Origin: Vulcanimicrobiota bacterium | Lineage (GTDB): Bacteria > Vulcanimicrobiota > Vulcanimicrobiia > Vulcanimicrobiales > Vulcanimicrobiaceae | Reading direction: 5' to 3' | DNA: 64,000 bases | Assembly: GCA_003168375.1 (NCBI GenBank) | Contig: PMSI01000001.1 | Location: forward strand, 1,736,001 to 1,800,000 | Shown: one piece after another, positions 1 through 64,000 of the stretch | Position numbering within the stretch: the stretch's first letter is position 1 | Layout: each line of letters starts with the position of its first letter | Notes under the pieces: generated by a model | Told to the model about the DNA's origin: nothing | Database searches by the model: none | Seen by the model: only the letters and a program-made list of their open reading frames with translations | Made by a program: the position numbers and the translations under genes

Positions 1-26
1 CGCCATCACCACAAGCGCCAGCGCGA

Positions 27-43
27 CTCGGGCGAAGCCCGAG
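27..43. repeat. Perfect short palindrome with GAA loop
   Basis: Seven-base stem (CTCGGGC / GCCCGAG) around a GAA triloop. It lies downstream of the minus-strand gene ending at 76 and directly beyond a second hairpin at 50-73. Small GAA-loop palindromes of the same style recur at 6150-6193. No T-run follows, so it is not a classical intrinsic terminator by itself. Confidence 0.4.
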
Positions 44-49
44 CGCGGC

Positions 50-73
50 GACTTTGTGCGTAAGCGCAAAGTC
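50..73 (-). terminator. Hairpin after the minus-strand envelope operon
   Basis: A ten-pair stem (GACTTT+GTGC against GCGC+AAAGTC, one G-T pair) closes a GTAA loop and begins three bases past the stop codon at 76-78. Position and strength suit 3' end formation or stabilisation for the 2693-76 operon. There is no U-tract, so factor-dependent termination or plain mRNA stabilisation are equally possible. Confidence 0.4.
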
Positions 74-75
74 AC

Positions 76-942
76 CTAATGCGGCGGCTGGTTGGGCTGC
101 GAGGGCGGGCGCGGCGTCGGGAACCCGCCCGGCGGCGACGCGTGCGGGGCCGGGAAGATCCCGCCGGGCTGGAACGGGTTCGGATTGTACGGTGTGGGGA
201 CGGCGCCGGGCTGCGCGCCTTGCGGAGCGTTGCCGCGATCGTCGGTCCAGGCGAACACGTCCGTCCGCGCCTCCTGCGCATCGACCTCTTTGGTCACGTA
301 TTCGAGCGCCGGCGCCTGCAGGCCGTCGTTGCCAACCGCGACGGAGTTCCACGAACCCCGCGTGACGCGGTACGCGAACTTCGTCCCCGATGCGAAGCGG
401 CGCACCGCGCGATAGCGATTGCCGTCGATACGGTCGAGCTTGATCGCCTGCGGGTTCCATCCGCTGACGTCGGTGCTGATGTAGACGCTGGCGTTGAGCG
501 GCGTCGTCGGCGGCACCGTCACCAGGAACGCGACCGCGACCTCTTTGCCGGTCAGCTTGACGCCGACGATCTCCGGCGCGCGCTCGGTCGTGGGGCGCGT
601 CGCCGCGAGCGGTTGCGCGACCGCCGCGTAGGCGACGTCCGGTGCGAGGTGCCGCGCGGTCAGATCGAGCTCGACGACTTGTTTGGTCGCCGGGTCGAAG
701 AGCGCGCGGGCGAACAGCTTCGCGCGCGGCTTCAGTGTCGTCGGTTTGCCGGTGTCGTAGTCGGCGATCCGCGGGGTGTCGGCCAGCTTGAACGCGTCGC
801 CGGTGGTGAAGTAGACGTAGCCGTTGCGGACGTCGAGGAGCTGACCGGTGAAGCGCACCAGCTCACCCTGCGCGAGCGAGGGCAGCGCGAGCGCGGCAAG
901 CGCGATCGACGCGAGGAGGACGGCGAGCGGACGCATCGTCAT
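76..942 (-). CDS. Exported protein with sandwich domain and proline-rich tail
   Basis: A 288-residue protein of unknown role. Start is ATG at 942, overlapping the upstream stop as ATGA; a second ATG two codons later would also keep the signal peptide (hydrophobic run about residues 5-24, cleavage near LAQG). Residues about 27-100 form a small beta-rich domain. Residues about 120-215 (pattern VYISTDVSGWNP, YRAVRRF, FAYRVTRGSW) read like a carbohydrate-binding/early-set sandwich of the CBM20/CBM48 kind. The last 50 residues are rich in Pro, Gly and Asn. Translational coupling to the LptD-like barrel suggests a periplasmic or outer-membrane partner. Sandwich assignment is by pattern only. Confidence 0.75.
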   Translation of the reverse strand: MTMRPLAVLLASIALAALALPSLAQGELVRFTGQLLDVRNGYVYFTTGDAFKLADTPRIADYDTGKPTTLKPRAKLFARALFDPATKQVVELDLTARHLAPDVAYAAVAQPLAATRPTTERAPEIVGVKLTGKEVAVAFLVTVPPTTPLNASVYISTDVSGWNPQAIKLDRIDGNRYRAVRRFASGTKFAYRVTRGSWNSVAVGNDGLQAPALEYVTKEVDAQEARTDVFAWTDDRGNAPQGAQPGAVPTPYNPNPFQPGGIFPAPHASPPGGFPTPRPPSQPNQPPH

Positions 943-2693
943 GGCGTGAACTGGATCACGAACTGCGGCGTCCACCGCTCGTTGGCGAAGTTGAAGTAGT
1001 ACGAGCGGCCGAGGTCGAGCAGTATCTGTCGCGAGAGCCGCACGCGCAGATCAGCGGCGAACTGCCACGGTGGTTGTCCATAGAGCCCCGGGACCGGTGC
1101 CGGTGTGTCGTAGAAGCGCGAGAGCATCAGGTTGAGCTCGAAGGATGGCGTGGGGGTGTAGATCACGGAGGAGGTGTAGCCGCGGGAGGTCGCCAGACCG
1201 CGGAAGGCCGCCTGCCCCGAGAACGTGCCGAACGGCGTGACGGTGATGTCGGGGCTCGGAGTATACGCCGCCAGCTGGGCGGACCCCCAGTAGTCGTCGA
1301 TCGTCTTGATCTCGTACGCCACGAAGGCGCGCAGGTGCTGCCGTTCGCGCACGCCCCCGAGCGTCAGGCGCAGGTCGCCGTTGTCGAGCTGGTGCGGCAG
1401 GCTGTACCAGGTGCGCTGGCGGTCGTACGAGGCGGTGAACGCGAGCGACCTCGTGAGGTTGATCGCCGGCGTGTAGAGCGAACCGCCGAGGTAGCGGTAC
1501 GAGACCGTCGGCGGCCCCGGCTGCTCGTTCGGGTAGCCGCCCTCGCCGTAGATGTCGTGCGCCCACCCGATGCCGGCGCGCGGCCGCAGGAGCAGCCGCG
1601 TCGAACCGTGGGTGAGCGGCGTCGGACCGCCGGTGAACACCAGCGAGGCGTCCGTCGGGTGCTCTTTCCAGCGGGTGTCGAATTCCGGGGTCGAGACGTT
1701 CAGGTCGGTGATCCCGTGCGGCAGCCCCAGCAGATATTGATAGTAGTTGTCCTGCGTGTAGGTCAGGCTCGAACCGCGAAAGCCGCCGGTGAGCTGGAGC
1801 TGCGCGAAGCCGGCCGCGTTCGTCGGCCGGTTGATGATCCCGGCCTGCGCGGCCGACTCTTGGAGGAACAACCGGCTCTCGAACTTCGGTGACCAGCGCT
1901 TGTAGCCGATCAGATTGTACTGGCGCTGTTCCTGCGTCAGCGGGTCGACGCCGAAGACGATCCAGTCCTGATCCCAGACGAAGTGCTGGTCGAACGCGAG
2001 GTAGGTGCCGTTGAACGCGTCGTTGCGTACGTGCAGCGCGGTCAGGCTGTGCGCCGAGCCGTTGAACGGAACGCCGACGTCGAGGCGGCCGCCGGCGAAC
2101 GCGTTCTCGTAATAGTGCGAGTTCGGCCCGAACGTGACGACGTAACGCGGTGCCGGGAGGTAGACGCCCGCGGTGTAGACGCGCGCCATGTCGAAGAGCA
2201 CGTTCGTCTTGGGGACGATGCGCGCGCCGTCGGCCTTGATGTACGCGCGCTCGCCGGTGAGGTCGGGGAAGTAGAACGCGTCGCCGGGCTGCTCGCGGTT
2301 CGCGACCGGGTGCGCCCAGTCGATCCCGAGGTAGGTCGCGCGGCTCGGCGTCCCGCTCGCCGGCAGGAAGTACGAGCGGTCGAGGTCGGGATACCCCGCA
2401 AAGGCTGCGCCCGTTTCGTGGACCGTCGGCCCGTCGAGGTGGACGTCGCCCGCGACTAGATAGCGGTTCAGCTTGAGATCCATCGTGAACGTCTCGCCGC
2501 TCACGACCGTCCCGTCGGAGAGCCGGACGCGCACGTTGCCGTCGGCGGTCACGATGAATCGGTTGTAGTAGAAGTTCACGGCCGATGCGGTGACGTCGAG
2601 GCTGGTCGGTGGTGTTGCTGACGCAGGCGAGGTCGCGCTCGCAACGAGGGCGGTCGCCAGCGCGATGAGGAACGAAATGCGCATCTGCAGCAT
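939..2693 (-). CDS. LptD/OstA-like outer-membrane barrel protein
   Basis: About 584 residues. A signal peptide (MRISFLIALATALVASA...) is followed by an OstA/LptA-like strand-rich segment at about residues 30-90 (FYYNRFIVTADGNVRV, GETFTMDLK). After that come many alternating aromatic beta strands typical of a large outer-membrane barrel, ending FVIQFTP. Family knowledge: LptD receives LPS-like lipid from the periplasmic bridge and inserts it in the outer leaflet. It is shorter than typical proteobacterial LptD (about 780 residues) and lacks an obvious four-Cys set, so a divergent LptD or other OstA-type glycolipid/porin protein is possible. Starts GTG 2696, ATG 2693 and ATG 2684 are all open; none has a clear ribosome site. 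Confidence 0.75.
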   Translation of the reverse strand: MLQMRISFLIALATALVASATSPASATPPTSLDVTASAVNFYYNRFIVTADGNVRVRLSDGTVVSGETFTMDLKLNRYLVAGDVHLDGPTVHETGAAFAGYPDLDRSYFLPASGTPSRATYLGIDWAHPVANREQPGDAFYFPDLTGERAYIKADGARIVPKTNVLFDMARVYTAGVYLPAPRYVVTFGPNSHYYENAFAGGRLDVGVPFNGSAHSLTALHVRNDAFNGTYLAFDQHFVWDQDWIVFGVDPLTQEQRQYNLIGYKRWSPKFESRLFLQESAAQAGIINRPTNAAGFAQLQLTGGFRGSSLTYTQDNYYQYLLGLPHGITDLNVSTPEFDTRWKEHPTDASLVFTGGPTPLTHGSTRLLLRPRAGIGWAHDIYGEGGYPNEQPGPPTVSYRYLGGSLYTPAINLTRSLAFTASYDRQRTWYSLPHQLDNGDLRLTLGGVRERQHLRAFVAYEIKTIDDYWGSAQLAAYTPSPDITVTPFGTFSGQAAFRGLATSRGYTSSVIYTPTPSFELNLMLSRFYDTPAPVPGLYGQPPWQFAADLRVRLSRQILLDLGRSYYFNFANERWTPQFVIQFTP

Positions 2694-2752
2694 CACGCGT
2701 TCAGCGATGCGGGAGGCGCGATCCTGCGCGGAATGGAACCGCGACGAACGGC

Positions 2753-3877
2753 ATGCCGCGCATTCTCACCTTCGTCATGGACTCCGCCGGCGTCGGTGCC
2801 CTCCCCGATGCAGTCGCTTACCACGACTCATCGAACGCGAACACGATCGGAAACGTCGCCGAGCGGTTGGGCGGGTTGGTGCTCCCCAACTTCGAGCGGC
2901 TCGGGCTCGGCCACATCACCCCCGTCCGCGGCCTCTCGGGCTCGGTCGAGCCCCTCGCAGCGGTCGGCCGCCTTAGAGAACGATCAAAGGGCAAGGACAC
3001 CATAACCGGTCACTGGGAGATGGCCGGGGTGATCACCGAGGTTCCGTTTCCGACCTATCCGGACGGTTTTCCGCCGGAGGTCGTCGAGCGTTTCACCGCC
3101 ATCTGTGGGAAAGCGCCGCTGGGCAACGTCGCGGCATCCGGGACGGAGATCATCGCAGAGCTGGGCGAGGAGCACCAGCGGACCGGCCGCCCGATCCTCT
3201 ATACCTCGGCCGACTCGGTCTTCCAGGTGGCGGCGCACGAGGAGACCGTCCCGCTGGCGACCCTCTACGATTGGTGCGAGCGGGCGCGAGCGATGCTGGT
3301 GCCCCCGCACGAGGTGAATCGGGTGATCGCCCGGCCGTTCGTCGGGACCCCCGGAAACTACGCGCGCACGCCGAACCGTCGTGATTACGCGATCCCGCCG
3401 CCGCCGACGGTGTTGGATCGGCTGGAGCAGGCGGGTGTACCCGTCCACGCAGTCGGGAAGATCTGTGACATCTACAGCGGTCACGGGATCGCGTCGTCCA
3501 TCCGCGTCGCCGATAACAGTGAAGCGGTGGATCGCGCGCTCGCCTTGGCAGACGCCACGGATCACGGTCTGGTGTTCGTCAACCTCAACGATTTCGACAC
3601 CAAGTTCGGGCATCGCAGAGATGTCCGGGGCTATGGTGATGCCCTGGCGCGGCTCGATGCCCGCATCCCGGAGCTGCTGGAGCGGATCCGGCCCGGCGAC
3701 GCCCTGATGTTCACCGCCGACCACGGCTGCGACCCGACCCAGCCCGGGACCGACCACACCCGCGAGTACGTGCCCTACATCGAGTACGGCCCGGTCCCGG
3801 GCGGCGAGCTCGGGGTGATCGAAGGGCTGGGCCACGTCGGCGAGCGGATCGAAGCGATCCTCGGAACCGGCCGATGA
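2753..3877 (+). CDS. deoB: Phosphopentomutase
   Basis: A 374-residue alkaline-phosphatase-superfamily enzyme that interconverts (deoxy)ribose 1- and 5-phosphates in nucleoside salvage. Hallmarks are the N-terminal metal/nucleophile region (VMDSAGVGALPDA), KDTITGHWEMAG with the phospho-accepting Thr, NLNDFDTKFGHRRDV, and the C-terminal metal site TADHGCDPTQPGTDHTREY. Length matches the family. It runs divergently from the LptD-like gene across 59 bp and overlaps the next gene by ATGA. Its presence at the head of a polysaccharide run is probably incidental, although ribose 1-phosphate supply is conceivable. Confidence 0.95.
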   Translation: MPRILTFVMDSAGVGALPDAVAYHDSSNANTIGNVAERLGGLVLPNFERLGLGHITPVRGLSGSVEPLAAVGRLRERSKGKDTITGHWEMAGVITEVPFPTYPDGFPPEVVERFTAICGKAPLGNVAASGTEIIAELGEEHQRTGRPILYTSADSVFQVAAHEETVPLATLYDWCERARAMLVPPHEVNRVIARPFVGTPGNYARTPNRRDYAIPPPPTVLDRLEQAGVPVHAVGKICDIYSGHGIASSIRVADNSEAVDRALALADATDHGLVFVNLNDFDTKFGHRRDVRGYGDALARLDARIPELLERIRPGDALMFTADHGCDPTQPGTDHTREYVPYIEYGPVPGGELGVIEGLGHVGERIEAILGTGR

Positions 3878-4566
3878 GCGTCGTCGAGGTGCGGTCGCCG
3901 GCGCCCGCCGACCTCTCCGACCTCCCGGTCGGGGTCCCGTTCCCCCGGGCGCCCGCGCGGCCGGGCTGGTTCGCTCCCGCGAAGCGGGGCCTCGACGTCG
4001 TGCTGGCGGTCGCGCTGCTGCTCGCGAGCTCGCCGGTGATCCTGGCCGCGGCGGTCGGGATCGTCGCGGTCAGCGGCGGCAGCCCGTTCTACCGGCAGGA
4101 CCGCGTCGGGCTCGGCGGACGCCGTTTCCGGATGTTCAAGCTGCGGACGATGGTGCGCGGCGCGCACGCGATGCTCCCCAAGCTGCGCCGGTTCAACGAG
4201 GCCGACGGGCCGGTCTTCAAAATGCGCGACGATCCCCGCCTCCACCGGCTGGGCGCGTTTCTGCGGCGCACGTCGATCGACGAGCTGCCGAACTTCTTCA
4301 ACGTGCTGCTCGGCGACATGGCGATCGTGGGACCGCGCCCGCCGCTCCCCGAGGAAGTGGCGCACTACGACGAATACGCATTGCGCCGGCTGGTCGTGAA
4401 GCCGGGCGTCACCTGTCTGTGGCAGATCTCGGGCCGCTCGCACCTCTCGTTCGAGGAGTGGATGGCGCTCGACAACGCTTACATCGATGCATGGTCGCCG
4501 TGGTACGACCTCGAGATCGTCGCGCGGACGATCCCGGCCGTGCTGCGAGGGGTCGGCGCGCATTAA
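3874..4566 (+). CDS. Undecaprenyl-phosphate sugar phosphotransferase (short WbaP/PglC type)
   Basis: A 230-residue bacterial sugar transferase that starts glycan assembly by moving a sugar 1-phosphate onto the polyprenyl phosphate carrier at the inner membrane. A single membrane re-entrant segment (about residues 38-62) is followed by the catalytic block: YRQDRVGLGGRRFRMFKLRTM, then SIDELPNFFNVLLGDMAIVG-type and PGVTCLWQISGRS-type motifs. The N-terminal four-TM and CoA-binding-like regions of full WbaP are missing, so it resembles the monotopic PglC core. Start ATG overlaps the deoB stop (ATGA). Confidence 0.92.
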   Translation: MSVVEVRSPAPADLSDLPVGVPFPRAPARPGWFAPAKRGLDVVLAVALLLASSPVILAAAVGIVAVSGGSPFYRQDRVGLGGRRFRMFKLRTMVRGAHAMLPKLRRFNEADGPVFKMRDDPRLHRLGAFLRRTSIDELPNFFNVLLGDMAIVGPRPPLPEEVAHYDEYALRRLVVKPGVTCLWQISGRSHLSFEEWMALDNAYIDAWSPWYDLEIVARTIPAVLRGVGAH

Positions 4567-6154
4567 CCGCCGCCTGACCGTCGTCGCGGAAGGCCGTACC
4601 CCGCGGCGGCTCGCGCTCTCGACGGTCGTCGTCATGGGCGCGACGCTGGCGTCCACCATCCTGGGATTCGTGCGCGAGGTCGTCTACGCGAAGTTCTACG
4701 GAACCTCGTGGGAGCTCGACGCGTTCCTGGTGGCCTCGGTCGTCCCGGTCATCCTGTTCGGCGTGTTCACCGGCGCGCTCGTCACGGCGCTGGTCCCGCT
4801 GTTCTCCGACTACATCAACACCGAGCGCGAGGACGAGGCGTGGAAGCTCGCTTCGACGACGATCGCCGTGCTGGTCGTCGTGCTGGGTGCCTCCGCGGCG
4901 ATCGGCGCGCTGCTCGCACCGTGGTACGTCCCGAAGATCGCGCGCCTCACGCCGGCGTTACACGCGCAAACCGCGGTCGAGATGACCCGCTGGCTCATGC
5001 CGACGATCGTCGCGACCAGCCTTGCCGGCGTCGTCGGCGCGCTGCTCAACGCGTACCACCGGTTCGGCGCCGCCGCGCTGCAGGGCGTGCTCGCCAACAT
5101 CTGCATCATCGCGTTCGTTTGGTTCGCGCAGCCGCACTACGGTGCGTACGCGCTCGTCTTCGGTGCCCTCGCAGGTGCCTTCGCCTCGCTGCTCGCCTTG
5201 CTGCCGACGTTCGTCGCGCTGCGGCGGTTTCGCTTCGCGATCGACCTGCACCATCCGGGCCTGATACGGCTCCTGCACGTCCTGGCGCCGATCGCGATCG
5301 GTTCCGCCGCCGGGCAGATCGCGATGTTCTTCGACCGCTACTTCGCGTCGCAGATGTCGGAAGGGACGATCGCGGGGATGAACTTCGCCGTCAAGATCGT
5401 CGGCTTTCCCCAACAGCTCTTCGTCACGGCGATTGCGACGGTGATCTTTCCGCTGTTCGCGAGCCAGTTCGCGAGCAAGAACCGCGCCGCGATGAAGCGG
5501 AGCGTCGGAACCGGTTTGCAGATGGTGATCTTTCTGACGCTCCCGTCCGCATTTGGGCTGTGCATGCTCGCCGGTCCGATCGTGCAGACGCTCTTCGAAC
5601 GCGGTGCCTTCACCCCCGAAGCGACGGTGCTCTGCGCGCAGCTGCTGCCGTTCGCGGCGGTCGGGCTGGTTGCGCTGGCCGCGAACGTCGTGCTGACGCG
5701 CTGCCTGTATGCCTGCGGCGAGGTGCGGATCGCGATCGTGATCTCGGTCGCGACGGTCGCGCTCAACGTGATCCTCTCGCTGGTGTGGAAGGGGCCGCTC
5801 GGAGCGCGCGGGCTGCTGCTCGCCAACGCCGTTTCGCAGACGCTGCAGACCGTCGCGTTCGTCGTGGTCGCCTGGCGCGCGCTGGGCGGCTTCCCGCTGC
5901 GCACGGTCTCCGTCTCGCTGCTGAAGGTCGGCGCCTGCTCGGCGGTGATGGGCTTCGCGCTCGCCGCCGTGCAGCTGACCCGGACGCCGCCCTCGCCGAC
6001 GGCGCTCGCGCGCATCACGAACTTGGGCGAGCACTTGCTGTTCGGAGCGTTCGTCTTCATCGCGCTCGCCCGGGTCGTCGACTCCGAAGAGCTCCACTTG
6101 GCGCTCGACGTGGTGCTCCGCCGCCGACCGCGCGATCTCGTCCCCCTGCCGTGA
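4562..6154 (+). CDS. MurJ/MviN-family lipid-linked flippase
   Basis: About 530 residues with the MviN signature FVREVVYAKFYG in the first loop and about 14 hydrophobic segments. Family role: flipping lipid II or other undecaprenyl-linked precursors to the periplasmic face. The start is unsettled. The frame is open from ATG 4487, but that overlaps the upstream gene by 80 bp. ATG 4634 falls inside the first membrane segment. No in-frame GTG or TTG lies between them. I use ATT 4562, which overlaps the upstream TAA (ATTAA) behind a GAGGGG run; CTG 4574 is another option. The locus suggests polysaccharide-repeat export as well as, or instead of, peptidoglycan work. Confidence 0.85.
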   Translation: MNRRLTVVAEGRTPRRLALSTVVVMGATLASTILGFVREVVYAKFYGTSWELDAFLVASVVPVILFGVFTGALVTALVPLFSDYINTEREDEAWKLASTTIAVLVVVLGASAAIGALLAPWYVPKIARLTPALHAQTAVEMTRWLMPTIVATSLAGVVGALLNAYHRFGAAALQGVLANICIIAFVWFAQPHYGAYALVFGALAGAFASLLALLPTFVALRRFRFAIDLHHPGLIRLLHVLAPIAIGSAAGQIAMFFDRYFASQMSEGTIAGMNFAVKIVGFPQQLFVTAIATVIFPLFASQFASKNRAAMKRSVGTGLQMVIFLTLPSAFGLCMLAGPIVQTLFERGAFTPEATVLCAQLLPFAAVGLVALAANVVLTRCLYACGEVRIAIVISVATVALNVILSLVWKGPLGARGLLLANAVSQTLQTVAFVVVAWRALGGFPLRTVSVSLLKVGACSAVMGFALAAVQLTRTPPSPTALARITNLGEHLLFGAFVFIALARVVDSEELHLALDVVLRRRPRDLVPLP

Positions 6155-6193
6155 CGAAGTCACGCCCGGCATGACGAAGTCACGCTTCGCGTG
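6150..6193. repeat. Three consecutive small hairpins, with a 20-bp direct repeat
   Basis: CGTGAC-GAA-GTCACG (6150-6164) is followed by a second copy TGAC-GAA-GTCA (6172-6182) twenty bases on, then CACGC-TTC-GCGTG (6181-6193). The element covers the flippase stop codon and the GTG start of the next gene. It could modulate 3' decay or translation of the downstream start. It looks like a miniature extragenic palindrome. Confidence 0.5.
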
Positions 6194-7528
6194 ATCCTTC
6201 ACCCCTGGACCGTCACGCTGCGCCAAGAGACGCACGTGCCGGTCGACGTGCTCAGCGCGCTCGTCTACCTGCTGTGCGCGATCGCGGTCGGCGCGCTGAC
6301 GCGCCGGCGTCCGGCGCTCGGCGTCGCCGCGCTGCTCGTCTTGGCGCCGTTCGACCTCGCGCGGTACGTCGGACCCACCACGATCACGACGCTCAAGGCC
6401 GGACTGGTCGGGATGCTCGTCGCGCTCGCGTTCTCGCGCCCCGATCTCGCCGCGTTCCGGACCCTGCCGGTCCGGGCGATGCTGACCGCCTTTGCGGCGA
6501 CGCTGGTCGCGATCGCGCTCTCCGCGACCCACGCGCAGCATCTCGGCGAGGTCGTGCGCGAGGCGTTCAAGGACGGCGAGTATCTGCTGCTGTTCCTCGG
6601 CGCGGTCGCCGCCTTCGCGACCGATCCCGACGACCGGCCGTTCTGGCGCACGCTGGAGTTCGCGGTCGTCCTCGTGTGCTGCTCGGCGCTCGCCGAGTAC
6701 GCGCTCGGCGCGCACAGCGGCCTGTTCGTGCGCGGAGAGTCGCTCCCGCGGATCGCGGGAGCGCTCGAGGGGCCGAACCAGCTCGCGGGGTACCTCGACG
6801 TCGCGCTGCCCGTGCTGGTCGCGCGCGCGCTGGTCCACCGTGACCGCGTGCTGGTCGGCGTGATCCTGCTGGCGACGATCACCGACGTGCTCACGATTTC
6901 GCGCTCGGGGATCGTCGGTGCGGCGATCGGCGTCATCGTCGTGCTGCTCGTTCTGCGGCCGTTCTCGAGCGCCGCGTGGCGCTTCGCCGGCGTCATGGTG
7001 CTGATCGCGGCGTTCGGCATCGTGCTCGCGCTTCGCACCGGCGTCCCGACCGGTTACTTCACCCTCGATCAGGCGACGCAGTCCGCCGACCATCTCGGCA
7101 ACCGCTCCCAGCTGTGGCGCGCCGCGATCACGCTGTGGCGCACCTCGCCGGTGGTCGGCGTCGGTGCCGGCAACTACGAGCTCGACCTCGACCAGGTCGG
7201 GCTCATCGGCGTGCGCACCCACGCCAACAGCATCTACCTGCAGAGCTTGGCGGAGACCGGAATCCTCGGCCTCCTCGCGACCGTCGCGCTGTTCGCGGTC
7301 ACGATCGTCACCCTGGCGCGGAGCCGCGTGCGCAGGCCGCTGGTGGTCGGCGCGCTCGGAGCCGCCGTCGCGCTGGCCTCGCATCAAGTGCTCGACGATC
7401 TGTTCTTCTTTCCGAAGGTCGCGTCGGCGTACTGGCTGGTCGTCGGCGTCGCGATCGCCGAGATCGCCGCGCGCCGGCTGTTCGAACGGCGCCGGGCGGC
7501 GTCGTACGTCTCCGGACCTTCTTCGTGA
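6191..7528 (+). CDS. O-antigen polymerase/ligase (Wzy_C family)
   Basis: A 445-residue polytopic protein with about 11-12 hydrophobic segments and the Wzy_C/WaaL features TISRSGIVGA, a large periplasmic loop with GNRSQLWRAAITLW, GVGAGNYEL and THANSIYLQSLAETGILGL. Family role: polymerising lipid-linked repeat units or ligating the polymer to a lipid acceptor. Which of the two cannot be told from sequence. The GTG start sits inside the hairpin element at 6181-6193. The stop overlaps the next start as GTGA. Confidence 0.88.
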   Translation: MILHPWTVTLRQETHVPVDVLSALVYLLCAIAVGALTRRRPALGVAALLVLAPFDLARYVGPTTITTLKAGLVGMLVALAFSRPDLAAFRTLPVRAMLTAFAATLVAIALSATHAQHLGEVVREAFKDGEYLLLFLGAVAAFATDPDDRPFWRTLEFAVVLVCCSALAEYALGAHSGLFVRGESLPRIAGALEGPNQLAGYLDVALPVLVARALVHRDRVLVGVILLATITDVLTISRSGIVGAAIGVIVVLLVLRPFSSAAWRFAGVMVLIAAFGIVLALRTGVPTGYFTLDQATQSADHLGNRSQLWRAAITLWRTSPVVGVGAGNYELDLDQVGLIGVRTHANSIYLQSLAETGILGLLATVALFAVTIVTLARSRVRRPLVVGALGAAVALASHQVLDDLFFFPKVASAYWLVVGVAIAEIAARRLFERRRAASYVSGPSS

Positions 7529-10461
7529 CCGGACGCGCGCGGCAAAGCGTCGCGCTGATCGCGCCGTTCTTCGGCCGCGACCTGCGCGGGCGCAAGGAAC
7601 GGTTCGCCTTCGCCTACGCGACGCATCTGGCGCTGGAAGGCGTGGCGATCGAAGTTCTCACCACGACCACGACCGCCGATGCGCCCGACGCGAACTTCTT
7701 TCACCCCGGGACCGATCACACCGAACCGTTCCTGGTGCACCGTTTTCGCGTCAACGCGCCGGACCGCGTCGCGTACGAAGAAGCGCTGCTCGCCGTGCGG
7801 CGCGGCGTACCCACCGCCCCCGAGCGCGCGCAGGCGCTGCTCGACGAACGGGTGCGCAGCCCCGATCTGCTCGCGCACGTCCGCGCCTCCGCCGATCGCT
7901 ACGATGCATTCCTGTTCCTGGACCTGACCGCGCCGACGACGGTGCATGCGATCGCCGACGTCGCCGAACGCAGCCTGCTGGTGCCGCTGCTCGACGACGA
8001 GCCGGCCGCGCGGCTCGCCGCCGTCGCCGCGGCCGTGTCGCGCGCGCGCCTGATCCTGTGTACGACCGAGGCCGAGGCGCTGCTGGTCGCCGAGCTGTTC
8101 GGGCCGGCACCGCGGGCGCGGACGCGCATCATCGGGCTCGGCGTCGACGTCGTCCCGCGCGGCAACCTGCACGACGATCGCGTCCGCCGGCTGACGCACG
8201 GGCATCCGTACGTGCTGGCGACGCGCGACGATCCGCTCGCGTTCGCACAGATGCGTGAGAGCGGCGCCCAGGTCGTCGCGGTCGACGAGATCGAGGAGCG
8301 CGATCGGGCCGCGTTCTTCGCGTTCGCGCGCGCGGTCGCGGTCGGCGGCGCCGGGCTCGGCTTCGTCCCCGAGGTCGTCGAAGCGTGGGCGTACGGGAAA
8401 CCGGTCCTGGCCGCCGCCGACGCCCCCGGTGCGGCCGCGCTCGTGCGCGAGACCGGCGGCGGGCTCGTCGTCCCGCGTGACGGCTGGGCGAAGGCGCTGC
8501 TCGCGCTGCCAAGCGACGACGCGCTCGGCGTGCTCGCGCGGGCGGGGACCGCTTATGTCGAGACGCGCGGCGGCTGGCGGCGCGTCGCCGCGCGAACCTC
8601 GGAGGCGATCGACGGGCTCGGCGCGCTCGAAGACGGCCGCTCGCGCGACGAGCTGCTCGCGCAGGTCGCTTACCTGTATCCGCTGGTGCAGCGGCAGCGG
8701 CGCACGATCGAGGCGATGCGCGTCAGCCGGTTCTGGCGGCTGCGCGACGTGTGGTTCGCAACGAAGCGGCGCTTCGGGATCGGCCCGGCCGCGGATCCGG
8801 TCCAGATCTCCGAGGGTGACGTGCGCGAGGTCGAGCTCGCCGCGCTCGGCGATCCGTACCAACTTTTCCGCGAACACCATCGGCTGCGCGGCGAGGACGT
8901 CGCGCGGATGCGCGCGATGACGCGCTTGCTGCCGAAGCCGATCGCGTTCCGCTTGGTGATCGACGCGCGCGGCCGCGGAACCGACGGACTGGCTTCGACG
9001 CTGCGCTCGCTGCGCGATCAGGTGTACGACCGCTGGACGGTGTCGGTGCTGCTGGATGCGCCCGACGGCGCCTCGGGTGCGGCCGAGCTGAGCGCGCTCG
9101 TGGGTGAAGAACCGCGGATCGCGGTCGTACCGCCCGGCGGCGACCGTTTCGGGCAGGCCGATGTGGTCGGCGCACTCGATCCGTACGACCGGCTCGACCC
9201 GCACGCGCTGTTCGAGCTCGCGCTCGCGCTCCAGGACGACGCCGACGTCGTCTACTCCGACGAGGACCGTATCGACGACCGCGGCGTCCCGAGCGACCCG
9301 TGGTTCAAGCCCGACTGGTCGCCGGAGACCTTGCTGACGCGTGACTACACCGGCCGCATCTGCGTGATCCGCCGCGAGCTGCTCGAACGCGCCGGCGGCG
9401 TTCGCGACGTCTTCGAAAGCGCGACGTGGTACGAGGCGCTGCTGCGCGTCAGCGAGCTGACCGATCGGGTCGTGCACGTCGCGCAGGTGCTCTGCCACCG
9501 CCACGTCGGCAACACCGTCCGCGAGACCGACCTCGCACTCGCGGTCGAGGTCACGCTGCGCCGGCGCGGCGAGGCCGCGAGCCTCAACGTCGTGGACGGC
9601 GGCGTCGACGTTCGCTTCGCCGTTCCGGGCGACGAGCGGGTGTGCGTGATCGTCCCGACGCGCGACCGCGCCGATCTGATCGGCCCGTGCATCGCATCGA
9701 TCTTCGAGCGCACCACCTACCGGGACTTCGAGGTGCTCGTCGTCGACAACGGCAGCCGCGAGGCGGCGACGCTGGGGCTGCTCGCCGAGTGGGAGCGCCG
9801 CGAGCCCGAGCGCTTCCGCGTCCTGCGCGACGCGACGCCGTTCAACTTCTCGCGGCTCAACAATGAGGCGGCCCGGACGACCGGCGCGCCGTACATCCTG
9901 CTGCTGAACAACGACACCGAAGTGATCGCGCCCGACTGGATGGAGACGATGCTGGGCCAGGCGCGCCGCCCTGCCGTCGGCGCCGTCGGTGCGCTCCTGC
10001 TCTATCCCGACGGCACGGTGCAGCACGGCGGGGTCGTGCTGGGGATCCTCGGCCTCGCCGGCCACGCGCACCGCTTCCTGCCCTCGAATACCGAAGGCTA
10101 TCACGGCGCGCTGCAGCTCGACACGAACTATCTGGCGGTGACCGGCGCGTGTCTGATGGTCGAGAAACGAAAATATTTCGAAGTGGGTGGGCTCGACGAG
10201 TCGCTCGCCGTCTCGTACAACGACGTCGACCTCTGCCTGAAGCTGCACCGCGCCGGGTACCGCAACGTCTTCGTCCCGCGCGCCCGGCTCTACCACTTCG
10301 AGTCGAAGAGCCGCGGCGGCGACGACACCCCGGCCAAGGTCGCGCGCGCGATGGAGGAAGTCGGGACGATCCGCAAGCGTTGGCCCGAATGGGCCGCGCG
10401 CGACCCCTACTACAACCCGAACCTCACGGTCGACGCCGAGGATTTCGGCCTGCGCCTGTGA
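7525..10461 (+). CDS. Multidomain glycosyltransferase (GT4-like plus two GT2 domains)
   Basis: 978 residues from a GTG that overlaps the upstream stop (GTGA). Residues about 1-375 look like a reduced GT-B (GT4-like) domain ending GFVPEVVEAWAYGKPVLAA. A hinge RFWRLRDVWFATKRRFG follows. Next is a first GT-A region (about 480-690, VVYSDEDRIDD and WFKPDWSPETL). Last is a complete GT2 domain (about 705-978, VIVPTRDRADLI, LLLNNDTEVI, AVTGACLMV, YNDVDLCLKL). Hinge and both GT-A regions match the protein at 38273-40414. A bifunctional or chain-extending enzyme of O-antigen/rhamnan type is likely; the donor is unknown. The GT4-like part lacks a clear E-x7-E motif and may be structural. Confidence 0.88.
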   Translation: MTGRARQSVALIAPFFGRDLRGRKERFAFAYATHLALEGVAIEVLTTTTTADAPDANFFHPGTDHTEPFLVHRFRVNAPDRVAYEEALLAVRRGVPTAPERAQALLDERVRSPDLLAHVRASADRYDAFLFLDLTAPTTVHAIADVAERSLLVPLLDDEPAARLAAVAAAVSRARLILCTTEAEALLVAELFGPAPRARTRIIGLGVDVVPRGNLHDDRVRRLTHGHPYVLATRDDPLAFAQMRESGAQVVAVDEIEERDRAAFFAFARAVAVGGAGLGFVPEVVEAWAYGKPVLAAADAPGAAALVRETGGGLVVPRDGWAKALLALPSDDALGVLARAGTAYVETRGGWRRVAARTSEAIDGLGALEDGRSRDELLAQVAYLYPLVQRQRRTIEAMRVSRFWRLRDVWFATKRRFGIGPAADPVQISEGDVREVELAALGDPYQLFREHHRLRGEDVARMRAMTRLLPKPIAFRLVIDARGRGTDGLASTLRSLRDQVYDRWTVSVLLDAPDGASGAAELSALVGEEPRIAVVPPGGDRFGQADVVGALDPYDRLDPHALFELALALQDDADVVYSDEDRIDDRGVPSDPWFKPDWSPETLLTRDYTGRICVIRRELLERAGGVRDVFESATWYEALLRVSELTDRVVHVAQVLCHRHVGNTVRETDLALAVEVTLRRRGEAASLNVVDGGVDVRFAVPGDERVCVIVPTRDRADLIGPCIASIFERTTYRDFEVLVVDNGSREAATLGLLAEWERREPERFRVLRDATPFNFSRLNNEAARTTGAPYILLLNNDTEVIAPDWMETMLGQARRPAVGAVGALLLYPDGTVQHGGVVLGILGLAGHAHRFLPSNTEGYHGALQLDTNYLAVTGACLMVEKRKYFEVGGLDESLAVSYNDVDLCLKLHRAGYRNVFVPRARLYHFESKSRGGDDTPAKVARAMEEVGTIRKRWPEWAARDPYYNPNLTVDAEDFGLRL

Positions 10462-11753
10462 TCTCGCGGCTCAAGCGGAGCGACGTGGTCGCGCACGGCT
10501 CGCTGGTGTTCGGAGGCGTCGTCGCCGCGAACATCTTCAACTACCTGTACTACGTACTGCTCGGCCGGCTGGCCAGCGTCGAGGTGTACGGTGAAGTCAC
10601 CGCGCTCGCCTCATCGATGCTGCTGCTGGGCGCGCCCGCCACGGTAGGTCAACTGATCGCGGCTCGCATCGCGGCCGATCTCGACGCGCGCGGAGACCGC
10701 GCGGCATTGCGTCGCCTTGCCGACCTCGTCACGGTACGAACGCTCGCCGCGGGCCTGGTCGTCATCGTTTTGGCGGCGCTCGCGCGCGACCCGATCGCAC
10801 GTTTTCTGAACTTGGCCGACGGAGCGCCGGTGGTCGCGACGGCGGCGGCCGCGGCGATGCTGTTCTGCGCCTACGTTCAGCGCGGCGTGTTGCAGGGCGC
10901 GCACCTGTTCAAAGACTTTTCCGCGTCGATGACGATCGAAGCGATCGCCAGGGTCGGCATCGGGATCGCGCTCGTGATCCCGTTTGCGGCAACCGGCGCA
11001 CTCGCCGGAACCGCGATCGGATTGGCCGTCGCCGTCCTGTTCAATCTCTGGCGCTTTCGCGCCCATTTCGGCCGGCGCAGGGGACGCGTTCCGGTCGAGC
11101 GCGCGGTCCTCGCGCGGATCGTCACCGGGGTCGGGCTCGGCCAACTCACCTTGACGGTGCTGACGTTCTACGACGTCCCGCTGGTGAAGCACGCGTTCGA
11201 CGAGCGCTCGGCGGGCCTGTACGCGGCGGCGGCGCTAGTCGGCCGCGCCGTGATCGCCGCGGTCGCGTTCGTGCCCACCATCGTCCTCCCGAAGGTGACC
11301 TCGCGGGTCGCTGCGGGGCGCTCGCCGTTGCCGTTGTTCTTCTCGGGGCTCGGCTTGGCGGCGATCGTCATCGCGATCGCCGCGGCGGCCGGGCTGATCG
11401 CGCCGCGTTTCGTCGTGACGCTGATCGCCGGGCGTCAGGCTGCGGACGCGGCCCCGCTGGTGCTGCGGTACGTTGCAGCGAGCGGCGCGCTCTCGCTCGC
11501 CACGGTCGTGGCGGCCTATAACTTCGGGCTCCACCGGTACCGTTTCGTCCTGCCGGCCTGTGCCGTGGCGTGCGCCGAGGTGGTGGCGTTGGCGTTCTGG
11601 CATCCGACCCTGGCCGCAACGGTCGGCGTGCTCGCCGTCGGGCACACGTGCGTGTTTGCCGCCACGCTCTATGGCATCACCGATCCGGTTCCGCGCGCGG
11701 TGCTCGAGGACGCGGACGAGCCGCCGCTGGCGCCGGCCGAGCCGATCGGCTGA
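10458..11753 (+). CDS. Wzx-like oligosaccharide flippase
   Basis: 431 residues with about 12 membrane segments of the MOP superfamily (polysaccharide biosynthesis protein). The N-terminus HGSLVFGGVVAANIFNYLYY and the first-loop LGRLASVEVYGEVTAL are typical. Start GTG overlaps the glycosyltransferase stop (GTGA), placing it at the end of the assembly operon. Together with the MurJ-like gene this gives the run two candidate flippases. Role inferred: moving undecaprenyl-PP-linked repeat to the periplasm for the Wzy/ligase at 6191. Confidence 0.85.
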   Translation: MISRLKRSDVVAHGSLVFGGVVAANIFNYLYYVLLGRLASVEVYGEVTALASSMLLLGAPATVGQLIAARIAADLDARGDRAALRRLADLVTVRTLAAGLVVIVLAALARDPIARFLNLADGAPVVATAAAAAMLFCAYVQRGVLQGAHLFKDFSASMTIEAIARVGIGIALVIPFAATGALAGTAIGLAVAVLFNLWRFRAHFGRRRGRVPVERAVLARIVTGVGLGQLTLTVLTFYDVPLVKHAFDERSAGLYAAAALVGRAVIAAVAFVPTIVLPKVTSRVAAGRSPLPLFFSGLGLAAIVIAIAAAAGLIAPRFVVTLIAGRQAADAAPLVLRYVAASGALSLATVVAAYNFGLHRYRFVLPACAVACAEVVALAFWHPTLAATVGVLAVGHTCVFAATLYGITDPVPRAVLEDADEPPLAPAEPIG

Positions 11754-11770
11754 CGCCGAGTGCTAGCAGG

Positions 11771-13048
11771 CTAGAGCGTGTAGCCCGCGGCCGACGCGTC
11801 GCGGTGGAACATCTTCACCGTGTCGAGCGAGTACTCGTCGAGGTCCTTGCCGACCAGCTCGAGTTTGGCCAGGATGTCGTGCGTCGCGGTGATGATGTGG
11901 ACTCCTGCGGCATGCGCTTGAAACACGTTGAGCAATTCGCGCGGGCTCGCCCAGATGAGCTCGACGTTCGGGACCGCGGCGCACAGCGTCGCGTTTCGGC
12001 GCATCATCGGAACCGGATCGCGGCCCGTATCGGCGACGCGACCTGCGAAGACCGAGACGTATGCACCCGGCGTCCCGGTTAGCGCCGCCAGCACCGTGCC
12101 CACCTGGGCCTCCGTCATGAGTGCGGTGACGTTGAGCTTGACGCCGTCGGCGGTGAGCTCCCGCACGACGTCGCCGGTCGGCCGCGCGGTGGTGTCGGTC
12201 ACCGGGATCTTCACGTAGACGTTGTCGCCCCAGGAGGCGAGTTTGCGCGCCTGGCGCACCATCTCGCGCGCTTCGTCGGCGAACACTTCGAACGAGATCG
12301 GACGGTCGCCGACGATCTCGAGCGCCCGGCGAGCGAAGCTCTCGTAGTCGGAGATCCCGGCCTTGCGCATCAGCGTCGGATTCGTCGTGAAGCCTGCGAT
12401 ACGAGGATCGGCGGCCAGCTTCTCGATGCCGTCGAGGTCGGCGCCGTCGGCGAAGAGTTTGACCTTGAGACCATCGAGGGCGACCACGTCGGAGGCGGCG
12501 TCGAGTGCGTGCATGGTACTCCTGGAATGGGCGATGATCCACCCCGCGGCCTCTCCGATCGAGGCGACGCGGGCGGCGGGCGTGGAGGGAGCGCGCTCGG
12601 CGTAGCCGCGATCGATGAAGATCGTCGTGCAGCCGGCCGCTTTGCCTGCTTCGATGTCGCGCCAGCGATCTCCGACCAAGTAGCTGCGCGCCAGGTCGAT
12701 GCAGTGGAGGCGGGCACCCTGCTGCAGCAGCCCGGGCTTCGGTTTGCGGCACTCGCATCCGTCGGGGTCGTCGTGGGGGCAGACCAGAACGTCGTCGAGC
12801 GGCAGGGCGCCGCGCAGCCGAGCGTTGATCGCCTGGACGCGCCCAAGCGTCGTCGTTCCGCGCGCGACGTCCGGCTGGTTGGTGACGACGATCAACGCGA
12901 AGCCATGCTCACGCAGTAACCGCAACGCGTCGGGAGCGCCCGCGTACACGACGAGATCGCCGGCGGTGCCGGGCGGGTGCGGCCGGCCGTCCCGGACGAC
13001 CGGTTCGTTGAGAACCCCGTCGCGGTCGAGAAAGACCGCCCGCCGCAC
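11771..13048 (-). CDS. GmhB-type heptose bisphosphate phosphatase fused to transaldolase
   Basis: A 425-residue fusion. Residues 1-177 are a HAD phosphatase of the GmhB/HisB-N group: nucleophile FLDRDGVLNEP, VVTNQPDVARG, zinc ligands C90, H92, C98, C100 and RKPKPG. It should remove the 7-phosphate from heptose 1,7-bisphosphate. Residues about 195-425 are a short (TalC/FSA-size) transaldolase: TTNPTLMRKAG, Schiff-base Lys280 in NVYVKIPVT, ASPRELLNVF. Transaldolase makes sedoheptulose 7-phosphate, the substrate of the GmhA encoded just upstream. GTG start abuts the upstream TGA. An in-frame ATG at 12514 with a strong AGGAGT site could also give free transaldolase. Confidence 0.9.
   Translation of the reverse strand: MRRAVFLDRDGVLNEPVVRDGRPHPPGTAGDLVVYAGAPDALRLLREHGFALIVVTNQPDVARGTTTLGRVQAINARLRGALPLDDVLVCPHDDPDGCECRKPKPGLLQQGARLHCIDLARSYLVGDRWRDIEAGKAAGCTTIFIDRGYAERAPSTPAARVASIGEAAGWIIAHSRSTMHALDAASDVVALDGLKVKLFADGADLDGIEKLAADPRIAGFTTNPTLMRKAGISDYESFARRALEIVGDRPISFEVFADEAREMVRQARKLASWGDNVYVKIPVTDTTARPTGDVVRELTADGVKLNVTALMTEAQVGTVLAALTGTPGAYVSVFAGRVADTGRDPVPMMRRNATLCAAVPNVELIWASPRELLNVFQAHAAGVHIITATHDILAKLELVGKDLDEYSLDTVKMFHRDASAAGYTL
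12518..12523 (-). promoter_or_regulatory. Internal Shine-Dalgarno for free transaldolase
   Basis: On the minus strand AGGAGT lies four bases before an in-frame ATG (12514-12512) exactly at the HAD/transaldolase junction (residue 179). It is among the best ribosome sites in the window and sits where a separate transaldolase gene would begin. Two products, fusion and stand-alone transaldolase, are therefore possible. Confidence 0.5.
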
Positions 13049-13660
13049 TCAGACCGCCGTCGGCGCGACGACGCTTTCCCACTTCGTCGCGTTGGCCTTG
13101 AGCGACGGATGGGAGACGATGCAGTGCCACACGACGCCCTGGAACGCTTCGGAATGCGGCGTGATGTGCGCGTCGTTCACCGTCGGGATGATGACCGTCG
13201 CGTCGGCCACCGTCGCGGTGAACCCCCCGTCGCGTCCGACGATCCCGAGCACGACCGCACCGACTTCCTTGGCGTGCTGCACGGCGCGCACCAGGTTCGG
13301 TGAGACGTTGCGCTCGAGGCTGCCGCCGCCGACCGAGAACACCAGAACGGCGTCGGTCGAACGCAGCTTGCTCACTTTGAGCCAGGCCGAGAACGTCGTC
13401 TCCCAACCCTCGTCGTTGGTCCGCGCGGTGAGTTCCGAAACGTTGTCGGTCGGCGCGTAGGCTTCGATTCCGACCAGCTTGCGGAAATCGTTCACCGCGT
13501 GCGAGGCGTTGCCGGCGCTGCCGCCGACCCCCAAGATGAACAGCCGGCCCGCGCGCGCGCGCAGCGCGGCCAAATGTTCGACGACGCGTTCGATCGCGCC
13601 GGTATCGAGGCGCTCGATCACGGCTTTCGCTTCGGCGAGGAACTCCTGCGCGAACGTCAT
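13049..13660 (-). CDS. gmhA: Sedoheptulose 7-phosphate isomerase (GmhA-like, SIS domain)
   Basis: A 203-residue SIS-domain protein: helix-rich start, then LFILGVGGSAGNASHAVNDF (phosphosugar loop), TDAVLVFSVGGGS, and the C-terminal HSEAFQGVVWHCI with histidines suited to metal binding. Family role: converting sedoheptulose 7-phosphate to D-glycero-D-manno-heptose 7-phosphate. It overlaps the guanylyltransferase stop (ATGA at 13660) and abuts the phosphatase-transaldolase start. The sequence is divergent from E. coli GmhA and closer to isomerases in GDP-heptose clusters. Context strongly supports the name. Confidence 0.88.
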   Translation of the reverse strand: MTFAQEFLAEAKAVIERLDTGAIERVVEHLAALRARAGRLFILGVGGSAGNASHAVNDFRKLVGIEAYAPTDNVSELTARTNDEGWETTFSAWLKVSKLRSTDAVLVFSVGGGSLERNVSPNLVRAVQHAKEVGAVVLGIVGRDGGFTATVADATVIIPTVNDAHITPHSEAFQGVVWHCIVSHPSLKANATKWESVVAPTAV

Positions 13661-14373
13661 GGTACGGATTTCTCCCCTGCCGAGCGGGCCATGATGAACC
13701 GCTCCGTCTCCGCGAACCCTTCCGGCGAGCCGATCTCGTGCCAGCGCTCGAGGACCGGGAAGGCGCGCAGCGTGCCTCGCGCGATCATCGCGCGGTGGAC
13801 CTCCGACAGGTCGACGGGCCGATCGTCGGAGACGGTGGCGAACGCGTCGGCGCGAAACGCATTGATACCGTAGTCGATATGCGTCATCGTCCCAGGAGCC
13901 GCCTCCTTGTCGTACGCGCGGACCCGTTCGCCGTCGACGGCGACATTGCTCGGCAGGCCGCGATCGTCGTTGCGATAGAGCGTCATCACGCCTGCGTACG
14001 GCGCGGTCAGCGCGCCTGCGACGGCGGCGAGATCGGTGGTCGGCAACGAGTCGCCGTACACGGTGAGGAAGGCTGCGCCAAGCAGCGGCAGCGCTCGCTG
14101 CACGGCACCGGCCGTTCCCCGCGTCGCGTCCCCGTCTTCACTGTATCGGACGTCCAGACCGAACGAGCGGCCGTCGCCGGCAAAACCGCGGAGCAACTCG
14201 CCGCCGAACCCGGTCAGGAGAACGACGTCGGTCGCGCCCTCGCTGCGGAGCCAGCGGAGCTGATGCGCGAGAAACGGCTCGCCCGCGACGGGGACCATCG
14301 TCTTGGGAAGACCCCCGGCGATCGCCGAGATTCGTGTTCCTTGCCCGCCGCAGAGGATCGCAACCGGTAGCAC
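13657..14373 (-). CDS. hddC: Heptose 1-phosphate guanylyltransferase (HddC-like nucleotidyltransferase)
   Basis: 238 residues from GTG 14373, chosen because the family begins at the nucleotide loop VLPVAILCGGQGTRI; the frame stays open further upstream without resemblance. GGLPKTMVPVAGEPFLAHQL, FLTVYGDSLPTTDL and ERWHEIGSPEGF are standard for sugar 1-phosphate nucleotidyltransferases. In the heptose pathway it would make GDP-D-glycero-alpha-D-manno-heptose from the 1-phosphate. GTP over other NTPs is inferred from neighbours GmhA, HddA and GmhB. It heads the three-gene minus operon and is divergent from the epimerase at 14468. Confidence 0.87.
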   Translation of the reverse strand: MLPVAILCGGQGTRISAIAGGLPKTMVPVAGEPFLAHQLRWLRSEGATDVVLLTGFGGELLRGFAGDGRSFGLDVRYSEDGDATRGTAGAVQRALPLLGAAFLTVYGDSLPTTDLAAVAGALTAPYAGVMTLYRNDDRGLPSNVAVDGERVRAYDKEAAPGTMTHIDYGINAFRADAFATVSDDRPVDLSEVHRAMIARGTLRAFPVLERWHEIGSPEGFAETERFIMARSAGEKSVP

Positions 14374-14467
14374 CCCGTTCTGTTTCCCGTGTGCGAGCCC
14401 GTTCCTCGCGCGGCGCGCCCGACAAGGAGTTCCGTGCACGCGTGGTGACAGTTTCGGTCCGACACGC

Positions 14468-15406
14468 ATGAAATACGTCGTTACCGGCTGTGCCGGATTC
14501 GTGGGCAGCACGCTGGTGGACCGGCTCGTGGCGGACGGTCATCACGTGGTGGGGCTCGACGACTTCTCCACCGGGCGAGAGGCGTTCGTACGGCAGGCGT
14601 GCGAGGCGCCGGGTTTCGAGCTCGTCCGCGGCGATCTGCGGGATCCTGGGCTCGCGCTGGACGCAGCCCTCGGTGCGGACGCGATCTTCCACCTGGCGGC
14701 GAACGCCGACGTGCGGCACGGCACGGAACATCCGACGCGCGACCTCGAGCAGAACACCATCGTGACGGTGAACGTCCTCGAAGCCGCGCGGCGCAACGGC
14801 GTGCGCGACTTCCTGTTCTCGTCGACCGGTTCGGTCTACGGCGAGGCTCCGGTCGTTCCGACGCCCGAGGATGCGCCGATGCCGGTGCAGACCTCGCTCT
14901 ACGGTGCGTCGAAGGTCGCCGCGGAGGGCTTCATTCAGGCGTACGCGGAGGGTTTCGGGATCCGTGCGCTCATCTTCCGCTTCGTCTCGCTGTTGGGCGA
15001 GCGTTATACGCACGGCCACGTCATTGATTTCGTCCGACAGCTCAGGGAGCACCCGGACCGCTTGCACGTTCTCGGGAACGGGCGCCAGCGCAAGTCGTAC
15101 CTTTATGTCGGCGACTGCATCGAAGCGATGCTGACCGCGCTGCGCGCGGCCCCGGGAAAGGTGGGCGTCTACAATCTCGGGGCCGGCGAGTACTGCCAGG
15201 TGATCGACTCGGTCGGCTGGATCTGCGAGACGCTGCGCGTTACTCCGACGCTCACGTTCTCGGGCGGCGATCGCGGCTGGATCGGCGACAACCCGTTCAT
15301 CTTTCTCGATTGCGCGCGGATGCGCGGGCTGGGCTGGGAACCCACCATGACGATCCGCGAGGCGGTCGTGCGCACCGTTGGCTGGCTGCAGGAGCACGAC
15401 GCGTGA
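14468..15406 (+). CDS. NAD-dependent sugar epimerase/dehydratase (GalE-like SDR)
   Basis: A 312-residue extended SDR. Nucleotide-binding GCAGFVGSTL (residues 7-16), DDFSTGREAF, the AANADV strand, and catalytic YGASK within TSLYGASKVAAEGF. Length fits UDP-glucose 4-epimerase-like enzymes. The exact substrate is not readable; it may act on GDP-heptose or UDP-hexose. Start ATG 14468 is the first codon of the Rossmann strand (MKYVVTG). It begins a five-gene plus-strand operon in which each start overlaps or is nested in the preceding gene (GTGA/ATGA). Confidence 0.9.
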   Translation: MKYVVTGCAGFVGSTLVDRLVADGHHVVGLDDFSTGREAFVRQACEAPGFELVRGDLRDPGLALDAALGADAIFHLAANADVRHGTEHPTRDLEQNTIVTVNVLEAARRNGVRDFLFSSTGSVYGEAPVVPTPEDAPMPVQTSLYGASKVAAEGFIQAYAEGFGIRALIFRFVSLLGERYTHGHVIDFVRQLREHPDRLHVLGNGRQRKSYLYVGDCIEAMLTALRAAPGKVGVYNLGAGEYCQVIDSVGWICETLRVTPTLTFSGGDRGWIGDNPFIFLDCARMRGLGWEPTMTIREAVVRTVGWLQEHDA

Positions 15407-16692
15407 AGATCGCCGTCGTAGGGCTGTGGCACCTGGGCACCGTGACGGCCGCCGGACTGGCGGCCGCCGGGCATGACGTCGTCGCGATCGACGACGCCGC
15501 GATCGTCGAGGAGATCGCGCACCTGCGCCTCCCCGTCGACGAACCGGGGCTCGCCGAGCTGATCGCGGCCGAGCGCGCCGCCGGGCGCCTGACCTTCGCG
15601 GCGCACCCGTCGGCCGCGTCCGGCGCCGAACTGGTGTGGATCTGCTACGACACGCCGGTCGACGACGACGACCGCCCCGACGTGGCGTCGGTCATCGAGC
15701 GTGCGTCGGCGTTTCTCGCTGCGTTCGACGGCGCTGCGGTCGTCGCGGTCTCTTCGCAGCTCCCCGTCGGCAGCATCGCGGAACTCGAACGCCGCGCGGG
15801 GAGCGCCCGCTTTTGCTTCGCGTCGATCCCCGAGAATCTGCGGCTGGGTTCCGCGATCGCGTACTTTCGCGCACCGGACCGCTTCGTGGTCGGCGTGCGC
15901 GATGCGCGTGCGCGCGCAACGATCGAGCGCGCGATCGGGTCGTTCGCGCCGTCGATCGTGTGGGTGAGCGTAGAATCGGCCGAGGTCACCAAACACGCGA
16001 TCAACGCCTTCCTCGCCACATCGGTCGCGTTCGCCAACGAGCTGGCGTCGGTGTGCGAGCGCGTCGGGGCCGATGCGCGTGAGGTCGAGCGCGGTCTCAA
16101 GAGCGACGTGCGGATCGGACCGAAAGCCTACCTGCGGGCGGGCGAAGCGTTCGCCGGCGGGACCCTCGCGCGCGATCTGTCGTTCTTGGCGACGCTGGGA
16201 GATCGCGAGCAGCTTGCGCTCGAGCAGATTCGCGCGACGGCGGCGAGCAACGAGCGTCATCGACGCTGGACCGCCGAGCGCGTGGCCGAGGCGACGCGCG
16301 GCATCGCCGCACCGCGCGCGGCGATTCTCGGCCTCGTGTACAAGCCGGGAACCAATACGCTGCGCGCTTCGACCGCGGTCGCGCTCGCGCGAGCGCTGCG
16401 CGACGGGGGCGCGGCGGTGAGCGCGTACGACCCGGCGATCGCCGCCGGCGACGCGCGGCTCGGCTCGATCGCGACGGTCGTCGCATCGGCGGCGGAGGCG
16501 CTCGACGGCGCCGACGTCGCGGTGATCGCGACGGCATGGCCGGCGTTCCGGGAGATCGACGTCGCGCTCTTCGAACGGATGCGGCACCCGGTGGTCGTCG
16601 ATCCTGCGCGCTTCTTGGAAGACCGGTTGGCGGACGCGCATGCAGTACGGTACGTCGGCTTCGGCCGCTCCCCGCACGCGGTGACGCGATGA
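15403..16692 (+). CDS. UDP-glucose/GDP-mannose 6-dehydrogenase family protein lacking the catalytic Cys
   Basis: 429 residues, GTG start overlapping the epimerase stop. The family fold is clear: Rossmann strand IAVVGLWHLG, YDTPVD, ENLRLGSAIAYF (about 144-155), SAEVTKHAINAFLATSVAFANE (about 192-213), and a C-terminal UDP-binding half (LGLVYKPGTNTLRASTA). The loop that normally reads GGSCFPKD with the nucleophilic Cys is GGTLARD here (about residues 252-258), so no Cys is available for two-step oxidation to the acid. It may be a one-step dehydrogenase, a reductase or a ligand-binding relative. Confidence 0.85.
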   Translation: MKIAVVGLWHLGTVTAAGLAAAGHDVVAIDDAAIVEEIAHLRLPVDEPGLAELIAAERAAGRLTFAAHPSAASGAELVWICYDTPVDDDDRPDVASVIERASAFLAAFDGAAVVAVSSQLPVGSIAELERRAGSARFCFASIPENLRLGSAIAYFRAPDRFVVGVRDARARATIERAIGSFAPSIVWVSVESAEVTKHAINAFLATSVAFANELASVCERVGADAREVERGLKSDVRIGPKAYLRAGEAFAGGTLARDLSFLATLGDREQLALEQIRATAASNERHRRWTAERVAEATRGIAAPRAAILGLVYKPGTNTLRASTAVALARALRDGGAAVSAYDPAIAAGDARLGSIATVVASAAEALDGADVAVIATAWPAFREIDVALFERMRHPVVVDPARFLEDRLADAHAVRYVGFGRSPHAVTR

Positions 16693-17537
16693 GCGCGCGG
16701 CGGGTTCTCATCACCGGCGCCTCGCAAGGGATCGGTCTCGCGATCGCGCGTGCATTCGCGGCCGCCGGCGACGACGTCGCGATCTGCGCGCGCTCGGAGC
16801 CGGCGCTCGCCGCCGCCGCGGCCGAACTCCGCGAGTGCCATCCGGGCGCGCGCGTCCATGCGCGTGTCGCCGACGTGGGGTCCGAAGGCAGCGTCGAGGC
16901 GTTGGTCGACGACGTCGTCGCGGCGTTCGGCGGGCTCGACGTGCTGATCGCGAACGCCGGGGTCTATGGACCGAAGGGGGCGATCGAGGACGTCGACTGG
17001 GAGGCGTGGGTCGACGCGATTCGGATCAACCTGCTCGGCGTCGTCTATTGCGCGCGCCGCGCGCTGCCGGCGCTCCGCCGCAGCGAGCGCGGAAAGATCG
17101 TGATCCTGTCCGGGGGCGGTGCGACGAAGCCGCTGCCGTTCCTCAGCGCGTACGCGGCCTCGAAGGCCGGCGTCGTGCGCTTCGGCGAAACGCTTGCCGA
17201 AGAGCTGCGCGACGCCCGAATCGAGGTCAACATGGTCGCGCCCGGCGCGCTCAACACGCGGCTGCTCGACGAAGTGCTCGACGCCGGGCCCGACGTCGTC
17301 GGGGCGGCGTTTCACGCTGCGTCGATGAAGCAGCGGGAGGCCGGCGGCACGCCGCTCGAGATCGGCGCGGCGCTGTGCGTCTTTCTCGCGTCGCGCGCCG
17401 CCGACGGGATCACCGGGAAACTGATCTCGGCGCCGTGGGATCCGTGGAATCGTTTCGCGGCCGAGAAGGAGCGCCTCGACGGGGACGTCTACACGCTGCG
17501 GCGCATCGGCCCCGAGGAACGAGGATGGTCGTGGTGA
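16689..17537 (+). CDS. SDR-family oxidoreductase
   Basis: A 282-residue classical short-chain dehydrogenase: cofactor loop TGASQGIGLAIA (about residues 9-20), NAGVYGP, active site with SGGGATKPLPFLSAYAASKAG (Tyr-x3-Lys) and PGALNTRLLDE. The usual catalytic Ser position is within LSGGG, giving Ser then three Gly. The tail PWDPWNRFAAEKERLDGD is unusual for FabG and similar to SDRs in polysaccharide loci that act on nucleotide-sugar or polyol substrates. ATG overlaps the dehydrogenase stop (ATGA). Substrate unknown. Confidence 0.88.
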   Translation: MSARRVLITGASQGIGLAIARAFAAAGDDVAICARSEPALAAAAAELRECHPGARVHARVADVGSEGSVEALVDDVVAAFGGLDVLIANAGVYGPKGAIEDVDWEAWVDAIRINLLGVVYCARRALPALRRSERGKIVILSGGGATKPLPFLSAYAASKAGVVRFGETLAEELRDARIEVNMVAPGALNTRLLDEVLDAGPDVVGAAFHAASMKQREAGGTPLEIGAALCVFLASRAADGITGKLISAPWDPWNRFAAEKERLDGDVYTLRRIGPEERGWSW

Positions 17538-18517
17538 TCCCGCGCGTCGCGATCGTCGGGTGCGGTCTGATCGGGCACAAGCGCGCAAAGGTGCTCGCCG
17601 CCGGGTCCTTGCGGTTCGCGTGCGACGCCGACGAGAAGCGAGCGCGCGCGCTGGCCGCCGCATTCGGTGCCGAGCCCTCGACCGATTGGCGCACCGTCGT
17701 GGCGCACCCCGACGTCGACGTCGTGATCGTCGCGACCTCGCACGACGCGCTCGCCGAGATCACCGCCGCGGCGGCGGAGCACGGCAAGAGCGTGCTGGTC
17801 GAAAAGCCCGCCGCGCGCCGCGCCGCCGAGCTGGACGCGGTCGCTGCAGCGGTGGCGCGCACCGGCGCGAAGGTTCGCGTCGGGTTCAATCACCGGTATC
17901 ATCGCGCGTTTCGGCAAGCGCGAGCGATCGTCGATGGCGGAGTGCTCGGCCCGCTGACACACGTGCGCGCGCGCTACGGTCATGGCGGACGGTTGGGGTA
18001 CGAGAAGGAGTGGCGCTTCGTCCCCGAGATCTCGGGCGGCGGCGAGGGGATCGATCAAGGGATGCATCTGGTCGACCTCGCGCGTTGGTTCCTCGGCGAT
18101 TTCGACGTCGTCGCCGGCGCGATGCCGACCTACTTCTGGGATGCACCGGTCGAAGACAACGCCTTTTTCCTGCTCCGGACGGCGCGCGGTCAAGTCGCCT
18201 CGCTCCACGCCTCGTGGACCGAGTGGAAGAATCTCTTCTCGTTCGAGATCTTCGGCCGCACCGGAAAGCTGGAGATCGGCGGTCTCGGCGGCAGCTACGG
18301 CCTCGAGCGGCTCGCGCAGTACGCGATGACGCCGGAGCTGGGCCCGCCGCCGACGACGATCTGGGAATACCCGATGGGCGACGACTCTTGGGAGGCCGAG
18401 TGGGCAGCGTTCCTCGATGACATCGCGCTCGATCGCGTACCGGAGCCGAGTGTCGCGGACGCGGCAGCGGCGCTCGCGATCGTCGAGCACATTTACGCCA
18501 CGGAGAAACGCTCGTGA
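17525..18517 (+). CDS. Gfo/Idh/MocA-family oxidoreductase
   Basis: 330 residues. An N-terminal Rossmann domain (VAIVGCGLIGHKRAKVLA) with the EKPAARR active-site motif is followed by a C-terminal alpha/beta domain (GEGIDQGMHLVDLARWFLGDF). Such enzymes oxidise or reduce sugars or nucleotide-sugars using NAD(P). ATG 17525 has GAGGA six bases upstream and lies 13 bp inside the SDR gene. GTG 17534 (GTGA with the SDR stop) is the alternative. Flanked by SDR and heptose kinase, it probably tailors a sugar of the same glycan. Confidence 0.9.
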   Translation: MVVVIPRVAIVGCGLIGHKRAKVLAAGSLRFACDADEKRARALAAAFGAEPSTDWRTVVAHPDVDVVIVATSHDALAEITAAAAEHGKSVLVEKPAARRAAELDAVAAAVARTGAKVRVGFNHRYHRAFRQARAIVDGGVLGPLTHVRARYGHGGRLGYEKEWRFVPEISGGGEGIDQGMHLVDLARWFLGDFDVVAGAMPTYFWDAPVEDNAFFLLRTARGQVASLHASWTEWKNLFSFEIFGRTGKLEIGGLGGSYGLERLAQYAMTPELGPPPTTIWEYPMGDDSWEAEWAAFLDDIALDRVPEPSVADAAAALAIVEHIYATEKRS

Positions 18518-19497
18518 TCATTACGCGCTCGCCGCTGCGCATCTCGCTGGGCGGCGGCGGCACCGATCTCCCTTCGTACTACCGCGAGCACGGCGGTTTC
18601 GTCGTCGCGGCGGCGATCGATCGCTACGTCTACGTCACGCTGCACCGGACGTTCGTCGAAGAGTGCATCATCAAGTACGCGCAGATGGAACGCGTCCACG
18701 CGATCGACGAGATCGCGCACCCGATCATCCGCGAGGCGCTGCGGCTCACCGGGACCGCGTGCACGTCGCTCGAGATCGCCGTCATGTCGGATATCCCGGC
18801 CGGCACCGGCCTCGGCTCCTCGGGCAGCTTCGCGACCGCGCTGCTCGGTGCGCTGCACGCGCTCAACCATGAGATCGTCACCAAGGCGCGCCTCGCCGAG
18901 GAGGCCTGCCATCTCGAGATCGAGGTTCTCGGCGAGCCCGTCGGCAAGCAGGACCAGTTCATCGCCGCCTATGGCGGCATCACGGTGTTGACGTTCAACC
19001 AGGATGGAACCGTCGACGTGACGCCCGCGCGGCTGGACGCCGAGACACGTGCGAACCTGCAGGACAACACGATGATGTTCTTCACCGGCTACACGCGCTC
19101 GGCGTCGGCGATCCTCAAGGACCAGGACGACCGGACGAAGAGCAGCGAGCGCGGCATGATCGAGGAACTGCACCGCATCAAGGAGCTCGGCAAGGACAGC
19201 CTGGCCGCGCTCGAGAGCGGCGACCTGCGGCGGTTCGCCGAGATCATGCACGAGCACTGGGAGCGGAAACGGCGGCGTTCGACCGGTATGACGAACGAGC
19301 GCATCGACCGCTGGTACGAAACGGCGCGCGCGAACGGCGCGCTCGGCGGCAAGCTGATCGGCGCCGGCGGCGGCGGGTTCTTGCTGTTCTACACCGAGGA
19401 CAAGACGCGGCTACGCCACGCCATGCGCGAGAGCGGCCTGCCCGAAGTCCGCGTCGATTTCGACTCCCAAGGCACGACCGTCGTCTCGATGAGCTGA
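18514..19497 (+). CDS. hddA: D-glycero-alpha-D-manno-heptose 7-phosphate kinase (GHMP family)
   Basis: A 327-residue GHMP kinase. The N-terminus ITRSPLRISLGGGGTDLPSYY and the ATP loop PAGTGLGSSGSFATALLG are diagnostic of HddA-type heptose kinases; KLIGAGGGGFLLFY is the C-terminal motif 3. It would phosphorylate heptose 7-phosphate at C1, between GmhA and the GmhB domain at 11771-13048. GTG start overlaps the upstream stop (GTGA). It closes the plus-strand operon; the remaining heptose genes are on the other strand about 4 kb upstream. Confidence 0.93.
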   Translation: MIITRSPLRISLGGGGTDLPSYYREHGGFVVAAAIDRYVYVTLHRTFVEECIIKYAQMERVHAIDEIAHPIIREALRLTGTACTSLEIAVMSDIPAGTGLGSSGSFATALLGALHALNHEIVTKARLAEEACHLEIEVLGEPVGKQDQFIAAYGGITVLTFNQDGTVDVTPARLDAETRANLQDNTMMFFTGYTRSASAILKDQDDRTKSSERGMIEELHRIKELGKDSLAALESGDLRRFAEIMHEHWERKRRRSTGMTNERIDRWYETARANGALGGKLIGAGGGGFLLFYTEDKTRLRHAMRESGLPEVRVDFDSQGTTVVSMS

Positions 19498-19736
19498 CCG
19501 GGAACGCGAGCAGGTGGTTAGGCGTGTAGTACCCTGCGGGCCGCGATTCGCAGTCCTCCAAGGGCTTGATTCGGTACTCGCGCTCGAGCTCTGCGCCGAG
19601 ATCTTTGATCGCCTGGGAGGGTCACTGCCGTCAGTTGGGTGCGGGGACTCAAGAGCGCAAGACCTAATGCGGCGCTGAATGTTGAGCACGTGCGCGAAGG
19701 GAGCAGTGAAGACGTGGTATCTTGACGCGCGCTTGA
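19498..19736. other. Non-coding gap between heptose block and propeller-protease block
   Basis: About 240 bp with no convincing reading frame, less codon-like than its surroundings. No strong hairpin with a T-run or other recognisable element was seen. It separates two unrelated modules and lies beside the truncated propeller gene, so it may hold a rearrangement junction. Confidence 0.4.
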
Positions 19737-20474
19737 TCAAGCCCCCAACACTAAGCCGCGGGTAATTGTGAAGTAATAGATTCCGCTGAGCGCGTTGGTG
19801 ACCCAGAAACCGCCGGGCGCGATGCTACCCGGGTACGTGCCGGTGTCCCAGGAGGCCGCTATGCGCACGGCTGCGCCCGGAAGCTGCGTCCACGAACCGC
19901 CGGTGTAGCGCCAGATCCCGCGCCCGTATGTGCCGCTGCCCTGGTTCGAGATCACGTAGACCGACCCGTCCACACCGACGGTGATGTCGCTGGCGCCGCC
20001 CGCGATCGTACTCCACGAACTGCCGTCGTACGCGTAGATGCCGCCGGCGGAGTTGATCACCCACAGCACATTGTCCGGCGCGACGGACATGCGCATCGCG
20101 GCTCCGGGGATGTTGGTCCAGCTGCCATTCACGTAGTGCCAGATCGAACGGTCGAGGCCGCTGCCGATGCTGGAGAGCACCCAGACGGAACCATCGGGGC
20201 TAGCGGCGACGAAGATGCCGCCGCCCCGCAACTGGGTCCACCCTACCGGCTGAATCGCACTCCGGGGAATGCGGACCGACGTCATCGCGGAGGGCGGAAG
20301 GATCGGCGTTCGGGACATTGGCGCGGCCGGGACGGAAGCCGGCGAAACCGACTTCACCATTTCGAGCGGCGCTGGCGGCAGCGCACCGACCGACGACGAG
20401 CCTCGGCCGCATGCGTTCAGCAGTACCGCTGCCAACAGCAAACCCGCGCCTGCTCGAAGCCCTACAGCGCCCAC
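19737..20474 (-). CDS. Truncated propeller lipoprotein (protease domain missing)
   Basis: 245 residues. GTG start with GAGGTGG just upstream; lipoprotein signal ending LLNAC-G (Cys at about 22). Then a low-complexity linker and tectonin-like propeller blades (GGIFVAASPDGSVWVL, SIWHYVNGSWTNIPGAAMR, GGASDITVGVDGSVYVIS, AAVRIAASWDTGTYPG). It is nearly identical in order to the N-terminus of the proteins at 20575-23151 and 24357-26771. It ends abruptly after GIYYF with a short unrelated tail (TITRGLVLGA), where the relatives continue into more propeller and a protease. No other frame continues the match, so this is a true truncation. May be a pseudogene or a free binding domain. Confidence 0.75.
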   Translation of the reverse strand: MGAVGLRAGAGLLLAAVLLNACGRGSSSVGALPPAPLEMVKSVSPASVPAAPMSRTPILPPSAMTSVRIPRSAIQPVGWTQLRGGGIFVAASPDGSVWVLSSIGSGLDRSIWHYVNGSWTNIPGAAMRMSVAPDNVLWVINSAGGIYAYDGSSWSTIAGGASDITVGVDGSVYVISNQGSGTYGRGIWRYTGGSWTQLPGAAVRIAASWDTGTYPGSIAPGGFWVTNALSGIYYFTITRGLVLGA

Positions 20475-20574
20475 GGACCACCTCGTTTCCGACCGGCTGG
20501 GGCCCGCGGCGTTCTACGAGTTAAGCGAGCGGCACCTTTTTCTGCTCAGCAAACCTGGGTGGGGCCCTTCCGCC

Positions 20575-23151
20575 CTACTGCTTGACGACGCCAATCTGCA
20601 AGCCGAAGCCGCCGCCTAGGTCCTTTCCCGACAGCGTCTGTCCGTTCGCCGATGGCGTGAGCGAGTAGTATACGAACGACCCCAGGTACGGGGACGGCGA
20701 CGGTTGGAGACCGCTCACGATCTGGGGGGCGCCGGCTGCGAACATTCGCCCGAACTGGTCGGCGTACGGCGTAGGCAGGCTCAGCGTCGTGAAGCCGAAC
20801 CGTGGGTCGGTCGTCTTCCCGGTCCCGGACGCTGCGAGCGCGATCGCGAAGTCGGAGATCAGGACGTGCGGATCGACACCGGTCGCTTGCTGGAGGTTCG
20901 CGTAGCTATAGTTTGCGCCGAGCATCTTGGACAGGTACGTGTCGCCGCCGAAACGGTCGTAGAGGTAGCGCTGGAACAAATACTCCGCACCATAACAGCC
21001 GTTGCAGTTGTACTTCCAGCTCGTGGACGTCGAGTCCATTCCGGTGAAGGCGGTCACGCTGAAGTTTTGCGGGGCGAGCAGGTACTGTTGCGCGTAATAA
21101 AAGGCATCGTCGACGTCGTGCGCGATCCCGAACTTGCGGTTGAGCGCGAAGTCCTGGGAGAGCATCGACAGGCCTTCGTTGATCCACGAGTCCTCGTAAC
21201 GCACGTCGTTCAGTAGGACGTGGTCGACGTAGTTGATCAGGTGCTGCATCTCGTGCGACGTGCTGCGGACGAGGTCCTCATCCGTGTTGTACAGCACCGA
21301 CGTCGAGCTGCTGGTGTTCCAGCCGATGTAGATCATCGGCGCTTCGTTGGAATGCGGAATCGTTTGGGCGGTGTATGCCGGCCCGCCGCCCGTCGGGTAT
21401 GTACCGATGAAGCAGTTGTACGCGGCCTGCGGCACGTAATTAAATGGGGTGAAGTAGCCGCCGACGCCGGCTCCCAAAGATCCCTCGTTCAAAATGAAGG
21501 CGTGGATCTTCGAGTCGGGCGGAACGACGAAGCGCGGGACGCCTACGGGTAGCTGAACACCGTTCGTATCACACGCGTAGTAGCCGCCCGGGTGGTTCAC
21601 GATCCCCGGCGCGCTCGCGGTAAAGCCTGTCGGACCGAAATGCGCGGTGTCCGACGCGTAGGCATTGTCGAGGTCGCCGGCGATCTTGGCGATTGTCGCC
21701 GCCGAGAGCGACAGCGTGTCGTCGACCCAGACGTACCCACTAGTTGGTGTCGCCTGCAGCGTCGCGGGGACTTGGATGTCGTAGCCGCTGCTCGAGCCGA
21801 TCGCGGAGACCGTCAGCCAGAAGCTCGTATGCGAGCCGAGCGTCGTCGGCAGGGCGCTCGCCCGTCGATAAGCCAGCGCTCCGCGCCCGATCGACGTATT
21901 CACGCGCAGCTTCGACATGACCGCGTCGATCTCGGCCGCGCTCTGGACGGGCCGTTCCCGATACCCGTGATGGATGCTCGGCGCGGCTGGGAGCGCAGCG
22001 GGACGCCGCGAGGTGCTCAGGACGTTCGAGCCGAGCGAGAAGGCCAGGTTCCCTTGTCCCACCGTGTTCGAGGGGCTGCCGACGAGCTCGTCGGTCGAGA
22101 TGCCGACCACGGTCGCGCCCGCGGTGAAACCGGTGAGCACGCCCGCGAACGAGCCGGTTCCGGTCGGCGCAAGGTAGCCGACGGCCGGCGCGTCCGGTGT
22201 CGTGCGCGGGGTGACCGCCGCTTTGTAGATGCCGCCGGCGGCGCCGGTAACGTACACGCTCGTGCCGTCGGTCGAGATGCTCGTTGCCGCGCCTGGCTGC
22301 TGAGCCCAGTTGCCGGTGGCGAGATTGTTGTAGTAGATCGGGTAGCTGCCGTCCGGGTTCACCAAATACCCGAGGGCGAAGAGCCCGCCGCTCTTGGTCG
22401 GGGCGACCTGCGCGACGCCGCCGGGGATCTGGTTGAATCCCGCGATGGGGCTATAATAATAGATTCCGCCGAGCGCGTTGGTCACCCAGAACCCGCCCGG
22501 ATCGATCTTGCCGGGATACGTGCCGGTATCCCACGATGCCGCGATGCGCACGGCGGCGCCCGGCAGCTGGGTCCACGAGCCGCCGGAGTAGCGCCAGATC
22601 CCGCGACCGTAGATGCCGTTGCCCTGGTTGGAGACCACGTAGACCGAACCGTCGGCGCCGACGGTGATGTCGCTGGCGCCGCCTGCGATCCCCGTCCACG
22701 AGCCGTTGTAGGCGTAGATCCCGCCGGCGGAGTTGATCACCCACAACGTGCCGTTCGGCGCGACCCACATGCGCATCGCGGCGCCCGGGATGTTCGTCCA
22801 ATTTCCGTTCGCGTAGTGCCAGATCGAGCGGTCGGGCCCGCTGCCGATGCTCGAGAGGACCCAGAGCGAGCCGTCGGGGCTCGCCGCGACGAAGATCCCG
22901 CCGCCCGGAAGCTGCGTCCATCCCAGCGCCTGGATGTCGTTTTGGGGATGCCGTGACGCCATGACCGACGCCGGCTGAATCGGGGTCTGGACCATCGGCG
23001 CGACCTTGAACGAAGCCGGCGAGACCGAGTTCGGCGTCTGCATCCGGTCCGGCGGGATTGCGCTGGAACTGCCGCGGCCGCCGCATGCCGGCAGCATCAA
23101 GGTGAGTCCTAGGAGCAAGAACGCCCCGAGCCGGCCGCCGGTGTAACGCAC
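20575..23151 (-). CDS. Propeller lipoprotein with M30-like zinc metalloprotease domain
   Basis: 858 residues, GTG start behind a GGGGGG run. Lipobox LMLPAC-G (Cys about 23) predicts envelope anchoring. Residues about 75-312 form tectonin-like blades shared with the neighbours. Residues about 320-480 are a linker/beta region. Residues about 480-800 carry the catalytic domain: HEMQH at 633-637 (HExxH zinc site) and WINEG with Glu659 as probable third ligand, the hyicolysin (M30)-type arrangement. The tail ends TLSGKDLGGGFGLQIGVV. Likely role is proteolysis at or outside the cell surface, with the propeller binding a glycan or other surface ligand (inference). Confidence 0.85.
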   Translation of the reverse strand: MRYTGGRLGAFLLLGLTLMLPACGGRGSSSAIPPDRMQTPNSVSPASFKVAPMVQTPIQPASVMASRHPQNDIQALGWTQLPGGGIFVAASPDGSLWVLSSIGSGPDRSIWHYANGNWTNIPGAAMRMWVAPNGTLWVINSAGGIYAYNGSWTGIAGGASDITVGADGSVYVVSNQGNGIYGRGIWRYSGGSWTQLPGAAVRIAASWDTGTYPGKIDPGGFWVTNALGGIYYYSPIAGFNQIPGGVAQVAPTKSGGLFALGYLVNPDGSYPIYYNNLATGNWAQQPGAATSISTDGTSVYVTGAAGGIYKAAVTPRTTPDAPAVGYLAPTGTGSFAGVLTGFTAGATVVGISTDELVGSPSNTVGQGNLAFSLGSNVLSTSRRPAALPAAPSIHHGYRERPVQSAAEIDAVMSKLRVNTSIGRGALAYRRASALPTTLGSHTSFWLTVSAIGSSSGYDIQVPATLQATPTSGYVWVDDTLSLSAATIAKIAGDLDNAYASDTAHFGPTGFTASAPGIVNHPGGYYACDTNGVQLPVGVPRFVVPPDSKIHAFILNEGSLGAGVGGYFTPFNYVPQAAYNCFIGTYPTGGGPAYTAQTIPHSNEAPMIYIGWNTSSSTSVLYNTDEDLVRSTSHEMQHLINYVDHVLLNDVRYEDSWINEGLSMLSQDFALNRKFGIAHDVDDAFYYAQQYLLAPQNFSVTAFTGMDSTSTSWKYNCNGCYGAEYLFQRYLYDRFGGDTYLSKMLGANYSYANLQQATGVDPHVLISDFAIALAASGTGKTTDPRFGFTTLSLPTPYADQFGRMFAAGAPQIVSGLQPSPSPYLGSFVYYSLTPSANGQTLSGKDLGGGFGLQIGVVKQ

Positions 23152-23297
23152 GATCTGGTCCCCCCGCAGGAGCCGCGAAAACGAAAATCAGCGGCGGGAT
23201 TTTCCCGTCGGCACCTACCGATGCTACTCGAAATCCGCCAAGCCCGAAACCCCCGCTGCGTTCAGCTTTTGTTCTATGAGCCCATTGAATAATCCAT

Positions 23298-23522
23298 AAC
23301 GGCAAAGCCAGAAGACCCGGCGGCTTCACCGCCAATAGGTTCGGTGAGCCCGGCCGGGTTCGGGCGTTTGGCCCGACGACGACCGGATTGCCGTCGTCGG
23401 CGAGCCCGTACGTCGGCACGTTTGTGTACTAATCGGTCGGTGCGAACGCGCTCAACCAGAATCTCTCCGGAAAGGATCTCGGCGGCAGCTTCGGCCTGAA
23501 CGTCGGCGTCGTCCAGCGGTGA
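23298..23522 (+). pseudogene. Decayed C-terminal remnant of an M30-type propeller protease
   Basis: In one plus-strand frame this reads NGKARRPGGF, ANRFG, GLPSSASPYVGTFVY, a TAA at 23430-23432, then NQNLSGKDLGGSFGLNVGVV and a stop. This tracks the end of the protein at 20575-23151 (GKTTDPRFGF, ADQFG, GLQPSPSPYLGSFVYY, GQTLSGKDLGGGFGLQIGVV) on the opposite strand. The TAA replaces the second Tyr of FVYY. A TGA at 23286-23288 and lack of any start bound it on the left. It explains most of the 408-bp gap between 23152 and 23559; nothing else was seen there. Confidence 0.8.
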
Positions 23523-23559
23523 TCTAGTCGAACGCCAACTCCTTAGTGGGTGCGCGCGG

Positions 23560-24330
23560 CTAGCGCGTCGCGACGAGAGCGAGCGAAGGGCCGTTCTGAT
23601 GCTCGGGCGTTTCAAAGGCGATCGCGATGTGCTGGAAGCCGAAATGCTTGAGGCCGGCGATGATGTCGTCGCGGGTGAGCCAGTAGGCGGTTCCGCTCGG
23701 GCCTCCGCAAAATCCGCCCCACGAGAGGCTTTGATCGTGGTACTGATGGACGTACCGGTCGTATCGGAAACCACTCAGCTCGACGGGTTCGGGCGGGACA
23801 ACGCGATGTTGGGTGACCGGGTTCTGCGCCATGATGTCGGCTTGGAAGTAGTGGGTCCAGATGAAGGCACCCCGAGCGGCGACCTTGGCGATGTCTGCGA
23901 TGAGCTGCATGGGATCGGATTGGTGGTAGAGCACGCCGCTGGCGAACACGACGTCAAACCGCTCAGTCGTTGTCTTAAGGTATTCCACGAAGTCACCGTA
24001 CGCGAAGCGAACGCGCTGCAGGCCGAGCACCTCTTTCACGATGAGGCAGCGAAGGTACGCTCTCGGATTCCCCTCGACCGCGAGAACCTGACCCGCCCCC
24101 GCTTTCTCGAGCATGTACGAATGGCCGGCCTCCATGGGGCCGAGTTCGAGGACGTTTTTGCCTTCGACTCCGCCTAATTGCTCGATCGCCCACGCTACCC
24201 GAGCATCAGCGAAGAGCGGTACCGGACCCGCCTGATACCCTGGCACTGCCGAGCTCCACTCGTTCTCGAAAATATCGAGTGCGTTTTGCGCGCTCGGGGC
24301 ATCGGTGCAATACGAGTCCGTGAATCGCAT
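23560..24330 (-). CDS. SAM-dependent methyltransferase (class I)
   Basis: 256 residues from ATG 24330; the frame is open further upstream but that part overlaps the protease gene and lacks protein-like composition. SAM motif I is NVLELGPMEAGHSYMLEKAG, followed by acidic VLAVEGNPRAYLRC, then FDVVFASGVLYHQSDPMQL (post-I/II region). C-terminal part WLTRDDIIAGLKHFGFQHI resembles methyltransferases of sugar or small-molecule tailoring. Substrate unknown. Its position between protease-lipoprotein genes is odd; it could be a relic of neighbouring glycan genes. Confidence 0.82.
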   Translation of the reverse strand: MRFTDSYCTDAPSAQNALDIFENEWSSAVPGYQAGPVPLFADARVAWAIEQLGGVEGKNVLELGPMEAGHSYMLEKAGAGQVLAVEGNPRAYLRCLIVKEVLGLQRVRFAYGDFVEYLKTTTERFDVVFASGVLYHQSDPMQLIADIAKVAARGAFIWTHYFQADIMAQNPVTQHRVVPPEPVELSGFRYDRYVHQYHDQSLSWGGFCGGPSGTAYWLTRDDIIAGLKHFGFQHIAIAFETPEHQNGPSLALVATR

Positions 24331-24356
24331 GTTCGTCAACGCAGCGTGTCGGCCGG

Positions 24357-26771
24357 CTACAGGTGCGCGGCTGCGACGGCTCTCCCGGCGTTGAGCCGAC
24401 CGGCGCCTTGGCGCGCGCTCGAGATGCCGGGGAGTACGTCGGCCGTCGCCGTCAACAGCGCCGTCGCTTGCGCCGGTGTCAACGAGCGCGCGCCGCCACC
24501 GTGATAGATTTCCATCAGCGCGACCGTCCCCGCGACCTGCGGCGTGGCCTGCGACGTTCCGTTGAACAGAATGCGACAAACCTTTGGCGTTCCCGCGTTC
24601 TGGCACTGGTCCAGCACGAACGGATCGGTCGTGGTCGAGTATCCCTCGATCCAGTGCAGGAAGTCGGGGGAGGCATTGGGGTCGTCGTTCGACGCATCGC
24701 CGCCGGGCGCGACCAGCGTCGCGCCGGAGTTGGAGTAGTACGCGATCGTTTCCGCCGTGATCGTCGTGTAGTCGTTTTTCACCGTGTTCTGCACGGCGGA
24801 CGCGCCGACGGCAATCACGCCGGGGTACGCGGCCGGATAATCAGGCTGATTGCCGTCCTGGCCCGGGCATTCGTTTCCGGCCGCGGCGACGACGACGACG
24901 CCTGCCGCGAGCGCGCTCTCGACTGCGTCCTGCTCGCCGGCGTCGGCGCCTTGGCTCTGCGGAGAGCCGATGCTCAGGCTGATGACCGAAGCACCGTGCG
25001 AGACCGCGTCGTTGATCGCGATCGCTTCATCGACCGTGCTCGCCGACGGCGTGTCGTTCGTGGCGGTGTTGTCCGGGAAGATCTTGTACGCTTGGAGGTG
25101 GATCGAGAAGCCGACGCCCGCATAGCCGTACGTGTTGTTCGCCAGCGCGGTCGCCAGGCCCGACGTGTTCGTGCCGTGGCCGTCCGTGTCCTGAACGGCC
25201 GCGTTCCCGGCCGTTTTTTTGCTGTTGATGACTTGCTCCGCGAAGTCGACCACGAAATCGTCCTGGCCGAGATTGGCTCCGGTCAGGTCGACGCCGGTGT
25301 CGATCACCGCGACCGAGACGCCGGCGCCGCCGGTGGTGAGGTTCCACGCGCCGTTGACGGCCGCGTTCTTCACGACGTTCGTCTTGTAGAAATACCACTG
25401 ATCGCGGTTGTTGAAGAACGTGTCGTTCGCCCCGGCCGCCGGATCGCTGGTGAGCCCGCGGTAGTGCGCGGGTGAGACCTCGACGACGTTCGCATTGCGA
25501 CGCAGCGCCGCGGCCGCCGCGTTGGCGTCGGCACCCGCCGCCAGCGTGATCGCGCGCAGTCTGCCGCCTTTGAAGGAGCCCAGCTCGGCGGCACGCACGA
25601 CCGTCGAGGCGCGTTCGATGCTCTCGATCGCGCCCGTTGCGGCGGTTGCGGCGTAGCGCACGTAGAGCTGGTTCGGGACGACGCCGCCGCGGCCGCGCGG
25701 CGCGAGCCGCTGTCCTTTCACCGGCAGGCGCGCGACGCTCGAAAAACAAGTGGTCGCCGGCGTCGCGGTCGGCACCGGCGTGGGGGTCGGCGGCGGCGTC
25801 GGCGCCGTGATCGGCGCCGAATAGATGCCGCCGGCTACGCCGATCGCGTACACGTGCGTGCCGTCCGTCGCGATGCTGATCGCTGCGCCCGGCTGCTGCG
25901 TGAACGCGCCGGCGCTCAGATCCTCGTAGTAAATGGGATAGCTGCCGTCCGCGTTCGCGATGTAGCCGAGCGCGAACAGCCCTCCGCTCTTGGTCGGCGC
26001 GACCTGCACGACGCCGCCGGACAGCTGCGCGAATCCGGAGGATGGATTGTAATAGAAGATCGCATTGGTCGCGCTGACGACGTAGAAGCCGCCGGGCGCG
26101 ATGTTGGGAGCAAAGCTGCCGAGATCCCACGACGCGGCGATGCGCACCGCCGCTCCGGGCAACTGCGTCCATACGCCGCTGGTAAAGTGCCAGATGCCGC
26201 GCCCGAATTGCCCGCCGCCTTGATTGGAGATCACGTACACCGAACCGTCGGAGCCGACGCTGATGTCGCTCGCGCCGCCGGCGATCGTGCTCCACGCACC
26301 GTTGGCGTAGTCGTAGATCCCGCCGGCCGAGTTGACGACCCACAGCGTGCCGTCCGGCGCGACGGAGAGGCGCATGGCGGCGCCCGGGATATTCGTCCAC
26401 GATCCGTTGACATAGTGCCAGATCGCACGATCGAGCCCGCCGCCCTGGTTTGAAAGGACCCAGATGGAACCGTCGGGACTCCCCGCGACGGCGATCCCGC
26501 CGCCGGGAAGCTGCGTCCACCCGAGCGGCCCGATCGCGCTCTTCGGCAGCCGTACGCCCGACATGGCGGACGGCGCGAGCAGCTTTGTCTGCACCATCGG
26601 CGGGGCGGAAACGGTCGCCGGAGAGATCGACTTCGCCGTCTCGAGCTGCACGCCGGCGGCACTCGGCGTCGTTCCGGCCGAGCGGCCTCCGCACGCCTGC
26701 AGCAAGAGCATGGAACCGAGCAGCGAAAATGCCGTCAGTCGAGCCCGCACACCGTTCACGGACAGCCTCAT
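24357..26771 (-). CDS. Propeller lipoprotein with subtilisin (S8) protease domain
   Basis: About 804 residues. ATG 26771 chosen over TTG 26783 because it starts the signal peptide; lipobox LLLQAC-G (Cys about 27). Residues about 80-320 are the same tectonin-like propeller as in the two neighbours. A Thr/Pro linker (about 322-342) leads to an I9/fervidolysin-like prodomain (about 360-440) and a peptidase S8 domain with the triad Asp about 491 (AVIDTGVD), His about 532 (DGHGTNTSG) and Ser about 740 (NGTSQATP). Predicted surface-anchored or secreted serine protease that self-matures. Paralogy covers only the N-terminal half; the catalytic halves are unrelated. Confidence 0.88.
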   Translation of the reverse strand: MRLSVNGVRARLTAFSLLGSMLLLQACGGRSAGTTPSAAGVQLETAKSISPATVSAPPMVQTKLLAPSAMSGVRLPKSAIGPLGWTQLPGGGIAVAGSPDGSIWVLSNQGGGLDRAIWHYVNGSWTNIPGAAMRLSVAPDGTLWVVNSAGGIYDYANGAWSTIAGGASDISVGSDGSVYVISNQGGGQFGRGIWHFTSGVWTQLPGAAVRIAASWDLGSFAPNIAPGGFYVVSATNAIFYYNPSSGFAQLSGGVVQVAPTKSGGLFALGYIANADGSYPIYYEDLSAGAFTQQPGAAISIATDGTHVYAIGVAGGIYSAPITAPTPPPTPTPVPTATPATTCFSSVARLPVKGQRLAPRGRGGVVPNQLYVRYAATAATGAIESIERASTVVRAAELGSFKGGRLRAITLAAGADANAAAAALRRNANVVEVSPAHYRGLTSDPAAGANDTFFNNRDQWYFYKTNVVKNAAVNGAWNLTTGGAGVSVAVIDTGVDLTGANLGQDDFVVDFAEQVINSKKTAGNAAVQDTDGHGTNTSGLATALANNTYGYAGVGFSIHLQAYKIFPDNTATNDTPSASTVDEAIAINDAVSHGASVISLSIGSPQSQGADAGEQDAVESALAAGVVVVAAAGNECPGQDGNQPDYPAAYPGVIAVGASAVQNTVKNDYTTITAETIAYYSNSGATLVAPGGDASNDDPNASPDFLHWIEGYSTTTDPFVLDQCQNAGTPKVCRILFNGTSQATPQVAGTVALMEIYHGGGARSLTPAQATALLTATADVLPGISSARQGAGRLNAGRAVAAAHL

Positions 26772-26806
26772 CTCTTGTCGCAAGGGAGCAGGCGCTCTAC
26801 GTTCGC

Positions 26807-27697
26807 CTACGCTTCGTCGCGCACCCGCGCGAACGCCATCAGCTCACCGATGTTCACGTTGACCGGCGCCGACCGCACCTTCTCGGGGATCGCCTTCGCG
26901 GCTGCGCGGTAGAGCTTTACGGCCAGCGGGAGATACATGTCGACTTGGCCCGCTAAGTAGTCCGCGGTCAGCGTCTTGGTTGCCGGTCCGATCTCGATGT
27001 CGCTGAATCCGGCCCGCGTCAGCGCGAGCCGCAGCCCGCGGCGCGAAAAGAGCACGGTGTGCTGCATCGGCTGGAACATCGGCCAGCGCGCGCGCAGCAC
27101 GTGGCGGAGAACGTGTCCGACGTCGGGTGTCGTGATGACGAGCAGGGCACCGGGCCGCGCCACGCGGCGAATCTCTTGGAGGAATCGGACCGGGTCGAAG
27201 ACGTGCTCGATCAGATCGAAGGCGGTGACGACGTCGAACGGCGTCGTCACCTCGAGCGCGAGCGCATTCACGTCGCCGACCGTCAGACGTTCGCGGACGC
27301 GCGGCGAAGCGCTCGACACTGCTTCGTTCGAGAGCTCCACGCCGTACGCATCGAATCCCGCGTCGAGCGCCTGCTCGACAAAAAAACCGGCCGAGGCGCC
27401 AACGTCGAGCAGCCGGCCGCCGCGAACGCGAGCCGCGATCCGCCGCGCCCGCGTCGCGAAGGTGAGCGCTTTGAGGTTGGCCGCCGCGACGTAGTCGTTG
27501 TAGACGCCGCGAGCGTACTCTGCCTCGACGTAGGCGCGCATCTGCTCGATCGTCGGCATCGGATGCTGGAAGAGCGTCTCGCACACCGGACAGCCATAGT
27601 AGGTCGCGGGCGGGACGCGCTGGGCAATATCGGCGGGGACGCCGCAGATCGGGCAGTTGACGTCGGTCTTGGCGGCTTTAACGGCCAGCATCGGCAT
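26807..27697 (-). CDS. Zinc-ribbon class I methyltransferase
   Basis: 296 residues. The N-terminus carries two CxxC knuckles (CPICG and CPVCETLF, about 18-50), followed by an AdoMet domain: GGRLLDVGASAGFFVEQALD (motif I), YGVELSNEAV, FDVVTAFDLIEHVFDPVRFL and GALLVITTPDVGHVL. The architecture matches Methyltransf_23-type enzymes common in O-antigen and lipid-glycan clusters. It overlaps the upstream SDR gene by 20 bp, so the two are co-expressed. The protein at 28570-30087 has a related but degenerate front half. Substrate unknown. Confidence 0.88.
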   Translation of the reverse strand: MPMLAVKAAKTDVNCPICGVPADIAQRVPPATYYGCPVCETLFQHPMPTIEQMRAYVEAEYARGVYNDYVAAANLKALTFATRARRIAARVRGGRLLDVGASAGFFVEQALDAGFDAYGVELSNEAVSSASPRVRERLTVGDVNALALEVTTPFDVVTAFDLIEHVFDPVRFLQEIRRVARPGALLVITTPDVGHVLRHVLRARWPMFQPMQHTVLFSRRGLRLALTRAGFSDIEIGPATKTLTADYLAGQVDMYLPLAVKLYRAAAKAIPEKVRSAPVNVNIGELMAFARVRDEA

Positions 27698-28490
27698 AGA
27701 TCCGTTCGATACGAGATTTCATCAGGAGGGAATAGAGCGGCCGGGTCACGGGACCGAACGCTTCGTAGAGCCAGGTCGCGAAGCCGAGCGACGCCGGCAA
27801 GAACGTGACGGGCCGTGCACGTTCTATGGCCCGGAGCGTCGCCGCCCCGACGCGCTGGACGGAGAGCGCAGACCGGTTCTCCGGGCCGAGCTTTCGTTCC
27901 CGGAAGGTCGGGTCGTCGAAGAACGGAGTGTCGACCCGCCCTGGGCAAACGGCCGTCACCTCGACGCCAAAGCGCCGCAGCTCGTAGCGCAGCGCCTCCG
28001 CCAGACCGAACATTCCGTGCTTCGCTGCGCAATAGGTGGCGTTCGGCGTGATCGGGATGCGGCCCGCGGCGGAGGCGACGAAACAGATTGCGCCCGACCG
28101 GCGCTCGACCATTTGGCCGAGCAGCCGCTTCGTCAGCCGGACGTGTCCGGAGAGGTTGACGGCGAGAAGGCGGTCGATCTCCTCGTCGGGCGCCGCCTCG
28201 AAGGTGCGATAGGTACCGTACCCGGCGTTGTTCACCAGGACGTCGACGCCGCCGGCCGCGAGCAGCCGCTGGGCGAGCGCGTCGATCTCTGCGCCGCTCG
28301 CGAGATCGCATTGCTCCCACGTCACCGCTGCGCCGGAACCCCGCAGCGCCTCCGCGGTTCGCGCGAGCCGATCCGGATCGTTCGCGACGAGCACGAGCTG
28401 GTTTCCGAGCAGCGCAGCTTGGCGCGCGAGCTCGGCGCCGATCCCGCTGGATCCACCCGTAATGACGATCCGCTTGTTCCGCAGTTGCAC
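27678..28490 (-). CDS. SDR-family dehydrogenase/reductase
   Basis: 270 residues from GTG 28490, immediately before the Rossmann strand (RIVITGGSSGIGAELARQA). NNAGYGTYRTF, SAAGRIPITPNATYCAAKHG (Ser, Tyr-x3-Lys) and PGRVDTPFF are typical. The C-terminal segment with RPVTFLPASLGFATWLYEAF is hydrophobic, as in DltE/YqjQ-like SDRs that act on membrane-bound or long-chain substrates. Overlaps the methyltransferase start. Divergent from the glycosyltransferase at 28570 over an 80-bp gap. Confidence 0.87.
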   Translation of the reverse strand: MQLRNKRIVITGGSSGIGAELARQAALLGNQLVLVANDPDRLARTAEALRGSGAAVTWEQCDLASGAEIDALAQRLLAAGGVDVLVNNAGYGTYRTFEAAPDEEIDRLLAVNLSGHVRLTKRLLGQMVERRSGAICFVASAAGRIPITPNATYCAAKHGMFGLAEALRYELRRFGVEVTAVCPGRVDTPFFDDPTFRERKLGPENRSALSVQRVGAATLRAIERARPVTFLPASLGFATWLYEAFGPVTRPLYSLLMKSRIERIYADAGR

Positions 28491-28569
28491 GTTCGTGACT
28501 TCACCGCACGCTCGGCTCTCTCCGGCGTCGGCAGGATTTGGCGCTGCAATCCTGGAGTGTAGATGCCCT

Positions 28570-30087
28570 ATGCGCGGATACTCTGCGCCGCCGAGCGTCG
28601 TCCGGGTGCTCGAACGCTGCCCGTCATGTGAGTCTTCACGCCTCGAATACGAGTTCCGGATCGACGACGGCCGTGTTTCGCGATGCACCGATTGCAGTCT
28701 GTTGTTTTTGTGCGAGATGCCCCCGCGTGCCGCGCTGCCGGCGGTCGACTACAGCGATCGCGTGAGCGAACGTATCGCGCACCTCAAAGCGTCGACGGGA
28801 GCGGCGCCGCGCACCGTCCTCGCCGTCGTTCCTCCCGGAGCCTTCGGACGCGTCGACGGGGCCGACGTCGTCGCGGCGAACGATCTGGTGGCGGAAAAGC
28901 CGCCCGATCCGCCCTACGACGCCCTCGTCTGCATCGACGCGGTGGACCGGGTCGACGATGCGTCCTTGCTGCTCGAGCGCATCTACGCCGCGCTGGTGCC
29001 GGACGCACCGTCCTCGTTTACCGTCGCGTCGGTCGGGAGCACCACCGCACGGTATGCCGGAGCCTCGTGGCGGGGTTTCCGGTCCGGCGCGTCGACGTTC
29101 TATTCGATCGACACGCTGCAGTCGATCCTCATCCGACACGGCTTTCGGCAACCGAAGACGTACGCCGACGGCAGCCTGCGGCCCGGCTCGCTGCGCGTGC
29201 GCACGGCCGCGCGACTCCTCGGCGCGTTGGGTTTGCGCGCGGTTGCGGTCGCGGCGCAGCACCGCTCGCGCCTGCTCGACGAGGCGATGACGATCGTCAC
29301 GGTCCGCGGCGAGGCGATCGCGCGTCCGCGCCTCTCCGTGATCGTCCCGGTCTACAACGAGCGCTCGACTTTTCGTAAGCTCATGGATCGCCTCGTCGCG
29401 AAGCAGATCGACGGTATCGACATCGAGATCATCATCGTCGAGAGCAACTCGACCGACGGCTCCCGCGAGGAGGTCGTCGATTTCGCCGGGCATCCGCGCG
29501 TCACGGTGGTCTTTCAGGACCGGCCTTCGGGAAAGGGTAACGCGGTGCGTGCAGGACTGGTGCGCGCTACCGGCGACATCGTGCTCTTCCAGGACGCGGA
29601 CCTCGAGTACGAGATCGACGACTACGACGATCTGCTGCGGCCGATCTGCCTCTATCAGCGCAACTTCGTGATCGGCTCGCGCCACGTCAAGGGCAGCGCG
29701 TGGAAGATTCGCGACTTCAACGACGCGCCCGTCCTCTCGCAGGTATTCAACCTCGGGCACGTCGTCTTTCTCGGGTTGCTCAACACGATCTACGGTCAAT
29801 CGCTCCGGGATCCGTTCAGCATGTTCAAGGTCTTCCGCCGCGATTGCATCGCAGGACTGGACTTTGAGTGCAATCGGTTCGACTTCGACTTCGAGATCGT
29901 CATCAAGCTGCTGAGAAAAGGCTATCGTCCGCTCGAGATCCCGGTGAACTACCATTCGCGGTCGATCCGGGAAGGGAAGAAGGTCACGATGATCCGCGAC
30001 CCGCTGACGTGGTTCAGAGCGCTCGCGCGGTTTCGCCGCAGCGAGCTGTATCGCGCCGGCGCGAAGCCGTCGACGGATCGAGCTTAG
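28570..30087 (+). CDS. Fusion of zinc ribbon, degenerate methyltransferase and GT2 glycosyltransferase
   Basis: 505 residues. Residues 17-42 hold a four-Cys zinc ribbon (C17, C20, C39, C42). Residues about 60-240 follow the layout of Methyltransf_23 enzymes (YDALVCIDAVDRVDDASLLL parallels FDVVTAFDLIEHVFDPVRFL at 26807) but the AdoMet loop is lost (VLAVVPPGAFG). Residues about 254-505 are a complete GT2 domain of the DPM1/polyprenyl-phosphate type: LSVIVPVYNERSTFRKL, DRPSGKGNAVRAGL, FQDADLEYE. No C-terminal membrane segment. Stops of this and the convergent YfhO-like gene overlap (30084-30087). The front part may be a regulatory or binding relic. Confidence 0.87.
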   Translation: MRGYSAPPSVVRVLERCPSCESSRLEYEFRIDDGRVSRCTDCSLLFLCEMPPRAALPAVDYSDRVSERIAHLKASTGAAPRTVLAVVPPGAFGRVDGADVVAANDLVAEKPPDPPYDALVCIDAVDRVDDASLLLERIYAALVPDAPSSFTVASVGSTTARYAGASWRGFRSGASTFYSIDTLQSILIRHGFRQPKTYADGSLRPGSLRVRTAARLLGALGLRAVAVAAQHRSRLLDEAMTIVTVRGEAIARPRLSVIVPVYNERSTFRKLMDRLVAKQIDGIDIEIIIVESNSTDGSREEVVDFAGHPRVTVVFQDRPSGKGNAVRAGLVRATGDIVLFQDADLEYEIDDYDDLLRPICLYQRNFVIGSRHVKGSAWKIRDFNDAPVLSQVFNLGHVVFLGLLNTIYGQSLRDPFSMFKVFRRDCIAGLDFECNRFDFDFEIVIKLLRKGYRPLEIPVNYHSRSIREGKKVTMIRDPLTWFRALARFRRSELYRAGAKPSTDRA

Positions 30088-33050
30088 GCGGGGCTCGGCT
30101 TGCGCGACCGGCGCAAGCGCTTGAGCGTGGGCGCTGCCAAGACCATGCAAAGCAGGACGATAAGTCCTGCGACCGACGCGATCGTCCCGATCAGAGCGGC
30201 TCGCGACTCGTACGAGATCGTCACGACGTGCCGTCCTGCCGCGACGGAGATTCCGCGAAAGAGCGCGTCGGTGTGGATGATCGGAACGACCTGCCCGTCC
30301 ACCCTCGCGACCCAGCCGGGATAGTCCGTGTCGTTTTGGAGCAGGAGGGCCGGCGCGCTCGCGACCACGTCGGCCGTCACGGAGTCGCTGCGCGAATTGG
30401 TCACCGTCACGGATTCCGGCCCTCGCTGTGCGCCGACCGGGACCGCACGATCCACGACCGCGATATGGACTGCGTCGAAGCCGGGGTTCGCGAGCATCGA
30501 CCGGGCCGATTCGTCCGTGTTCGCCGTCACCGTCCGGTGAAAGAGCGAGATTCGAGGCAGCACGCCCGGGACACGGTAGACAAACGCACCCCTCGAATGA
30601 AACGCGGGCTCAAAGATCCGATGTGTTGCTTGCAGCGTCCCCCAATCCTCGCGCCGCTGGAAGCGCGGTTCTCCCCAGATCGCCCAGGCCGCGCACGCAT
30701 CGTCGGCTGCCGTAATGAATCTGAGCGTCACGTCTCGACCCGTGAACGCCGAGAGGTCGATTCGAAACGGAATCCATCGTCGCTGCGTGAGAACATGTTT
30801 GGGATCGATCGTGCGAGAAGTGCTTAGGACCGAACGCCCGCTTTGCTCCAGGTCCACGGTAAACGTGACGGGGCCGCCGCAAATGGGCATGTCCACGTAC
30901 GAGCCGGGATCTAACGCGATATCGGCGGCAAACACGGGGCGGGCGCCCGAAATGAGGGCCGAATACCGTGCCCCGGCGTACGGCGCGTGCTCGAATAGGA
31001 CGTCTTCGGAGACACCATTGAGACGCGCCGACGCCAGCCGCACTGATCCGCTGTTGTTGCGGGGCACGAGCGGGGCTGTTTGCTCCCATAGGCTCTCGAG
31101 AAATCCCCCAGGCGGTCGCTGAATCGAATCGATCTGCGCGGGAGAGATGAGCCAGGCGATCGACGAGAGCGTCATCCATCGTCGCACGAGCCGCGCCGCC
31201 AGATGAAGCGGACGCCCTCCGGTGACGCGGTCGGCTTGATCGCCGGGCACCGGACCCTCGTTCGCGGTCAGCGCGTTCACGAACGGTAAGAATTCTTGGG
31301 GATAGAGTGCGTTGATCGCGCTCGGGTCGGCGAAGCCGTACGCGCCCGCCCACTCAGGATACAGCATTCCGGAAAGGCCGAACACGCGCTCTCGACTTCG
31401 ATCGACGTGGTCTCCAAGATACGAGAGATACGGTGCGCCAGCGTACGGATCGTTGCTGATCGGCGGCATGTCGTCCCAAAGCTGCGGTACGGCATAGGCG
31501 GCGGAAAGCTCGGCGACGACGAGGAACGCCAAGCCGGCGCTTGCGATACGTCGCCGAGTTCCCTCAGAGGCGACGATCGCAAACGCAAGGCCGCTCGCAC
31601 AGACCAATGCAGTGACTGCGATCAACATCGCCGCCGGATCGCGCCACGCCTCGGGTCCCGGACCGATCGCGTGTTGCGTCTGGAGATCCAGATACGTCAC
31701 GAGCGCGAGCACCGAAGCAAATGCCGCGGTCACGATGCGAGCTCTCGCGCGACCTTCCCACAAGGCGGCCGCTCCGAAGCCTGCGAGGATCGCGACCGAA
31801 TCGCCGAGACAGAATTCGGCGTACTTCGGAAACTGGATCAGTTGAAAAAGCGGAAGTCCCCCCGTCCAGTTTACCAGTGGATTGCCATACCGCTTGAGGA
31901 CGCAATAGAGTGCGATCGCTCCGAAGAACAGCACGATCGGAGTTCGCTGGTCGCGGCGCCGCACCGCGGCGATCAGTGCGACGACGGCGAGCACCAGGAG
32001 CGTGCATCCGAAGAACCCTCGCACGCCCGTCGGCGCGACGCCAGCGACGATCGAGCGCCACGGCAATCCGAACACGAGCGGGGCAATCTCGGTGATCACC
32101 CCGAAGGACCAGCCGCCGTCCGCGGAGAGGCCCGGGATGCCTCCGCCGAGCGTGCGCGGGTCGTGTTGATTGTACGAACGGCTGACGTACTCGACGAACG
32201 GCACGATGGCGATCGCGCCGACGAGCATCCCGCACGAATGGCTCGCAATGAGGGCAAGCGTTGCCCGGACGCGTCCGGTTGGAACGGAAGCGACTCGCAG
32301 AACTGCGTAGAGCGCCGCAACGGAGAGCGAGAGAAGCGCCGATTCAGGCATTCCTCCAAGGTAGGTCAGGCCGCTCGCCAGCGCGAGGGCTGCGCAACGC
32401 GGCCCGTTGGGGCGGCGTACGACGAGCTCCGTTGCCCACAGCAGCGCCGGCAGCCCGATATCGACCGAAAGATGCGGAACGTTGTTGTAGAGCAGATAAT
32501 AGCCGGTAAGAGCGGTTCCCAGACCCGTGACGGCAGCTGCGTATCGATTGGTGAAAAGTCGCACGAAAAGCGCTGCGAACCAGCCCGCCAGAAAGAGCCG
32601 GAAGACGACGAACCAGTTGTATGCCCGCGGCGTCGGGTTCACCGCCAACAGCGCGGTAAGCGGGTAGAATGGTTGCGGCTGCATGGCGCCGTCGAACGGT
32701 ACGCCGTACCCGGCGTACGGGTCCCAAAAGGGAAGGCGATGTTCTTCCCACACGATGCGGTGCTCGACCGCGAGCCACGGTTCACTTTGAAACGCGGGCG
32801 CGCCTGCGTCTAACGTATGGTAACGCTGTGCATGCACGTCCGGCGCGGCTCCCGTCGGATAGATGCTCGGGGCGTCACTTGCGCTGCTGAGGAGCGAGTA
32901 GTTGCCGAAGAGATACGGTGCGAAGATGACCGAGAGCACGAGAGCAATGACGAGCGCCAGAACCGCCGCGTCACGCTGGTAATCGTTGGCCGCTGTCAAG
33001 GTGCTACGCCATGAAATTCCGGTGCGATGAATGCAGAAGCTATGCGGCAT
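30084..33050 (-). CDS. YfhO-family polytopic membrane protein
   Basis: About 988 residues with roughly a dozen membrane segments, then a large beta-rich extracytoplasmic C-terminal part. Start uncertain: ATG 33050, GTG/ATG-like codons upstream to 33107, or TTG shortly before NDYQRDAAVLAL. YfhO features: first loop with HTLDAGAPAFQSEPWLAVEH, FWDPYAGYGVP, QPQPFYPLTALL; TGYYLLYNNVPHLSVDIGLP; C-terminal NDTDYPGWVARVDGQVVPI. YfhO proteins are implicated in attaching sugars to surface polymers (GT-C-like fold). A paralogue lies at 33774-36224 on the other strand. Confidence 0.85.
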   Translation of the reverse strand: MPHSFCIHRTGISWRSTLTAANDYQRDAAVLALVIALVLSVIFAPYLFGNYSLLSSASDAPSIYPTGAAPDVHAQRYHTLDAGAPAFQSEPWLAVEHRIVWEEHRLPFWDPYAGYGVPFDGAMQPQPFYPLTALLAVNPTPRAYNWFVVFRLFLAGWFAALFVRLFTNRYAAAVTGLGTALTGYYLLYNNVPHLSVDIGLPALLWATELVVRRPNGPRCAALALASGLTYLGGMPESALLSLSVAALYAVLRVASVPTGRVRATLALIASHSCGMLVGAIAIVPFVEYVSRSYNQHDPRTLGGGIPGLSADGGWSFGVITEIAPLVFGLPWRSIVAGVAPTGVRGFFGCTLLVLAVVALIAAVRRRDQRTPIVLFFGAIALYCVLKRYGNPLVNWTGGLPLFQLIQFPKYAEFCLGDSVAILAGFGAAALWEGRARARIVTAAFASVLALVTYLDLQTQHAIGPGPEAWRDPAAMLIAVTALVCASGLAFAIVASEGTRRRIASAGLAFLVVAELSAAYAVPQLWDDMPPISNDPYAGAPYLSYLGDHVDRSRERVFGLSGMLYPEWAGAYGFADPSAINALYPQEFLPFVNALTANEGPVPGDQADRVTGGRPLHLAARLVRRWMTLSSIAWLISPAQIDSIQRPPGGFLESLWEQTAPLVPRNNSGSVRLASARLNGVSEDVLFEHAPYAGARYSALISGARPVFAADIALDPGSYVDMPICGGPVTFTVDLEQSGRSVLSTSRTIDPKHVLTQRRWIPFRIDLSAFTGRDVTLRFITAADDACAAWAIWGEPRFQRREDWGTLQATHRIFEPAFHSRGAFVYRVPGVLPRISLFHRTVTANTDESARSMLANPGFDAVHIAVVDRAVPVGAQRGPESVTVTNSRSDSVTADVVASAPALLLQNDTDYPGWVARVDGQVVPIIHTDALFRGISVAAGRHVVTISYESRAALIGTIASVAGLIVLLCMVLAAPTLKRLRRSRKPSPA

Positions 33051-33116
33051 GGTTCGGTGGGCAGCCTTCTCCGAGGAGGGACTCGCCGATCGCTGGAACG
33101 CCCCCACTCCTCATCC

Positions 33117-33122
33117 GGAGGA
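33117..33122 (+). promoter_or_regulatory. Shine-Dalgarno selecting a TTG start
   Basis: GGAGGA lies seven bases before TTG 33130. No comparable site precedes the upstream ATG at 33031, so the TTG is preferred as the start of the following gene. Confidence 0.6.
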
Positions 33123-33129
33123 CCTGCTG

Positions 33130-33768
33130 TTGAGAACGTTCGCCAATCTCCTCTTCGTGCTCGCGTGGGCCGGCCTCGCGTTTCTCGTCGTGCGGGCGCT
33201 CATTCTCACGTTCGTGAAGGACCGTCATCTTGCGGGCTTAGCGAGCAGTGGAGTGGCATTGGCGTACATCCTCGGTGCAGCGTCGCCGTTCGGGATGCAC
33301 CAGTCCGGTGAACCGCCGGCGGCGTCTTCCGCGAACGCCCCGGCGGCGATTACGTGGGAGACGCCGGTCGCCGGTCGTTGCCGCCCGGGGACGCACGTCT
33401 CGGCGGTTGCTGCTCGGGGAAGTATCGATGCGGTCGCGGTAGGTGCAATGCCCGCGGCCGGCCCCGCGCCGGCGATCGAGATCGCATCGGGTACGCCGCT
33501 TCACTTCGTCGGGTGGGTGGCATTACACGACGGGCCTGCGGAGTCCGCATGTGTCGTGGTGGACGATGTGGTCGCACAGACGTCGGGCGCGTACGGTCTC
33601 AGCCGGCCCGACGTCGCCCGCGCCATGCAAGCACCATTGCTTCAAAATGCCGGTTACAGCCTGATCGTAACGCTGCCGCGCGGTACGCATCGCGTGACGA
33701 TCGGCGGCGTTGCTGCGGACCAGTCCGTTCAATATATCGCTCGGCCGCTAGCGGTTCAGGTGCGATAG
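33130..33768 (+). CDS. Two-TM protein with C-terminal RPDV-motif domain
   Basis: 212 residues from TTG 33130. Two membrane segments (about 4-27 and 36-54), a linker, then a beta-rich domain at about 120-212: HFVGWVALHDG, VVVDDVV, YGLSRPDV (159-162), AGYSLIVTLPRGTHRVTI, PLAVQVR. The same architecture and motif spacing recur at 36255, 52370 and 53014. I do not recognise a named family. The N-out/C-out hairpin would place the domain outside the cytoplasm. It sits 5 bp before a YfhO-type gene and is divergent from another, hinting at a partner role for these polytopic proteins. Confidence 0.8.
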   Translation: MRTFANLLFVLAWAGLAFLVVRALILTFVKDRHLAGLASSGVALAYILGAASPFGMHQSGEPPAASSANAPAAITWETPVAGRCRPGTHVSAVAARGSIDAVAVGAMPAAGPAPAIEIASGTPLHFVGWVALHDGPAESACVVVDDVVAQTSGAYGLSRPDVARAMQAPLLQNAGYSLIVTLPRGTHRVTIGGVAADQSVQYIARPLAVQVR

Positions 33769-33773
33769 AACCG

Positions 33774-36224
33774 ATGATCTCTCGTCGCGAGGCGCTGTTC
33801 GGGGCCGGCGTCCTTTTTCTCTTAATCAACGCCGTCTTCGCTCCGTTTCTCTGGAGCGATCGCAGCATGATGAGCTCGTCCTTGGAGGCGGCGAGCATCT
33901 TCGAGAAAGGTGCAGCACCGCACCCCTCGGTGCGGCTGAGCGCGTTCAAGGAATTGGATCCGGGCGCGGCCGCGTGGCAGACGGAGCCTGTGTTCGCGCT
34001 GGAGCACCGCCTGCTCGCGCAGGGGTCGGCTCCGCTGTGGAATCCTTACGTCGGCTTCGGCCAGCCGCTCGCCGCAAACATGCAGTCGCAGCCGTTCTAT
34101 CCGCTGGCGTGGATCGTAGAAGCGCACCCGTCGATTCGCGCCTACAACTGGTACATCGCGCTGCGGTTCTGGGTGGCGGCGCTCTTCGCGTTCCTGTTCC
34201 TGGGCTGCTACGTGAGGTTGTGGCCTGCGCTTGGCGGAGGTATCGCCTACGCATTCACCGGCTATCTCGTTATTTACTACGACATGCCCGAGCTCAGTGT
34301 CGAGGTGCTCGTCCCAGCTCTTTTATGGGCGATCGAACGCCTCGTACGGCGTCGCGGGCCGAACGCCGTCGGGGTGTTGGCGCTCGTGGTGGCTGCGACG
34401 GTGTTGGGCGGGATGCCGGAATCGGCGTTTCTCGCGTTCGCTTTCGCGGCGGCATACGGAGTCGTGCGCGTGGCAGCGGATCCGCTCGTTCGCCGACACG
34501 GTCTCGCCATCGCGGCGCTCGGCGCGTCGGCGACCGTGTTGGGAGCCCTTAGCTCCAGCGTGCTCACGCTTCCGTTCTTGGAGTTCTTGCAACGGTCGCT
34601 TAGCCAGCATGCGACGACCGCGGGAGCCGGTTTGGCCTCGGACTCCTGGGATATCCGACTCGCTGCCATCTATCTGGCACCGCTCATTTACGGACCGCCC
34701 TGGAACGATATCTTCCATGGCTTCTCCGGACACACCGGAATCCGCGGCTACTGGGGCGTCGCGGCAGCCTACTTTGCGCTCGTCGCGGTTTGGTCACGAA
34801 TTGCGGATTTGACCCGCGCTCGGCCGGTACCGTGGACGCCGGAGCTGTTCTTTGCTTCGGCCGCGATGATCTTGCTGCTCAAGCGCTTCGGATCGCCCCT
34901 CGTCAACTCGATCGGCGCCCTGCCGGGGTTCGTGCAAATCTACTTTGTGAAGTACGAAGAAGCGCTGATCGGGATGTGCGTCGCCGCCCTGGCGGCCTTC
35001 GGCATCCAGCGGTTTGCGACCGGGCGCGTCGGTCACCTCACGCCGATCGCGGCGGCGCTGATCATCCTGACCCTGCTCACGATTGACGCGGCTATTGTCG
35101 AGCCCGCGGTTGTCGCGCTTGCGCACTATCGCGAATACTTCAGCAACGCCCTCGTATGGGCGCTGCTCGTATTCGCGACTGTGCTCGGACTCGGCTTGTG
35201 GACTCGGCGTAGCGATGCACGCTTCGCCGGCCAGGCGGCAACGCTGCTTGTGACGATCGATCTTTTCGCTTGCTACTTGGTCCCGATGTGGTACATCGTG
35301 AACGAGCCGCCGCCGATGTCGCTCAATCCTCTGAACGGCGCAGCGTACGTGGCGTACGTTCAGCGGGAAACGCGACGCACTCATGAGCGGTTCCTCGGCC
35401 TCGACTATCTCCTGTATCCGGAATGGTCGTCGGCCTTCGGCATCGCCGACGTGCGCGATCTGAATGCGCTCTACGCGCGGGACTATCTGCCGTTCGTGCG
35501 GACATTTTTTCCGGATCAAGGAGCAACGACTGAAATTCGCGACCGGTTCCCCGGAAGCAGCATAACGCACCTTGACGATCGCCTCTCGCGGCGCTTTCTG
35601 GCCCTGAGCTCGGTGCGATTTGTCGCGGCACGGCCGGGAACCGCGGTCCGGTTCGACGCGCCCGCCGGGGACCGGGTGTCCCCGTTTTCAGTGGTGTCGG
35701 AGACGCTTGGCGCGCGGGTACTGCGCTACGCGAGTCCGCTGCCTCGTGTGTCGCTGTATGCGCGCGTCGTCCGTGCGGCGAACGTTGATGTCGCCCTGAC
35801 AAGGCTGGCGGCACCCGATCACGACATCCGTCGCGTCGGCGTCGTGACCGTGAGCGAGCCGGAAGCCGCCGCGATCGTTGCGGACTTCGCGTCGGGGCCG
35901 GATATGCCGGCCGGAGCAGGGAGGCTCGAGCGTTACGAGAGCGACGATGTCGTCGCATCCGTCGACGCGCAGACTCGGGTCCTCGCGGTCCTCAACGACA
36001 CGGACTATCCAGGCTGGCGGGCGACCGTCGACGGGCGTGCGGTACCGATTGTACGGGCCAATGCCCTATTTCGCGGCGTGGAAGTCGAGCCCGGTCATCA
36101 CACGATCGAGTTCCGCTATCGACCGCGTTCATTTGAAATCGGTTTTTTGCTGACCCTGGCCGGACTTGGGACTGCCCTCGCTCTTGCGCTGAGCGAACTC
36201 CGCCTGCGGTTCGCGAGCAGATAA
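33774..36224 (+). CDS. YfhO-family polytopic membrane protein (paralogue)
   Basis: 816 residues from ATG 33774, just after the small RPDV gene. About a dozen membrane segments and a beta-rich C-terminal half. Shared with the 30084-33050 protein: LDPGAAAWQTEPVFALEHRL, LWNPYVGFGQP, MQSQPFYPLAWI, GGMPESAFLAF, and C-terminal NDTDYPGWRATVDGRAVPIV. Same inferred role as its paralogue: lipid-linked sugar transfer or membrane-side glycan modification. Shorter than the paralogue by some 170 residues, mainly in the periplasmic domain. Likely co-transcribed with both flanking small RPDV proteins. Confidence 0.86.
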   Translation: MISRREALFGAGVLFLLINAVFAPFLWSDRSMMSSSLEAASIFEKGAAPHPSVRLSAFKELDPGAAAWQTEPVFALEHRLLAQGSAPLWNPYVGFGQPLAANMQSQPFYPLAWIVEAHPSIRAYNWYIALRFWVAALFAFLFLGCYVRLWPALGGGIAYAFTGYLVIYYDMPELSVEVLVPALLWAIERLVRRRGPNAVGVLALVVAATVLGGMPESAFLAFAFAAAYGVVRVAADPLVRRHGLAIAALGASATVLGALSSSVLTLPFLEFLQRSLSQHATTAGAGLASDSWDIRLAAIYLAPLIYGPPWNDIFHGFSGHTGIRGYWGVAAAYFALVAVWSRIADLTRARPVPWTPELFFASAAMILLLKRFGSPLVNSIGALPGFVQIYFVKYEEALIGMCVAALAAFGIQRFATGRVGHLTPIAAALIILTLLTIDAAIVEPAVVALAHYREYFSNALVWALLVFATVLGLGLWTRRSDARFAGQAATLLVTIDLFACYLVPMWYIVNEPPPMSLNPLNGAAYVAYVQRETRRTHERFLGLDYLLYPEWSSAFGIADVRDLNALYARDYLPFVRTFFPDQGATTEIRDRFPGSSITHLDDRLSRRFLALSSVRFVAARPGTAVRFDAPAGDRVSPFSVVSETLGARVLRYASPLPRVSLYARVVRAANVDVALTRLAAPDHDIRRVGVVTVSEPEAAAIVADFASGPDMPAGAGRLERYESDDVVASVDAQTRVLAVLNDTDYPGWRATVDGRAVPIVRANALFRGVEVEPGHHTIEFRYRPRSFEIGFLLTLAGLGTALALALSELRLRFASR

Positions 36225-36254
36225 CGCCGAATCGGCGCAGGGAACGCACGTTGC

Positions 36255-36902
36255 GTGGCGCAGACCGCGTTCGTGCACTGGCCGGTAGTTCTAGGAATGT
36301 TCGGCCTTCTTTGGGCCGCTGTAGCCTATCTCGGCATCCGCACGATCGCCGGGCCGCGTACGGATCGTGCGAATCTGTATGCTGGTGGAGGTGCGCTCGT
36401 CGCGGCGCTCATCGTCGGAATCGTGCTCGCGGCGAGTCATCATCCAGCAGAGCCGCCTGTCGGATCCGCGGTGGTCGCAAACGGCCAGTCGTTTTCTTGC
36501 GCCGGCGTTCTCAAGCCGGTAGCCCGCGTTGCACACGGATATGTCGACAACGTGCAAACGCTGCCGAACGGCGCCCCTGTAACTCCCGGGACGGCGATCG
36601 ACCGAACCGCGACCCTAGTCCTGCGCGGGTGGGCAAGCGACGCGGGCGTCCACCATGCTCTCGCCGGTGTTTGCCTGCTGGTCGACGGGAAAGCGTTGAA
36701 GCAGCAACTCGTCAGCTATGGATCGCCCCGATCCGATGTGGCGCAGGCGTTTAAAGATACGACCCTGCTCGACACAGGTTATGAGATCCGCATGCCGGCC
36801 GCCGACGTGGTACGCGGCCGGCATCGCCTCGAGGTCGTCGGTGTTGACGGCAGCGGTCGCGCATCCGCGATTGCGCCGCCGTTGCAAGTGACGTTTCGCT
36901 AA
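36255..36902 (+). CDS. Two-TM protein with C-terminal RPDV-motif domain
   Basis: 215 residues from GTG 36255. Membrane segments about 10-31 and 43-61; linker with a lone Cys; beta domain about 115-215: LVLRGWASDAG, GVCLLVDGKAL, YGSPRSDV (motif at 159-162), TGYEIRMPAADVVRGRH, PLQVTFR. It corresponds residue for residue in layout to the proteins at 33130 and 52370. Thirty bases downstream of the YfhO-like gene and convergent with the three-domain RPDV protein. Function unknown; likely an envelope accessory factor of the membrane glycosylation protein next to it. Confidence 0.8.
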   Translation: MAQTAFVHWPVVLGMFGLLWAAVAYLGIRTIAGPRTDRANLYAGGGALVAALIVGIVLAASHHPAEPPVGSAVVANGQSFSCAGVLKPVARVAHGYVDNVQTLPNGAPVTPGTAIDRTATLVLRGWASDAGVHHALAGVCLLVDGKALKQQLVSYGSPRSDVAQAFKDTTLLDTGYEIRMPAADVVRGRHRLEVVGVDGSGRASAIAPPLQVTFR

Positions 36903-36924
36903 TTCGCCAACGGCGCGAGTCTGC

Positions 36925-38205
36925 TCAGCCCTCCGTTTCGAGGACGCTGACCGTGCCGAGATCGGCCCGCGCGAAGCGATAGCCACCCCCGGCGACGACC
37001 GCCAGGCTGAGGCAATAGATGCCGCTCGAGAGCTGCGTGTCGAGCTCGTAGCTGAACCACGCGTCCTCGTGCGGCGGTGGTGTGAAGTCGCGCGGCGGCT
37101 TCTTGCGCCGGTAGCCGCCGATCGGATGATAGCGCGCGGGCGGGACCGGGACGCCACGGGGTTGCATCTCGATCACCACCTGCGCCGCCGGTTCGCCGTC
37201 GGGGAGCGCTGCCCACCCTTCGAACTCCAGTACGTCGCCGCGGGCGACGACGAGGCTGCGCTCTGGGCTCAGCAGGGTCAGGGCACCGCGGGCGCTCCGG
37301 CCGCGCACGCGGACCAGCACCTGGGAGCAGGCCGCGGTGGGCAACGGCTCGGCGAATGCGGGGAACGGCCGCAGCGGCATGACCACTTCGAAGCTGATCG
37401 GGCAGGGCCGCCCTAAGCGTCGGCCGCCGCCGTCGAAAGCCCAGACATCGGCGGTGTGAAGGCCGCGCCCCAGCCCGTCGGTCGGGATTGGGATCTCGAA
37501 TCCGAAACGATCGTTGCCCGCGCCGAGCGCACTGCGCACGTCGGGCCGCGACAGGTCGCAGGGGGCCGTCCAGCGGCCGCCGCGGTCGTCGATCGCGCAC
37601 ACCCCGGCCGGCGCGGCCAGCGTGTCGCGGTCGGCGGCCCATCCGCAGAGCAGCGCGAACTGGCCGAACGGCACGACTCCCGGAATCGTTCCGCGTCCCT
37701 CGCCGGGAAGGGCCGCGCGGACGACGTCGATCTCGACCCGCATCCGGCGCGGCGCGACCGGGAGCTCGGGCAGCATGCGGGCGTAGAGGGTGAATGTCCG
37801 TCCGCCGGCTTCATACCAGCGACCGTCGGCGCCGAGCGCGTAGGTGATCAGGGCGTGGTCGCCCGGCGCCATGCGATCGGTCGGGATCAGCGCGCGGAAA
37901 CCGATCATCTCGGGCGTCTGTGGACCGAGCAGCGCCTTCACGTCATAGCGCGACAGCCCGGCCTCCGCGGCATGTACGATCGTATGGTCGAGCACGACCG
38001 CGACCGCAGCCGGCGGCAAATCGCACGTCGGATCAACGGCGAAGCCGGCGACGAGCACCGGAGCACCGCGCGGTATTCGCGAGGGAGCGATGCGCACGAA
38101 TAGCCCGCGCACGGCGTCGACGCAATCGAACATGTCGATCGCGCCTTCCGTCGTGCCGGAAACGGCGCGCGGGTCGAGCGTGGGCAGCGAGACGGAGTTC
38201 TGCAT
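36925..38205 (-). CDS. Protein with three tandem RPDV-type domains
   Basis: 426 residues from ATG 38205 (the frame is open upstream but only as antisense of the glycosyltransferase). No signal peptide or membrane segment. Three beta-sandwich-like units: about 47-143 (VLVAGFAVDP, LSRYDV at 84-89, FRALIPTDRMAPGDHAL), about 180-275 (LLCGWAADRD, LSRPDV at 218-223, FEIPIPTDGLGRGLH) and about 322-422 (LEFEGWAALPDG, no RPDV). It diverges from the glycosyltransferase at 38273 with 67 bp between. Its domain links it to the small membrane proteins of the locus. Role unknown; a glycan-recognition or scaffold protein would fit. Confidence 0.75.
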   Translation of the reverse strand: MQNSVSLPTLDPRAVSGTTEGAIDMFDCVDAVRGLFVRIAPSRIPRGAPVLVAGFAVDPTCDLPPAAVAVVLDHTIVHAAEAGLSRYDVKALLGPQTPEMIGFRALIPTDRMAPGDHALITYALGADGRWYEAGGRTFTLYARMLPELPVAPRRMRVEIDVVRAALPGEGRGTIPGVVPFGQFALLCGWAADRDTLAAPAGVCAIDDRGGRWTAPCDLSRPDVRSALGAGNDRFGFEIPIPTDGLGRGLHTADVWAFDGGGRRLGRPCPISFEVVMPLRPFPAFAEPLPTAACSQVLVRVRGRSARGALTLLSPERSLVVARGDVLEFEGWAALPDGEPAAQVVIEMQPRGVPVPPARYHPIGGYRRKKPPRDFTPPPHEDAWFSYELDTQLSSGIYCLSLAVVAGGGYRFARADLGTVSVLETEG

Positions 38206-38272
38206 GATGGCCGAGAAGGCGACATCCACTACTGCGACGCCGCGCAAACAGCGGCCTCTGACTGCGGAGCAC

Positions 38273-40414
38273 ATGGATACCGAGGACCGCGGAACCGGCG
38301 CGAACGAGCAGGCCGCATCGTCCCCCGACGCCGAGCGGTGGCGCGGCCTCAGCGAGCGGCTCGCAGCGCAGGTCGAACAGGCCCGAGCGGACGCGGCGCA
38401 GGCGATGCGCCAGCGCGACGATGCCGAACGGAAGCTCGGCGATCTGCGCGTGCGCTGGGTCGAAGGACGCGTCGCCCTCTCCGGTTCCGAACGGGAACGG
38501 CAGTCGGCGGAGTCAGAGCTGGCGCGCGCGCGTTCGCATATCACGCGGACGCAGCCGGCGCTGCGCGAGGCCAGGACGATCCTGGAGTCGATGCAGCTCA
38601 GCAGGTTCTGGAAGCTGCGCAACGCATGGTTCGCGCTCAAGCACCGCCTGGGGCGGCATCCCAGCGGGCCGCAGCCGTTCTGGGTTCCCGAGGCCGACCC
38701 GGCCGCGGACTTCTGGGAAGGCCGAGATGTTGCGTACGAGCGCTGGGAGCTGGCGCATCGCGTCGGGCTCTCGGACGTGCGCCGCATGCGCGACCTGCTG
38801 CCGCTGCTCGCGCTCCGGCCGACGTTCAGCATCCTCATGCCGGTCTACAATACGCCGCAGAAGTACCTGCGCGCCGCGATCGAGTCGGTAATCGCGCAGG
38901 TGTATCCCGATTGGGAACTCTGCATCGTCGACGATGCCTCGCCGGATCCGGAGGTTCGCGAGCTGATCGAAGATTACGCGCGCGACGAGAAGCGGATCAA
39001 ACCGGTCTTTCGCGCCTCGAACGGACACATCGCCGCCACGAGCAACAGCGCGCTGGCCGCGGCGACGGGCGATTTCGTCGTGCTGTTCGACCACGACGAC
39101 TTGCTGACGGTCGATGCGCTCTTCGAGAACGCGCTGGCCGTCAACCGCCGGCCCGACGTCGACGTCATCTACTCGGACGAGGACAAGATCGACGACTACG
39201 GCCGATTGCGCGATCCCTACTTCAAACCGGACTGGTCGCCGGACTCGCTGCTCTCGCGAAACTACGTCTCGCACCTGGGCACGTACCGCCGTTCGCTGGT
39301 CGAGCGGGCCGGCGGGTTCCGCGTCGGATTCGAGGGCAGCCAAGACTACGACCTCGTCCTGCGCGTCACCGAGCTGACGAAGAACGTCGCGCACATTCCG
39401 CGCGTGCTCTATCATTGGCGCGTCCATCCCGAGTCGACCGCATCCGCACGGGGGCAGAAAGACTATGCCTACGAGGCAGCCGTTCGTGCGCTCCACGAGG
39501 CGCTGGAGCGGCGGGGCGAGCCGGGACGGATCGAGACGCATGACCGGATGCCCGGTATCTACACGATCCGCTACGCCCTGCGCAGGCCCGGTCGTGTCAG
39601 CATCATCATGCCGACCCGTGACCACGGCGACGACGTCGACCGTTGTCTGCGTTCCATTTTCGAGCGCTCGACGTATCAGGATTTCGAGGTGGTGCTGGTC
39701 GACAACGGCACCCGTGACCGCGCGTCGCTCCACACGTTCGGCGCGTGGGCGGAACGTGAGCCGCGCGTCAAGGTCGTCCCGTACGACGTTCCGTTCAACT
39801 TCTCGCGGATCAACAACTTCGGCGCCCAGCAGTCGTCGGGCGAGTATTTGCTGCTGCTCAACAACGACACCGAGGTGATTACGCCGGACTGGATCGAGGC
39901 GATGGTCGAGCAGGCGCAGCGCCCGTCGATCGGCGCCGTCGGCGCAAAGCTGCTCTACGATGACGGTACGGTCCAGCACGCCGGAGTGATCATCGGGCTG
40001 GGCGGCGTCGCCGGACACAGCCACAAGTATTTTCCCGGCGACGCGCCGGGGTATTTCGGGACGCTGCAGACGGTCAACAACTTCTCGGCCGTCACCGCTG
40101 CGTGTCTCATGGTGCGCCGCGCCGTGTTCGCCGAGCTCGGCGGTTTTGACGAAGCGCTTCAGATCGCGTTCAACGACGTCGACTTTTGTCTGCGGGTGCA
40201 GGCGGCCGGTTACTACAACGTGTACTTACCGCACGTCGAGCTCTACCATCACGAATCCCGGAGCCGGGGCCACGAGGACACCCCCGCGAAGCAGGCGCGC
40301 TTCTTGGGCGAGCTGCGCACCATGCAAGCGCGCTGGTCGACCGACACCATGCCGGACCCGCACTATAGCGTCAACCTAACGCGAGATACGGAAGACTTTA
40401 GCATCGGTGTCTAA
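38273..40414 (+). CDS. Double GT2 glycosyltransferase with coiled-coil front
   Basis: 713 residues from ATG 38273 (GGAG upstream). Residues about 20-110 are a charged coiled coil (ERLAAQVEQARADAAQAM). The hinge RFWKLRNAWFALKHRLG is followed by GT2 domain 1 (about 180-410: SILMPVYNTPQKYL, LFDHDDLLT, IYSDEDKIDD) and GT2 domain 2 (about 435-713: SIIMPTRDHGDDV, LLNNDTEVI, AVTAACLMV, FNDVDFCLRV). Such two-domain enzymes build alternating linkages in O-antigens and rhamnans. The C-terminal two-thirds are paralogous to 7525-10461. The coiled coil may measure or tether chains before ABC export (the Wzt gene follows by 59 bp). Confidence 0.9.
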   Translation: MDTEDRGTGANEQAASSPDAERWRGLSERLAAQVEQARADAAQAMRQRDDAERKLGDLRVRWVEGRVALSGSERERQSAESELARARSHITRTQPALREARTILESMQLSRFWKLRNAWFALKHRLGRHPSGPQPFWVPEADPAADFWEGRDVAYERWELAHRVGLSDVRRMRDLLPLLALRPTFSILMPVYNTPQKYLRAAIESVIAQVYPDWELCIVDDASPDPEVRELIEDYARDEKRIKPVFRASNGHIAATSNSALAAATGDFVVLFDHDDLLTVDALFENALAVNRRPDVDVIYSDEDKIDDYGRLRDPYFKPDWSPDSLLSRNYVSHLGTYRRSLVERAGGFRVGFEGSQDYDLVLRVTELTKNVAHIPRVLYHWRVHPESTASARGQKDYAYEAAVRALHEALERRGEPGRIETHDRMPGIYTIRYALRRPGRVSIIMPTRDHGDDVDRCLRSIFERSTYQDFEVVLVDNGTRDRASLHTFGAWAEREPRVKVVPYDVPFNFSRINNFGAQQSSGEYLLLLNNDTEVITPDWIEAMVEQAQRPSIGAVGAKLLYDDGTVQHAGVIIGLGGVAGHSHKYFPGDAPGYFGTLQTVNNFSAVTAACLMVRRAVFAELGGFDEALQIAFNDVDFCLRVQAAGYYNVYLPHVELYHHESRSRGHEDTPAKQARFLGELRTMQARWSTDTMPDPHYSVNLTRDTEDFSIGV

Positions 40415-40473
40415 GAGCGGTTTCGGGGAGCGGGAGGGCTCCTCACGGTTGCGGTATACGGGAAAGAGAATCA

Positions 40474-41496
40474 ATGCGCACTACTTTGGCTGCTGACCGA
40501 GCCAGGCTTACCGAGACGCCGGCGCGCGCCGCGATCGTCCTCGACGGCGTTTCGCTCACCCGTCGTACGCAGCAGGAGCTGCAGTACGACCTGAAGCGCA
40601 GCATGTTCCGCCTCATCAGCGGTCGGATCGCCCGCGTCCAGCGCCGTACCGTGCTCCAGAACGTATCGCTGCGCGTCGAGCACGGTGAGAAGGTCGGGAT
40701 CATCGGGCCGAATGGCAGCGGGAAATCGACGCTGCTCAAGGTCATCGCAGGGATCCTGACGCCGACGCGCGGCACGGTGGACGTGGACGGGACGATCGCG
40801 CCGCTGATCGAGCTCGGCGTCGGGTTCGACCTCGACCTATCGCTGTTCGATAACATCCTCTACTACGGCGTCCTGCTCGGCCATTCGGAAGATCTCGTGC
40901 GGGCGCACGCCGACGAGATCCTGGATTTCGCGGAGCTGCGCGAGTACCGCGAAGAGCCGACCAAGACGCTCTCCTCGGGGATGGCGGCGCGGCTCAGCTT
41001 CGCGATCGCGACCGAGTTCCGGCCCGACCTCCTGCTGGTCGACGAGGTGCTCTCGGTCGGTGACGAGCGGTTCCGGCGCAAGTGCGCGGCGCGCATCGAC
41101 CGTTTCTGGGACGAGCAGAGCACGATCATGCTGGTGAGCCACGACATGCTAACGGTCGCGCGCACCTGTGACCGCGTGATCTGGCTGGACTGCGGCGAAC
41201 TCCGCTTCGACGGCCCCTCACAGCGCGCAGCCGAGCTGTATCTTTCGACGATCCCGAGCGTCGCGAACTTTCGGCGCGGCGAAGATCTCGTCAAGCTCGC
41301 CGAGACGAACCCGCGCGGCGAGGTTCTCGTGCGCGGGACATCGGGGCATCCCCAGCTCTACCTCGTGCGCGACGGCTGCCGGCATCCGATCGCGTCGGTC
41401 GAATGGTGCTTGCTGCACGACTACAGCGATACCGATCTCGTCCTGATCGACGACGAGGTGATCATGCAGGTCGCCGAGGGCGAAACGCTGCGCTAG
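40474..41496 (+). CDS. Polysaccharide ABC exporter, ATP-binding subunit (Wzt-like)
   Basis: 340 residues. Walker A GPNGSGKST (about 78-86), signature LSSGMAARLSF, Walker B LLLVDEVLSVGD, and SHD switch (VSHDML). This is the Wzt/TagH/KpsT group that energises export of undecaprenyl-PP or lipid-linked polymers. Beyond the NBD there is a 75-residue C-terminal extension (RGEVLVRGTSGHPQLYLVRD, HPIASVEWCLLHDY). It is shorter than the O9a-type carbohydrate-binding Wzt domain and resembles repeats that follow the VRG-x-PxVYLV-G-RHPI pattern. The permease gene is 1.25 kb downstream, separated by an antisense methyltransferase. Confidence 0.92.
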   Translation: MRTTLAADRARLTETPARAAIVLDGVSLTRRTQQELQYDLKRSMFRLISGRIARVQRRTVLQNVSLRVEHGEKVGIIGPNGSGKSTLLKVIAGILTPTRGTVDVDGTIAPLIELGVGFDLDLSLFDNILYYGVLLGHSEDLVRAHADEILDFAELREYREEPTKTLSSGMAARLSFAIATEFRPDLLLVDEVLSVGDERFRRKCAARIDRFWDEQSTIMLVSHDMLTVARTCDRVIWLDCGELRFDGPSQRAAELYLSTIPSVANFRRGEDLVKLAETNPRGEVLVRGTSGHPQLYLVRDGCRHPIASVEWCLLHDYSDTDLVLIDDEVIMQVAEGETLR

Positions 41497-42656
41497 CCTC
41501 GTTTGCGGCCGATCAGGACGTTGAGCGCGGCGAGCTCTTCGTTCGCGGCTTCGGGAAGTTCGCGTACGAACGGGCGGTCCACCAGCATCATCGGATCGAC
41601 GGCGAGATCGGCGACGCGCATCTGCTCGAAGTCGTGAGCCGCGGCCGGCGGAAGCTGAGAGCGCCAGGCCTGCAGCATCCAACTGAGCAGGAAGATCGGC
41701 CTGCCGGAGGCCGGTACCCCGAGGTGTTCGACCTCGCATCCCGCGAACAGGTTCTTGAGTCCGCCGGCGGTCATGTTGTAGTAGTGGTGCGGATAGCCGT
41801 GATACGGCTGGAGAAACGGAACCGCTGCGAAGACGTGGCCGCCGGGCCGTAAGACCCGCTCGAGCTCGCGCGCGGCGGCGAACGGATCGCGGACATGCTC
41901 GAGGACGGCGACGCTGATGACGACGTCGAACGTGGCGTCGGCGAACGGCAGAGACTCGGCGCTCGAGATCACGTCGGTCGTCGGATACGGTAAGATCTCG
42001 AGGTTCACCACGTCGTCGCGATAGTCAGGACGCAGACCGGCGCCTGCATCGAGGATCGGACCCGTGCTGCGCGCGATGAGGTCCCGCAGGGACGCATCGT
42101 ACCCGTGCGCCGAGACGTCGTGGACGGGCAGCCGGTCGAGTTGCGAGCGCAATTCGGCGTCGCGAAGGTCGAACGCTTCGTATGCGGTGCCGAAGGTGTG
42201 CCCGTTCGCGCAGCGTGGCTCCGGCAGGCCGCGTTCGAGCGGTGCGCGGCACGTAGGGCAGCGCAGCAGCGGCTCGATTCGCGCGAGCTTGCGCGCCTTC
42301 GCAGCGCCGAATGCGTCGGCTTCGGCGGCGTCAGCCAGCAGCTCGACCGACGCTTCATGCGGGCGTCCGCCGAACTCGAACCGGACGGTCCAGGGCCCGT
42401 CGAGCGCGCGACGTGCGTCGATCCAGCCCGAAAAGCCCACGGTCGCTCGACCCGACTGAGCGGCTCGGACGTCCGGGCGGTTCACCAGCGCGAGCGGGAT
42501 CGTAACGCCGCTTTCGTTCACGAGACGCACGCGGTCGAAAGCGCCGGTTCCCTCGACGGCCAGCCACCCGTGGACGACCGATACCGGCCCGGTGATGAGG
42601 CCGCCGGCCGGCGTGTCGAGGTGCACCATGACGAACGGGCTTGCTGCTTGCTTCAT
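41493..42656 (-). CDS. RPDV-domain, zinc-ribbon methyltransferase fusion
   Basis: 387 residues from ATG 42656. Residues about 20-107 are an RPDV-type domain (SVVHGWLAVEGTG, VNRPDV at 58-63, VGFSGWIDARRALDGPW). Residues about 132-155 form a zinc ribbon (LLRCPTC, CANGH). Residues about 165-387 are a class I methyltransferase with a reduced motif I (ILDAGAGLRPDYRD), FDVVISVAVLEHVRDPFAAA and LRPGGHVFAAVPFL. It lies between, and antisense to, the exporter genes, and its stop overlaps the Wzt stop (41493-41496). Terminal methylation that stops chain growth in Wzt-dependent O-antigens is an attractive role (inference). Confidence 0.83.
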   Translation of the reverse strand: MKQAASPFVMVHLDTPAGGLITGPVSVVHGWLAVEGTGAFDRVRLVNESGVTIPLALVNRPDVRAAQSGRATVGFSGWIDARRALDGPWTVRFEFGGRPHEASVELLADAAEADAFGAAKARKLARIEPLLRCPTCRAPLERGLPEPRCANGHTFGTAYEAFDLRDAELRSQLDRLPVHDVSAHGYDASLRDLIARSTGPILDAGAGLRPDYRDDVVNLEILPYPTTDVISSAESLPFADATFDVVISVAVLEHVRDPFAAARELERVLRPGGHVFAAVPFLQPYHGYPHHYYNMTAGGLKNLFAGCEVEHLGVPASGRPIFLLSWMLQAWRSQLPPAAAHDFEQMRVADLAVDPMMLVDRPFVRELPEAANEELAALNVLIGRKRG

Positions 42657-42747
42657 GAGTGGCTTGCGGACGGGAGTTCCCGGTCGGCGCGACGGCCCCC
42701 GTCGGCGACGAAGGAGCCTCGGCGAGACGACGGGCAAGAAGACGGCG

Positions 42748-43560
42748 ATGAGTGCTGTCCTCGACACCCGCCGCACCGGAACCACGATCTGGTCGCACCG
42801 GCAATTCGAGCTCGTGCGCATGTCGGCGATCCGGCAGCTCAAGGCCCGCTATCGGGGGACGGCGCTCGGCGTCCTGTGGTCGTTCGCGAACCCCTTGATG
42901 ATGACCGCGCTGTACACGGTATTGTTCGGCACGGCGTTCGCATCGTACTATGGCGGCTCGACGCACCGCTACCTGTTCTCCGTGTTCGTCGGCGTGGTCG
43001 TCGTAACGCTGTTCCTCCAGGCGACGGGCGAGGCAATCGTCACCGTCGTCGCCAACGGCGGGCTGCTAAACAAGATCGCGCTCGACCCCGAAACATTCCC
43101 GCTCGCCGCGATCATGGCCAACGCGTTCCAGCAACTGGTCACGACCTTCCCGGTGATCCTGGTGTTGGCCGCCGTCGTCACGCACGACCCGCTCCGCGTC
43201 GTGCTGGTCCCGTTCGTCCTCGCGGCGGTCGTCGCGCTGTGCGCGGGATTCGGGATCGCGCTGTCGGCGCTGTACGTATTTTTTCGCGACCTTTCGTACC
43301 TGTGGGGGATCATCGGCTTCATTTTCTGGATGACCAGCCCCGTCTTCTATCCCGCCGCGCTCGTGCCGGCGGGGGTGCGGCCGCTGCTGTCGGTGAACCC
43401 GATCGGGCTCGGCATCGCAGCGCTGCGCGAGGTGACGCTCGGCAAAGGTCCGATCGATCTCGGCGTGGTCGGCATGTTCTTGCTGATCTCGGCGGTGGCG
43501 CTGGTCGCGGGGCACCTGATCTTCCGCTCGCTGCGTCGCGACTTCATGGACTTGCTCTGA
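42748..43560 (+). CDS. Polysaccharide ABC exporter, permease subunit (Wzm-like)
   Basis: 270 residues from ATG 42748, with six membrane segments of the ABC-2 type. Features: cytoplasmic RMSAIRQLKARYRGTALGVLW at the first helix, LFGTAFASYYGG, FFRDLSYLWGIIGFIFWMTSPVFYP, and the C-terminal NPIGLGIAALREVTLG. Partner of the ATPase at 40474. Export of a completed polymer through this pair would be an alternative to the Wzx/Wzy route encoded at 4.5-11.7 kb, implying two glycans or a hybrid system. Confidence 0.92.
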   Translation: MSAVLDTRRTGTTIWSHRQFELVRMSAIRQLKARYRGTALGVLWSFANPLMMTALYTVLFGTAFASYYGGSTHRYLFSVFVGVVVVTLFLQATGEAIVTVVANGGLLNKIALDPETFPLAAIMANAFQQLVTTFPVILVLAAVVTHDPLRVVLVPFVLAAVVALCAGFGIALSALYVFFRDLSYLWGIIGFIFWMTSPVFYPAALVPAGVRPLLSVNPIGLGIAALREVTLGKGPIDLGVVGMFLLISAVALVAGHLIFRSLRRDFMDLL

Positions 43561-43578
43561 TGGACATGACGAGGGCCT

Positions 43579-44772
43579 CTACGCGAATAAGTGGATGAAG
43601 GCATGATACGCATTCGGAAATGACGGAGCGGCGAACAGAAGCCATCCGACCACGACGAACGCGAAGGTCGTTCCGACCGAGGCCAACCGAACGAACCGGC
43701 CACCCGCCCGCAGGATCGCGACCTTCGGCACAACGGTGAGTTGCCAAGAGCGATGGACGGCGAGCCCGACTCCGTGCCATAGCCCCCATACCACAAAGGT
43801 CCACGCCGCGCCGTGCCAAAGACCGGCGATTCCCATCGCGACGAAGAGGTTGCAGGCCGTCACGAACCGCGAACCCCGACTGCCGCCGAGCGGGATGAAG
43901 ATGTAGTCGCGGATCCAACTCGAAAGCGACATGTGCCAGCGGCGCCAAAACTGTGCGATGTTCGGCGCGTGATACGGTCTCTCAAAATTCTCGGGAATCC
44001 GCAGTCCAAGCAGCCCAGACATTCCGATCGCAATGTCGGAGTAGCCGCTGAAGTCAAAGTAGATCTTGGCGGCGTACGCAAACATCGCGACCCAATAATC
44101 CAACCGGCCGTAAATGTCGCTCGGCAACAGGATCGGCTGAATGAACAGCGTCATCGAGTCCGCAATGACCGTTTTCTTGGTCAAACCGATGACGACGCGG
44201 TACGCGTTCAGCAAGAACGTCTGCGTAGAGGGCATCTCGATCGAGCGCACCTGCGGCGCGAAGCTCTCGAAACGTTTGATCGGTCCCGCCACGAGCGTGG
44301 GGAAGAACATGGTGAACACCGCGAAATCAAGCAGGTCCAGAGCGACGATCTTCCTCAGGTAGATGTCCACGAGAACATGGACGAACTCGAACGTGAAGAA
44401 CGAGATGGCGAGCGGCACAACGATGTTCGGAAGCGGGAGTATGTTATGCCCAGCCACCTGATCCACCGTGGCCGCTAGGAACTTCGTGTACTTGAAAAAG
44501 AAGAGCGTTCCCGCGATTGTCGCGACGCCCAGAATGAGGAAGAGCTTGCGCTTTCGCTGCGACCCGTCCGAACGAAGCATCGCATGGCCCAGCGTGTAGG
44601 TGATCGTCGCAAGTGCGACGATCAATAACAGATATGCCGGCACCGAATACGCATAGAACATCGCGCCCAGCGCGATGAGGGCATGCGGCCGATTGCGCGC
44701 CGGGACGATGCTCCAGTACACGAGCAACCCGATCATCGCGAAGAGCCCGAACACCCAGGTGTTGAAGATCAT
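43579..44772 (-). CDS. MBOAT-family O-acyltransferase (AlgI/DltB-like)
   Basis: 397 residues with about 10-11 membrane segments. Family marks: YFDFSGYSDIAIGMSGLLGL, NFERPYHAPNIAQFWRRWHM, SSWIRDYIFIPLGGSRGS and the catalytic His in GLWHGAAWTFVVWGLWHG. These enzymes pass acyl groups across the membrane to surface polymers (alginate, teichoic acid, exopolysaccharide). ATG overlaps the SGNH stop (ATGA), and a DltX-like microprotein gene heads the operon. The acyl donor could be an acyl-ACP from the cassette at 55.5-64 kb (inference). Confidence 0.93.
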   Translation of the reverse strand: MIFNTWVFGLFAMIGLLVYWSIVPARNRPHALIALGAMFYAYSVPAYLLLIVALATITYTLGHAMLRSDGSQRKRKLFLILGVATIAGTLFFFKYTKFLAATVDQVAGHNILPLPNIVVPLAISFFTFEFVHVLVDIYLRKIVALDLLDFAVFTMFFPTLVAGPIKRFESFAPQVRSIEMPSTQTFLLNAYRVVIGLTKKTVIADSMTLFIQPILLPSDIYGRLDYWVAMFAYAAKIYFDFSGYSDIAIGMSGLLGLRIPENFERPYHAPNIAQFWRRWHMSLSSWIRDYIFIPLGGSRGSRFVTACNLFVAMGIAGLWHGAAWTFVVWGLWHGVGLAVHRSWQLTVVPKVAILRAGGRFVRLASVGTTFAFVVVGWLLFAAPSFPNAYHAFIHLFA

Positions 44773-45773
44773 CGGGCCAGCACGTTCCGCAGGACCGCCG
44801 CCAGGTGGCGATTGCCGGCGATCGTCAGATGGTCGTTGTCGAGGAACTCGGCCGGGGCGAAGGCCCGATCGAGATCGATGACTTGCACGCCCGACTGCTC
44901 GAGCAGCGCGCGGGTCCGCGCGAGGTTGCTCCGGTATTCCGGTGCGTCGATGTAGTCGTGCAGCAACGCATGGTTCGTCGGCGTCAGAATCGCAATCGAG
45001 CGGATCCGCTCGTGCCTCAGGAGGCGGATCGATTTCAGCAGGAATTGGAGCGACACGTTCTGTTCATCCAGCGGTGAGAGATCGTAGGTGCCTTCGAACT
45101 GGGCTGCCGTCGGCCGATGGGCCGCGTCGCCGCGAGCTTTCGCCCCGCTCAGTGTCTGTACGAAATCATCGGCCGCATGGACGGCGTCGACTTGATCAAA
45201 GATCGCCTCGCGCAGATCGGAGCGCAACGCGTAGAGCTTCCAATGTGCCGTCATCTCAGAATCAAGAGCGTGTTCGAAGGATCTCTGCGGGCCGGTTTGG
45301 TCAAGGAGTCCGCGCTCGCCCGGGGTGAACAGCGACCCCGCTAAGGCATTTAGCGAGGGATGAACCGTCCGATACGCACTGTCCGCCGGACTGAATTCCT
45401 TTTGATTCACGTTGAAGACGACCGTACTCGGATGCACGCCCTCGCTCAGCATCAATCGCAGCAGGGCATACAAATTGACCGGGCTGCCACCCTGAAAGGC
45501 GAGATTTCGCGCAGGTAGGCCGCCGGCACGCAACAGGCTGACTGCTGATTGGGACGGCCTAACCTTATATCCCCACAGGACAGAATCGCCGATGAAAAGC
45601 GCCTGCGGCGACTCCCTCGCGAGTGCGTGCACTTCACGCTCGAGGTAAGCCGCTGAAAAGTTATCGCTGAACCGCTCGAAACGTGGAAACCACGTACCGA
45701 TCGCTACATCGGTCGCAGACAAGAGCACGACAAGCACGAGCATGGTCAAGCCCAGGGGTGCAAGCGCGCGCAT
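44769..45773 (-). CDS. Membrane-anchored SGNH/GDSL-type acyl hydrolase or transferase
   Basis: 334 residues. Signal anchor at about 7-25, then the SGNH fold: block I FIGDSVLWGY (Ser64), NLAFQGGSPVNLY (Gly block), FNVNQKEF (Asn block) and C-terminal DNDHLTIAGN (Asp-x-x-His). Comparable to DltD, AlgX and PatB partners that finish or edit acyl transfer outside the membrane. Flanked in one operon by the DltX-like gene (2-bp gap) and MBOAT gene (ATGA overlap). Substrate unknown. Confidence 0.87.
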   Translation of the reverse strand: MRALAPLGLTMLVLVVLLSATDVAIGTWFPRFERFSDNFSAAYLEREVHALARESPQALFIGDSVLWGYKVRPSQSAVSLLRAGGLPARNLAFQGGSPVNLYALLRLMLSEGVHPSTVVFNVNQKEFSPADSAYRTVHPSLNALAGSLFTPGERGLLDQTGPQRSFEHALDSEMTAHWKLYALRSDLREAIFDQVDAVHAADDFVQTLSGAKARGDAAHRPTAAQFEGTYDLSPLDEQNVSLQFLLKSIRLLRHERIRSIAILTPTNHALLHDYIDAPEYRSNLARTRALLEQSGVQVIDLDRAFAPAEFLDNDHLTIAGNRHLAAVLRNVLAR

Positions 45774-45775
45774 CT

Positions 45776-46012
45776 TCAGAAGTCCGTGTAGATGAAGCGC
45801 GATTCGGTCGACGGGCCGAACACGATGATCGCAATGACGAGTAAGAAGAGGACGACGCCCAGGACGAGCGGCCGAGCAAGCAATCGTCCGAAGGCGCGGT
45901 ACATTGGGTCGTCCGCGAGCGCCTCTTCCACGCTCACCGCGCCCGGGACAGGCTCAATCATCGATACCCGAGCCGCGTTCTTGAGAAGCGAACTGCGCAC
46001 CTGGCGTCGCAT
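45776..46012 (-). CDS. DltX-like single-pass microprotein ending FIYTDF
   Basis: 78 residues from ATG 46012, or 61 from ATG 45961; neither has a clear ribosome site. One membrane segment (RPLVLGVVLFLLVIAIIVFG), then a short exposed tail GPSTESRFIYTDF. The gene is first in an operon with SGNH and MBOAT genes, two bases before the SGNH start. In the D-alanylation pathway the microprotein DltX works with DltB (MBOAT) and DltD (SGNH), and its conserved C-terminal aromatic motif with a Tyr carries the acyl group. Size, topology, tail and neighbours match that design. By analogy the Tyr in FIYTDF would be the acyl carrier. Confidence 0.7.
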   Translation of the reverse strand: MRRQVRSSLLKNAARVSMIEPVPGAVSVEEALADDPMYRAFGRLLARPLVLGVVLFLLVIAIIVFGPSTESRFIYTDF

Positions 46013-46064
46013 CGTGGCCCGAGCGAAGGACTGGCGCTCGACGCCCGAGTATCGTTGGCGTCAT

Positions 46065-47876
46065 ATGAGACCGCTCGCGCTGCTGGCAGCGATCAGTATG
46101 GTGCTGCTGTGCCGCGACGCCGTTATTGCAGAGACGAATGTTTCGACGTTCGCCGGATCGGGCGCGACCGGCTACGCGGACGGCTCCTCACAAAACGCGT
46201 CGTTCATGTTACCGCTAGGAGTAGCGTACGACGCGGATGGCAACCTGTACGTCGCCGATGCCGCTGCGCAGCGGATCCGGAAGATCGCGCGCGATGGGAG
46301 CGTACGAACGCTGGCCGGCGGCGGAAGCGTCGACGCGTCCGGCGTTTGGACTCCGGGTGGGTACGTGGACGGCGACGGGTCCGTCGCACGCTTCAACCAT
46401 CCCTCGGCGGTCGCCATCGGTCCGGACGGGCGGGCGTACGTCGCCGATAGCTATAACCATTGCATTCGAGTCGTTGCGCAGGACGGCACCGTCTCGACGC
46501 TCGCCGGCTCCCCGACGCGGTCCGGCTTGCGCGCCGGACCTCGCGACGTCGCCGAGTTCATCATGCCGATGGGACTCGCCTTCGACCGCAAAGGCAACCT
46601 GTACGTCGTCGATGCGGGCCTGGCGAACGCGGTGCGCAAGATCGATCGCGACGGTGTCGTGAGCGACGTGAAACTGCCGGGTCACGTCCAGCCGCCGGGC
46701 GGGCTCGCCGTCGTCGATGACGCGAATGGACTCACGTTCGTGCTGGCAGATCTCTCGGGGCTGTACGTTCGTCATGCGGACGAATCCGTCACGATCTTTC
46801 GGAACGAGTATTTTCGCACGAAGTGCGCTGCTCGGACGGCTCCCGGCTACGTGGCATGCGATCAGCCCGAGACGATTCTTCGAGAACACCGCGACATCGG
46901 GACCCCGATCGGGGTCGCGGCGTTCAACGACCACATCTTTGCGTACACTGATTTCCGGACGAACTCCGTGCGGTTCGTCGACGTGCGCTCGTCGACGGAG
47001 CGTTTGCTCGCCGGATACGCGCTCGAGGACGGGTCCGGCCGGGGCGCCGGCGCACGCGACGGCGAGGGGCGAAGCGCGACCTTCAACATGCCGTTCGGGA
47101 TCGCGATCGGACCGAGCGGGGAGCTGGCTATTGCCGACGGCGGGTCGCGTCGCGTCCGCGTCATACGCGACGTCGACCGGACGGAGCCGCTGGCCGTCGC
47201 GGATGCGGCGCGCACCTCTGCGCCGAGCGGGAGGCGTGTCGTCGCCTACGCAGGCGACGCGACGGTATGGCAGGGGACGGAGTGGGGTGATTCGATCGAA
47301 GGCCGGCTGCAGCGGCGCCTCAACGAGAGCGCGTGCGCGGGGTGCAAGACGCTCCAGGTCGTCCCCGTCGTGCTCGGGCCTTCGTTCAAGGACGGCCTCG
47401 CGGTATTGGGATCGCTCCCGAACCATCGCTTCGACGTCATCGTGCTGCAGTTGAACGTGCTCGATGCCGCCGGGCTCGCCAATGTCGACGTTCGACGGCT
47501 GATCGCCTCGCCGGGCGTTTGGCGGACGAGCGTGACGCCGGCACTGCAGCGGCTCGCCGCGGCCGTGAAGCGCCGCGGTTCTCGATTGCTCGTCCTCGCG
47601 CAGCCGTTACCGGCGGATGTTGGCCCGGCGACCGCGCTTTGGGCGCGCGAGAGGGCGGTCTCGTCTGCCGGCGAGACCGGCGTCGCAGCGCTCGAAGCCG
47701 CCGTCGTCGCATCGGGTGTGCCGCTCGCCGATGCCGTGCGTGAGTTCGCGGCGAGCGAAAACTCCGCTGCGCCGGCGGCGCTCTTTTCGACCGACGGCAC
47801 GGAATTTGCAAGCGGCGGTCGCGAAGCCCTCGCCGCGAGCGCCGCTCGTGCACTGCTGAGCCTGCGCGAATGGTGA
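46065..47876 (+). CDS. Exported NHL-repeat protein with degenerate SGNH-like domain
   Basis: 603 residues with a signal peptide (LALLAAISMVLLCRDAVIA). Residues about 25-370 form an NHL propeller with repeats such as GVAYDADGNLYVADAAAQRI, AVAIGPDGRAYVADSYNHCI and GIAIGPSGELAIADGGSRRV. Residues about 385-603 look like an SGNH-hydrolase domain (VVAYAGDATVWQGT, FDVIVLQLNVLDAAG, RLLVLAQPLP). The GDS serine is Ala and the terminal Asp-x-x-His is missing, so catalysis is doubtful. Divergent from the MBOAT operon (52-bp gap) and overlapping its paralogue downstream. A glycan- or acyl-recognition role is possible. Confidence 0.82.
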   Translation: MRPLALLAAISMVLLCRDAVIAETNVSTFAGSGATGYADGSSQNASFMLPLGVAYDADGNLYVADAAAQRIRKIARDGSVRTLAGGGSVDASGVWTPGGYVDGDGSVARFNHPSAVAIGPDGRAYVADSYNHCIRVVAQDGTVSTLAGSPTRSGLRAGPRDVAEFIMPMGLAFDRKGNLYVVDAGLANAVRKIDRDGVVSDVKLPGHVQPPGGLAVVDDANGLTFVLADLSGLYVRHADESVTIFRNEYFRTKCAARTAPGYVACDQPETILREHRDIGTPIGVAAFNDHIFAYTDFRTNSVRFVDVRSSTERLLAGYALEDGSGRGAGARDGEGRSATFNMPFGIAIGPSGELAIADGGSRRVRVIRDVDRTEPLAVADAARTSAPSGRRVVAYAGDATVWQGTEWGDSIEGRLQRRLNESACAGCKTLQVVPVVLGPSFKDGLAVLGSLPNHRFDVIVLQLNVLDAAGLANVDVRRLIASPGVWRTSVTPALQRLAAAVKRRGSRLLVLAQPLPADVGPATALWARERAVSSAGETGVAALEAAVVASGVPLADAVREFAASENSAAPAALFSTDGTEFASGGREALAASAARALLSLREW

Positions 47877-49717
47877 CGAGTATGTCGGCGAAGAGACTGC
47901 GAATCGTTGCGCGAACGGCCGCGTTCGCGGCGTTGGCGTGGGGCGGCGTCGTCGGCGGGGCTCAGGCGGGCGTCGTCGCGACGCTCGCCGGCTCGGGATT
48001 ACCGGGACTTGCCGATGGTGCTCATGCGTCGGCGTCGTTCTTGATGCCGGCCGCGCTCGCGTACGACCGTGCCGGGAATCTGATCGTCATCGATTCCGCC
48101 GCCCAGCGCGTACGCCGCGTGCGGCCCGACGGTACCGTGGAGACCATCGCGGGTTCCGGTGTGCTCGTAAAAGGCACCGGACACGTAGCGGGAGGTTTTG
48201 CGGACGGTGCCGGACCCACAGCCCGATTCAACTGGCCGCGCGGTATCGCGATCGCCAAAGATGGAACGATCTACGTCGCGGACACAGGCAACCATTGTAT
48301 CCGTGCGATCTCATCATCGGGGCGCGTCTCCGTCTACGCGGGTTCGCCCGCACGTGCGGGTCGCGAGCTCGGTTCGCGCCGAGCGGCGACGTTCACGACG
48401 CCGATGGGTCTCGCGGTCGACGCGAAAGGCGACCTGTACGTCGCGGACCCGGCGGCGGGGCTTCGGAAGATCGATGCCGACGGCAACGTGACGGCGGTGC
48501 CGCTCGGTCACAATCCGACCGGAGTCAGCATCGGCGAAGCCGGCGGACTCACGATGTACGTCGTCGATCGCGACGGGATCCTGATCGCGTATCCCGACGG
48601 CCGCCATTGGCGGCTGCGTTCGCTGAATCAAGAAGGTTCATTCGACAGTGGGGCCTCTTTGCCGGACCCGCCGGGCACGGTCGAACGCGACATGGCAATG
48701 CAGCGGCCCGTCGGCTACGCGCAGTCCCTCACGGTGCTCCCTGGCGATCAGATCTTTTTCGCGGATCCGCGCGCGAACACGATCCGGTACGCATTTCCGG
48801 CCTACGCGTTCTCCGAAACGCTGGCGGGAAGCGCAACCGAGGATGCCGCCGGTGAAGGTGCCGGATATCGCGACGGCGCGAATCGTGAGGCCCGCTTCAA
48901 TGGGCCGCTCGGGACCGCTGCGAGCGCCGACGGGTCGACGATCGCGATCGCCGACGCCGGCAACCGGCGAGTGCGCCTGCTTCGAATCGACGTCCCGCGC
49001 GATCTCGTGCAGCAGGCTACTCTCGTCCCACTCGGCGACGCGCCCGAGAATGCGTACCGCATCCTGTACCTCGGTCCTTCGTGGACCTGGTACGACAGTA
49101 CGGGCTCCGACTCGATATCGAGCCGGCTCGAAGAGCAGTTGCAGGCTGACGGCGCGTTGGCTTCGGCAAAGCTCGTACCGAACGTTCGCTTCTTCGGCGG
49201 CGTCGGTTCCCTGGACCCGATCGAGTCGGTTGCTCGAACGGTCGCCGATTTGGGCATCGACAAGCTCGTCCTCCTCGACGTCACGGAACTCACCATCCAG
49301 TCGAACATGCAGACCGAGCTCACCGAACCGGCCACGTGGCAAACCACATTCAGTTCGCGCCTGCGAGCCGCCGATGCCATCCTGCGCGCCGCGCACGTGC
49401 GCTTTGTCGTCGACATCCATCCGTTTCCGCTCGAGTTCTCGGCGAACGAGTATCCGCTTTCGCGCATGGGCCTGCCCGCGCTCGGCACGGGCCGCATCCC
49501 CGAGACGCGACTCCGGCCGCTGCTCAGGCAAGCCGTTCTCGCCGCCGGCGTCGAGCTGATCGACACCTATCCGGATTTCCAAGATGAGGCGCGGCATCCG
49601 AGCGCGCCGATGACGGGGACGGTCGACTCGCACTACTCGGTGTTCGGACGCGCCGTCCTCGCGCGAGCCATCGCGCATGGGCTCGAGAAGCTCGCTCCGT
49701 GGGCGAGCGAGCGCTGA
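47870..49717 (+). CDS. Exported NHL-repeat protein with SGNH-like domain (paralogue)
   Basis: 615 residues; ATG 47870 overlaps the upstream stop by seven bases, with GTG 47873 or ATG 47882 as alternatives. The signal peptide ends near AQAG. An NHL propeller follows (about 40-385: ALAYDRAGNLIVIDSAAQRV, GIAIAKDGTIYVADTGNHCI, GTAASADGSTIAIADAGNRR). The SGNH-like domain is about 395-615: block I reads RILYLGPSWTWYD (GPS, not GDS), KLVLLDVTELT, VVDIHPFPLEF and a final DSHYSVFG. The latter retains Asp-x-His, so activity is more plausible than in the upstream copy. The pair probably works with the adjacent acylation trio. Confidence 0.83.
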   Translation: MVTSMSAKRLRIVARTAAFAALAWGGVVGGAQAGVVATLAGSGLPGLADGAHASASFLMPAALAYDRAGNLIVIDSAAQRVRRVRPDGTVETIAGSGVLVKGTGHVAGGFADGAGPTARFNWPRGIAIAKDGTIYVADTGNHCIRAISSSGRVSVYAGSPARAGRELGSRRAATFTTPMGLAVDAKGDLYVADPAAGLRKIDADGNVTAVPLGHNPTGVSIGEAGGLTMYVVDRDGILIAYPDGRHWRLRSLNQEGSFDSGASLPDPPGTVERDMAMQRPVGYAQSLTVLPGDQIFFADPRANTIRYAFPAYAFSETLAGSATEDAAGEGAGYRDGANREARFNGPLGTAASADGSTIAIADAGNRRVRLLRIDVPRDLVQQATLVPLGDAPENAYRILYLGPSWTWYDSTGSDSISSRLEEQLQADGALASAKLVPNVRFFGGVGSLDPIESVARTVADLGIDKLVLLDVTELTIQSNMQTELTEPATWQTTFSSRLRAADAILRAAHVRFVVDIHPFPLEFSANEYPLSRMGLPALGTGRIPETRLRPLLRQAVLAAGVELIDTYPDFQDEARHPSAPMTGTVDSHYSVFGRAVLARAIAHGLEKLAPWASER

Positions 49718-49725
49718 GTGTACGC

Positions 49726-50733
49726 ATGAATCCGAACGGCCTGGCGCCGCTGGTCGTCGCCGTGATCCCGACGTTCCGGGCCCGTTCGACGATCGGCCGC
49801 GTGATAGAACGGGCACTCGAGGTTGTCGACATCGTCATCGTTGTCGATGACTGCTGTCCGGAGTTGAGCCACGAGGTTGTCGAGCGTTCCGAGCGCGTCC
49901 GGGTAATCTGTCACGACGTCAACCGTGGGGTCGGGGGCGCGACGAAGACCGGGATGATCGCGGCCTTGGAGATCGGCGCGGACATCATCGTCAAGATCGA
50001 TGCGGACGATCAGATGGACGTGTCGTTCGTGCCGGCGATCGTGAAGGTATTCGGGCAGTATCCCGAGGTCGACTTGGTGAAAGGCAACAGGTTTGCCGAC
50101 GCTGCCACGCTGCGCACGATGCCACTGGCTCGGCTCATCGGAAACGCGGGGTTGACCTTGCTGGTGAAGTTCAGCAGTGGCTACTGGACGATCACCGACC
50201 CGACCAATGGGTTTATCAGCGTGCGCGGCGACGCGCTCCGCCGCATCGATGTCGCGTCGCTTGCCGATCGCTATTTCTTCGAGATCGATCTGCTCTGCGC
50301 GATGGGCCTCCGCCGAGGCGTCATTTGCGAGCTCGATATGCCGGCGATCTACGGTGGTGAGACAAGCTCTCTTTCGATCCCGTCGGTCCTGTTCTCGTTC
50401 CCTCCGAAGTTGTTCATGCGGTTCCTGCGGCGTCTCCTGGTGAACTATCTCGTCGTCGAAATCAACGTTGGAACGTTGTGCGGGGCACTCGGATTTCCGC
50501 TGCTGCTCTTCGCGATCGTCTTCGGCGGGCACGAATGGTACACATCGCTCTCGACCGGTGTCTCGCGGCCGACCGGCACGATCGTGCTCGCACTGCTGCT
50601 CTTCATGATCGGTTTTCAGCTCTCGCTCCAGGCGCTGCTGTACGACGTGCAGTTCTCCACCAAAACGATCAAGGCCACGCGCGAGCATCACCCGGCGCGG
50701 CGAACGGCGTACGACCCTGAGGTACGGCGATGA
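49726..50733 (+). CDS. GT2 glycosyltransferase with C-terminal membrane segments (DPM1/ArnC-like)
   Basis: 335 residues from ATG 49726 (GTG 49699 would overlap the previous gene). The GT2 fold has VAVIPTFRARSTIGRVI, VVDDCCPE, HDVNRGVGGATKTGM and KIDADDQMD (DxD), and DPTNGFISVRGDAL. Two membrane helices lie at about 250-275 and 285-312. This form loads a sugar on polyprenyl phosphate for use by periplasmic GT-C enzymes. YfhO-type proteins and the membrane protein at 53702 are candidate users. Overlaps the deacetylase gene (ATGA). Confidence 0.9.
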   Translation: MNPNGLAPLVVAVIPTFRARSTIGRVIERALEVVDIVIVVDDCCPELSHEVVERSERVRVICHDVNRGVGGATKTGMIAALEIGADIIVKIDADDQMDVSFVPAIVKVFGQYPEVDLVKGNRFADAATLRTMPLARLIGNAGLTLLVKFSSGYWTITDPTNGFISVRGDALRRIDVASLADRYFFEIDLLCAMGLRRGVICELDMPAIYGGETSSLSIPSVLFSFPPKLFMRFLRRLLVNYLVVEINVGTLCGALGFPLLLFAIVFGGHEWYTSLSTGVSRPTGTIVLALLLFMIGFQLSLQALLYDVQFSTKTIKATREHHPARRTAYDPEVRR

Positions 50734-51539
50734 GGGCTGGTGCGAGCGCCGGACAGGGATCTTCGCTGTACGTTCTCGCCCACCAGGACGACGAGTACGG
50801 ATGCGCAGCGCAGATCTCGCGTGACGCCGCGTCGGGCCGTACGATCGCGGTCATTTTTCTCACCGACGGCAGCACGCCCGCCGTCTCGGAGAGCGTGCGA
50901 ACGGTGGAGAGTCGGGCCGTCCTGAGTTCGCTTGGCGTCGCAGCCGCTGACGTGCACGTCGTCGGCGCGGGCTTGCAGATCCCGAGCGAGGCGCTACCCG
51001 AGCGCATCGACGACGCGTACCGGGGCCTGCGCGAACTCGTGCAGAGCTTGGAGCTACGCTCGCCGCTCCGCATCTATGCGCCGGCCTGGGAGGGCGGACA
51101 CCCGGATCACGACGCGACGCACCTCGCCGCCGCGCGGTTGGCTCGCGAGCTGGGCGTCGAGCAGATGTGCGAGGTAGCGCTGTACAACGGATTCCGGAGG
51201 CCGGGCCCGTTCTTTCGCGTGCTGTCGTTCTGCGATGGTGCACGCGTCGGTCCGGAATCAGGCCCGCCGCTCTCGATACGGGAGGCGATCCGCTACGCGC
51301 TCCTGTGCCTCCGCTATACATCGCAGCGGCGTACATGGTTGGGGCTCTTTCCGGGAGCATTCGCGCGGCTCGTGACGCGCCGGCGACATGCGATCAGACT
51401 CGTCTCGACCGACCGGCCGATTCGGCGGCCGCACGAGGGCTCGCTGTACTATGAGCGGCGCTGGGGCTTCCCGTACGAGCGTTTTGTGGCGCTCACGGCG
51501 AGGTTCGCCCCGATGGAAGAACGCGCCGCTGCCCAGTAA
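50730..51539 (+). CDS. PIG-L/LmbE-family deacetylase
   Basis: 269 residues. Metal and catalytic motif AHQDDE (17-22) and the second histidine motif GHPDHDA (about 128) are intact, so it should be an active zinc N-deacetylase for an N-acetyl-sugar conjugate. YVLAHQDDEYGCAAQIS and VIFLTDGSTP are usual for the family. No signal peptide, so it acts on a cytoplasmic nucleotide- or lipid-linked sugar. The free amine could be re-acylated by products of the ACP cassette (inference). Coupled to the GT2 gene by ATGA. Confidence 0.9.
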   Translation: MRAGASAGQGSSLYVLAHQDDEYGCAAQISRDAASGRTIAVIFLTDGSTPAVSESVRTVESRAVLSSLGVAAADVHVVGAGLQIPSEALPERIDDAYRGLRELVQSLELRSPLRIYAPAWEGGHPDHDATHLAAARLARELGVEQMCEVALYNGFRRPGPFFRVLSFCDGARVGPESGPPLSIREAIRYALLCLRYTSQRRTWLGLFPGAFARLVTRRRHAIRLVSTDRPIRRPHEGSLYYERRWGFPYERFVALTARFAPMEERAAAQ

Positions 51540-51634
51540 TCAAGGGGCCTCTGAGGGTCGGGCGAATACTCGAAATCTCCCGTCACGAAGGTAGATGAAT
51601 CATCCCCAAGACGCCATTCAAGTCGGCCAATTCA

Positions 51635-52339
51635 GTGCCGCGCCAAATTCTCCAATCGATCCTTGCACGAACGCTGAATTTGGTTCCCGTAATGGCAAGT
51701 CCATTTAGCCAAGTTGGTGTCTTGGCGGACTATGCAGCGTGGAAGCGTGCGCGCCTGGAGCGGAACGGTAATCCCCTATTCGCTCACCGCGAGAAGCTTT
51801 GGGAGACGATCGTACCGACGCTCGCGCGCAAGGATTCGCTCGTGGTGATGGAGTTCGGCGTCGCCTGGGGTTATGCGACGAAGTGGTGGTTATCCCGCTT
51901 GAGCGATCCCCGCTTGGAGTGGCACGGCTTCGATACGTTCACCGGCCTTCCGACGACCTGGGATCGTGCGGGCCTGACGATCTATGACGCCGGCTCGTTC
52001 AGTGCCGGCGGCAACACGCCGCCGATCCAGGATCCTCGCGTGCAGTGGCACGTAGGCGACGTAGGCGCGACCGTCGGCGAGGTCGACTGGGACCAGGCCG
52101 GAAAACGGCCGCTCTTCCTGTTTCTGGACTTCGACCTGTATGAGCCGACGCGGATAGCGCTCGAGGCCGCTGTGCCTCACCTCAAGCCCGGAGACGTGAT
52201 GTACTTCGACGAGGCGTTCGACGCCTGGAACGAGCGCAGGGCGATCGACGAGATTCTCGTGCCGCGGTTTACACTGCGGTGCCATGGATCGACAGCGACG
52301 GCGCTCGCATTGGAAATCACCGGGCCGCGCGCCGGCTGA
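51635..52339 (+). CDS. TylF/MycF-like methyltransferase
   Basis: 234 residues from GTG 51635; ATG 51692 is a shorter alternative. MEFGVAWGYATKWWL is the AdoMet loop; WHGFDTFTGLPTTWD and RPLFLFLDFDLYEPTRIALE carry the acidic metal/sugar hydroxyl-binding residues typical of TylF-type macrocin O-methyltransferases. These often methylate sugar hydroxyls in polysaccharide clusters. 95 bp after the deacetylase; the gap shows no obvious signal. Convergent with the small RPDV genes. Confidence 0.85.
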   Translation: MPRQILQSILARTLNLVPVMASPFSQVGVLADYAAWKRARLERNGNPLFAHREKLWETIVPTLARKDSLVVMEFGVAWGYATKWWLSRLSDPRLEWHGFDTFTGLPTTWDRAGLTIYDAGSFSAGGNTPPIQDPRVQWHVGDVGATVGEVDWDQAGKRPLFLFLDFDLYEPTRIALEAAVPHLKPGDVMYFDEAFDAWNERRAIDEILVPRFTLRCHGSTATALALEITGPRAG

Positions 52340-52369
52340 CTTCCCCCGTGCGACGCCGAGGCCAGGGAC

Positions 52370-53017
52370 TCATCGTACGGTGATTTGCAAGGCGCTCGCG
52401 TAGCGCGTCGCTGCGCCGCGCGACGGAGTGCAGACGACCGTCGCGCTGTGTGCACCGGTTCCGAGGCGAGCGGCGGGCACCACGATCGAGTAGCCGACAT
52501 CGGTGCGCGAAGCGTCCTTGTAGAACGCGGCCACGTCCGATCGTGCGTATCCGTACAACCCAGGATAGATCGTCTTTCCGTCGACGAGGAGGCCGACGGC
52601 CTCGCATCGCACGTTGCGCGGTTCGAAGAACGCCCAGCCGATCACGTGCAGATTCTCGCCGGACGCAATCGTCAGGGCGTCGTGATGCGCGCCGTCGGCG
52701 CGAACATCGAGCACGTCGACCGACACCATCCCGCTGGTCTTCGCGTCCCGTGCGGCCTCGAACTCCGACCGCGTGAACTTGCTGACGCGTGCAGCCGCCG
52801 GCGGCCGCGGTGGCGGAGCGACCTCCGGTGAGGCTGGCGTGGAGACCGTGCTCGTCGTCTGCTTCGGGCCTCCGCAACCGGCTACGAACGCGAGCACGCC
52901 GCACACAGCGATCGCGGCGACCGCCCTCCAGCGGGGGCGGGCGACGATCGCAGCTCCGAGCGCGGCGAGTGCGATCGGGACGCAGATCAGCAGACCGAAT
53001 GCCGGATCGACCGTCAT
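52370..53017 (-). CDS. Two-TM protein with C-terminal RPDV-motif domain
   Basis: 215 residues. Membrane segments about 7-26 and 31-48, the second ending VAGCGGP (a Cys that could be read as a lipobox, but preceded by another TM). Pro-rich linker, then beta domain about 118-215: HVIGWAFFEPRNVRCEAVGL, LLVDGKTIYPGLYGYARSDV (motif 159-162), VGYSIVVPAARLGTGAH, LQITVR. Its layout equals that of the proteins at 33130 and 36255. Start ATG overlaps the stop of the next RPDV gene (ATGA), so the two are translated together. Confidence 0.82.
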   Translation of the reverse strand: MTVDPAFGLLICVPIALAALGAAIVARPRWRAVAAIAVCGVLAFVAGCGGPKQTTSTVSTPASPEVAPPPRPPAAARVSKFTRSEFEAARDAKTSGMVSVDVLDVRADGAHHDALTIASGENLHVIGWAFFEPRNVRCEAVGLLVDGKTIYPGLYGYARSDVAAFYKDASRTDVGYSIVVPAARLGTGAHSATVVCTPSRGAATRYASALQITVR

Positions 53018-53640
53018 GGGCGAACCTTAATTGCGTAAGTAGATGCACCTTCATACGTATGACCCGCCCCGCCGAGACAGCGCACGCTTACACGATGCGA
53101 GCCCCGCCCGGCGGCCCGTGCCGGCACGACGACACGAAAGCCGGTGAAGCGGTGGTTCACCCCGAAGACCGCTGCTACATCGGGGCGTTCGAGTCCGTAT
53201 GGTCCGGTGAACGGCCTGCCGTCGACCAACGCTGCGACGCCTGCGCAACGCGCATGTTCGGCCGGCGCGAACGCCCAACCGGCGATCACGACGCTATCGC
53301 GTTCGGAAAGCAGGAGCGGCGAGGAAACGCCGCCCCGCGGGTCCACCACATTTGCGAATACGTCGACCGAGAGCTCACCGTCGCGACCGTCCGCCGCGCC
53401 AAGCTTCGCTGGCACGGAGACGATGATCGGTGCAGGCGCGAGCGCAAAGGGCTCTCCGCTGACGTCGTACTGTGTTCCCCGCACGGCGAGTCCGGCGCAC
53501 AGAGCGGCAACGGCGGTCGCATAAGCGGCGAGCGCGACGGCGACGTTCGGCGCCAAGCGGCGGGAAAGCGTAATGACGATCAATCCTGCGGCGAACGCCG
53601 TGAGGTAGAGCGGGCCGAACCACGGTGATGCGAAGGTCAT
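53014..53640 (-). CDS. Two-TM protein with C-terminal RPDV-motif domain
   Basis: 208 residues from ATG 53640; the frame is open upstream but only as antisense of the membrane protein gene at 53702. Two membrane segments (about 9-27 and 33-52). The domain about 113-208 reads VVIAGWAFAPAEHARCAGV, ALVDGRPFTGPYGLERPDV (motif 152-155), TGFRVVVPARAAGRGSH, YAIKVRP. Both this and the 52370 copy have a Cys about seven residues after GWAF. Divergent from the polytopic protein by 61 bp, again pairing an RPDV protein with a large membrane protein. Confidence 0.82.
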   Translation of the reverse strand: MTFASPWFGPLYLTAFAAGLIVITLSRRLAPNVAVALAAYATAVAALCAGLAVRGTQYDVSGEPFALAPAPIIVSVPAKLGAADGRDGELSVDVFANVVDPRGGVSSPLLLSERDSVVIAGWAFAPAEHARCAGVAALVDGRPFTGPYGLERPDVAAVFGVNHRFTGFRVVVPARAAGRGSHRVSVRCLGGAGHTYEGASTYAIKVRP

Positions 53641-53701
53641 ACGAACGTCAGCGAAATGCGTAGCACAGGGCGGTTTGGACGATTCGCCGAACCCGATCCG
53701 C

Positions 53702-55519
53702 ATGCCTGTTCTCCGGCGAATAACGCCGCTTGCGGTGCTCGTCGCTGTCGCGGTAGCCTTCGTCGTCTTACCGATCGCCTCAACGGCATTTCTCGGTGAC
53801 GACCAGTTCAACTCGACGGTCAACGGTTCGCTGCTCGAGTACGGCATCTCGCTGAACCAACTCGCGTGGCAAACGACCACCGGCTTTTTGCACCAAACGT
53901 CGCGTTTCGTACCAGGGTTCTACTATCAGGCGTACGGGCTCTTCCACTTCTTTCCCGGCCTAGCTGAGTACAAGGCGATCCAGATCGTGCTGTACGGTCT
54001 TAGTTTTGCGTTGTTCGCACTGCTGCTGCGCCTGCTCCGGCTCGGTCCAGCAATGACGGCGTCGGCGGTCCTGCTGTCCCTGACGGCCGTGCAGTTCTAC
54101 GGTCACTACGATGCGTATCTGGGCTTCTCGGCGACGATTCCGTACTGGCTGGCCTTAACGCTGAGCTCATGGATCGCCTTCACGCTGTGGCTTCGGAATC
54201 CGCAGGGGAACTGGGGCCGCCGCATCGCGGTGCTCCTGTTCGTGTTTTCCGTGCTGAACTACGAGACGCTGTATCCGATGTCGGTCGGCCACCTCCTTAT
54301 CGCGATGCATATGCGCGGGCGTGCGGCGTGGCGTGACGCGTGGCCTTTCCTGGCGGTTACCGCCGCGGCGCTGGCGCAGATTGCGATCGCGCGCTTGGTG
54401 ATCCCGCAGCCGGCGAACGCCCTGTACTCATTGCACGTGCTTTCGCTCGAGTACATTCGGACCGTGTTTTATCAGGTCACCGCGTCACTGCCGCTCATGC
54501 ACCTCGCGTTCTTCGGCTGGAGGATGTTCCCGCCCGGCACGCCGTTCTGGTCCGTGGCGCCATGGTGGTTACTCGCGTGCGTCGCCGCAGTTTCGGCGGC
54601 CGCGGCATTTCTAGCGTTCCGCGCGCTCGGGGGATCGCCGCCCCGGCAACTCGTGCTGCCCGCCGCTTTGGGCGCGTGGCTCTGGGTTGAGGCGGCGCTC
54701 TTGCTTGCGGCGATTCCCCGGTATCAAGTGGAAGTTCAGCTGGGATACGGATACGGACCGATGGCGCTGGGCGGATTCGGTGCGGCGATCGTGCTCGCGT
54801 GCGCACTTGCAGCAATCGTCGCTCGAATCCCGGAACGGCGTCGGCAGGTCGCCGCGGCAGGGCTCGCCGCGCTCTACGCGCTCGTGGCGACGGTGTCGTT
54901 CGAGGCAAACCAGCGAACGCTCGCACTTTTCGAGGGCGAGCGGGCTGCGCTGATCAACCTCGTCGCCGCACTCGACGACGGTGTGGCGTCGAGCGTTCCG
55001 GACGGGGCAATACTGCTGAGCGCTTCGCCGCTCGCGATCATGAACCGGTACGACGCGATGCGCGATAACATCAGCGAGCTCGACAACCCGCGCTTTTTCG
55101 TGCGCGAGCACACCGGACGAGCGGTTCGTGTGCGCAGCCTGGCGGAGAAGCCGAATGCGGTCGCGTGTGAATCCGAAAGTTGCCCGGTCGAGGACACCTA
55201 CGGATTGTACGACGTCCCGCTCGACGTTCGCGACGGGTATACGGCGGTCGGACGCCTCTCGCGCGTTTCGCGGCTCGGTGACGGAACGCTGCGGCCATGG
55301 GCCGACGACGTACGCGTTCACGTCCGGGGCGACCGCATCGCGGATCTCGGCGAGCACGTTCGGATCGTCGTGGCGTACGTATGCGCCTCCGGCGGCGCGG
55401 AGCACAGCACGCCCTTGACTGCGTCCCCCGCGGCGATACGGCATGGCGTCATCGTTCGGATCGCCGCGAGTTGTCCCGTCGATCTCACGAGCGTCCAAAT
55501 CGCGCAATCGCCAGGTTAG
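53702..55519 (+). CDS. Polytopic membrane protein, possible GT-C-type glycosyltransferase
   Basis: 605 residues from ATG 53702 (TTG 53675 is possible). About 11 membrane helices in the first 420 residues, then an extracytoplasmic C-terminal part. The first loop has FLGDDQFN; an acidic pair at this spot is what GT-C enzymes (ArnT, PMT, YfhO relatives) use for catalysis. A Cys pair in ACESESCPV may form a disulfide. I cannot place it in a named family. The adjacent small RPDV proteins and upstream polyprenyl-phosphate sugar synthase (49726) suggest a role in periplasmic glycosylation. Confidence 0.75.
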   Translation: MPVLRRITPLAVLVAVAVAFVVLPIASTAFLGDDQFNSTVNGSLLEYGISLNQLAWQTTTGFLHQTSRFVPGFYYQAYGLFHFFPGLAEYKAIQIVLYGLSFALFALLLRLLRLGPAMTASAVLLSLTAVQFYGHYDAYLGFSATIPYWLALTLSSWIAFTLWLRNPQGNWGRRIAVLLFVFSVLNYETLYPMSVGHLLIAMHMRGRAAWRDAWPFLAVTAAALAQIAIARLVIPQPANALYSLHVLSLEYIRTVFYQVTASLPLMHLAFFGWRMFPPGTPFWSVAPWWLLACVAAVSAAAAFLAFRALGGSPPRQLVLPAALGAWLWVEAALLLAAIPRYQVEVQLGYGYGPMALGGFGAAIVLACALAAIVARIPERRRQVAAAGLAALYALVATVSFEANQRTLALFEGERAALINLVAALDDGVASSVPDGAILLSASPLAIMNRYDAMRDNISELDNPRFFVREHTGRAVRVRSLAEKPNAVACESESCPVEDTYGLYDVPLDVRDGYTAVGRLSRVSRLGDGTLRPWADDVRVHVRGDRIADLGEHVRIVVAYVCASGGAEHSTPLTASPAAIRHGVIVRIAASCPVDLTSVQIAQSPG

Positions 55520-55524
55520 CCCTT

Positions 55525-56268
55525 GTGCCTCGAAGGATTGATGACCATCTCGCAGCCCACGTCGAAGAAGTCCGATTCGGGACCACGAAGGACCCCGGAT
55601 GCGTGCGCCTGTGGGGGATCGACACCTCGCGCTTCTCGCCGAACGACGCGCTGGGTTTCGAGGTATTCCTCGACGAGCCGGAACGGCATCGAGCCGCGCG
55701 CTTCGGAGCTGTCGCGTATCGTGCAACGTACGTCCTTGCGCACGCGTCGGCGCGCCTGCTGCTCTCGTCGATGAGCGGCGTCGACCCCGGCGTGCTGGCG
55801 CTGCGTCGCACGCCGCGCGGCAAGCCCTTCATCGATCCGGCAATGAACGCGTGCGGGATCCGGTTTAGCATCGCCCACACCGACGGTTTCGCGGCCGTCG
55901 CTGCAGCGTTCGGCCGTGACGTCGGCGTCGACGTCGAAGCGATCGACCGCAGCGTCGAAGGGGCGCGAATCGCGCAACGGCACTTCACCCCGCGCGAGCG
56001 GCGTGAGCTCGCCGAGCTCGAGGGCGAAGCGCAACACGACCGCTTCTTTGCGTTCTGGACCATGAAGGAAGCAGTCTTGAAAGCAGCCGGAACGGGTCTG
56101 CATACACCGCTCGACGCGCTCGACGTCTACCTCGCGCCGGCGCGTATCGCCACTCGGCACGCAGCGTTGGCTGCCCCGGGTGGCTGGTCGGTCGAGACGT
56201 TCCGCCCGACGCGTCGCCACCTCGTTGCGCTGGCGCACCGGCCGGGGCAAGCGGAGACGACATGCTAG
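55525..56268 (+). CDS. 4'-phosphopantetheinyl transferase (Sfp type)
   Basis: 247 residues from GTG 55525. Core motifs GVDVEAIDR (about 132-140) and FWTMKEAVLKAAGTGL (about 175-190) hold the Mg ligands and catalytic Lys; RFSIAHTDGFAAVA is the preceding strand. It converts apo carrier proteins to holo form by adding the CoA arm. It overlaps the ACP gene by seven bases, so its clients are almost certainly the two ACPs at 56262 and 62119. Sfp-type rather than AcpS-type, as in secondary-metabolite loci. Confidence 0.92.
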   Translation: MPRRIDDHLAAHVEEVRFGTTKDPGCVRLWGIDTSRFSPNDALGFEVFLDEPERHRAARFGAVAYRATYVLAHASARLLLSSMSGVDPGVLALRRTPRGKPFIDPAMNACGIRFSIAHTDGFAAVAAAFGRDVGVDVEAIDRSVEGARIAQRHFTPRERRELAELEGEAQHDRFFAFWTMKEAVLKAAGTGLHTPLDALDVYLAPARIATRHAALAAPGGWSVETFRPTRRHLVALAHRPGQAETTC

Positions 56269-56561
56269 CGAAAGACGAGATCCTCAGCCTGCTGCGCGAA
56301 TCGATCTTGAGTTTGCGGCGGAGCGGGATCATCGAGGTGGATATCGCGGTCGACGCCGAAACGATTCTCCTCGGCACCGGCTCGTCGCTCGACTCGATGG
56401 GTTTCGTCACGTTCGTCACCGACGTCGAGGAGCGTCTCAACCGCGAGACGGGGAAGGATCTGTACATCGTGTTGACCGAGCTCGAAGAACGCTTCCCCGG
56501 CTCGACGACACTCACCGCTGACATGTTCGCCGATTACCTCGTCGAATTGACCGCCGCATGA
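56262..56561 (+). CDS. Acyl carrier protein (first)
   Basis: 99 residues, a four-helix carrier protein with the pantetheine site in GTGSSLDSMGFVTFV (Ser45). DSM replaces the common DSL. Slightly long, with helix I rich in Leu and Arg. ATG overlaps the PPTase stop and its own stop overlaps the SDR start (ATGA). Different enough from the ACP at 62119 to suggest separate roles, for instance elongation of a short acyl chain with the KAS III and reductases here. Confidence 0.9.
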   Translation: MLAKDEILSLLRESILSLRRSGIIEVDIAVDAETILLGTGSSLDSMGFVTFVTDVEERLNRETGKDLYIVLTELEERFPGSTTLTADMFADYLVELTAA

Positions 56562-57280
56562 GCCCCATGCCGCCGGGTTCTCCGGTGATGGTCGTTACCG
56601 GCAGCAGCCGCGGAATCGGACGCGGAATGGCGGAGCACTTCGCGAACGCGGAGTACATCGTCGAAGGCTGCTCGCGCGGTGAGTCGACGTTGACGGACGT
56701 GCCGAACTACCACCACAGCACGGTCGACGTCAGCGACGAGTCGCAGGTGCGCGATTGGGCGCGCGCGGTGAAGCGGCGGCAGGGCCGCGTCGACGTCGCG
56801 ATTTGCAACGTGGGTCTGGTGAAGCTTGGAACCGTCACCGGAATGACGACGCTCGAGTCGTTCCGTTCGTTCGTGGACGCCATTCTGACCAGCACGTTCC
56901 TCGTCTGTCGCGAGTTCTCGAAGGTCATGGCCCTCCAGCGCTACGGCCGCATTATCAACATCAGCTCGATCATGACCGAACTGCACGCGCCGGGAACGCC
57001 GGCGTATTCGTCGGCCAAGAGCGGCGTCGTCGAACTGACCAAGGTCCTGGCGCGGGAGCTGATCAACACCGGCGTGACGTGCAACGTCGTTTCCCCTTCG
57101 CTGGTGCTGACCGAATCTTCGGAAGCGTTCGGCGAAGAGTGGAAGAAGAACATGCTCGCGATGCAGACGCTGCAGCGCCCGATCGAGATCGCCGAGCTGT
57201 GCAACATCGTGCGCTTTTTCGCATCGCCCGAGTCTGGCTGCGTGAGCGGGCAGGTCGTTCACACATGCCTCGTCACGTGA
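56558..57280 (+). CDS. SDR-family ketoreductase (FabG-like)
   Basis: 240 residues. TGSSRGIGRGMAEHF cofactor loop, NVGLVKLGTVTG in place of NAG, active site INISSIMTELHAPGTPAYSS followed by AKSG (Ser, Tyr-x3-Lys), and PSLVLTESSEAF. Length and layout fit 3-oxoacyl-ACP reductases, and coupling to the ACP gene supports acyl-thioester reduction. The second reductase in the cassette is the C-terminal half of the protein at 59037. Cofactor preference is not clear; Arg after the Gly loop region hints at NADPH. Confidence 0.88.
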   Translation: MSPMPPGSPVMVVTGSSRGIGRGMAEHFANAEYIVEGCSRGESTLTDVPNYHHSTVDVSDESQVRDWARAVKRRQGRVDVAICNVGLVKLGTVTGMTTLESFRSFVDAILTSTFLVCREFSKVMALQRYGRIINISSIMTELHAPGTPAYSSAKSGVVELTKVLARELINTGVTCNVVSPSLVLTESSEAFGEEWKKNMLAMQTLQRPIEIAELCNIVRFFASPESGCVSGQVVHTCLVT

Positions 57281-57299
57281 GCTTGGGATCCGCGGCCCT

Positions 57300-57986
57300 A
57301 TGGGTGTAGTCCGACCCTCGCAAACGATCTCCGGCTTCGAGATCACTCCGTTGACCAACGGCACGTTCAAGGAGAACTGCTACGTCGTGGTCCATCTCGC
57401 GTCGAACGATTGTCTGCTGATCGACCCCGGGGCGGAGGCGCCGTTTCTGCAGGAACACCTCGACGCGCGTGGCTTGGCGCCGCAGAAGATCGTGCTGACG
57501 CACGGCCATTTCGATCACGTCGGCGCCGTCGACGCACTGATGGAGCGCTTCGGGATCGCGTGCGAGGTCCACGCGAACGAACAGCGTCTCGTCAGGCAGG
57601 CGGCGACGTACGCATTTCGCTTTTCGCGCGAGCCCCTGCGCGTGCCGCGCCGCCTCACGTTCTTCAGCACCGGATCCGCGCTGGACTGGAACGGCCGTTC
57701 GATCGACGTGCTGGAGGCGCCCGGCCACACGGCCGGCAGCGTGGCGCTCTCGCTCGGCGGCGCATTCGTGTTCACCGGAGATGCGCTCTTCCATGAGAAG
57801 ATCGGGCCGACGACCTATCCGGAAAGCGATCCGGCCGCGATGCAGCGCTCGGTGGCGAACCTCCTCGATTCCCTCCCCGATGATTGCGTGATCTTCCCCG
57901 GCCACGGTCGTCCGTGGTCCATCGGAGCCGCCCGGATCTGGTGGAACGCGCTGCGAGGACCGGCGCCGGCGCAGGTGATCTTTTGA
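57300..57986 (+). CDS. MBL-fold metallohydrolase (glyoxalase II-like)
   Basis: 228 residues. Metal motif THGHFDH (about 73-79), later ligands in EAPGHTAGSV and FTGDALF, and FPGHGRPW. Substrate class is thioesters for many relatives, so an acyl-ACP or acyl-CoA thioesterase/editing role in this cassette is plausible. Nothing in the sequence fixes the substrate. Starts 20 bp after the SDR and belongs to the same run. Confidence 0.88.
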   Translation: MGVVRPSQTISGFEITPLTNGTFKENCYVVVHLASNDCLLIDPGAEAPFLQEHLDARGLAPQKIVLTHGHFDHVGAVDALMERFGIACEVHANEQRLVRQAATYAFRFSREPLRVPRRLTFFSTGSALDWNGRSIDVLEAPGHTAGSVALSLGGAFVFTGDALFHEKIGPTTYPESDPAAMQRSVANLLDSLPDDCVIFPGHGRPWSIGAARIWWNALRGPAPAQVIF

Positions 57987-58047
57987 CCCGACGGCCGATC
58001 CGGACGGAGACGTCAACCAATTCGGGCCTCGAGGGGTCGTGTCTGAC

Positions 58048-59040
58048 ATGACGGGGATCGGTATCCTAGGGATGGGGAAGACCGTTCCGACCAACCAGAT
58101 CACGAATGAATCGATCGAGGCGGCCGCCGGACTGCCGCCGGGGACGATCGAGCAGAAGACGGGCGTGAAGGCGCGCTACGTCGCTCGCGAAGGCGAGACG
58201 GCCTCCGCGCTCTCGGCCGAGGCATCCCGGCAGGCGATGGAAGCAGCCGGCGTGTCGGCGGACCAAATCGGACTCGTGCTTGCGGCGACGTTCACCGCCG
58301 ACTACGTCATGCCGGCGCTGGCGTGCAAGATCCACCAATTGCTCGGAACGAAACACGCCGCCGCCTTCGATCTCATGGCGAACTGTACGGGCTTTCAAGT
58401 CGGCCTCAGCGTGGCGTCCGAGAAGCTCACATGCGATCCGTCGCTGACACATGCCCTCGTCGTCGGAGCGGCGCTACAGTCGCGCTTCGTCAATTGGAAC
58501 GATCCCAATTCCGCGCTCTATTTCGGCGACGGCTTCGGGGCGGCAGTGCTCGGCCGTGTACCGGACGGATACGGATTTCTCGCGCACGACATCTTCTCGC
58601 ACACGGCGGTGTACGAGTCGGTGCGAATCCGGGGAGGCGGCTCGAGCCACCCGATCCGGCCGGAGAACGTACACGACCTGCTCAACTACTATGAGATCAA
58701 CGGGATGGACGTGTGGAAGCAGGTCGCGCAGCACCAGCCGACCTCGATCAAGCGCGCGCTCGAGAAAGCCGGGTTGGCGGTCGACGACGTCGATTTCTTC
58801 ATCTTTCATCAGGCCAATCTGCACCTGATCACCTATTTGATGGGCAAGATGAAGGTTCCGATGAGCAAGACGTACACCAACGTCGCGGAGATCGGAAACA
58901 CCGCGGAGGCGTCGATGGCGATCGCGCTCTGCGAGGCGGTGGAGAAGAAGCTGATCAAGAAGGGCGACGTCGTCGTGATCTCGGGCGTCGGAGCCGGCTT
59001 CACGTTCGGGGCATCGGTGATGCGCTGGTGGGAACCGTGA
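58048..59040 (+). CDS. 3-oxoacyl-ACP synthase III-like enzyme (KAS III)
   Basis: 330 residues from ATG 58048, with GAGGGG eleven bases upstream; GTG 58039 is too close to that site. Catalytic triad intact: Cys113 in DLMANCTGFQVGL, His in FHQANLHLI and Asn in VAEIGNTAEAS. KAS III enzymes start acyl chains from acyl-CoA or act as acyl transferases. Sequence is distant from housekeeping FabH. Position between hydrolase and hydratase-reductase genes marks it as part of a dedicated acyl-group pathway. Its stop overlaps the next start (GTGA). Confidence 0.92.
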   Translation: MTGIGILGMGKTVPTNQITNESIEAAAGLPPGTIEQKTGVKARYVAREGETASALSAEASRQAMEAAGVSADQIGLVLAATFTADYVMPALACKIHQLLGTKHAAAFDLMANCTGFQVGLSVASEKLTCDPSLTHALVVGAALQSRFVNWNDPNSALYFGDGFGAAVLGRVPDGYGFLAHDIFSHTAVYESVRIRGGGSSHPIRPENVHDLLNYYEINGMDVWKQVAQHQPTSIKRALEKAGLAVDDVDFFIFHQANLHLITYLMGKMKVPMSKTYTNVAEIGNTAEASMAIALCEAVEKKLIKKGDVVVISGVGAGFTFGASVMRWWEP

Positions 59041-60257
59041 GCTATACGCGCGAGAAGACGACCGTGCGCGTCCTCGACTTCGACACGATCGCGGTCGGCG
59101 ACCGCGCCGAGTTTCGTCATACCATCGAACAGGCCGATGTCGAGGCGTTCGCCGCGCTGACCGGTGACTACAACCCGCTGCACGTGGACGCGACCTTCTC
59201 GCGGCGCACCTTGTTCCGGCGCCCCGTCGTGCACGGAATGCTGAGCTCGTCGTTCATCTCTACGATGATCGGTACCGTGCTGCCCGGCAGCGGGGCGCTC
59301 TGGACCTCGCAAACGCTGGATTTTCTGGCACCCGCCTTCGTCGGGGACACGATAACGGTGATCGCGACGGTCGAGCAGAAATCCGTTGCAACGCGGATGC
59401 TGACGTTGCGAACCGTCGTTGTAAACCAGCATGGGCGCGAGCTCGTCGCCGGAAAAGCGCAAGTGAAGGTCCTCGATGTGAGGGAAGAGGAGGCTGCCAT
59501 CCCAACGACCGACACCCCGCGCGTCATTCTGATCACCGGGGCGAGCAAAGGAATCGGCGCGGCGATCGCCGCGACGCTCGCGCGGGCGGGCCATGCCGTC
59601 GCCGTGAACTATCACCGGTCCGCCGAGGAGGCGCGTGCGCTCGTCGCGGAGCTATCCGCCGCCGGGCATCGGTCCGTGGCCGTCGCCGCGGACGTTGCGA
59701 ACGAGTCCGCGGTTCGCGCGATGTTCGCTTCCGTTGAGGAATCGCTGGGCCCCGTCGACGACGTGATCCACTGCGCCGCCCCGTTGCCGGTGCCCAAGCC
59801 GTTCGAGTCGCTGTCGTGGGACGACTTTCAGGCGCAAATCGACACGCAGCTCCGCGGCGCATTCAACTGCGCAACGGCCGCGTTGCCGGGCATGATCGGG
59901 CGCGGCGGCGGCAGCCTGCTCTTCATCGGGTCCGTGTTCGCCGACGGAGTTCCTCCGGTGCAGCAGTCACCGTACGTGGTCACGAAGGCCGCGCTCGTCT
60001 CGTTCGCGCGCACGCTGGCGGTCGAGTACGGGCCCAAAGGCATCCGCGTGAACGTCATCGCGCCGGGAATGACGCAAACCGACATGATCTCGAGCCTCCC
60101 CGACAAGGTGAAGATGCTCACCAAGATGCAGACGCCGCTCCGGCGGCTCGGCGATCCGCAAGACGTGGCGAACGCGGCCGAGTTCCTGGTCAGCTCGCGA
60201 GCGCGCCATATCACGGGTGAGACGATCCGGGTCGGCGGCGGCATCACGATGAGCTGA
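59037..60257 (+). CDS. Fusion of MaoC-like hydratase and SDR ketoreductase
   Basis: 406 residues from GTG 59037 (GTGA). Residues about 10-145 are a MaoC/hot-dog (R)-hydratase: Asp and His in GDYNPLHVDATFSRRTLF, HGMLSSSFISTMIG, FLAPAFVGDTITV. Residues about 158-406 are a FabG-like SDR: ILITGASKGIGAAIAATL, Ser plus QQSPYVVTKAALV (Tyr-x3-Lys) and GETIRVGGGITMS. One chain would thus dehydrate/hydrate and reduce a 3-oxoacyl thioester. Fusion order hydratase then reductase gives a C4-type hydroxyacyl or enoyl supply in two steps. The expected substrate is the ACP-bound product of the KAS III next to it. Confidence 0.9.
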   Translation: MSYTREKTTVRVLDFDTIAVGDRAEFRHTIEQADVEAFAALTGDYNPLHVDATFSRRTLFRRPVVHGMLSSSFISTMIGTVLPGSGALWTSQTLDFLAPAFVGDTITVIATVEQKSVATRMLTLRTVVVNQHGRELVAGKAQVKVLDVREEEAAIPTTDTPRVILITGASKGIGAAIAATLARAGHAVAVNYHRSAEEARALVAELSAAGHRSVAVAADVANESAVRAMFASVEESLGPVDDVIHCAAPLPVPKPFESLSWDDFQAQIDTQLRGAFNCATAALPGMIGRGGGSLLFIGSVFADGVPPVQQSPYVVTKAALVSFARTLAVEYGPKGIRVNVIAPGMTQTDMISSLPDKVKMLTKMQTPLRRLGDPQDVANAAEFLVSSRARHITGETIRVGGGITMS

Positions 60258-60287
60258 CGCTGCCGTGTATCGTAAGACGATCCCTCA

Positions 60288-62132
60288 ATGAACGCCGACA
60301 TCCTCGCCGACTTCCTCAGCGGCAGTCACGAAACGAGCACTTACGCGCGTTACGCCGCAGTCGCGAACGTGCTGGAGAGCAGCACACCCGAGCAGACCGG
60401 GCTGCCCGTGCTCAAAGTCGCATTGCTGCGCAATTTCACGGCGGAACCGCTCGTTCCGGTCCTTGCGGGCGAGATCTTCCGCGCGGGATACCATCCGCGC
60501 TTTTACGTCGGAGACTTCGACGCAATCCAGGCCGACGTGCTCGATCCGAACAGCCGGCTATACGCATTTCAACCCGACTTCATCATCCTGGCGCAGTGGC
60601 TGGAAGCGCTCAGCCCCGCGCTCACCACCGCCTTCATCTCCACCTCGCCGCCGGACCGGGCGGCCGAGGAGGAACGCATACGCCTGCACGTTCGCACGAT
60701 CGTCGGCGCGTTGAATGCCAACGTGCGCGCGCCGATCTTGCTCAACAATTTTCCGCTTCCGACGCAACCGACGCTCGGGATCTTGGATTCGCAGTCGACC
60801 GGCTACCAGACGCACACGATCCTGCGCCTCAACGCCGCGATCCTCGCCGATTCCGCGGAGACGAGCGACGTCTCGATCGTCGACTTCATGAGAGTCTTCG
60901 CGGCGCACGGGACGGCGAACTTCGTCGACGAGCGCTACTGGCACGTTGCGCGGGCACCGCTCTCGCAGAAGGCGCTCGTCCCGATCGGCACGGAGTACGT
61001 CAAGTTCATCCGAGCCCTCCGCGGTCAGGCAAAGAAGTGCCTCGTCCTCGACTGCGACAACACGTTGTGGGGCGGAGTCGTCGGCGAGGACGGGTTGGCC
61101 GGCATCCAGCTCGGACCGACGTACCCGGGCTCCTGTTTCGTTGCGCTGCAGCGGGAGATTCTCAACCTGCACGATCGCGGCGTGATCTTGGCTCTGTGCA
61201 GCAAGAACAACGAAGCCGACGTGCTGGAGGTCTTGCGAGATCACCCGGACTCGGTGCTGAAGGAAGAGCACTTCGCGGCACGCCAGATCAACTGGGACGA
61301 CAAGGTCACCAATCTGCGCCGCATCGCCGAGGAGCTCAACATCGGGCTGGACAGCCTCGTCTTCGTCGACGACAATCCGTTCGAGGCGACCTTCGTGCGC
61401 GAACAGCTCCCCGACGTAGCCGTCATCGCACTCCCCCCGAAGGCGTTTGCATCGTACCGCTCGCTTCTGACGGCCCCCGGCTACTTCGACACGCTGTCGT
61501 ACACGGCGGAGGATCGCCGCAAGAACGCGATGTACGGGGAAAACCGCCGGCGAAAGGCGCTGGAGTCGACGGCGTTGTCGCTCGATGCCTACTTGTCGAG
61601 CCTCGACCTCGAAGTCGACATCGGGAATCCCTCGGAAGTGGATGTCCCGCGCGTCGCGCAGCTCACCCAAAAGACCAACCAGTTCAACTTGAGCACCGTG
61701 CGCAATACCGAGGGTGACATTCGCGCCTTCATGGCCGCCGACGCGTTCGACGTCTTCGCCCTCAAGGTGCGCGACCGCGTCGCGGACCTCGGCCTCGTCG
61801 GCGTGGCGATCGTCGCGTACGACGGTCCGACGGCGACGATCGAGAGCTTCCTCATGAGCTGCCGCGCGATCGGGCGCGGTGCCGAGGATGCCTTCCTGGC
61901 CGTCGTCGTCCGCCATGCCGCGGAGGTGCGAGGTTCGGAGGTGATCGTCGGAACCTACGCTGCGACGAACAAAAACGAGTTGGTTCGCGATTTCTATTTG
62001 CGGCACGGCTTCGTCCGGATCGACGAATCTAGGGATGACCGGTGGTCCCTTACCACGACCGGCGGACACGGGCCGAACGTGCCGGCCTGGATTCGCGTAA
62101 CGAACGGAGTAGACACCCATGCCATCCGGTAA
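60288..62132 (+). CDS. FkbH-like HAD-superfamily phosphatase/acyltransferase
   Basis: 614 residues. N-terminal SGNH-like part (about 40-235), then the HAD-IIIC core at about 245-380: VLDCDNTLWGGVVGEDG (nucleophile Asp), CSKNNEADVLEVL, FVDDNPFEATFVREQL. A C-terminal GNAT-like region (about 440-610) has TNQFNLSTVRNTE and FLMSCRAIGRGAED. FkbH proteins load the glyceryl unit of 1,3-bisphosphoglycerate on an ACP and remove its phosphate. The gene overlaps the second ACP gene by 14 bp, the expected partner. Relatives also occur in O-antigen loci, so a glyceryl- or lactyl-type decoration is conceivable. Confidence 0.92.
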   Translation: MNADILADFLSGSHETSTYARYAAVANVLESSTPEQTGLPVLKVALLRNFTAEPLVPVLAGEIFRAGYHPRFYVGDFDAIQADVLDPNSRLYAFQPDFIILAQWLEALSPALTTAFISTSPPDRAAEEERIRLHVRTIVGALNANVRAPILLNNFPLPTQPTLGILDSQSTGYQTHTILRLNAAILADSAETSDVSIVDFMRVFAAHGTANFVDERYWHVARAPLSQKALVPIGTEYVKFIRALRGQAKKCLVLDCDNTLWGGVVGEDGLAGIQLGPTYPGSCFVALQREILNLHDRGVILALCSKNNEADVLEVLRDHPDSVLKEEHFAARQINWDDKVTNLRRIAEELNIGLDSLVFVDDNPFEATFVREQLPDVAVIALPPKAFASYRSLLTAPGYFDTLSYTAEDRRKNAMYGENRRRKALESTALSLDAYLSSLDLEVDIGNPSEVDVPRVAQLTQKTNQFNLSTVRNTEGDIRAFMAADAFDVFALKVRDRVADLGLVGVAIVAYDGPTATIESFLMSCRAIGRGAEDAFLAVVVRHAAEVRGSEVIVGTYAATNKNELVRDFYLRHGFVRIDESRDDRWSLTTTGGHGPNVPAWIRVTNGVDTHAIR

Positions 62133-62370
62133 CGACACGAAGTTGAAGCAGACGCTGGCGCAGGTCCTGGGCGTTCCGGAAAGCGGTATCGGCGATGAAA
62201 CGTCGATGGACACGGTGCCGCAGTGGGATTCGCTGAAGCACCTCAACTTGGTGCTCGCAATCGAGGAGCAATTCGGCGTGTCGCTCACCGAAGAGCAGTC
62301 GTTCGAGATCTTGAGCTACCCCCTCGCGAAGGCCGTCCTCGCCGAGCACGGGATCGACTTCGCAGCATGA
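62119..62370 (+). CDS. Acyl carrier protein (second)
   Basis: 83 residues. Carrier site VPQWDSLKHLNLVLAIEE (Ser38) and helix III FEILSYPLAKAVLAEHG. Embedded between FkbH (14-bp overlap) and the AMP-binding ligase (ATGA overlap), so it probably carries the glyceryl or ligase-supplied unit. Together with the first ACP this gives two separate carriers served by one PPTase. Confidence 0.93.
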   Translation: MPSGNDTKLKQTLAQVLGVPESGIGDETSMDTVPQWDSLKHLNLVLAIEEQFGVSLTEEQSFEILSYPLAKAVLAEHGIDFAA

Positions 62371-63761
62371 GCGCCGCGAACGATCGCGCCACGGTCGCGA
62401 TCGACACCGTGATCGCGCGAATGGCGGGGTACGGTCCGAAGCCGGCGATCTTCTTCAAAGGCATCGAGTACAGCTACGAGCGGTTTCTAGAGCTGGTCGC
62501 GGGCTGGCGGGCCCGCTTCGCAGGGCTGGGCATCAGCGCCGGCTCGGTCGTGGCCGTGCTCGGTGACTACTCGCCGAGCACGTGTGCGCTCTTCTTCGCG
62601 CTGATGCAGGAGCGCGCGATCGTCGTTCCCTTCACGAAGAGCATCCACGCCGAGTTGGAGCGATTCATCGAGATCGCTGGCGTCGAAATCCTGATCACCA
62701 TCGACTCGGACGACCGCGATGAGGCGCGACGCATCGGCGGCCTGCCCAAGAACGCATTGATCGAGGCGTTTCTGGCGGAGGGGATGCCCGGGCTCGTCGT
62801 CTTCACGTCAGGGTCGACCGGCGAACCGAAGGGCATCCTGCACAACTGCGAGCACGTCATGAAGAAGTTCGCCACGGAGCGGCCGGGGTGGCGCTCGATC
62901 CTCTTCCTGCTCATGGACCACTTCGGCGGGTTCAACACGTTTCTCGGAGCCTTCGCATACGGCGGCGTTGCGATCTGCGTTCGCGACCGCAGCCCGGAGG
63001 CGGTCTGCGAGTCGATTCAGCAGGCTCGCGCGACGCTGCTGCCGACGACGCCCACATTCATCAATCTGCTGATCGCCTCGAACGTCTATCGTGCGTTCGA
63101 CTGCTCCTCGGTTCGGATGATCACCTATGGAACCGAGGTGATGCCGGAAGCGACGCTCGCCAAGGTCCGCGCGATCTTCCCGAACGCGCAGATCAAGCAG
63201 ACCTACGGGCTCTCCGAGCTCGGCGTGCTGCGCTCGAAATCAGAGAGCGACGCGTCGCTATGGGTCAAAATCGGGGGCGACGGGTTCGAAGTCAAGATCA
63301 TCGACGACGTGTTGTGGGTTCGGTCCGAAGCGAACATGGTCGGGTATCTCAACGCGCCGAGCCCTTTCGACGACGAAGGCTGGATGTGTACGGGCGACCA
63401 TGTCGAGACGAAGGGCGAGTACATGCGCATCATCGGCCGCAAGTCGGAGATGATCAACGTGGGCGGGCAGAAAGTGTTCCCGGCCGAAGTCGAGACGGTG
63501 CTGCTCGAGGCGCCGAACGTTCGAGAGGCGACGGTTTTCGGAGCGCCGCATCCGATCATGGGGCAAGTTGCGCACGCTCGCATCTCCTTGCACGCGCCGG
63601 AGTCACCCGAAAGCGTCACCGAGCGGCTGCGCGCGCATTGCATCCGGCGCCTTCAGAAGTACAAGATCCCGGTCCGTTTCACGATCGTCGCGGATGAGAC
63701 GCTGCGATCGGACCGCTTCAAGAAGATCCGGTCCGGCCTTTCGGATGCCCCGATATCGTGA
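62367..63761 (+). CDS. AMP-forming acyl/aminoacyl-ACP ligase (ANL family)
   Basis: 464 residues, short for the family. A3 loop VFTSGSTGEPKG, YGLSELG (A5), GDHVETKGEYMRIIGRKSEM (A7-A8), NVGGQKVFPAEVE and the A10 Lys in RSDRFKKIRSG are all present. It should activate a carboxylate with ATP and load it on the ACP encoded just upstream (ATGA overlap). The shortened N-terminal half and unusual aromatic pocket (DHFGGFNTFLGA) give no clear substrate. Confidence 0.92.
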   Translation: MSAANDRATVAIDTVIARMAGYGPKPAIFFKGIEYSYERFLELVAGWRARFAGLGISAGSVVAVLGDYSPSTCALFFALMQERAIVVPFTKSIHAELERFIEIAGVEILITIDSDDRDEARRIGGLPKNALIEAFLAEGMPGLVVFTSGSTGEPKGILHNCEHVMKKFATERPGWRSILFLLMDHFGGFNTFLGAFAYGGVAICVRDRSPEAVCESIQQARATLLPTTPTFINLLIASNVYRAFDCSSVRMITYGTEVMPEATLAKVRAIFPNAQIKQTYGLSELGVLRSKSESDASLWVKIGGDGFEVKIIDDVLWVRSEANMVGYLNAPSPFDDEGWMCTGDHVETKGEYMRIIGRKSEMINVGGQKVFPAEVETVLLEAPNVREATVFGAPHPIMGQVAHARISLHAPESPESVTERLRAHCIRRLQKYKIPVRFTIVADETLRSDRFKKIRSGLSDAPIS

Positions 63762-64000
63762 AGATCCGCGACGCCCAGGACGGCGATTTCGCGGCGATAG
63801 CACGAATGGCTCAGCGCAGCGATCTGTTCGTCGGTGAGCTGAGCGAAGCCGGCTTTCCGTCGATGCTTGCGTGGCTGTACGTCGAAGCGCCCTCGAAGAT
63901 ACGGCTGCAGTTCGTCGCGGAACACGAAGAAGAGGTGGTGGCGCACTACGGAGCGGCGTCGATCGAGTACAAGCTTTACGACGAAACCTGCGTCGCCGGA
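63758..64000 (+). CDS. GNAT-family N-acetyltransferase, N-terminal part (runs off the window)
   Basis: GTG 63758 overlaps the ligase stop (GTGA). The visible 81 residues begin VKIRDAQDGDFAAIARMAQR, the usual beta1-alpha1 of GNAT proteins, then FVGELSEAGFPSMLAWLY and the strand LQFVAEHEEEVVAHYGAAS. The acetyl-CoA loop lies beyond the edge. As the next gene of the acyl cassette it may transfer the ACP-bound acyl group to an amino sugar. Partial; assignment is by N-terminal pattern. Confidence 0.7.
   Translation, partial: MKIRDAQDGDFAAIARMAQRSDLFVGELSEAGFPSMLAWLYVEAPSKIRLQFVAEHEEEVVAHYGAASIEYKLYDETCVAG

Follow-up and report, generated by a model that had tools for sequence, protein, structure and literature searches.

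A HAD phosphatase-transaldolase fusion in a bacterial polysaccharide locus with a putative octose-activating gene set

The sugar of lincomycin is an octose, and to our knowledge the activation of an octose by the route considered here is established only for the lincosamide antibiotics. The transaldolase LmbR, as described in part of PMC5854111, yields an octulose phosphate by transfer to ribose 5-phosphate, the acceptor, with either fructose 6-phosphate or sedoheptulose 7-phosphate serving as the donor. Parts of two further papers assign the isomerase LmbN, the phosphatase LmbK, the guanylyltransferase LmbO and the kinase LmbP, together with the further sugar enzymes LmbM, LmbL and LmbZ, and have GDP-octose converted to GDP-lincosamide by LmbM, LmbL, CcbZ and CcbS (PMC12945683, PMC4351081). 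LmbN of the lincomycin pathway is a fusion of a carrier protein to the isomerase, for which an internal translation start has been shown, according to part of the second of these papers (PMC4351081).

The window, by which we mean the whole stretch of 64,000 nucleotides that was analyzed, comes from a soil-type bacterium and contains a gene in which a phosphatase and a transaldolase are joined (Table 1). The gene is a single open frame with a GTG start and encodes 425 amino acids, with the phosphatase at the amino terminus and the transaldolase, of the small TalC-like type, at the carboxy terminus. The HAD domain scores 117 bits against TIGR01656 (cut-off 84), and the transaldolase domain matches TIGR02134 (317.8 bits, cut-off 281.95) and Pfam TAL_FSA (139.5 bits, cut-off 27). 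AlphaFold2, run on 14 fused sequences, gave two confident domains (mean pLDDT 88) with a disordered linker at residues 178-188, and the top Foldseek matches of the fusion model are transaldolases. The window protein retains every catalytic position that was compared: in the HAD, the E. coli GmhB residues D11, D13, N54 and K111 and the four zinc ligands, and in the transaldolase the lysine, the E, the F, the S and both R. A supposedly altered phosphate site in the transaldolase was ruled out as a misalignment.

The genes for a SIS protein and a nucleotidyltransferase lie upstream of the fusion on the same strand, and those for an epimerase, a Ugd-like protein, a short-chain dehydrogenase (SDR), a Gfo/Idh-type oxidoreductase and a GHMP kinase are divergent. 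To the left of these are genes for a sugar transferase, a flippase of the MurJ type, a Wzy_C protein and a large glycosyltransferase; the whole is a polysaccharide locus of the Wzx/Wzy type that includes sugar-nucleotide genes of its own. The set is found again, with its order nearly unchanged, in Acidobacteria, Verrucomicrobia, Proteobacteria and others, and the cultured Polynucleobacter sp. es-MAR-4 (L047) is among the carriers of the cassette. The minus strand also encodes, at 19737-20474 and 20575-23151, two neighboring proteins with related amino-terminal parts, each with a Tectonin domain; the longer one (20575-23151) has a zinc-protease-like HEMQH motif, recognized by eye.

Table 1. Features of the window and of related loci (window positions unless a genome or locus handle is given)
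Feature	Coordinates	Strand	Remarks
HAD phosphatase-transaldolase fusion gene	11774..13048, stop codon 11771-11773	-	One frame also in L034, L035, L037
HAD-IIIA phosphatase domain, residues 1-176	12521..13048	-	LmbK-type: NQPD, DRDG-NQ spacing 49 residues
Internal ATG 12514-12512, preceded by AGGAGT 12523-12518	12512..12523	-	Possible separate start for a free transaldolase; inferred
Flexible linker, residues 178-188	12485..12517	-	pLDDT <50
Transaldolase domain, residues 193-424	11777..12472	-	TIGR02134 type; E, F at TalB E96, F178 positions
SIS isomerase, LmbN-type, predicted octulose 8-phosphate isomerase	13052..13660	-	D, E at E. coli GmhA 65, 172; six-residue insertion
Sugar-1-phosphate nucleotidyltransferase, LmbO-like	13660..14511	-	Start uncertain, domain begins near 14367
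NAD-dependent epimerase/dehydratase, LmbM-like	14468..15403	+	
UDP-glucose/GDP-mannose dehydrogenase family protein, LmbL-like (Ugd-like)	15400..16689	+	
Short-chain dehydrogenase (SDR)	16686..17534	+	Counterpart not found in five Streptomyces clusters
Gfo/Idh-type oxidoreductase, LmbZ-like	17525..18511	+	
GHMP kinase, LmbP/HddA-like, predicted anomeric sugar kinase	18514..19497	+	
Bacterial sugar transferase, undecaprenyl-phosphate glycosyltransferase type, start of polysaccharide locus	3874..4566	+	Pfam Bac_transf 202 bits
MurJ/Wzx-type flippase	4526..6154	+	Pfam MurJ 251 bits
Wzy_C polymerase/ligase	6191..7528	+	Pfam Wzy_C 69.6 bits
Large glycosyltransferase (Glycos_transf_2)	7552..10461	+	
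Canonical ADP-heptose locus	G000:C4:1011551 to about 1014100 (L155 8400-11070); GT9 at 13920-15095		
HldE-like protein beside the SIS-HAD-transaldolase core, replacing the GHMP kinase	L044 11143-12864; L059 9307-10890; similar loci		

The fusion is not private to the source organism. A search for the two-domain architecture across genomes, suggested in a preliminary description of this DNA and made in a collection of named genomes, returned 417 relatives, and among the best 80 of these, which come from many phyla, the two domains form one frame in 14; this number includes a locus (L076) that was also kept in the start-site test below and was left out of alignment A1, being without its amino terminus. 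Both genes are adjacent on one strand and in the same order in 58 loci (gap -7 to 156 bases) and apart in two, and six loci are without the HAD. These 80 loci were retrieved with the whole fusion as query, so that the presence of both domains was selected for. The fused relatives span seven phyla, judged by record titles. A tree of 73 HAD and transaldolase pairs requires 11 changes of the fused state, and well-supported branches force at least six of them: adjacent genes have merged many times or have been split again. One genome of the same family apparently has the gene pair twice, once fused and once as separate genes (G059:C160 and G059:C36; L007, L080).

That transaldolase and phosphatase are fused in one frame, as first described, is confirmed by the uninterrupted frame and by the matches to both domain models. 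A sequencing error masking a stop near position 12514 had been raised as a possible objection; this position is the ATG of codon 179, and two congeneric genomes have the same open junction with no stop (L034, 81% identity; L035, 79%). The frame is also uninterrupted in L037, one genus further off within the family (58% identity), and a fused single frame is present in four of 149 genomes of the phylum, including a fourth genome of this family, G059. The closer congeneric pair differs over the 56 codons of the junction at 8 first, 9 second and 17 third positions (17 of 34 differences at third positions), and its indels are of whole codons. An artifact of assembly or sequencing, with the genes truly separate, might be suspected from the many relatives with two separate adjacent genes (the 58 above) and from the start codon and Shine-Dalgarno-like sequence at the junction. 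We nevertheless consider it highly improbable, given an open junction common to the window, L034 and L035 with codon-like substitution and found in a second genus as well; the uninterrupted frames in these genomes rule out a sequencing error as the explanation.

Codon 179 is ATG in the window, L034 and L035; it follows AGGAGT in the window and a GAGG-type sequence or GGGAGC in the other two. In the 15 fused genes, a Shine-Dalgarno-like match (at least 4 of 6, a threshold picked after the window sequence had been seen) precedes 8 of 14 linker ATGs versus 22 of 122 other in-frame ATGs (p 0.003), and a linker ATG or GTG with such a match is present in nine of the 15. Because these matches are enriched at linker ATGs, a free transaldolase may still be produced from the junction start.

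The cluster had initially been read as a route to GDP-heptose, with gmhA and hddC in the same operon as the fusion and hddA nearby. The positions and strands of these genes hold, but their identity as heptose enzymes does not, since all of them score below the equivalog cut-offs: the SIS protein reaches 50 bits against GmhA (cut-off 209), the GHMP kinase 155.5 against HddA (cut-off 600) and the nucleotidyltransferase 59.4 against HddC (cut-off 300). Nor is the fused phosphatase of the GmhB type, as had been thought, since it has NQPD instead of NQSG and the fused protein misses the cut-offs of three GmhB models (about 57 to 109 bits, cut-offs 150 to 250; for NF050049, 56.5 against 250). These scores, the Lmb-like residues of the SIS and HAD proteins described below and a separate ADP-heptose locus speak against GDP-heptose as the product, and on the model scores and the diagnostic residues we reject a heptose pathway taken from gene names.

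The canonical ADP-heptose locus lies 0.74 Mb away in the same genome and encodes GmhA (191.9 bits), GmhB, a PfkB kinase, a small nucleotidyltransferase and a GT9 heptosyltransferase; no transaldolase was found at this locus. The score of this GmhA is under the strict cut-off of 209, yet far above that of the window SIS, and in the phylum the cut-off is reached in 3 of 147 genomes, with matches to the GmhA model in 142 and most GmhA proteins below it. At the 30 best-scoring GmhA loci among the matches in the phylum, the own genome's included, no transaldolase lies within 1.5 kb. Close relatives of the window SIS occur at 21 loci in 20 of the 147 genomes, with a transaldolase at most 1.5 kb away at every one, and the comparison of 21 of 21 with 0 of 30 argues that the transaldolase goes with the cassette SIS and not with heptose synthesis. 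Besides the fusion, the same genome has two further transaldolase-family genes, so that, with a full ADP-heptose locus also present, neither sedoheptulose 7-phosphate nor heptose is lacking. A transaldolase at G000:C6:91637-92671 (L001) lies within an open frame of 1263 codons and is perhaps fused to another enzyme.

Sequences of the Lmb type were obtained by searching with the window SIS against 392 genomes, presumed to be Streptomyces and a sample of the larger genus. Thirteen of the 392 matched, and five of the six examined have a complete K, L, M, N, Z, P, O and R set. One of these clusters, G847, has further genes for an aminotransferase, a glycosyltransferase, a mycothiol-isomerase-like protein, an rRNA adenine dimethylase, a luciferase-like reductase, an ABC-F-like protein, a TldD/PmbA protein and an adenylation enzyme, and its SIS protein has an amino-terminal carrier domain. 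Because of these other genes and the carrier domain on its LmbN, we take it to be a lincosamide cluster of the lincomycin type. The clusters of G319, G623 and G653 (L122-L123, L137-L140) have the octose set with a divergent LmbK, leave hardly any space between LmbO and LmbR for an aminotransferase, and are perhaps for a different octose product.

The SIS proteins of the cassettes (the window plus 72 of the best 80 loci) agree with LmbN at positions that distinguish them from GmhA. At position 65 of E. coli GmhA, D is found in all 73 cassette proteins and all five LmbN, and E in all 31 GmhA; at position 172, E is found in 72 of the 73 and in the five LmbN, and Q in all 31 GmhA. Nine other Streptomyces SIS proteins are mixed (D in five and E in four at position 65; E in five and Q in four at position 172). 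An insertion of six residues, or nine in one LmbN, is present in 73/73 cassette proteins and 5/5 LmbN, and in 0/31 GmhA and 0/9 other Streptomyces proteins. Loss of the catalytic histidine from the SIS protein was ruled out in the full alignment, where the histidine at E. coli position 180 is present in all 73. On a tree the cassette SIS proteins and LmbN stand apart from GmhA with support 91, below the mark of 95, and on long branches.

The HAD proteins follow the same pattern. NQPD or NQKD is found in all 72 cassette HADs and five of five LmbK, versus NQSG in 14 of 15 GmhB, and the spacing from DRDG to NQ is 49 in 63 of 67 measurable cassette HADs and in all five LmbK, versus 43 in 14 of 14 measurable GmhB. 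The window HAD scores 176 bits against the LmbK of G847 and 82 against the GmhB of its own genome, and identity to LmbK reaches 56%. In the HAD tree, the LmbK of G847 and G666 are nested inside the cassette clade, away from GmhB (support 84-92), and the divergent LmbK of G319, G623 and G653 are placed elsewhere with poor support. Both trees were built from every second cassette (36 of 72 loci for the SIS, 36 of 71 for the HAD) plus the window.

Pairwise scores place the HAD, SIS and Gfo/Idh proteins clearly nearer to Lmb proteins than to any solved structure; for the Gfo/Idh protein, LmbZ-type sequences are clearly closest (198 bits versus 97 for the best solved structure). The nucleotidyltransferase (95 bits to LmbO-type versus 89 to the best solved relative), the GHMP kinase (179 bits to LmbP-type versus 161 to solved heptose kinases) and the transaldolase are slightly nearer to Lmb proteins. 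The epimerase and the Ugd-like protein are less near, solved enzymes of other function scoring above LmbM and LmbL. The transaldolase, kinase, epimerase and Ugd-like protein do not discriminate between a C7 and a C8 sugar.

The Schiff-base lysine, K at FSA position 85, is present in 81 of 81 sequences of this transaldolase, as are E and F at TalB positions 96 and 178, the residues of a transaldolase rather than an aldolase. LmbR has Q and L at the latter two positions in five of five sequences, and the LmbR of G847 scores 133 bits against TIGR00875 versus 88 against TIGR02134. Assignment of the cassette transaldolase to an LmbR-type subfamily failed on its TIGR02134 membership and on E/F instead of Q/L, and because of this membership and the two active-site differences it is not LmbR by descent. 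Elsewhere TIGR02134 carries the annotation of an ordinary transaldolase, and the sequence does not tell whether the acceptor is C4 or C5. The same type of transaldolase also occurs where HAD and SIS genes are not nearby (L083, L088, L093, L104, L106, L110).

The cassette exists in two versions. SIS, HAD and transaldolase occur together at 72 loci. The GHMP kinase accompanies them at 37 of these and an HldE-like protein at 14, never both; the remaining 21 have neither, many being on short contigs. The HldE-like protein has its nucleotidyltransferase before its kinase and scores 153 bits against an HldE cut-off of 521. The isomerase, phosphatase and transaldolase are the constant core and the activation step is exchangeable, which is consistent with a transaldolase that acts before activation.

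From the gene content, the fusion, the residues and the kinship to Lmb proteins, all observed here, we propose with a probability of about 0.6 that the product of the cluster is an octose activated with a nucleotide, most likely as its GDP derivative, and destined for a surface polysaccharide. The transaldolase domain would take dihydroxyacetone from fructose 6-phosphate (or from sedoheptulose 7-phosphate) and add it to a pentose phosphate, for example ribose 5-phosphate, to form octulose 8-phosphate; this domain most likely supplies the first ketose phosphate of the pathway, as the preliminary description held, although not on a route to GDP-heptose. The SIS enzyme would convert the octulose 8-phosphate to octose 8-phosphate, the GHMP kinase would phosphorylate C1, the HAD domain of the fused protein would cleave off the C8 phosphate and the nucleotidyltransferase would form GDP-octose, which the epimerase, Ugd-like, SDR and Gfo/Idh enzymes may alter before its transfer to the polymer. 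The fused protein would thus carry out steps one and four. It arises by merger of two adjacent genes, and the start at the junction may also give free transaldolase. The substrates throughout, the nucleotide, the step order and the internal start are predictions from sequence. The weakest point of the proposal is the transaldolase, with its subfamily other than that of LmbR; also against it are a kinase about as close to solved heptose kinases as to LmbP, the closeness of the epimerase and Ugd-like protein to other solved enzymes, the support of 91 for the SIS split and the lack of LmbS among the cluster genes scanned. Nor is kinship to the Lmb enzymes proof of equal carbon number.

An octose pathway is more likely than a heptose pathway, in which the transaldolase would provide sedoheptulose 7-phosphate and the cluster would make GDP-D-glycero-D-manno-heptose, or a modified form of it, as a second dedicated pathway beside that for ADP-heptose. 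All five proteins do belong to the superfamilies of GmhA, HddA, GmhB, HddC and transaldolase, the kinase scores 161 bits against a solved heptose kinase, and the E and F in the active site of the transaldolase are the ordinary ones. However, the heptose equivalog models are all missed widely, the diagnostic residues of the SIS and HAD proteins group with LmbN and LmbK, and the canonical GmhA loci (0 of 30) have no transaldolase nearby. A dedicated transaldolase for a common metabolite would also go unexplained in a genome with two other transaldolase-family genes, and we regard GDP-heptose as an unlikely product. Somewhat less likely still is another unusual sugar, either a differently configured heptose or, with a hexose phosphate as acceptor, a C9 sugar. 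The acceptor length of the transaldolase is not legible in its sequence, and the acceptor may differ, since the residues at the E96 and F178 positions are not the same in the cassette transaldolase as in LmbR; the version with the HldE-like protein in place of the GHMP kinase, far from the HldE cut-off as it is, would fit such a sugar too. Against this, the SIS and HAD proteins, which both handle the intermediate, have specific changes in common with enzymes of C8 sugars, and these changes favor the octose.

A broader proposal, to which we give even odds, is that the transaldolase-isomerase-phosphatase core, often adjacent and repeatedly fused, makes activated C8 sugars for surface polysaccharides across many phyla, with either a GHMP kinase and nucleotidyltransferase or the HldE-like version, and that such cassettes were the source of at least the phosphatase of the lincomycin pathway. 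Searches of the open literature found neither the fusion nor an octose pathway for surface polysaccharides described. If the octose reading holds, eight-carbon sugars would have been overlooked as a building block of bacterial surface glycans in many phyla, automatic annotation would currently be mislabeling such clusters as heptose clusters, and it would become possible to test where part of the lincomycin pathway came from. The fused enzyme with its apparently kept internal start would offer a natural series in the merging of neighboring pathway genes.

Compared with known systems, the cluster resembles the GDP-D-glycero-D-manno-heptose pathway (GmhA, HddA, GmhB, HddC) in its predicted order of isomerase, anomeric kinase, phosphatase and nucleotidyltransferase, but is far under the equivalog cut-offs, is without the GmhA and GmhB residues and has an extra transaldolase. 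Its transaldolase passes the family cut-off of TIGR02134 ('transald_staph') and has the fold and catalytic residues of the TalC-type transaldolases of solved structure (1vpx, 3s0c, 3r8r); it differs from these in its place within a conserved cassette of sugar-nucleotide genes and in its occasional fusion to a phosphatase. Like LmbN, as described in part of PMC4351081, the fusion lies within the same kind of pathway and would retain an internal start, although other domains are joined and its start is a predicted one. From the lincosamide octose pathway of Streptomyces the cluster differs in having an SDR, in having its HAD fused to the transaldolase and in belonging to a Wzx/Wzy polysaccharide locus rather than an antibiotic cluster; an aminotransferase (LmbS) was not found among the cluster genes scanned, with the rest of the window scanned in part. 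We do not call it a full member of that pathway, because its transaldolase is not LmbR by descent and the acceptor is not evident from sequence. The two nevertheless have the same eight enzyme classes (LmbR, N, P, K, O, M, L and Z), with diagnostic residues and insertions common to their SIS and HAD proteins, and the cluster probably works like the lincosamide octose pathway.

Follow-up and report, generated by a model that had tools for sequence, protein, structure and literature searches.

A tailless MBOAT, an SGNH protein and a separate DltX-like microprotein in Eremiobacterota: a probable O-acyltransferase outside the Dlt pathway

The closest described systems combine an MBOAT, an SGNH protein and an acyl-shuttle motif. 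In the DltB-DltX-DltD complex the motif is carried by a separate single-pass microprotein encoded in the same operon, and a separate shuttle microprotein was previously described only in Gram-positive teichoic-acid alanylation; a literature search found no other report of such microproteins. In PatA-PatB peptidoglycan O-acetylation and in AlgI-type systems, the MBOAT itself ends in the motif, which is borne on additional membrane helices. In PatA this fused tail carries an acetyl-Tyr, from which the group is transferred to PatB, and FXYXXF was defined as the acyl-shuttle motif (PMC12148441, J Biol Chem 2025). MBOAT-SGNH pathways besides Dlt were said to lack a DltX-like microprotein, the motif being fused to the MBOAT (PMC12148441). 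The window described here (the whole stretch of DNA that was analysed, 64,000 nucleotides) comes from a soil-dwelling member of Eremiobacterota, a phylum that has been little studied. It encodes what is probably (at about 0.78) an extracytoplasmic O-acyltransferase of three proteins, which shares the build of the DltB-DltX-DltD complex but lies outside the Dlt pathway.

The three genes occupy the minus strand from 46012 to 43579 (window ORFs), in the order microprotein, SGNH protein, MBOAT. The DltX-like single-pass microprotein (45776..46012, minus strand; 78 aa from the first ATG, ending SRFIYTDF) is followed after 2 bp by the SGNH protein (44769..45773, minus strand; 334 aa, with an N-terminal membrane helix and a predicted DltD-like fold), the gene of which shares a 4-bp ATGA overlap with that of the MBOAT (43579..44772, minus strand; 397 aa, DltB-like, no fused tail). 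Because of the 2-bp gap and the 4-bp overlap, the three genes almost certainly form one transcript. The C-terminal hexapeptide FIYTDF (45779..45796, minus strand; Tyr codon 45788-45790) fits the published F-x-Y-x-x-F and is the candidate acyl shuttle. The catalytic residues are Ser64 (GDSV) and Asp312/His315 (DNDH) in the SGNH protein, and His280 (WHMSLS) and His320 (LWHG) in the MBOAT. A sequence-only reading of this DNA had placed the microprotein first in an operon with an intact SGNH protein and an intact MBOAT, and the gene coordinates, tight packing and catalytic residues agree with it. The length of 61-78 residues that it gave for the microprotein probably stands at the lower value. Relatives share a start (MIE-VPG...) at the internal Met at 45961, which is therefore probably the true start, giving 61 aa; the 78-aa form is probably an over-long ORF. 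After an N-terminus that is Arg-rich in the listed ORF, the microprotein has a single hydrophobic helix and ends in the short stretch ESRFIYTDF; this tail is expected from the sequence to lie outside the cytoplasmic membrane.

The MBOAT domain is recognized by PF03062 at 85.9 bits (cut-off 27). His320 is invariant; in the alignment with DltB it corresponds to His336, and His280 to His289 (PMC11035591). The AlphaFold2 model (pLDDT 89.1) has DltB as its best PDB match (TM 0.78). Against the DltB equivalog TIGR04091, the protein scores 196.9 bits, below the family cut-off of 375, where true DltBs score 480-543 bits. Its C-terminus (...YHAFIHLFA) is devoid of the shuttle hexapeptide, and the motif is encoded by the separate gene. 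A hidden fused tail or a frameshift was dismissed, as no short MBOAT ends in or overlaps the motif. In DltB of S. thermophilus, the DltC-docking residues of helix HC are Met302, Val305, Ile306 and Met309 (PMC11035591). The corresponding positions of the MBOAT are occupied by the stretch IPLGGSRGS, and the hydrophobic docking residues are not kept. The GDS Ser, Asn and DN-His blocks of the SGNH protein are retained in 12 relatives. Its model is of middling confidence (pLDDT 70.7) and ranks four DltD entries at the top (Z 15.9-16.7 over 237-261 residues), against Z ≤14.8 for other SGNH enzymes. No match to PF04914 or TIGR04092 was found at E≤1, and a profile-profile comparison with DltD was not significant. 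Two relatives (L130 and L161) have the microprotein and the MBOAT without an adjoining SGNH gene. In architecture and folds the trio is like DltX-DltD-DltB, whereas its sequences are not closely similar. The proposal of a diverged, Dlt-like three-part design is borne out by the conserved tail (see below), by a tailless and DltB-like MBOAT and by an SGNH model nearest to DltD.

A scan of contigs from about 85,000 species with the MBOAT as query yielded 80 loci, nearly all of them with a fused shuttle tail (FIYFQF and similar). The tailless exceptions with intact ORFs were four loci of Eremiobacterota and one of Binatota, each with a small ORF ending FIYTDF or FIYTEF. Further loci were added by a profile search of 149 genomes of Eremiobacterota and 148 genomes from the phylum Binatota. 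In total, 15 loci with a short MBOAT were counted, and four others were cut by contig ends. The split and fused designs are alternative states of an MBOAT: split MBOATs are all tailless, and the long ones are tailed except for a few partial or divergent sequences. Both designs coexist in the genome of the window, which also encodes a fused MBOAT (L001; 477 aa, tail FIYFRF). The pattern FIYT[D/E]F-stop was absent from 398 genomes of Pseudomonadota, and plasmids held nothing closer than relatives of 35-40% identity. The Binatota genome that contributed the locus L015 (G149) has four short MBOATs (on C123, C6, C40 and C3), in a phylum in which the other sampled MBOATs are almost all fused; this looks like horizontal gain followed by expansion. 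Also, seven loci of Eremiobacterota (L104, L105, L112-L115 and L118) encode MBOATs of about 870-910 aa with several hundred extra residues, still ending FIYFKF or FIYFRF.

A tree of 83 MBOAT sequences falls into three separate groups, one of DltB, one of fused MBOATs and one of split MBOATs. In the best tree the split group (support 98/83) has the fused group as its sister, and a branch of length 2.1 (support 100/100) separates the MBOAT of the window from DltB. A single clade of split MBOATs and DltB was not rejected by the AU test (p 0.218), and the sister relationship to the fused group is therefore not claimed as an established placement. The likeness to the PatA-PatB and AlgI types extends to the motif PLGG[S/N]R, common to the MBOATs, and to the lack of a dedicated carrier in most relatives; the separate gene for the shuttle motif sets the window apart from them. 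Rooted on DltB, the tree can be read, though this is a reading and not a result, as a separate microprotein being older and fusion having occurred once. A broader proposal goes further: microprotein shuttling would be ancestral in bacterial MBOAT-SGNH machines, with Dlt as one branch, Eremiobacterota and Binatota as a second that never depended on DltA or DltC, and PatA and AlgI arising from a single later fusion. It is put forward tentatively, with the odds somewhat against it.

The operon is surrounded by glycosyltransferases and an ABC polysaccharide exporter, of which the ATPase (40474..41496, plus strand; PF00005) and the ABC-2 type permease (42592..43560, plus strand; PF01061) were located; the permease is a candidate route of the acceptor polymer. 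Omp85 is encoded in the genome, which fits a diderm. The earlier description of an apparent diderm polysaccharide locus is supported on these grounds. Because of the glycosyltransferases, the exporter and Omp85, the acceptor is likely to be a diderm surface polysaccharide. Two genes for NHL-propeller proteins diverge from the operon. The first (46065..47876, plus strand) has an SGNH/AlgX-like C-terminal region with GDA instead of GDS, the catalytic Ser being apparently lost. The second (47870..49717, plus strand) has SGNH-like C-terminal motifs (GPSW...DSH), assigned by eye and accompanied by no Pfam SGNH match. Throughout the phylum, relatives of this pair are repeatedly found next to split operons. 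So is an uncharacterized secreted protein, about 150 aa long and belonging to no Pfam family (L010:3251-3724, L012:2608-3090, L125:2971-3522, L130:1378-2004), many copies of which end ...TGxLPP; in the genome of the window it is found 31 kb from the operon (C4:1812312-1812791). The NHL-propeller proteins and the small secreted protein may be accessory components of the modification system to which the operon belongs.

The microprotein matched no Pfam or NCBIfam family, and a TatA-like identity was set aside (weak scores, E 0.6-1); these results leave room for an unrelated small membrane protein with an accidentally similar tail. Against this, all 15 of the 15 relatives with enough flanking DNA have exactly one ORF of 40-150 aa ending F.Y..F, whereas none of the 4,553 ORFs in this size range at 74 loci with tail-fused MBOATs ends in this way, and a chance tail is ruled out by this comparison. 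The tails read FIYTDF in 10 relatives (Eremiobacterota), FFYGNF in three (one sub-clade of Eremiobacterota) and FIYTEF in two (one genome of Binatota). The motif is retained despite divergence of the body and altered gene order. In six aligned microproteins the tail is FIYT[D/E]F, with D/E as the sole change and the remainder down to about 30% identity; the tail codons vary among relatives, the tail residues are constant, and the gene lies upstream in Eremiobacterota and downstream of the MBOAT in Binatota. The pattern FIYTDF-stop occurs once in the 4.43-Mb genome. Accidental likeness is thus left with next to no probability, and the conservation is as expected of a functional motif, which the tail appears to be. 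Tail conservation in orthologous operons was one of the points on which the sequence-only reading had said that its proposal could fail, and the tail was kept throughout. A divergent true D-alanylation system, with DltA and DltC encoded elsewhere or diverged, would agree with DltB and DltD as the best fold matches, with the clade left unrejected by the AU test and with the likeness of FIYTDF to the DltX tails of the comparison set (real dlt operons of Bacilli), which read FIYN[E/D/Q]F with one FVYNEF. However, neither DltA (best 111.5 bits, cut-off 559.85) nor DltC (best 13.6 bits, cut-off 52.35) exceeded its cut-off anywhere in the genome, which is 97% complete; the absence of dltA and dltC, previously noted beside the operon, thus holds genome-wide. 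The MBOAT falls far below the DltB cut-off and has its own branch in the best tree, PLGGSR takes the place of the DltC-docking helix HC, position 4 of the tail is T where DltX has N, and the gene order differs. The locus appears to be a diderm polysaccharide locus, and the presence of Omp85 points to a diderm that lacks teichoic acid. True D-alanylation is very improbable in view of these differences.

The remaining alternative concerns the acyl donor. An acyl-ACP module (55297..63761, plus strand) lies 10-18 kb from the operon within the polysaccharide locus, and was missed in the earlier reading of the carrier content of the locus. It comprises a PPTase-like ORF, an ACP (56262-56561, plus strand), an SDR, an MBL-fold protein, a KAS III-like protein, a MaoC+SDR protein, FkbH (60288-62132, plus strand; TIGR01686, 302 bits) and an AMP-ligase (acyl ligase; 62223-63761, plus strand); the PPTase, KAS III and MBL-fold assignments were made by eye from translations. 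The donor could be a dedicated acyl-ACP from this module, so that in this genome the trio would be carrier-fed like Dlt, the group transferred being of a hydroxyacyl or glyceryl type in place of D-alanine. The presence of ACP, FkbH and AMP-ligase in the same window speaks for this, as do two other loci. In L134 (1387-5769), FkbH is clustered with an MBOAT whose tail reads ...IVYKGF and with an SGNH protein from the same family as that of the window. L196 (5167-7916) and L194 (7237-9719) encode distant short MBOATs with an SGNH-like neighbour and small ORFs with candidate aromatic Tyr tails (FRYIGF and FRYAGF, respectively), as in the window; their MBOATs are much more distant, and the operon of L196 directly includes an ACP and an AMP-ligase. 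L194 and L196 are possibly further Dlt-like carrier-fed systems outside Dlt. On the other side, the module ACP was found in only 2 of the 149 genomes of the phylum, the second of which (G122) shows no split MBOAT, and neither ACP nor ligase was present in 365 kb around the split operons of relatives. The local ACP was accordingly rejected as a general donor, not being conserved with split operons. The missing docking residues of helix HC also speak against an acyl-ACP donor, but this is a weak point: the MBOATs of L194 and L196 lack the DltC site as well and L196 adjoins an ACP, which likewise weakens the argument that GGxR in place of helix HC signifies acyl-CoA. A dedicated acyl-ACP is thus an unlikely donor for the trio, although acyl-ACP is possible in the genome of the window. 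Because the ACP occurs in so few genomes and none lies near the operons of relatives, the split trio most likely works in general without the ACP of the window, with acyl-CoA as donor.

For the favoured reading, an O-acyltransferase of Dlt-like build outside the Dlt pathway, the following route is proposed. A cytoplasmic thioester, most likely acyl-CoA, would supply the MBOAT with a small acyl group, which would cross the MBOAT channel and be loaded onto the Tyr of the microprotein's periplasmic FIYTDF tail. The loaded tail would then swing to the SGNH protein, where Ser64 would accept the acyl group and esterify a polysaccharide that is exported or exposed at the surface. The chemistry of DltX and PatA is the basis for proposing an acyl-Tyr intermediate and this order of transfer, the DltB- and DltD-like folds are predictions from models, and the identities of donor and acceptor polymer are guesses from genomic context. 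The split family contradicts the generalization of PMC12148441, and does so in diderm phyla without D-alanylation genes. The design in which the shuttle is a subunit is thereby separated from D-alanine and carrier proteins. The split family also suggests in what order the steps towards a fused microprotein and MBOAT may have taken place. Subunits of this kind, of 50-80 aa, can be overlooked by annotation pipelines. Since the genome of the window naturally contains both a split and a fused version, it offers material for testing shuttle function.
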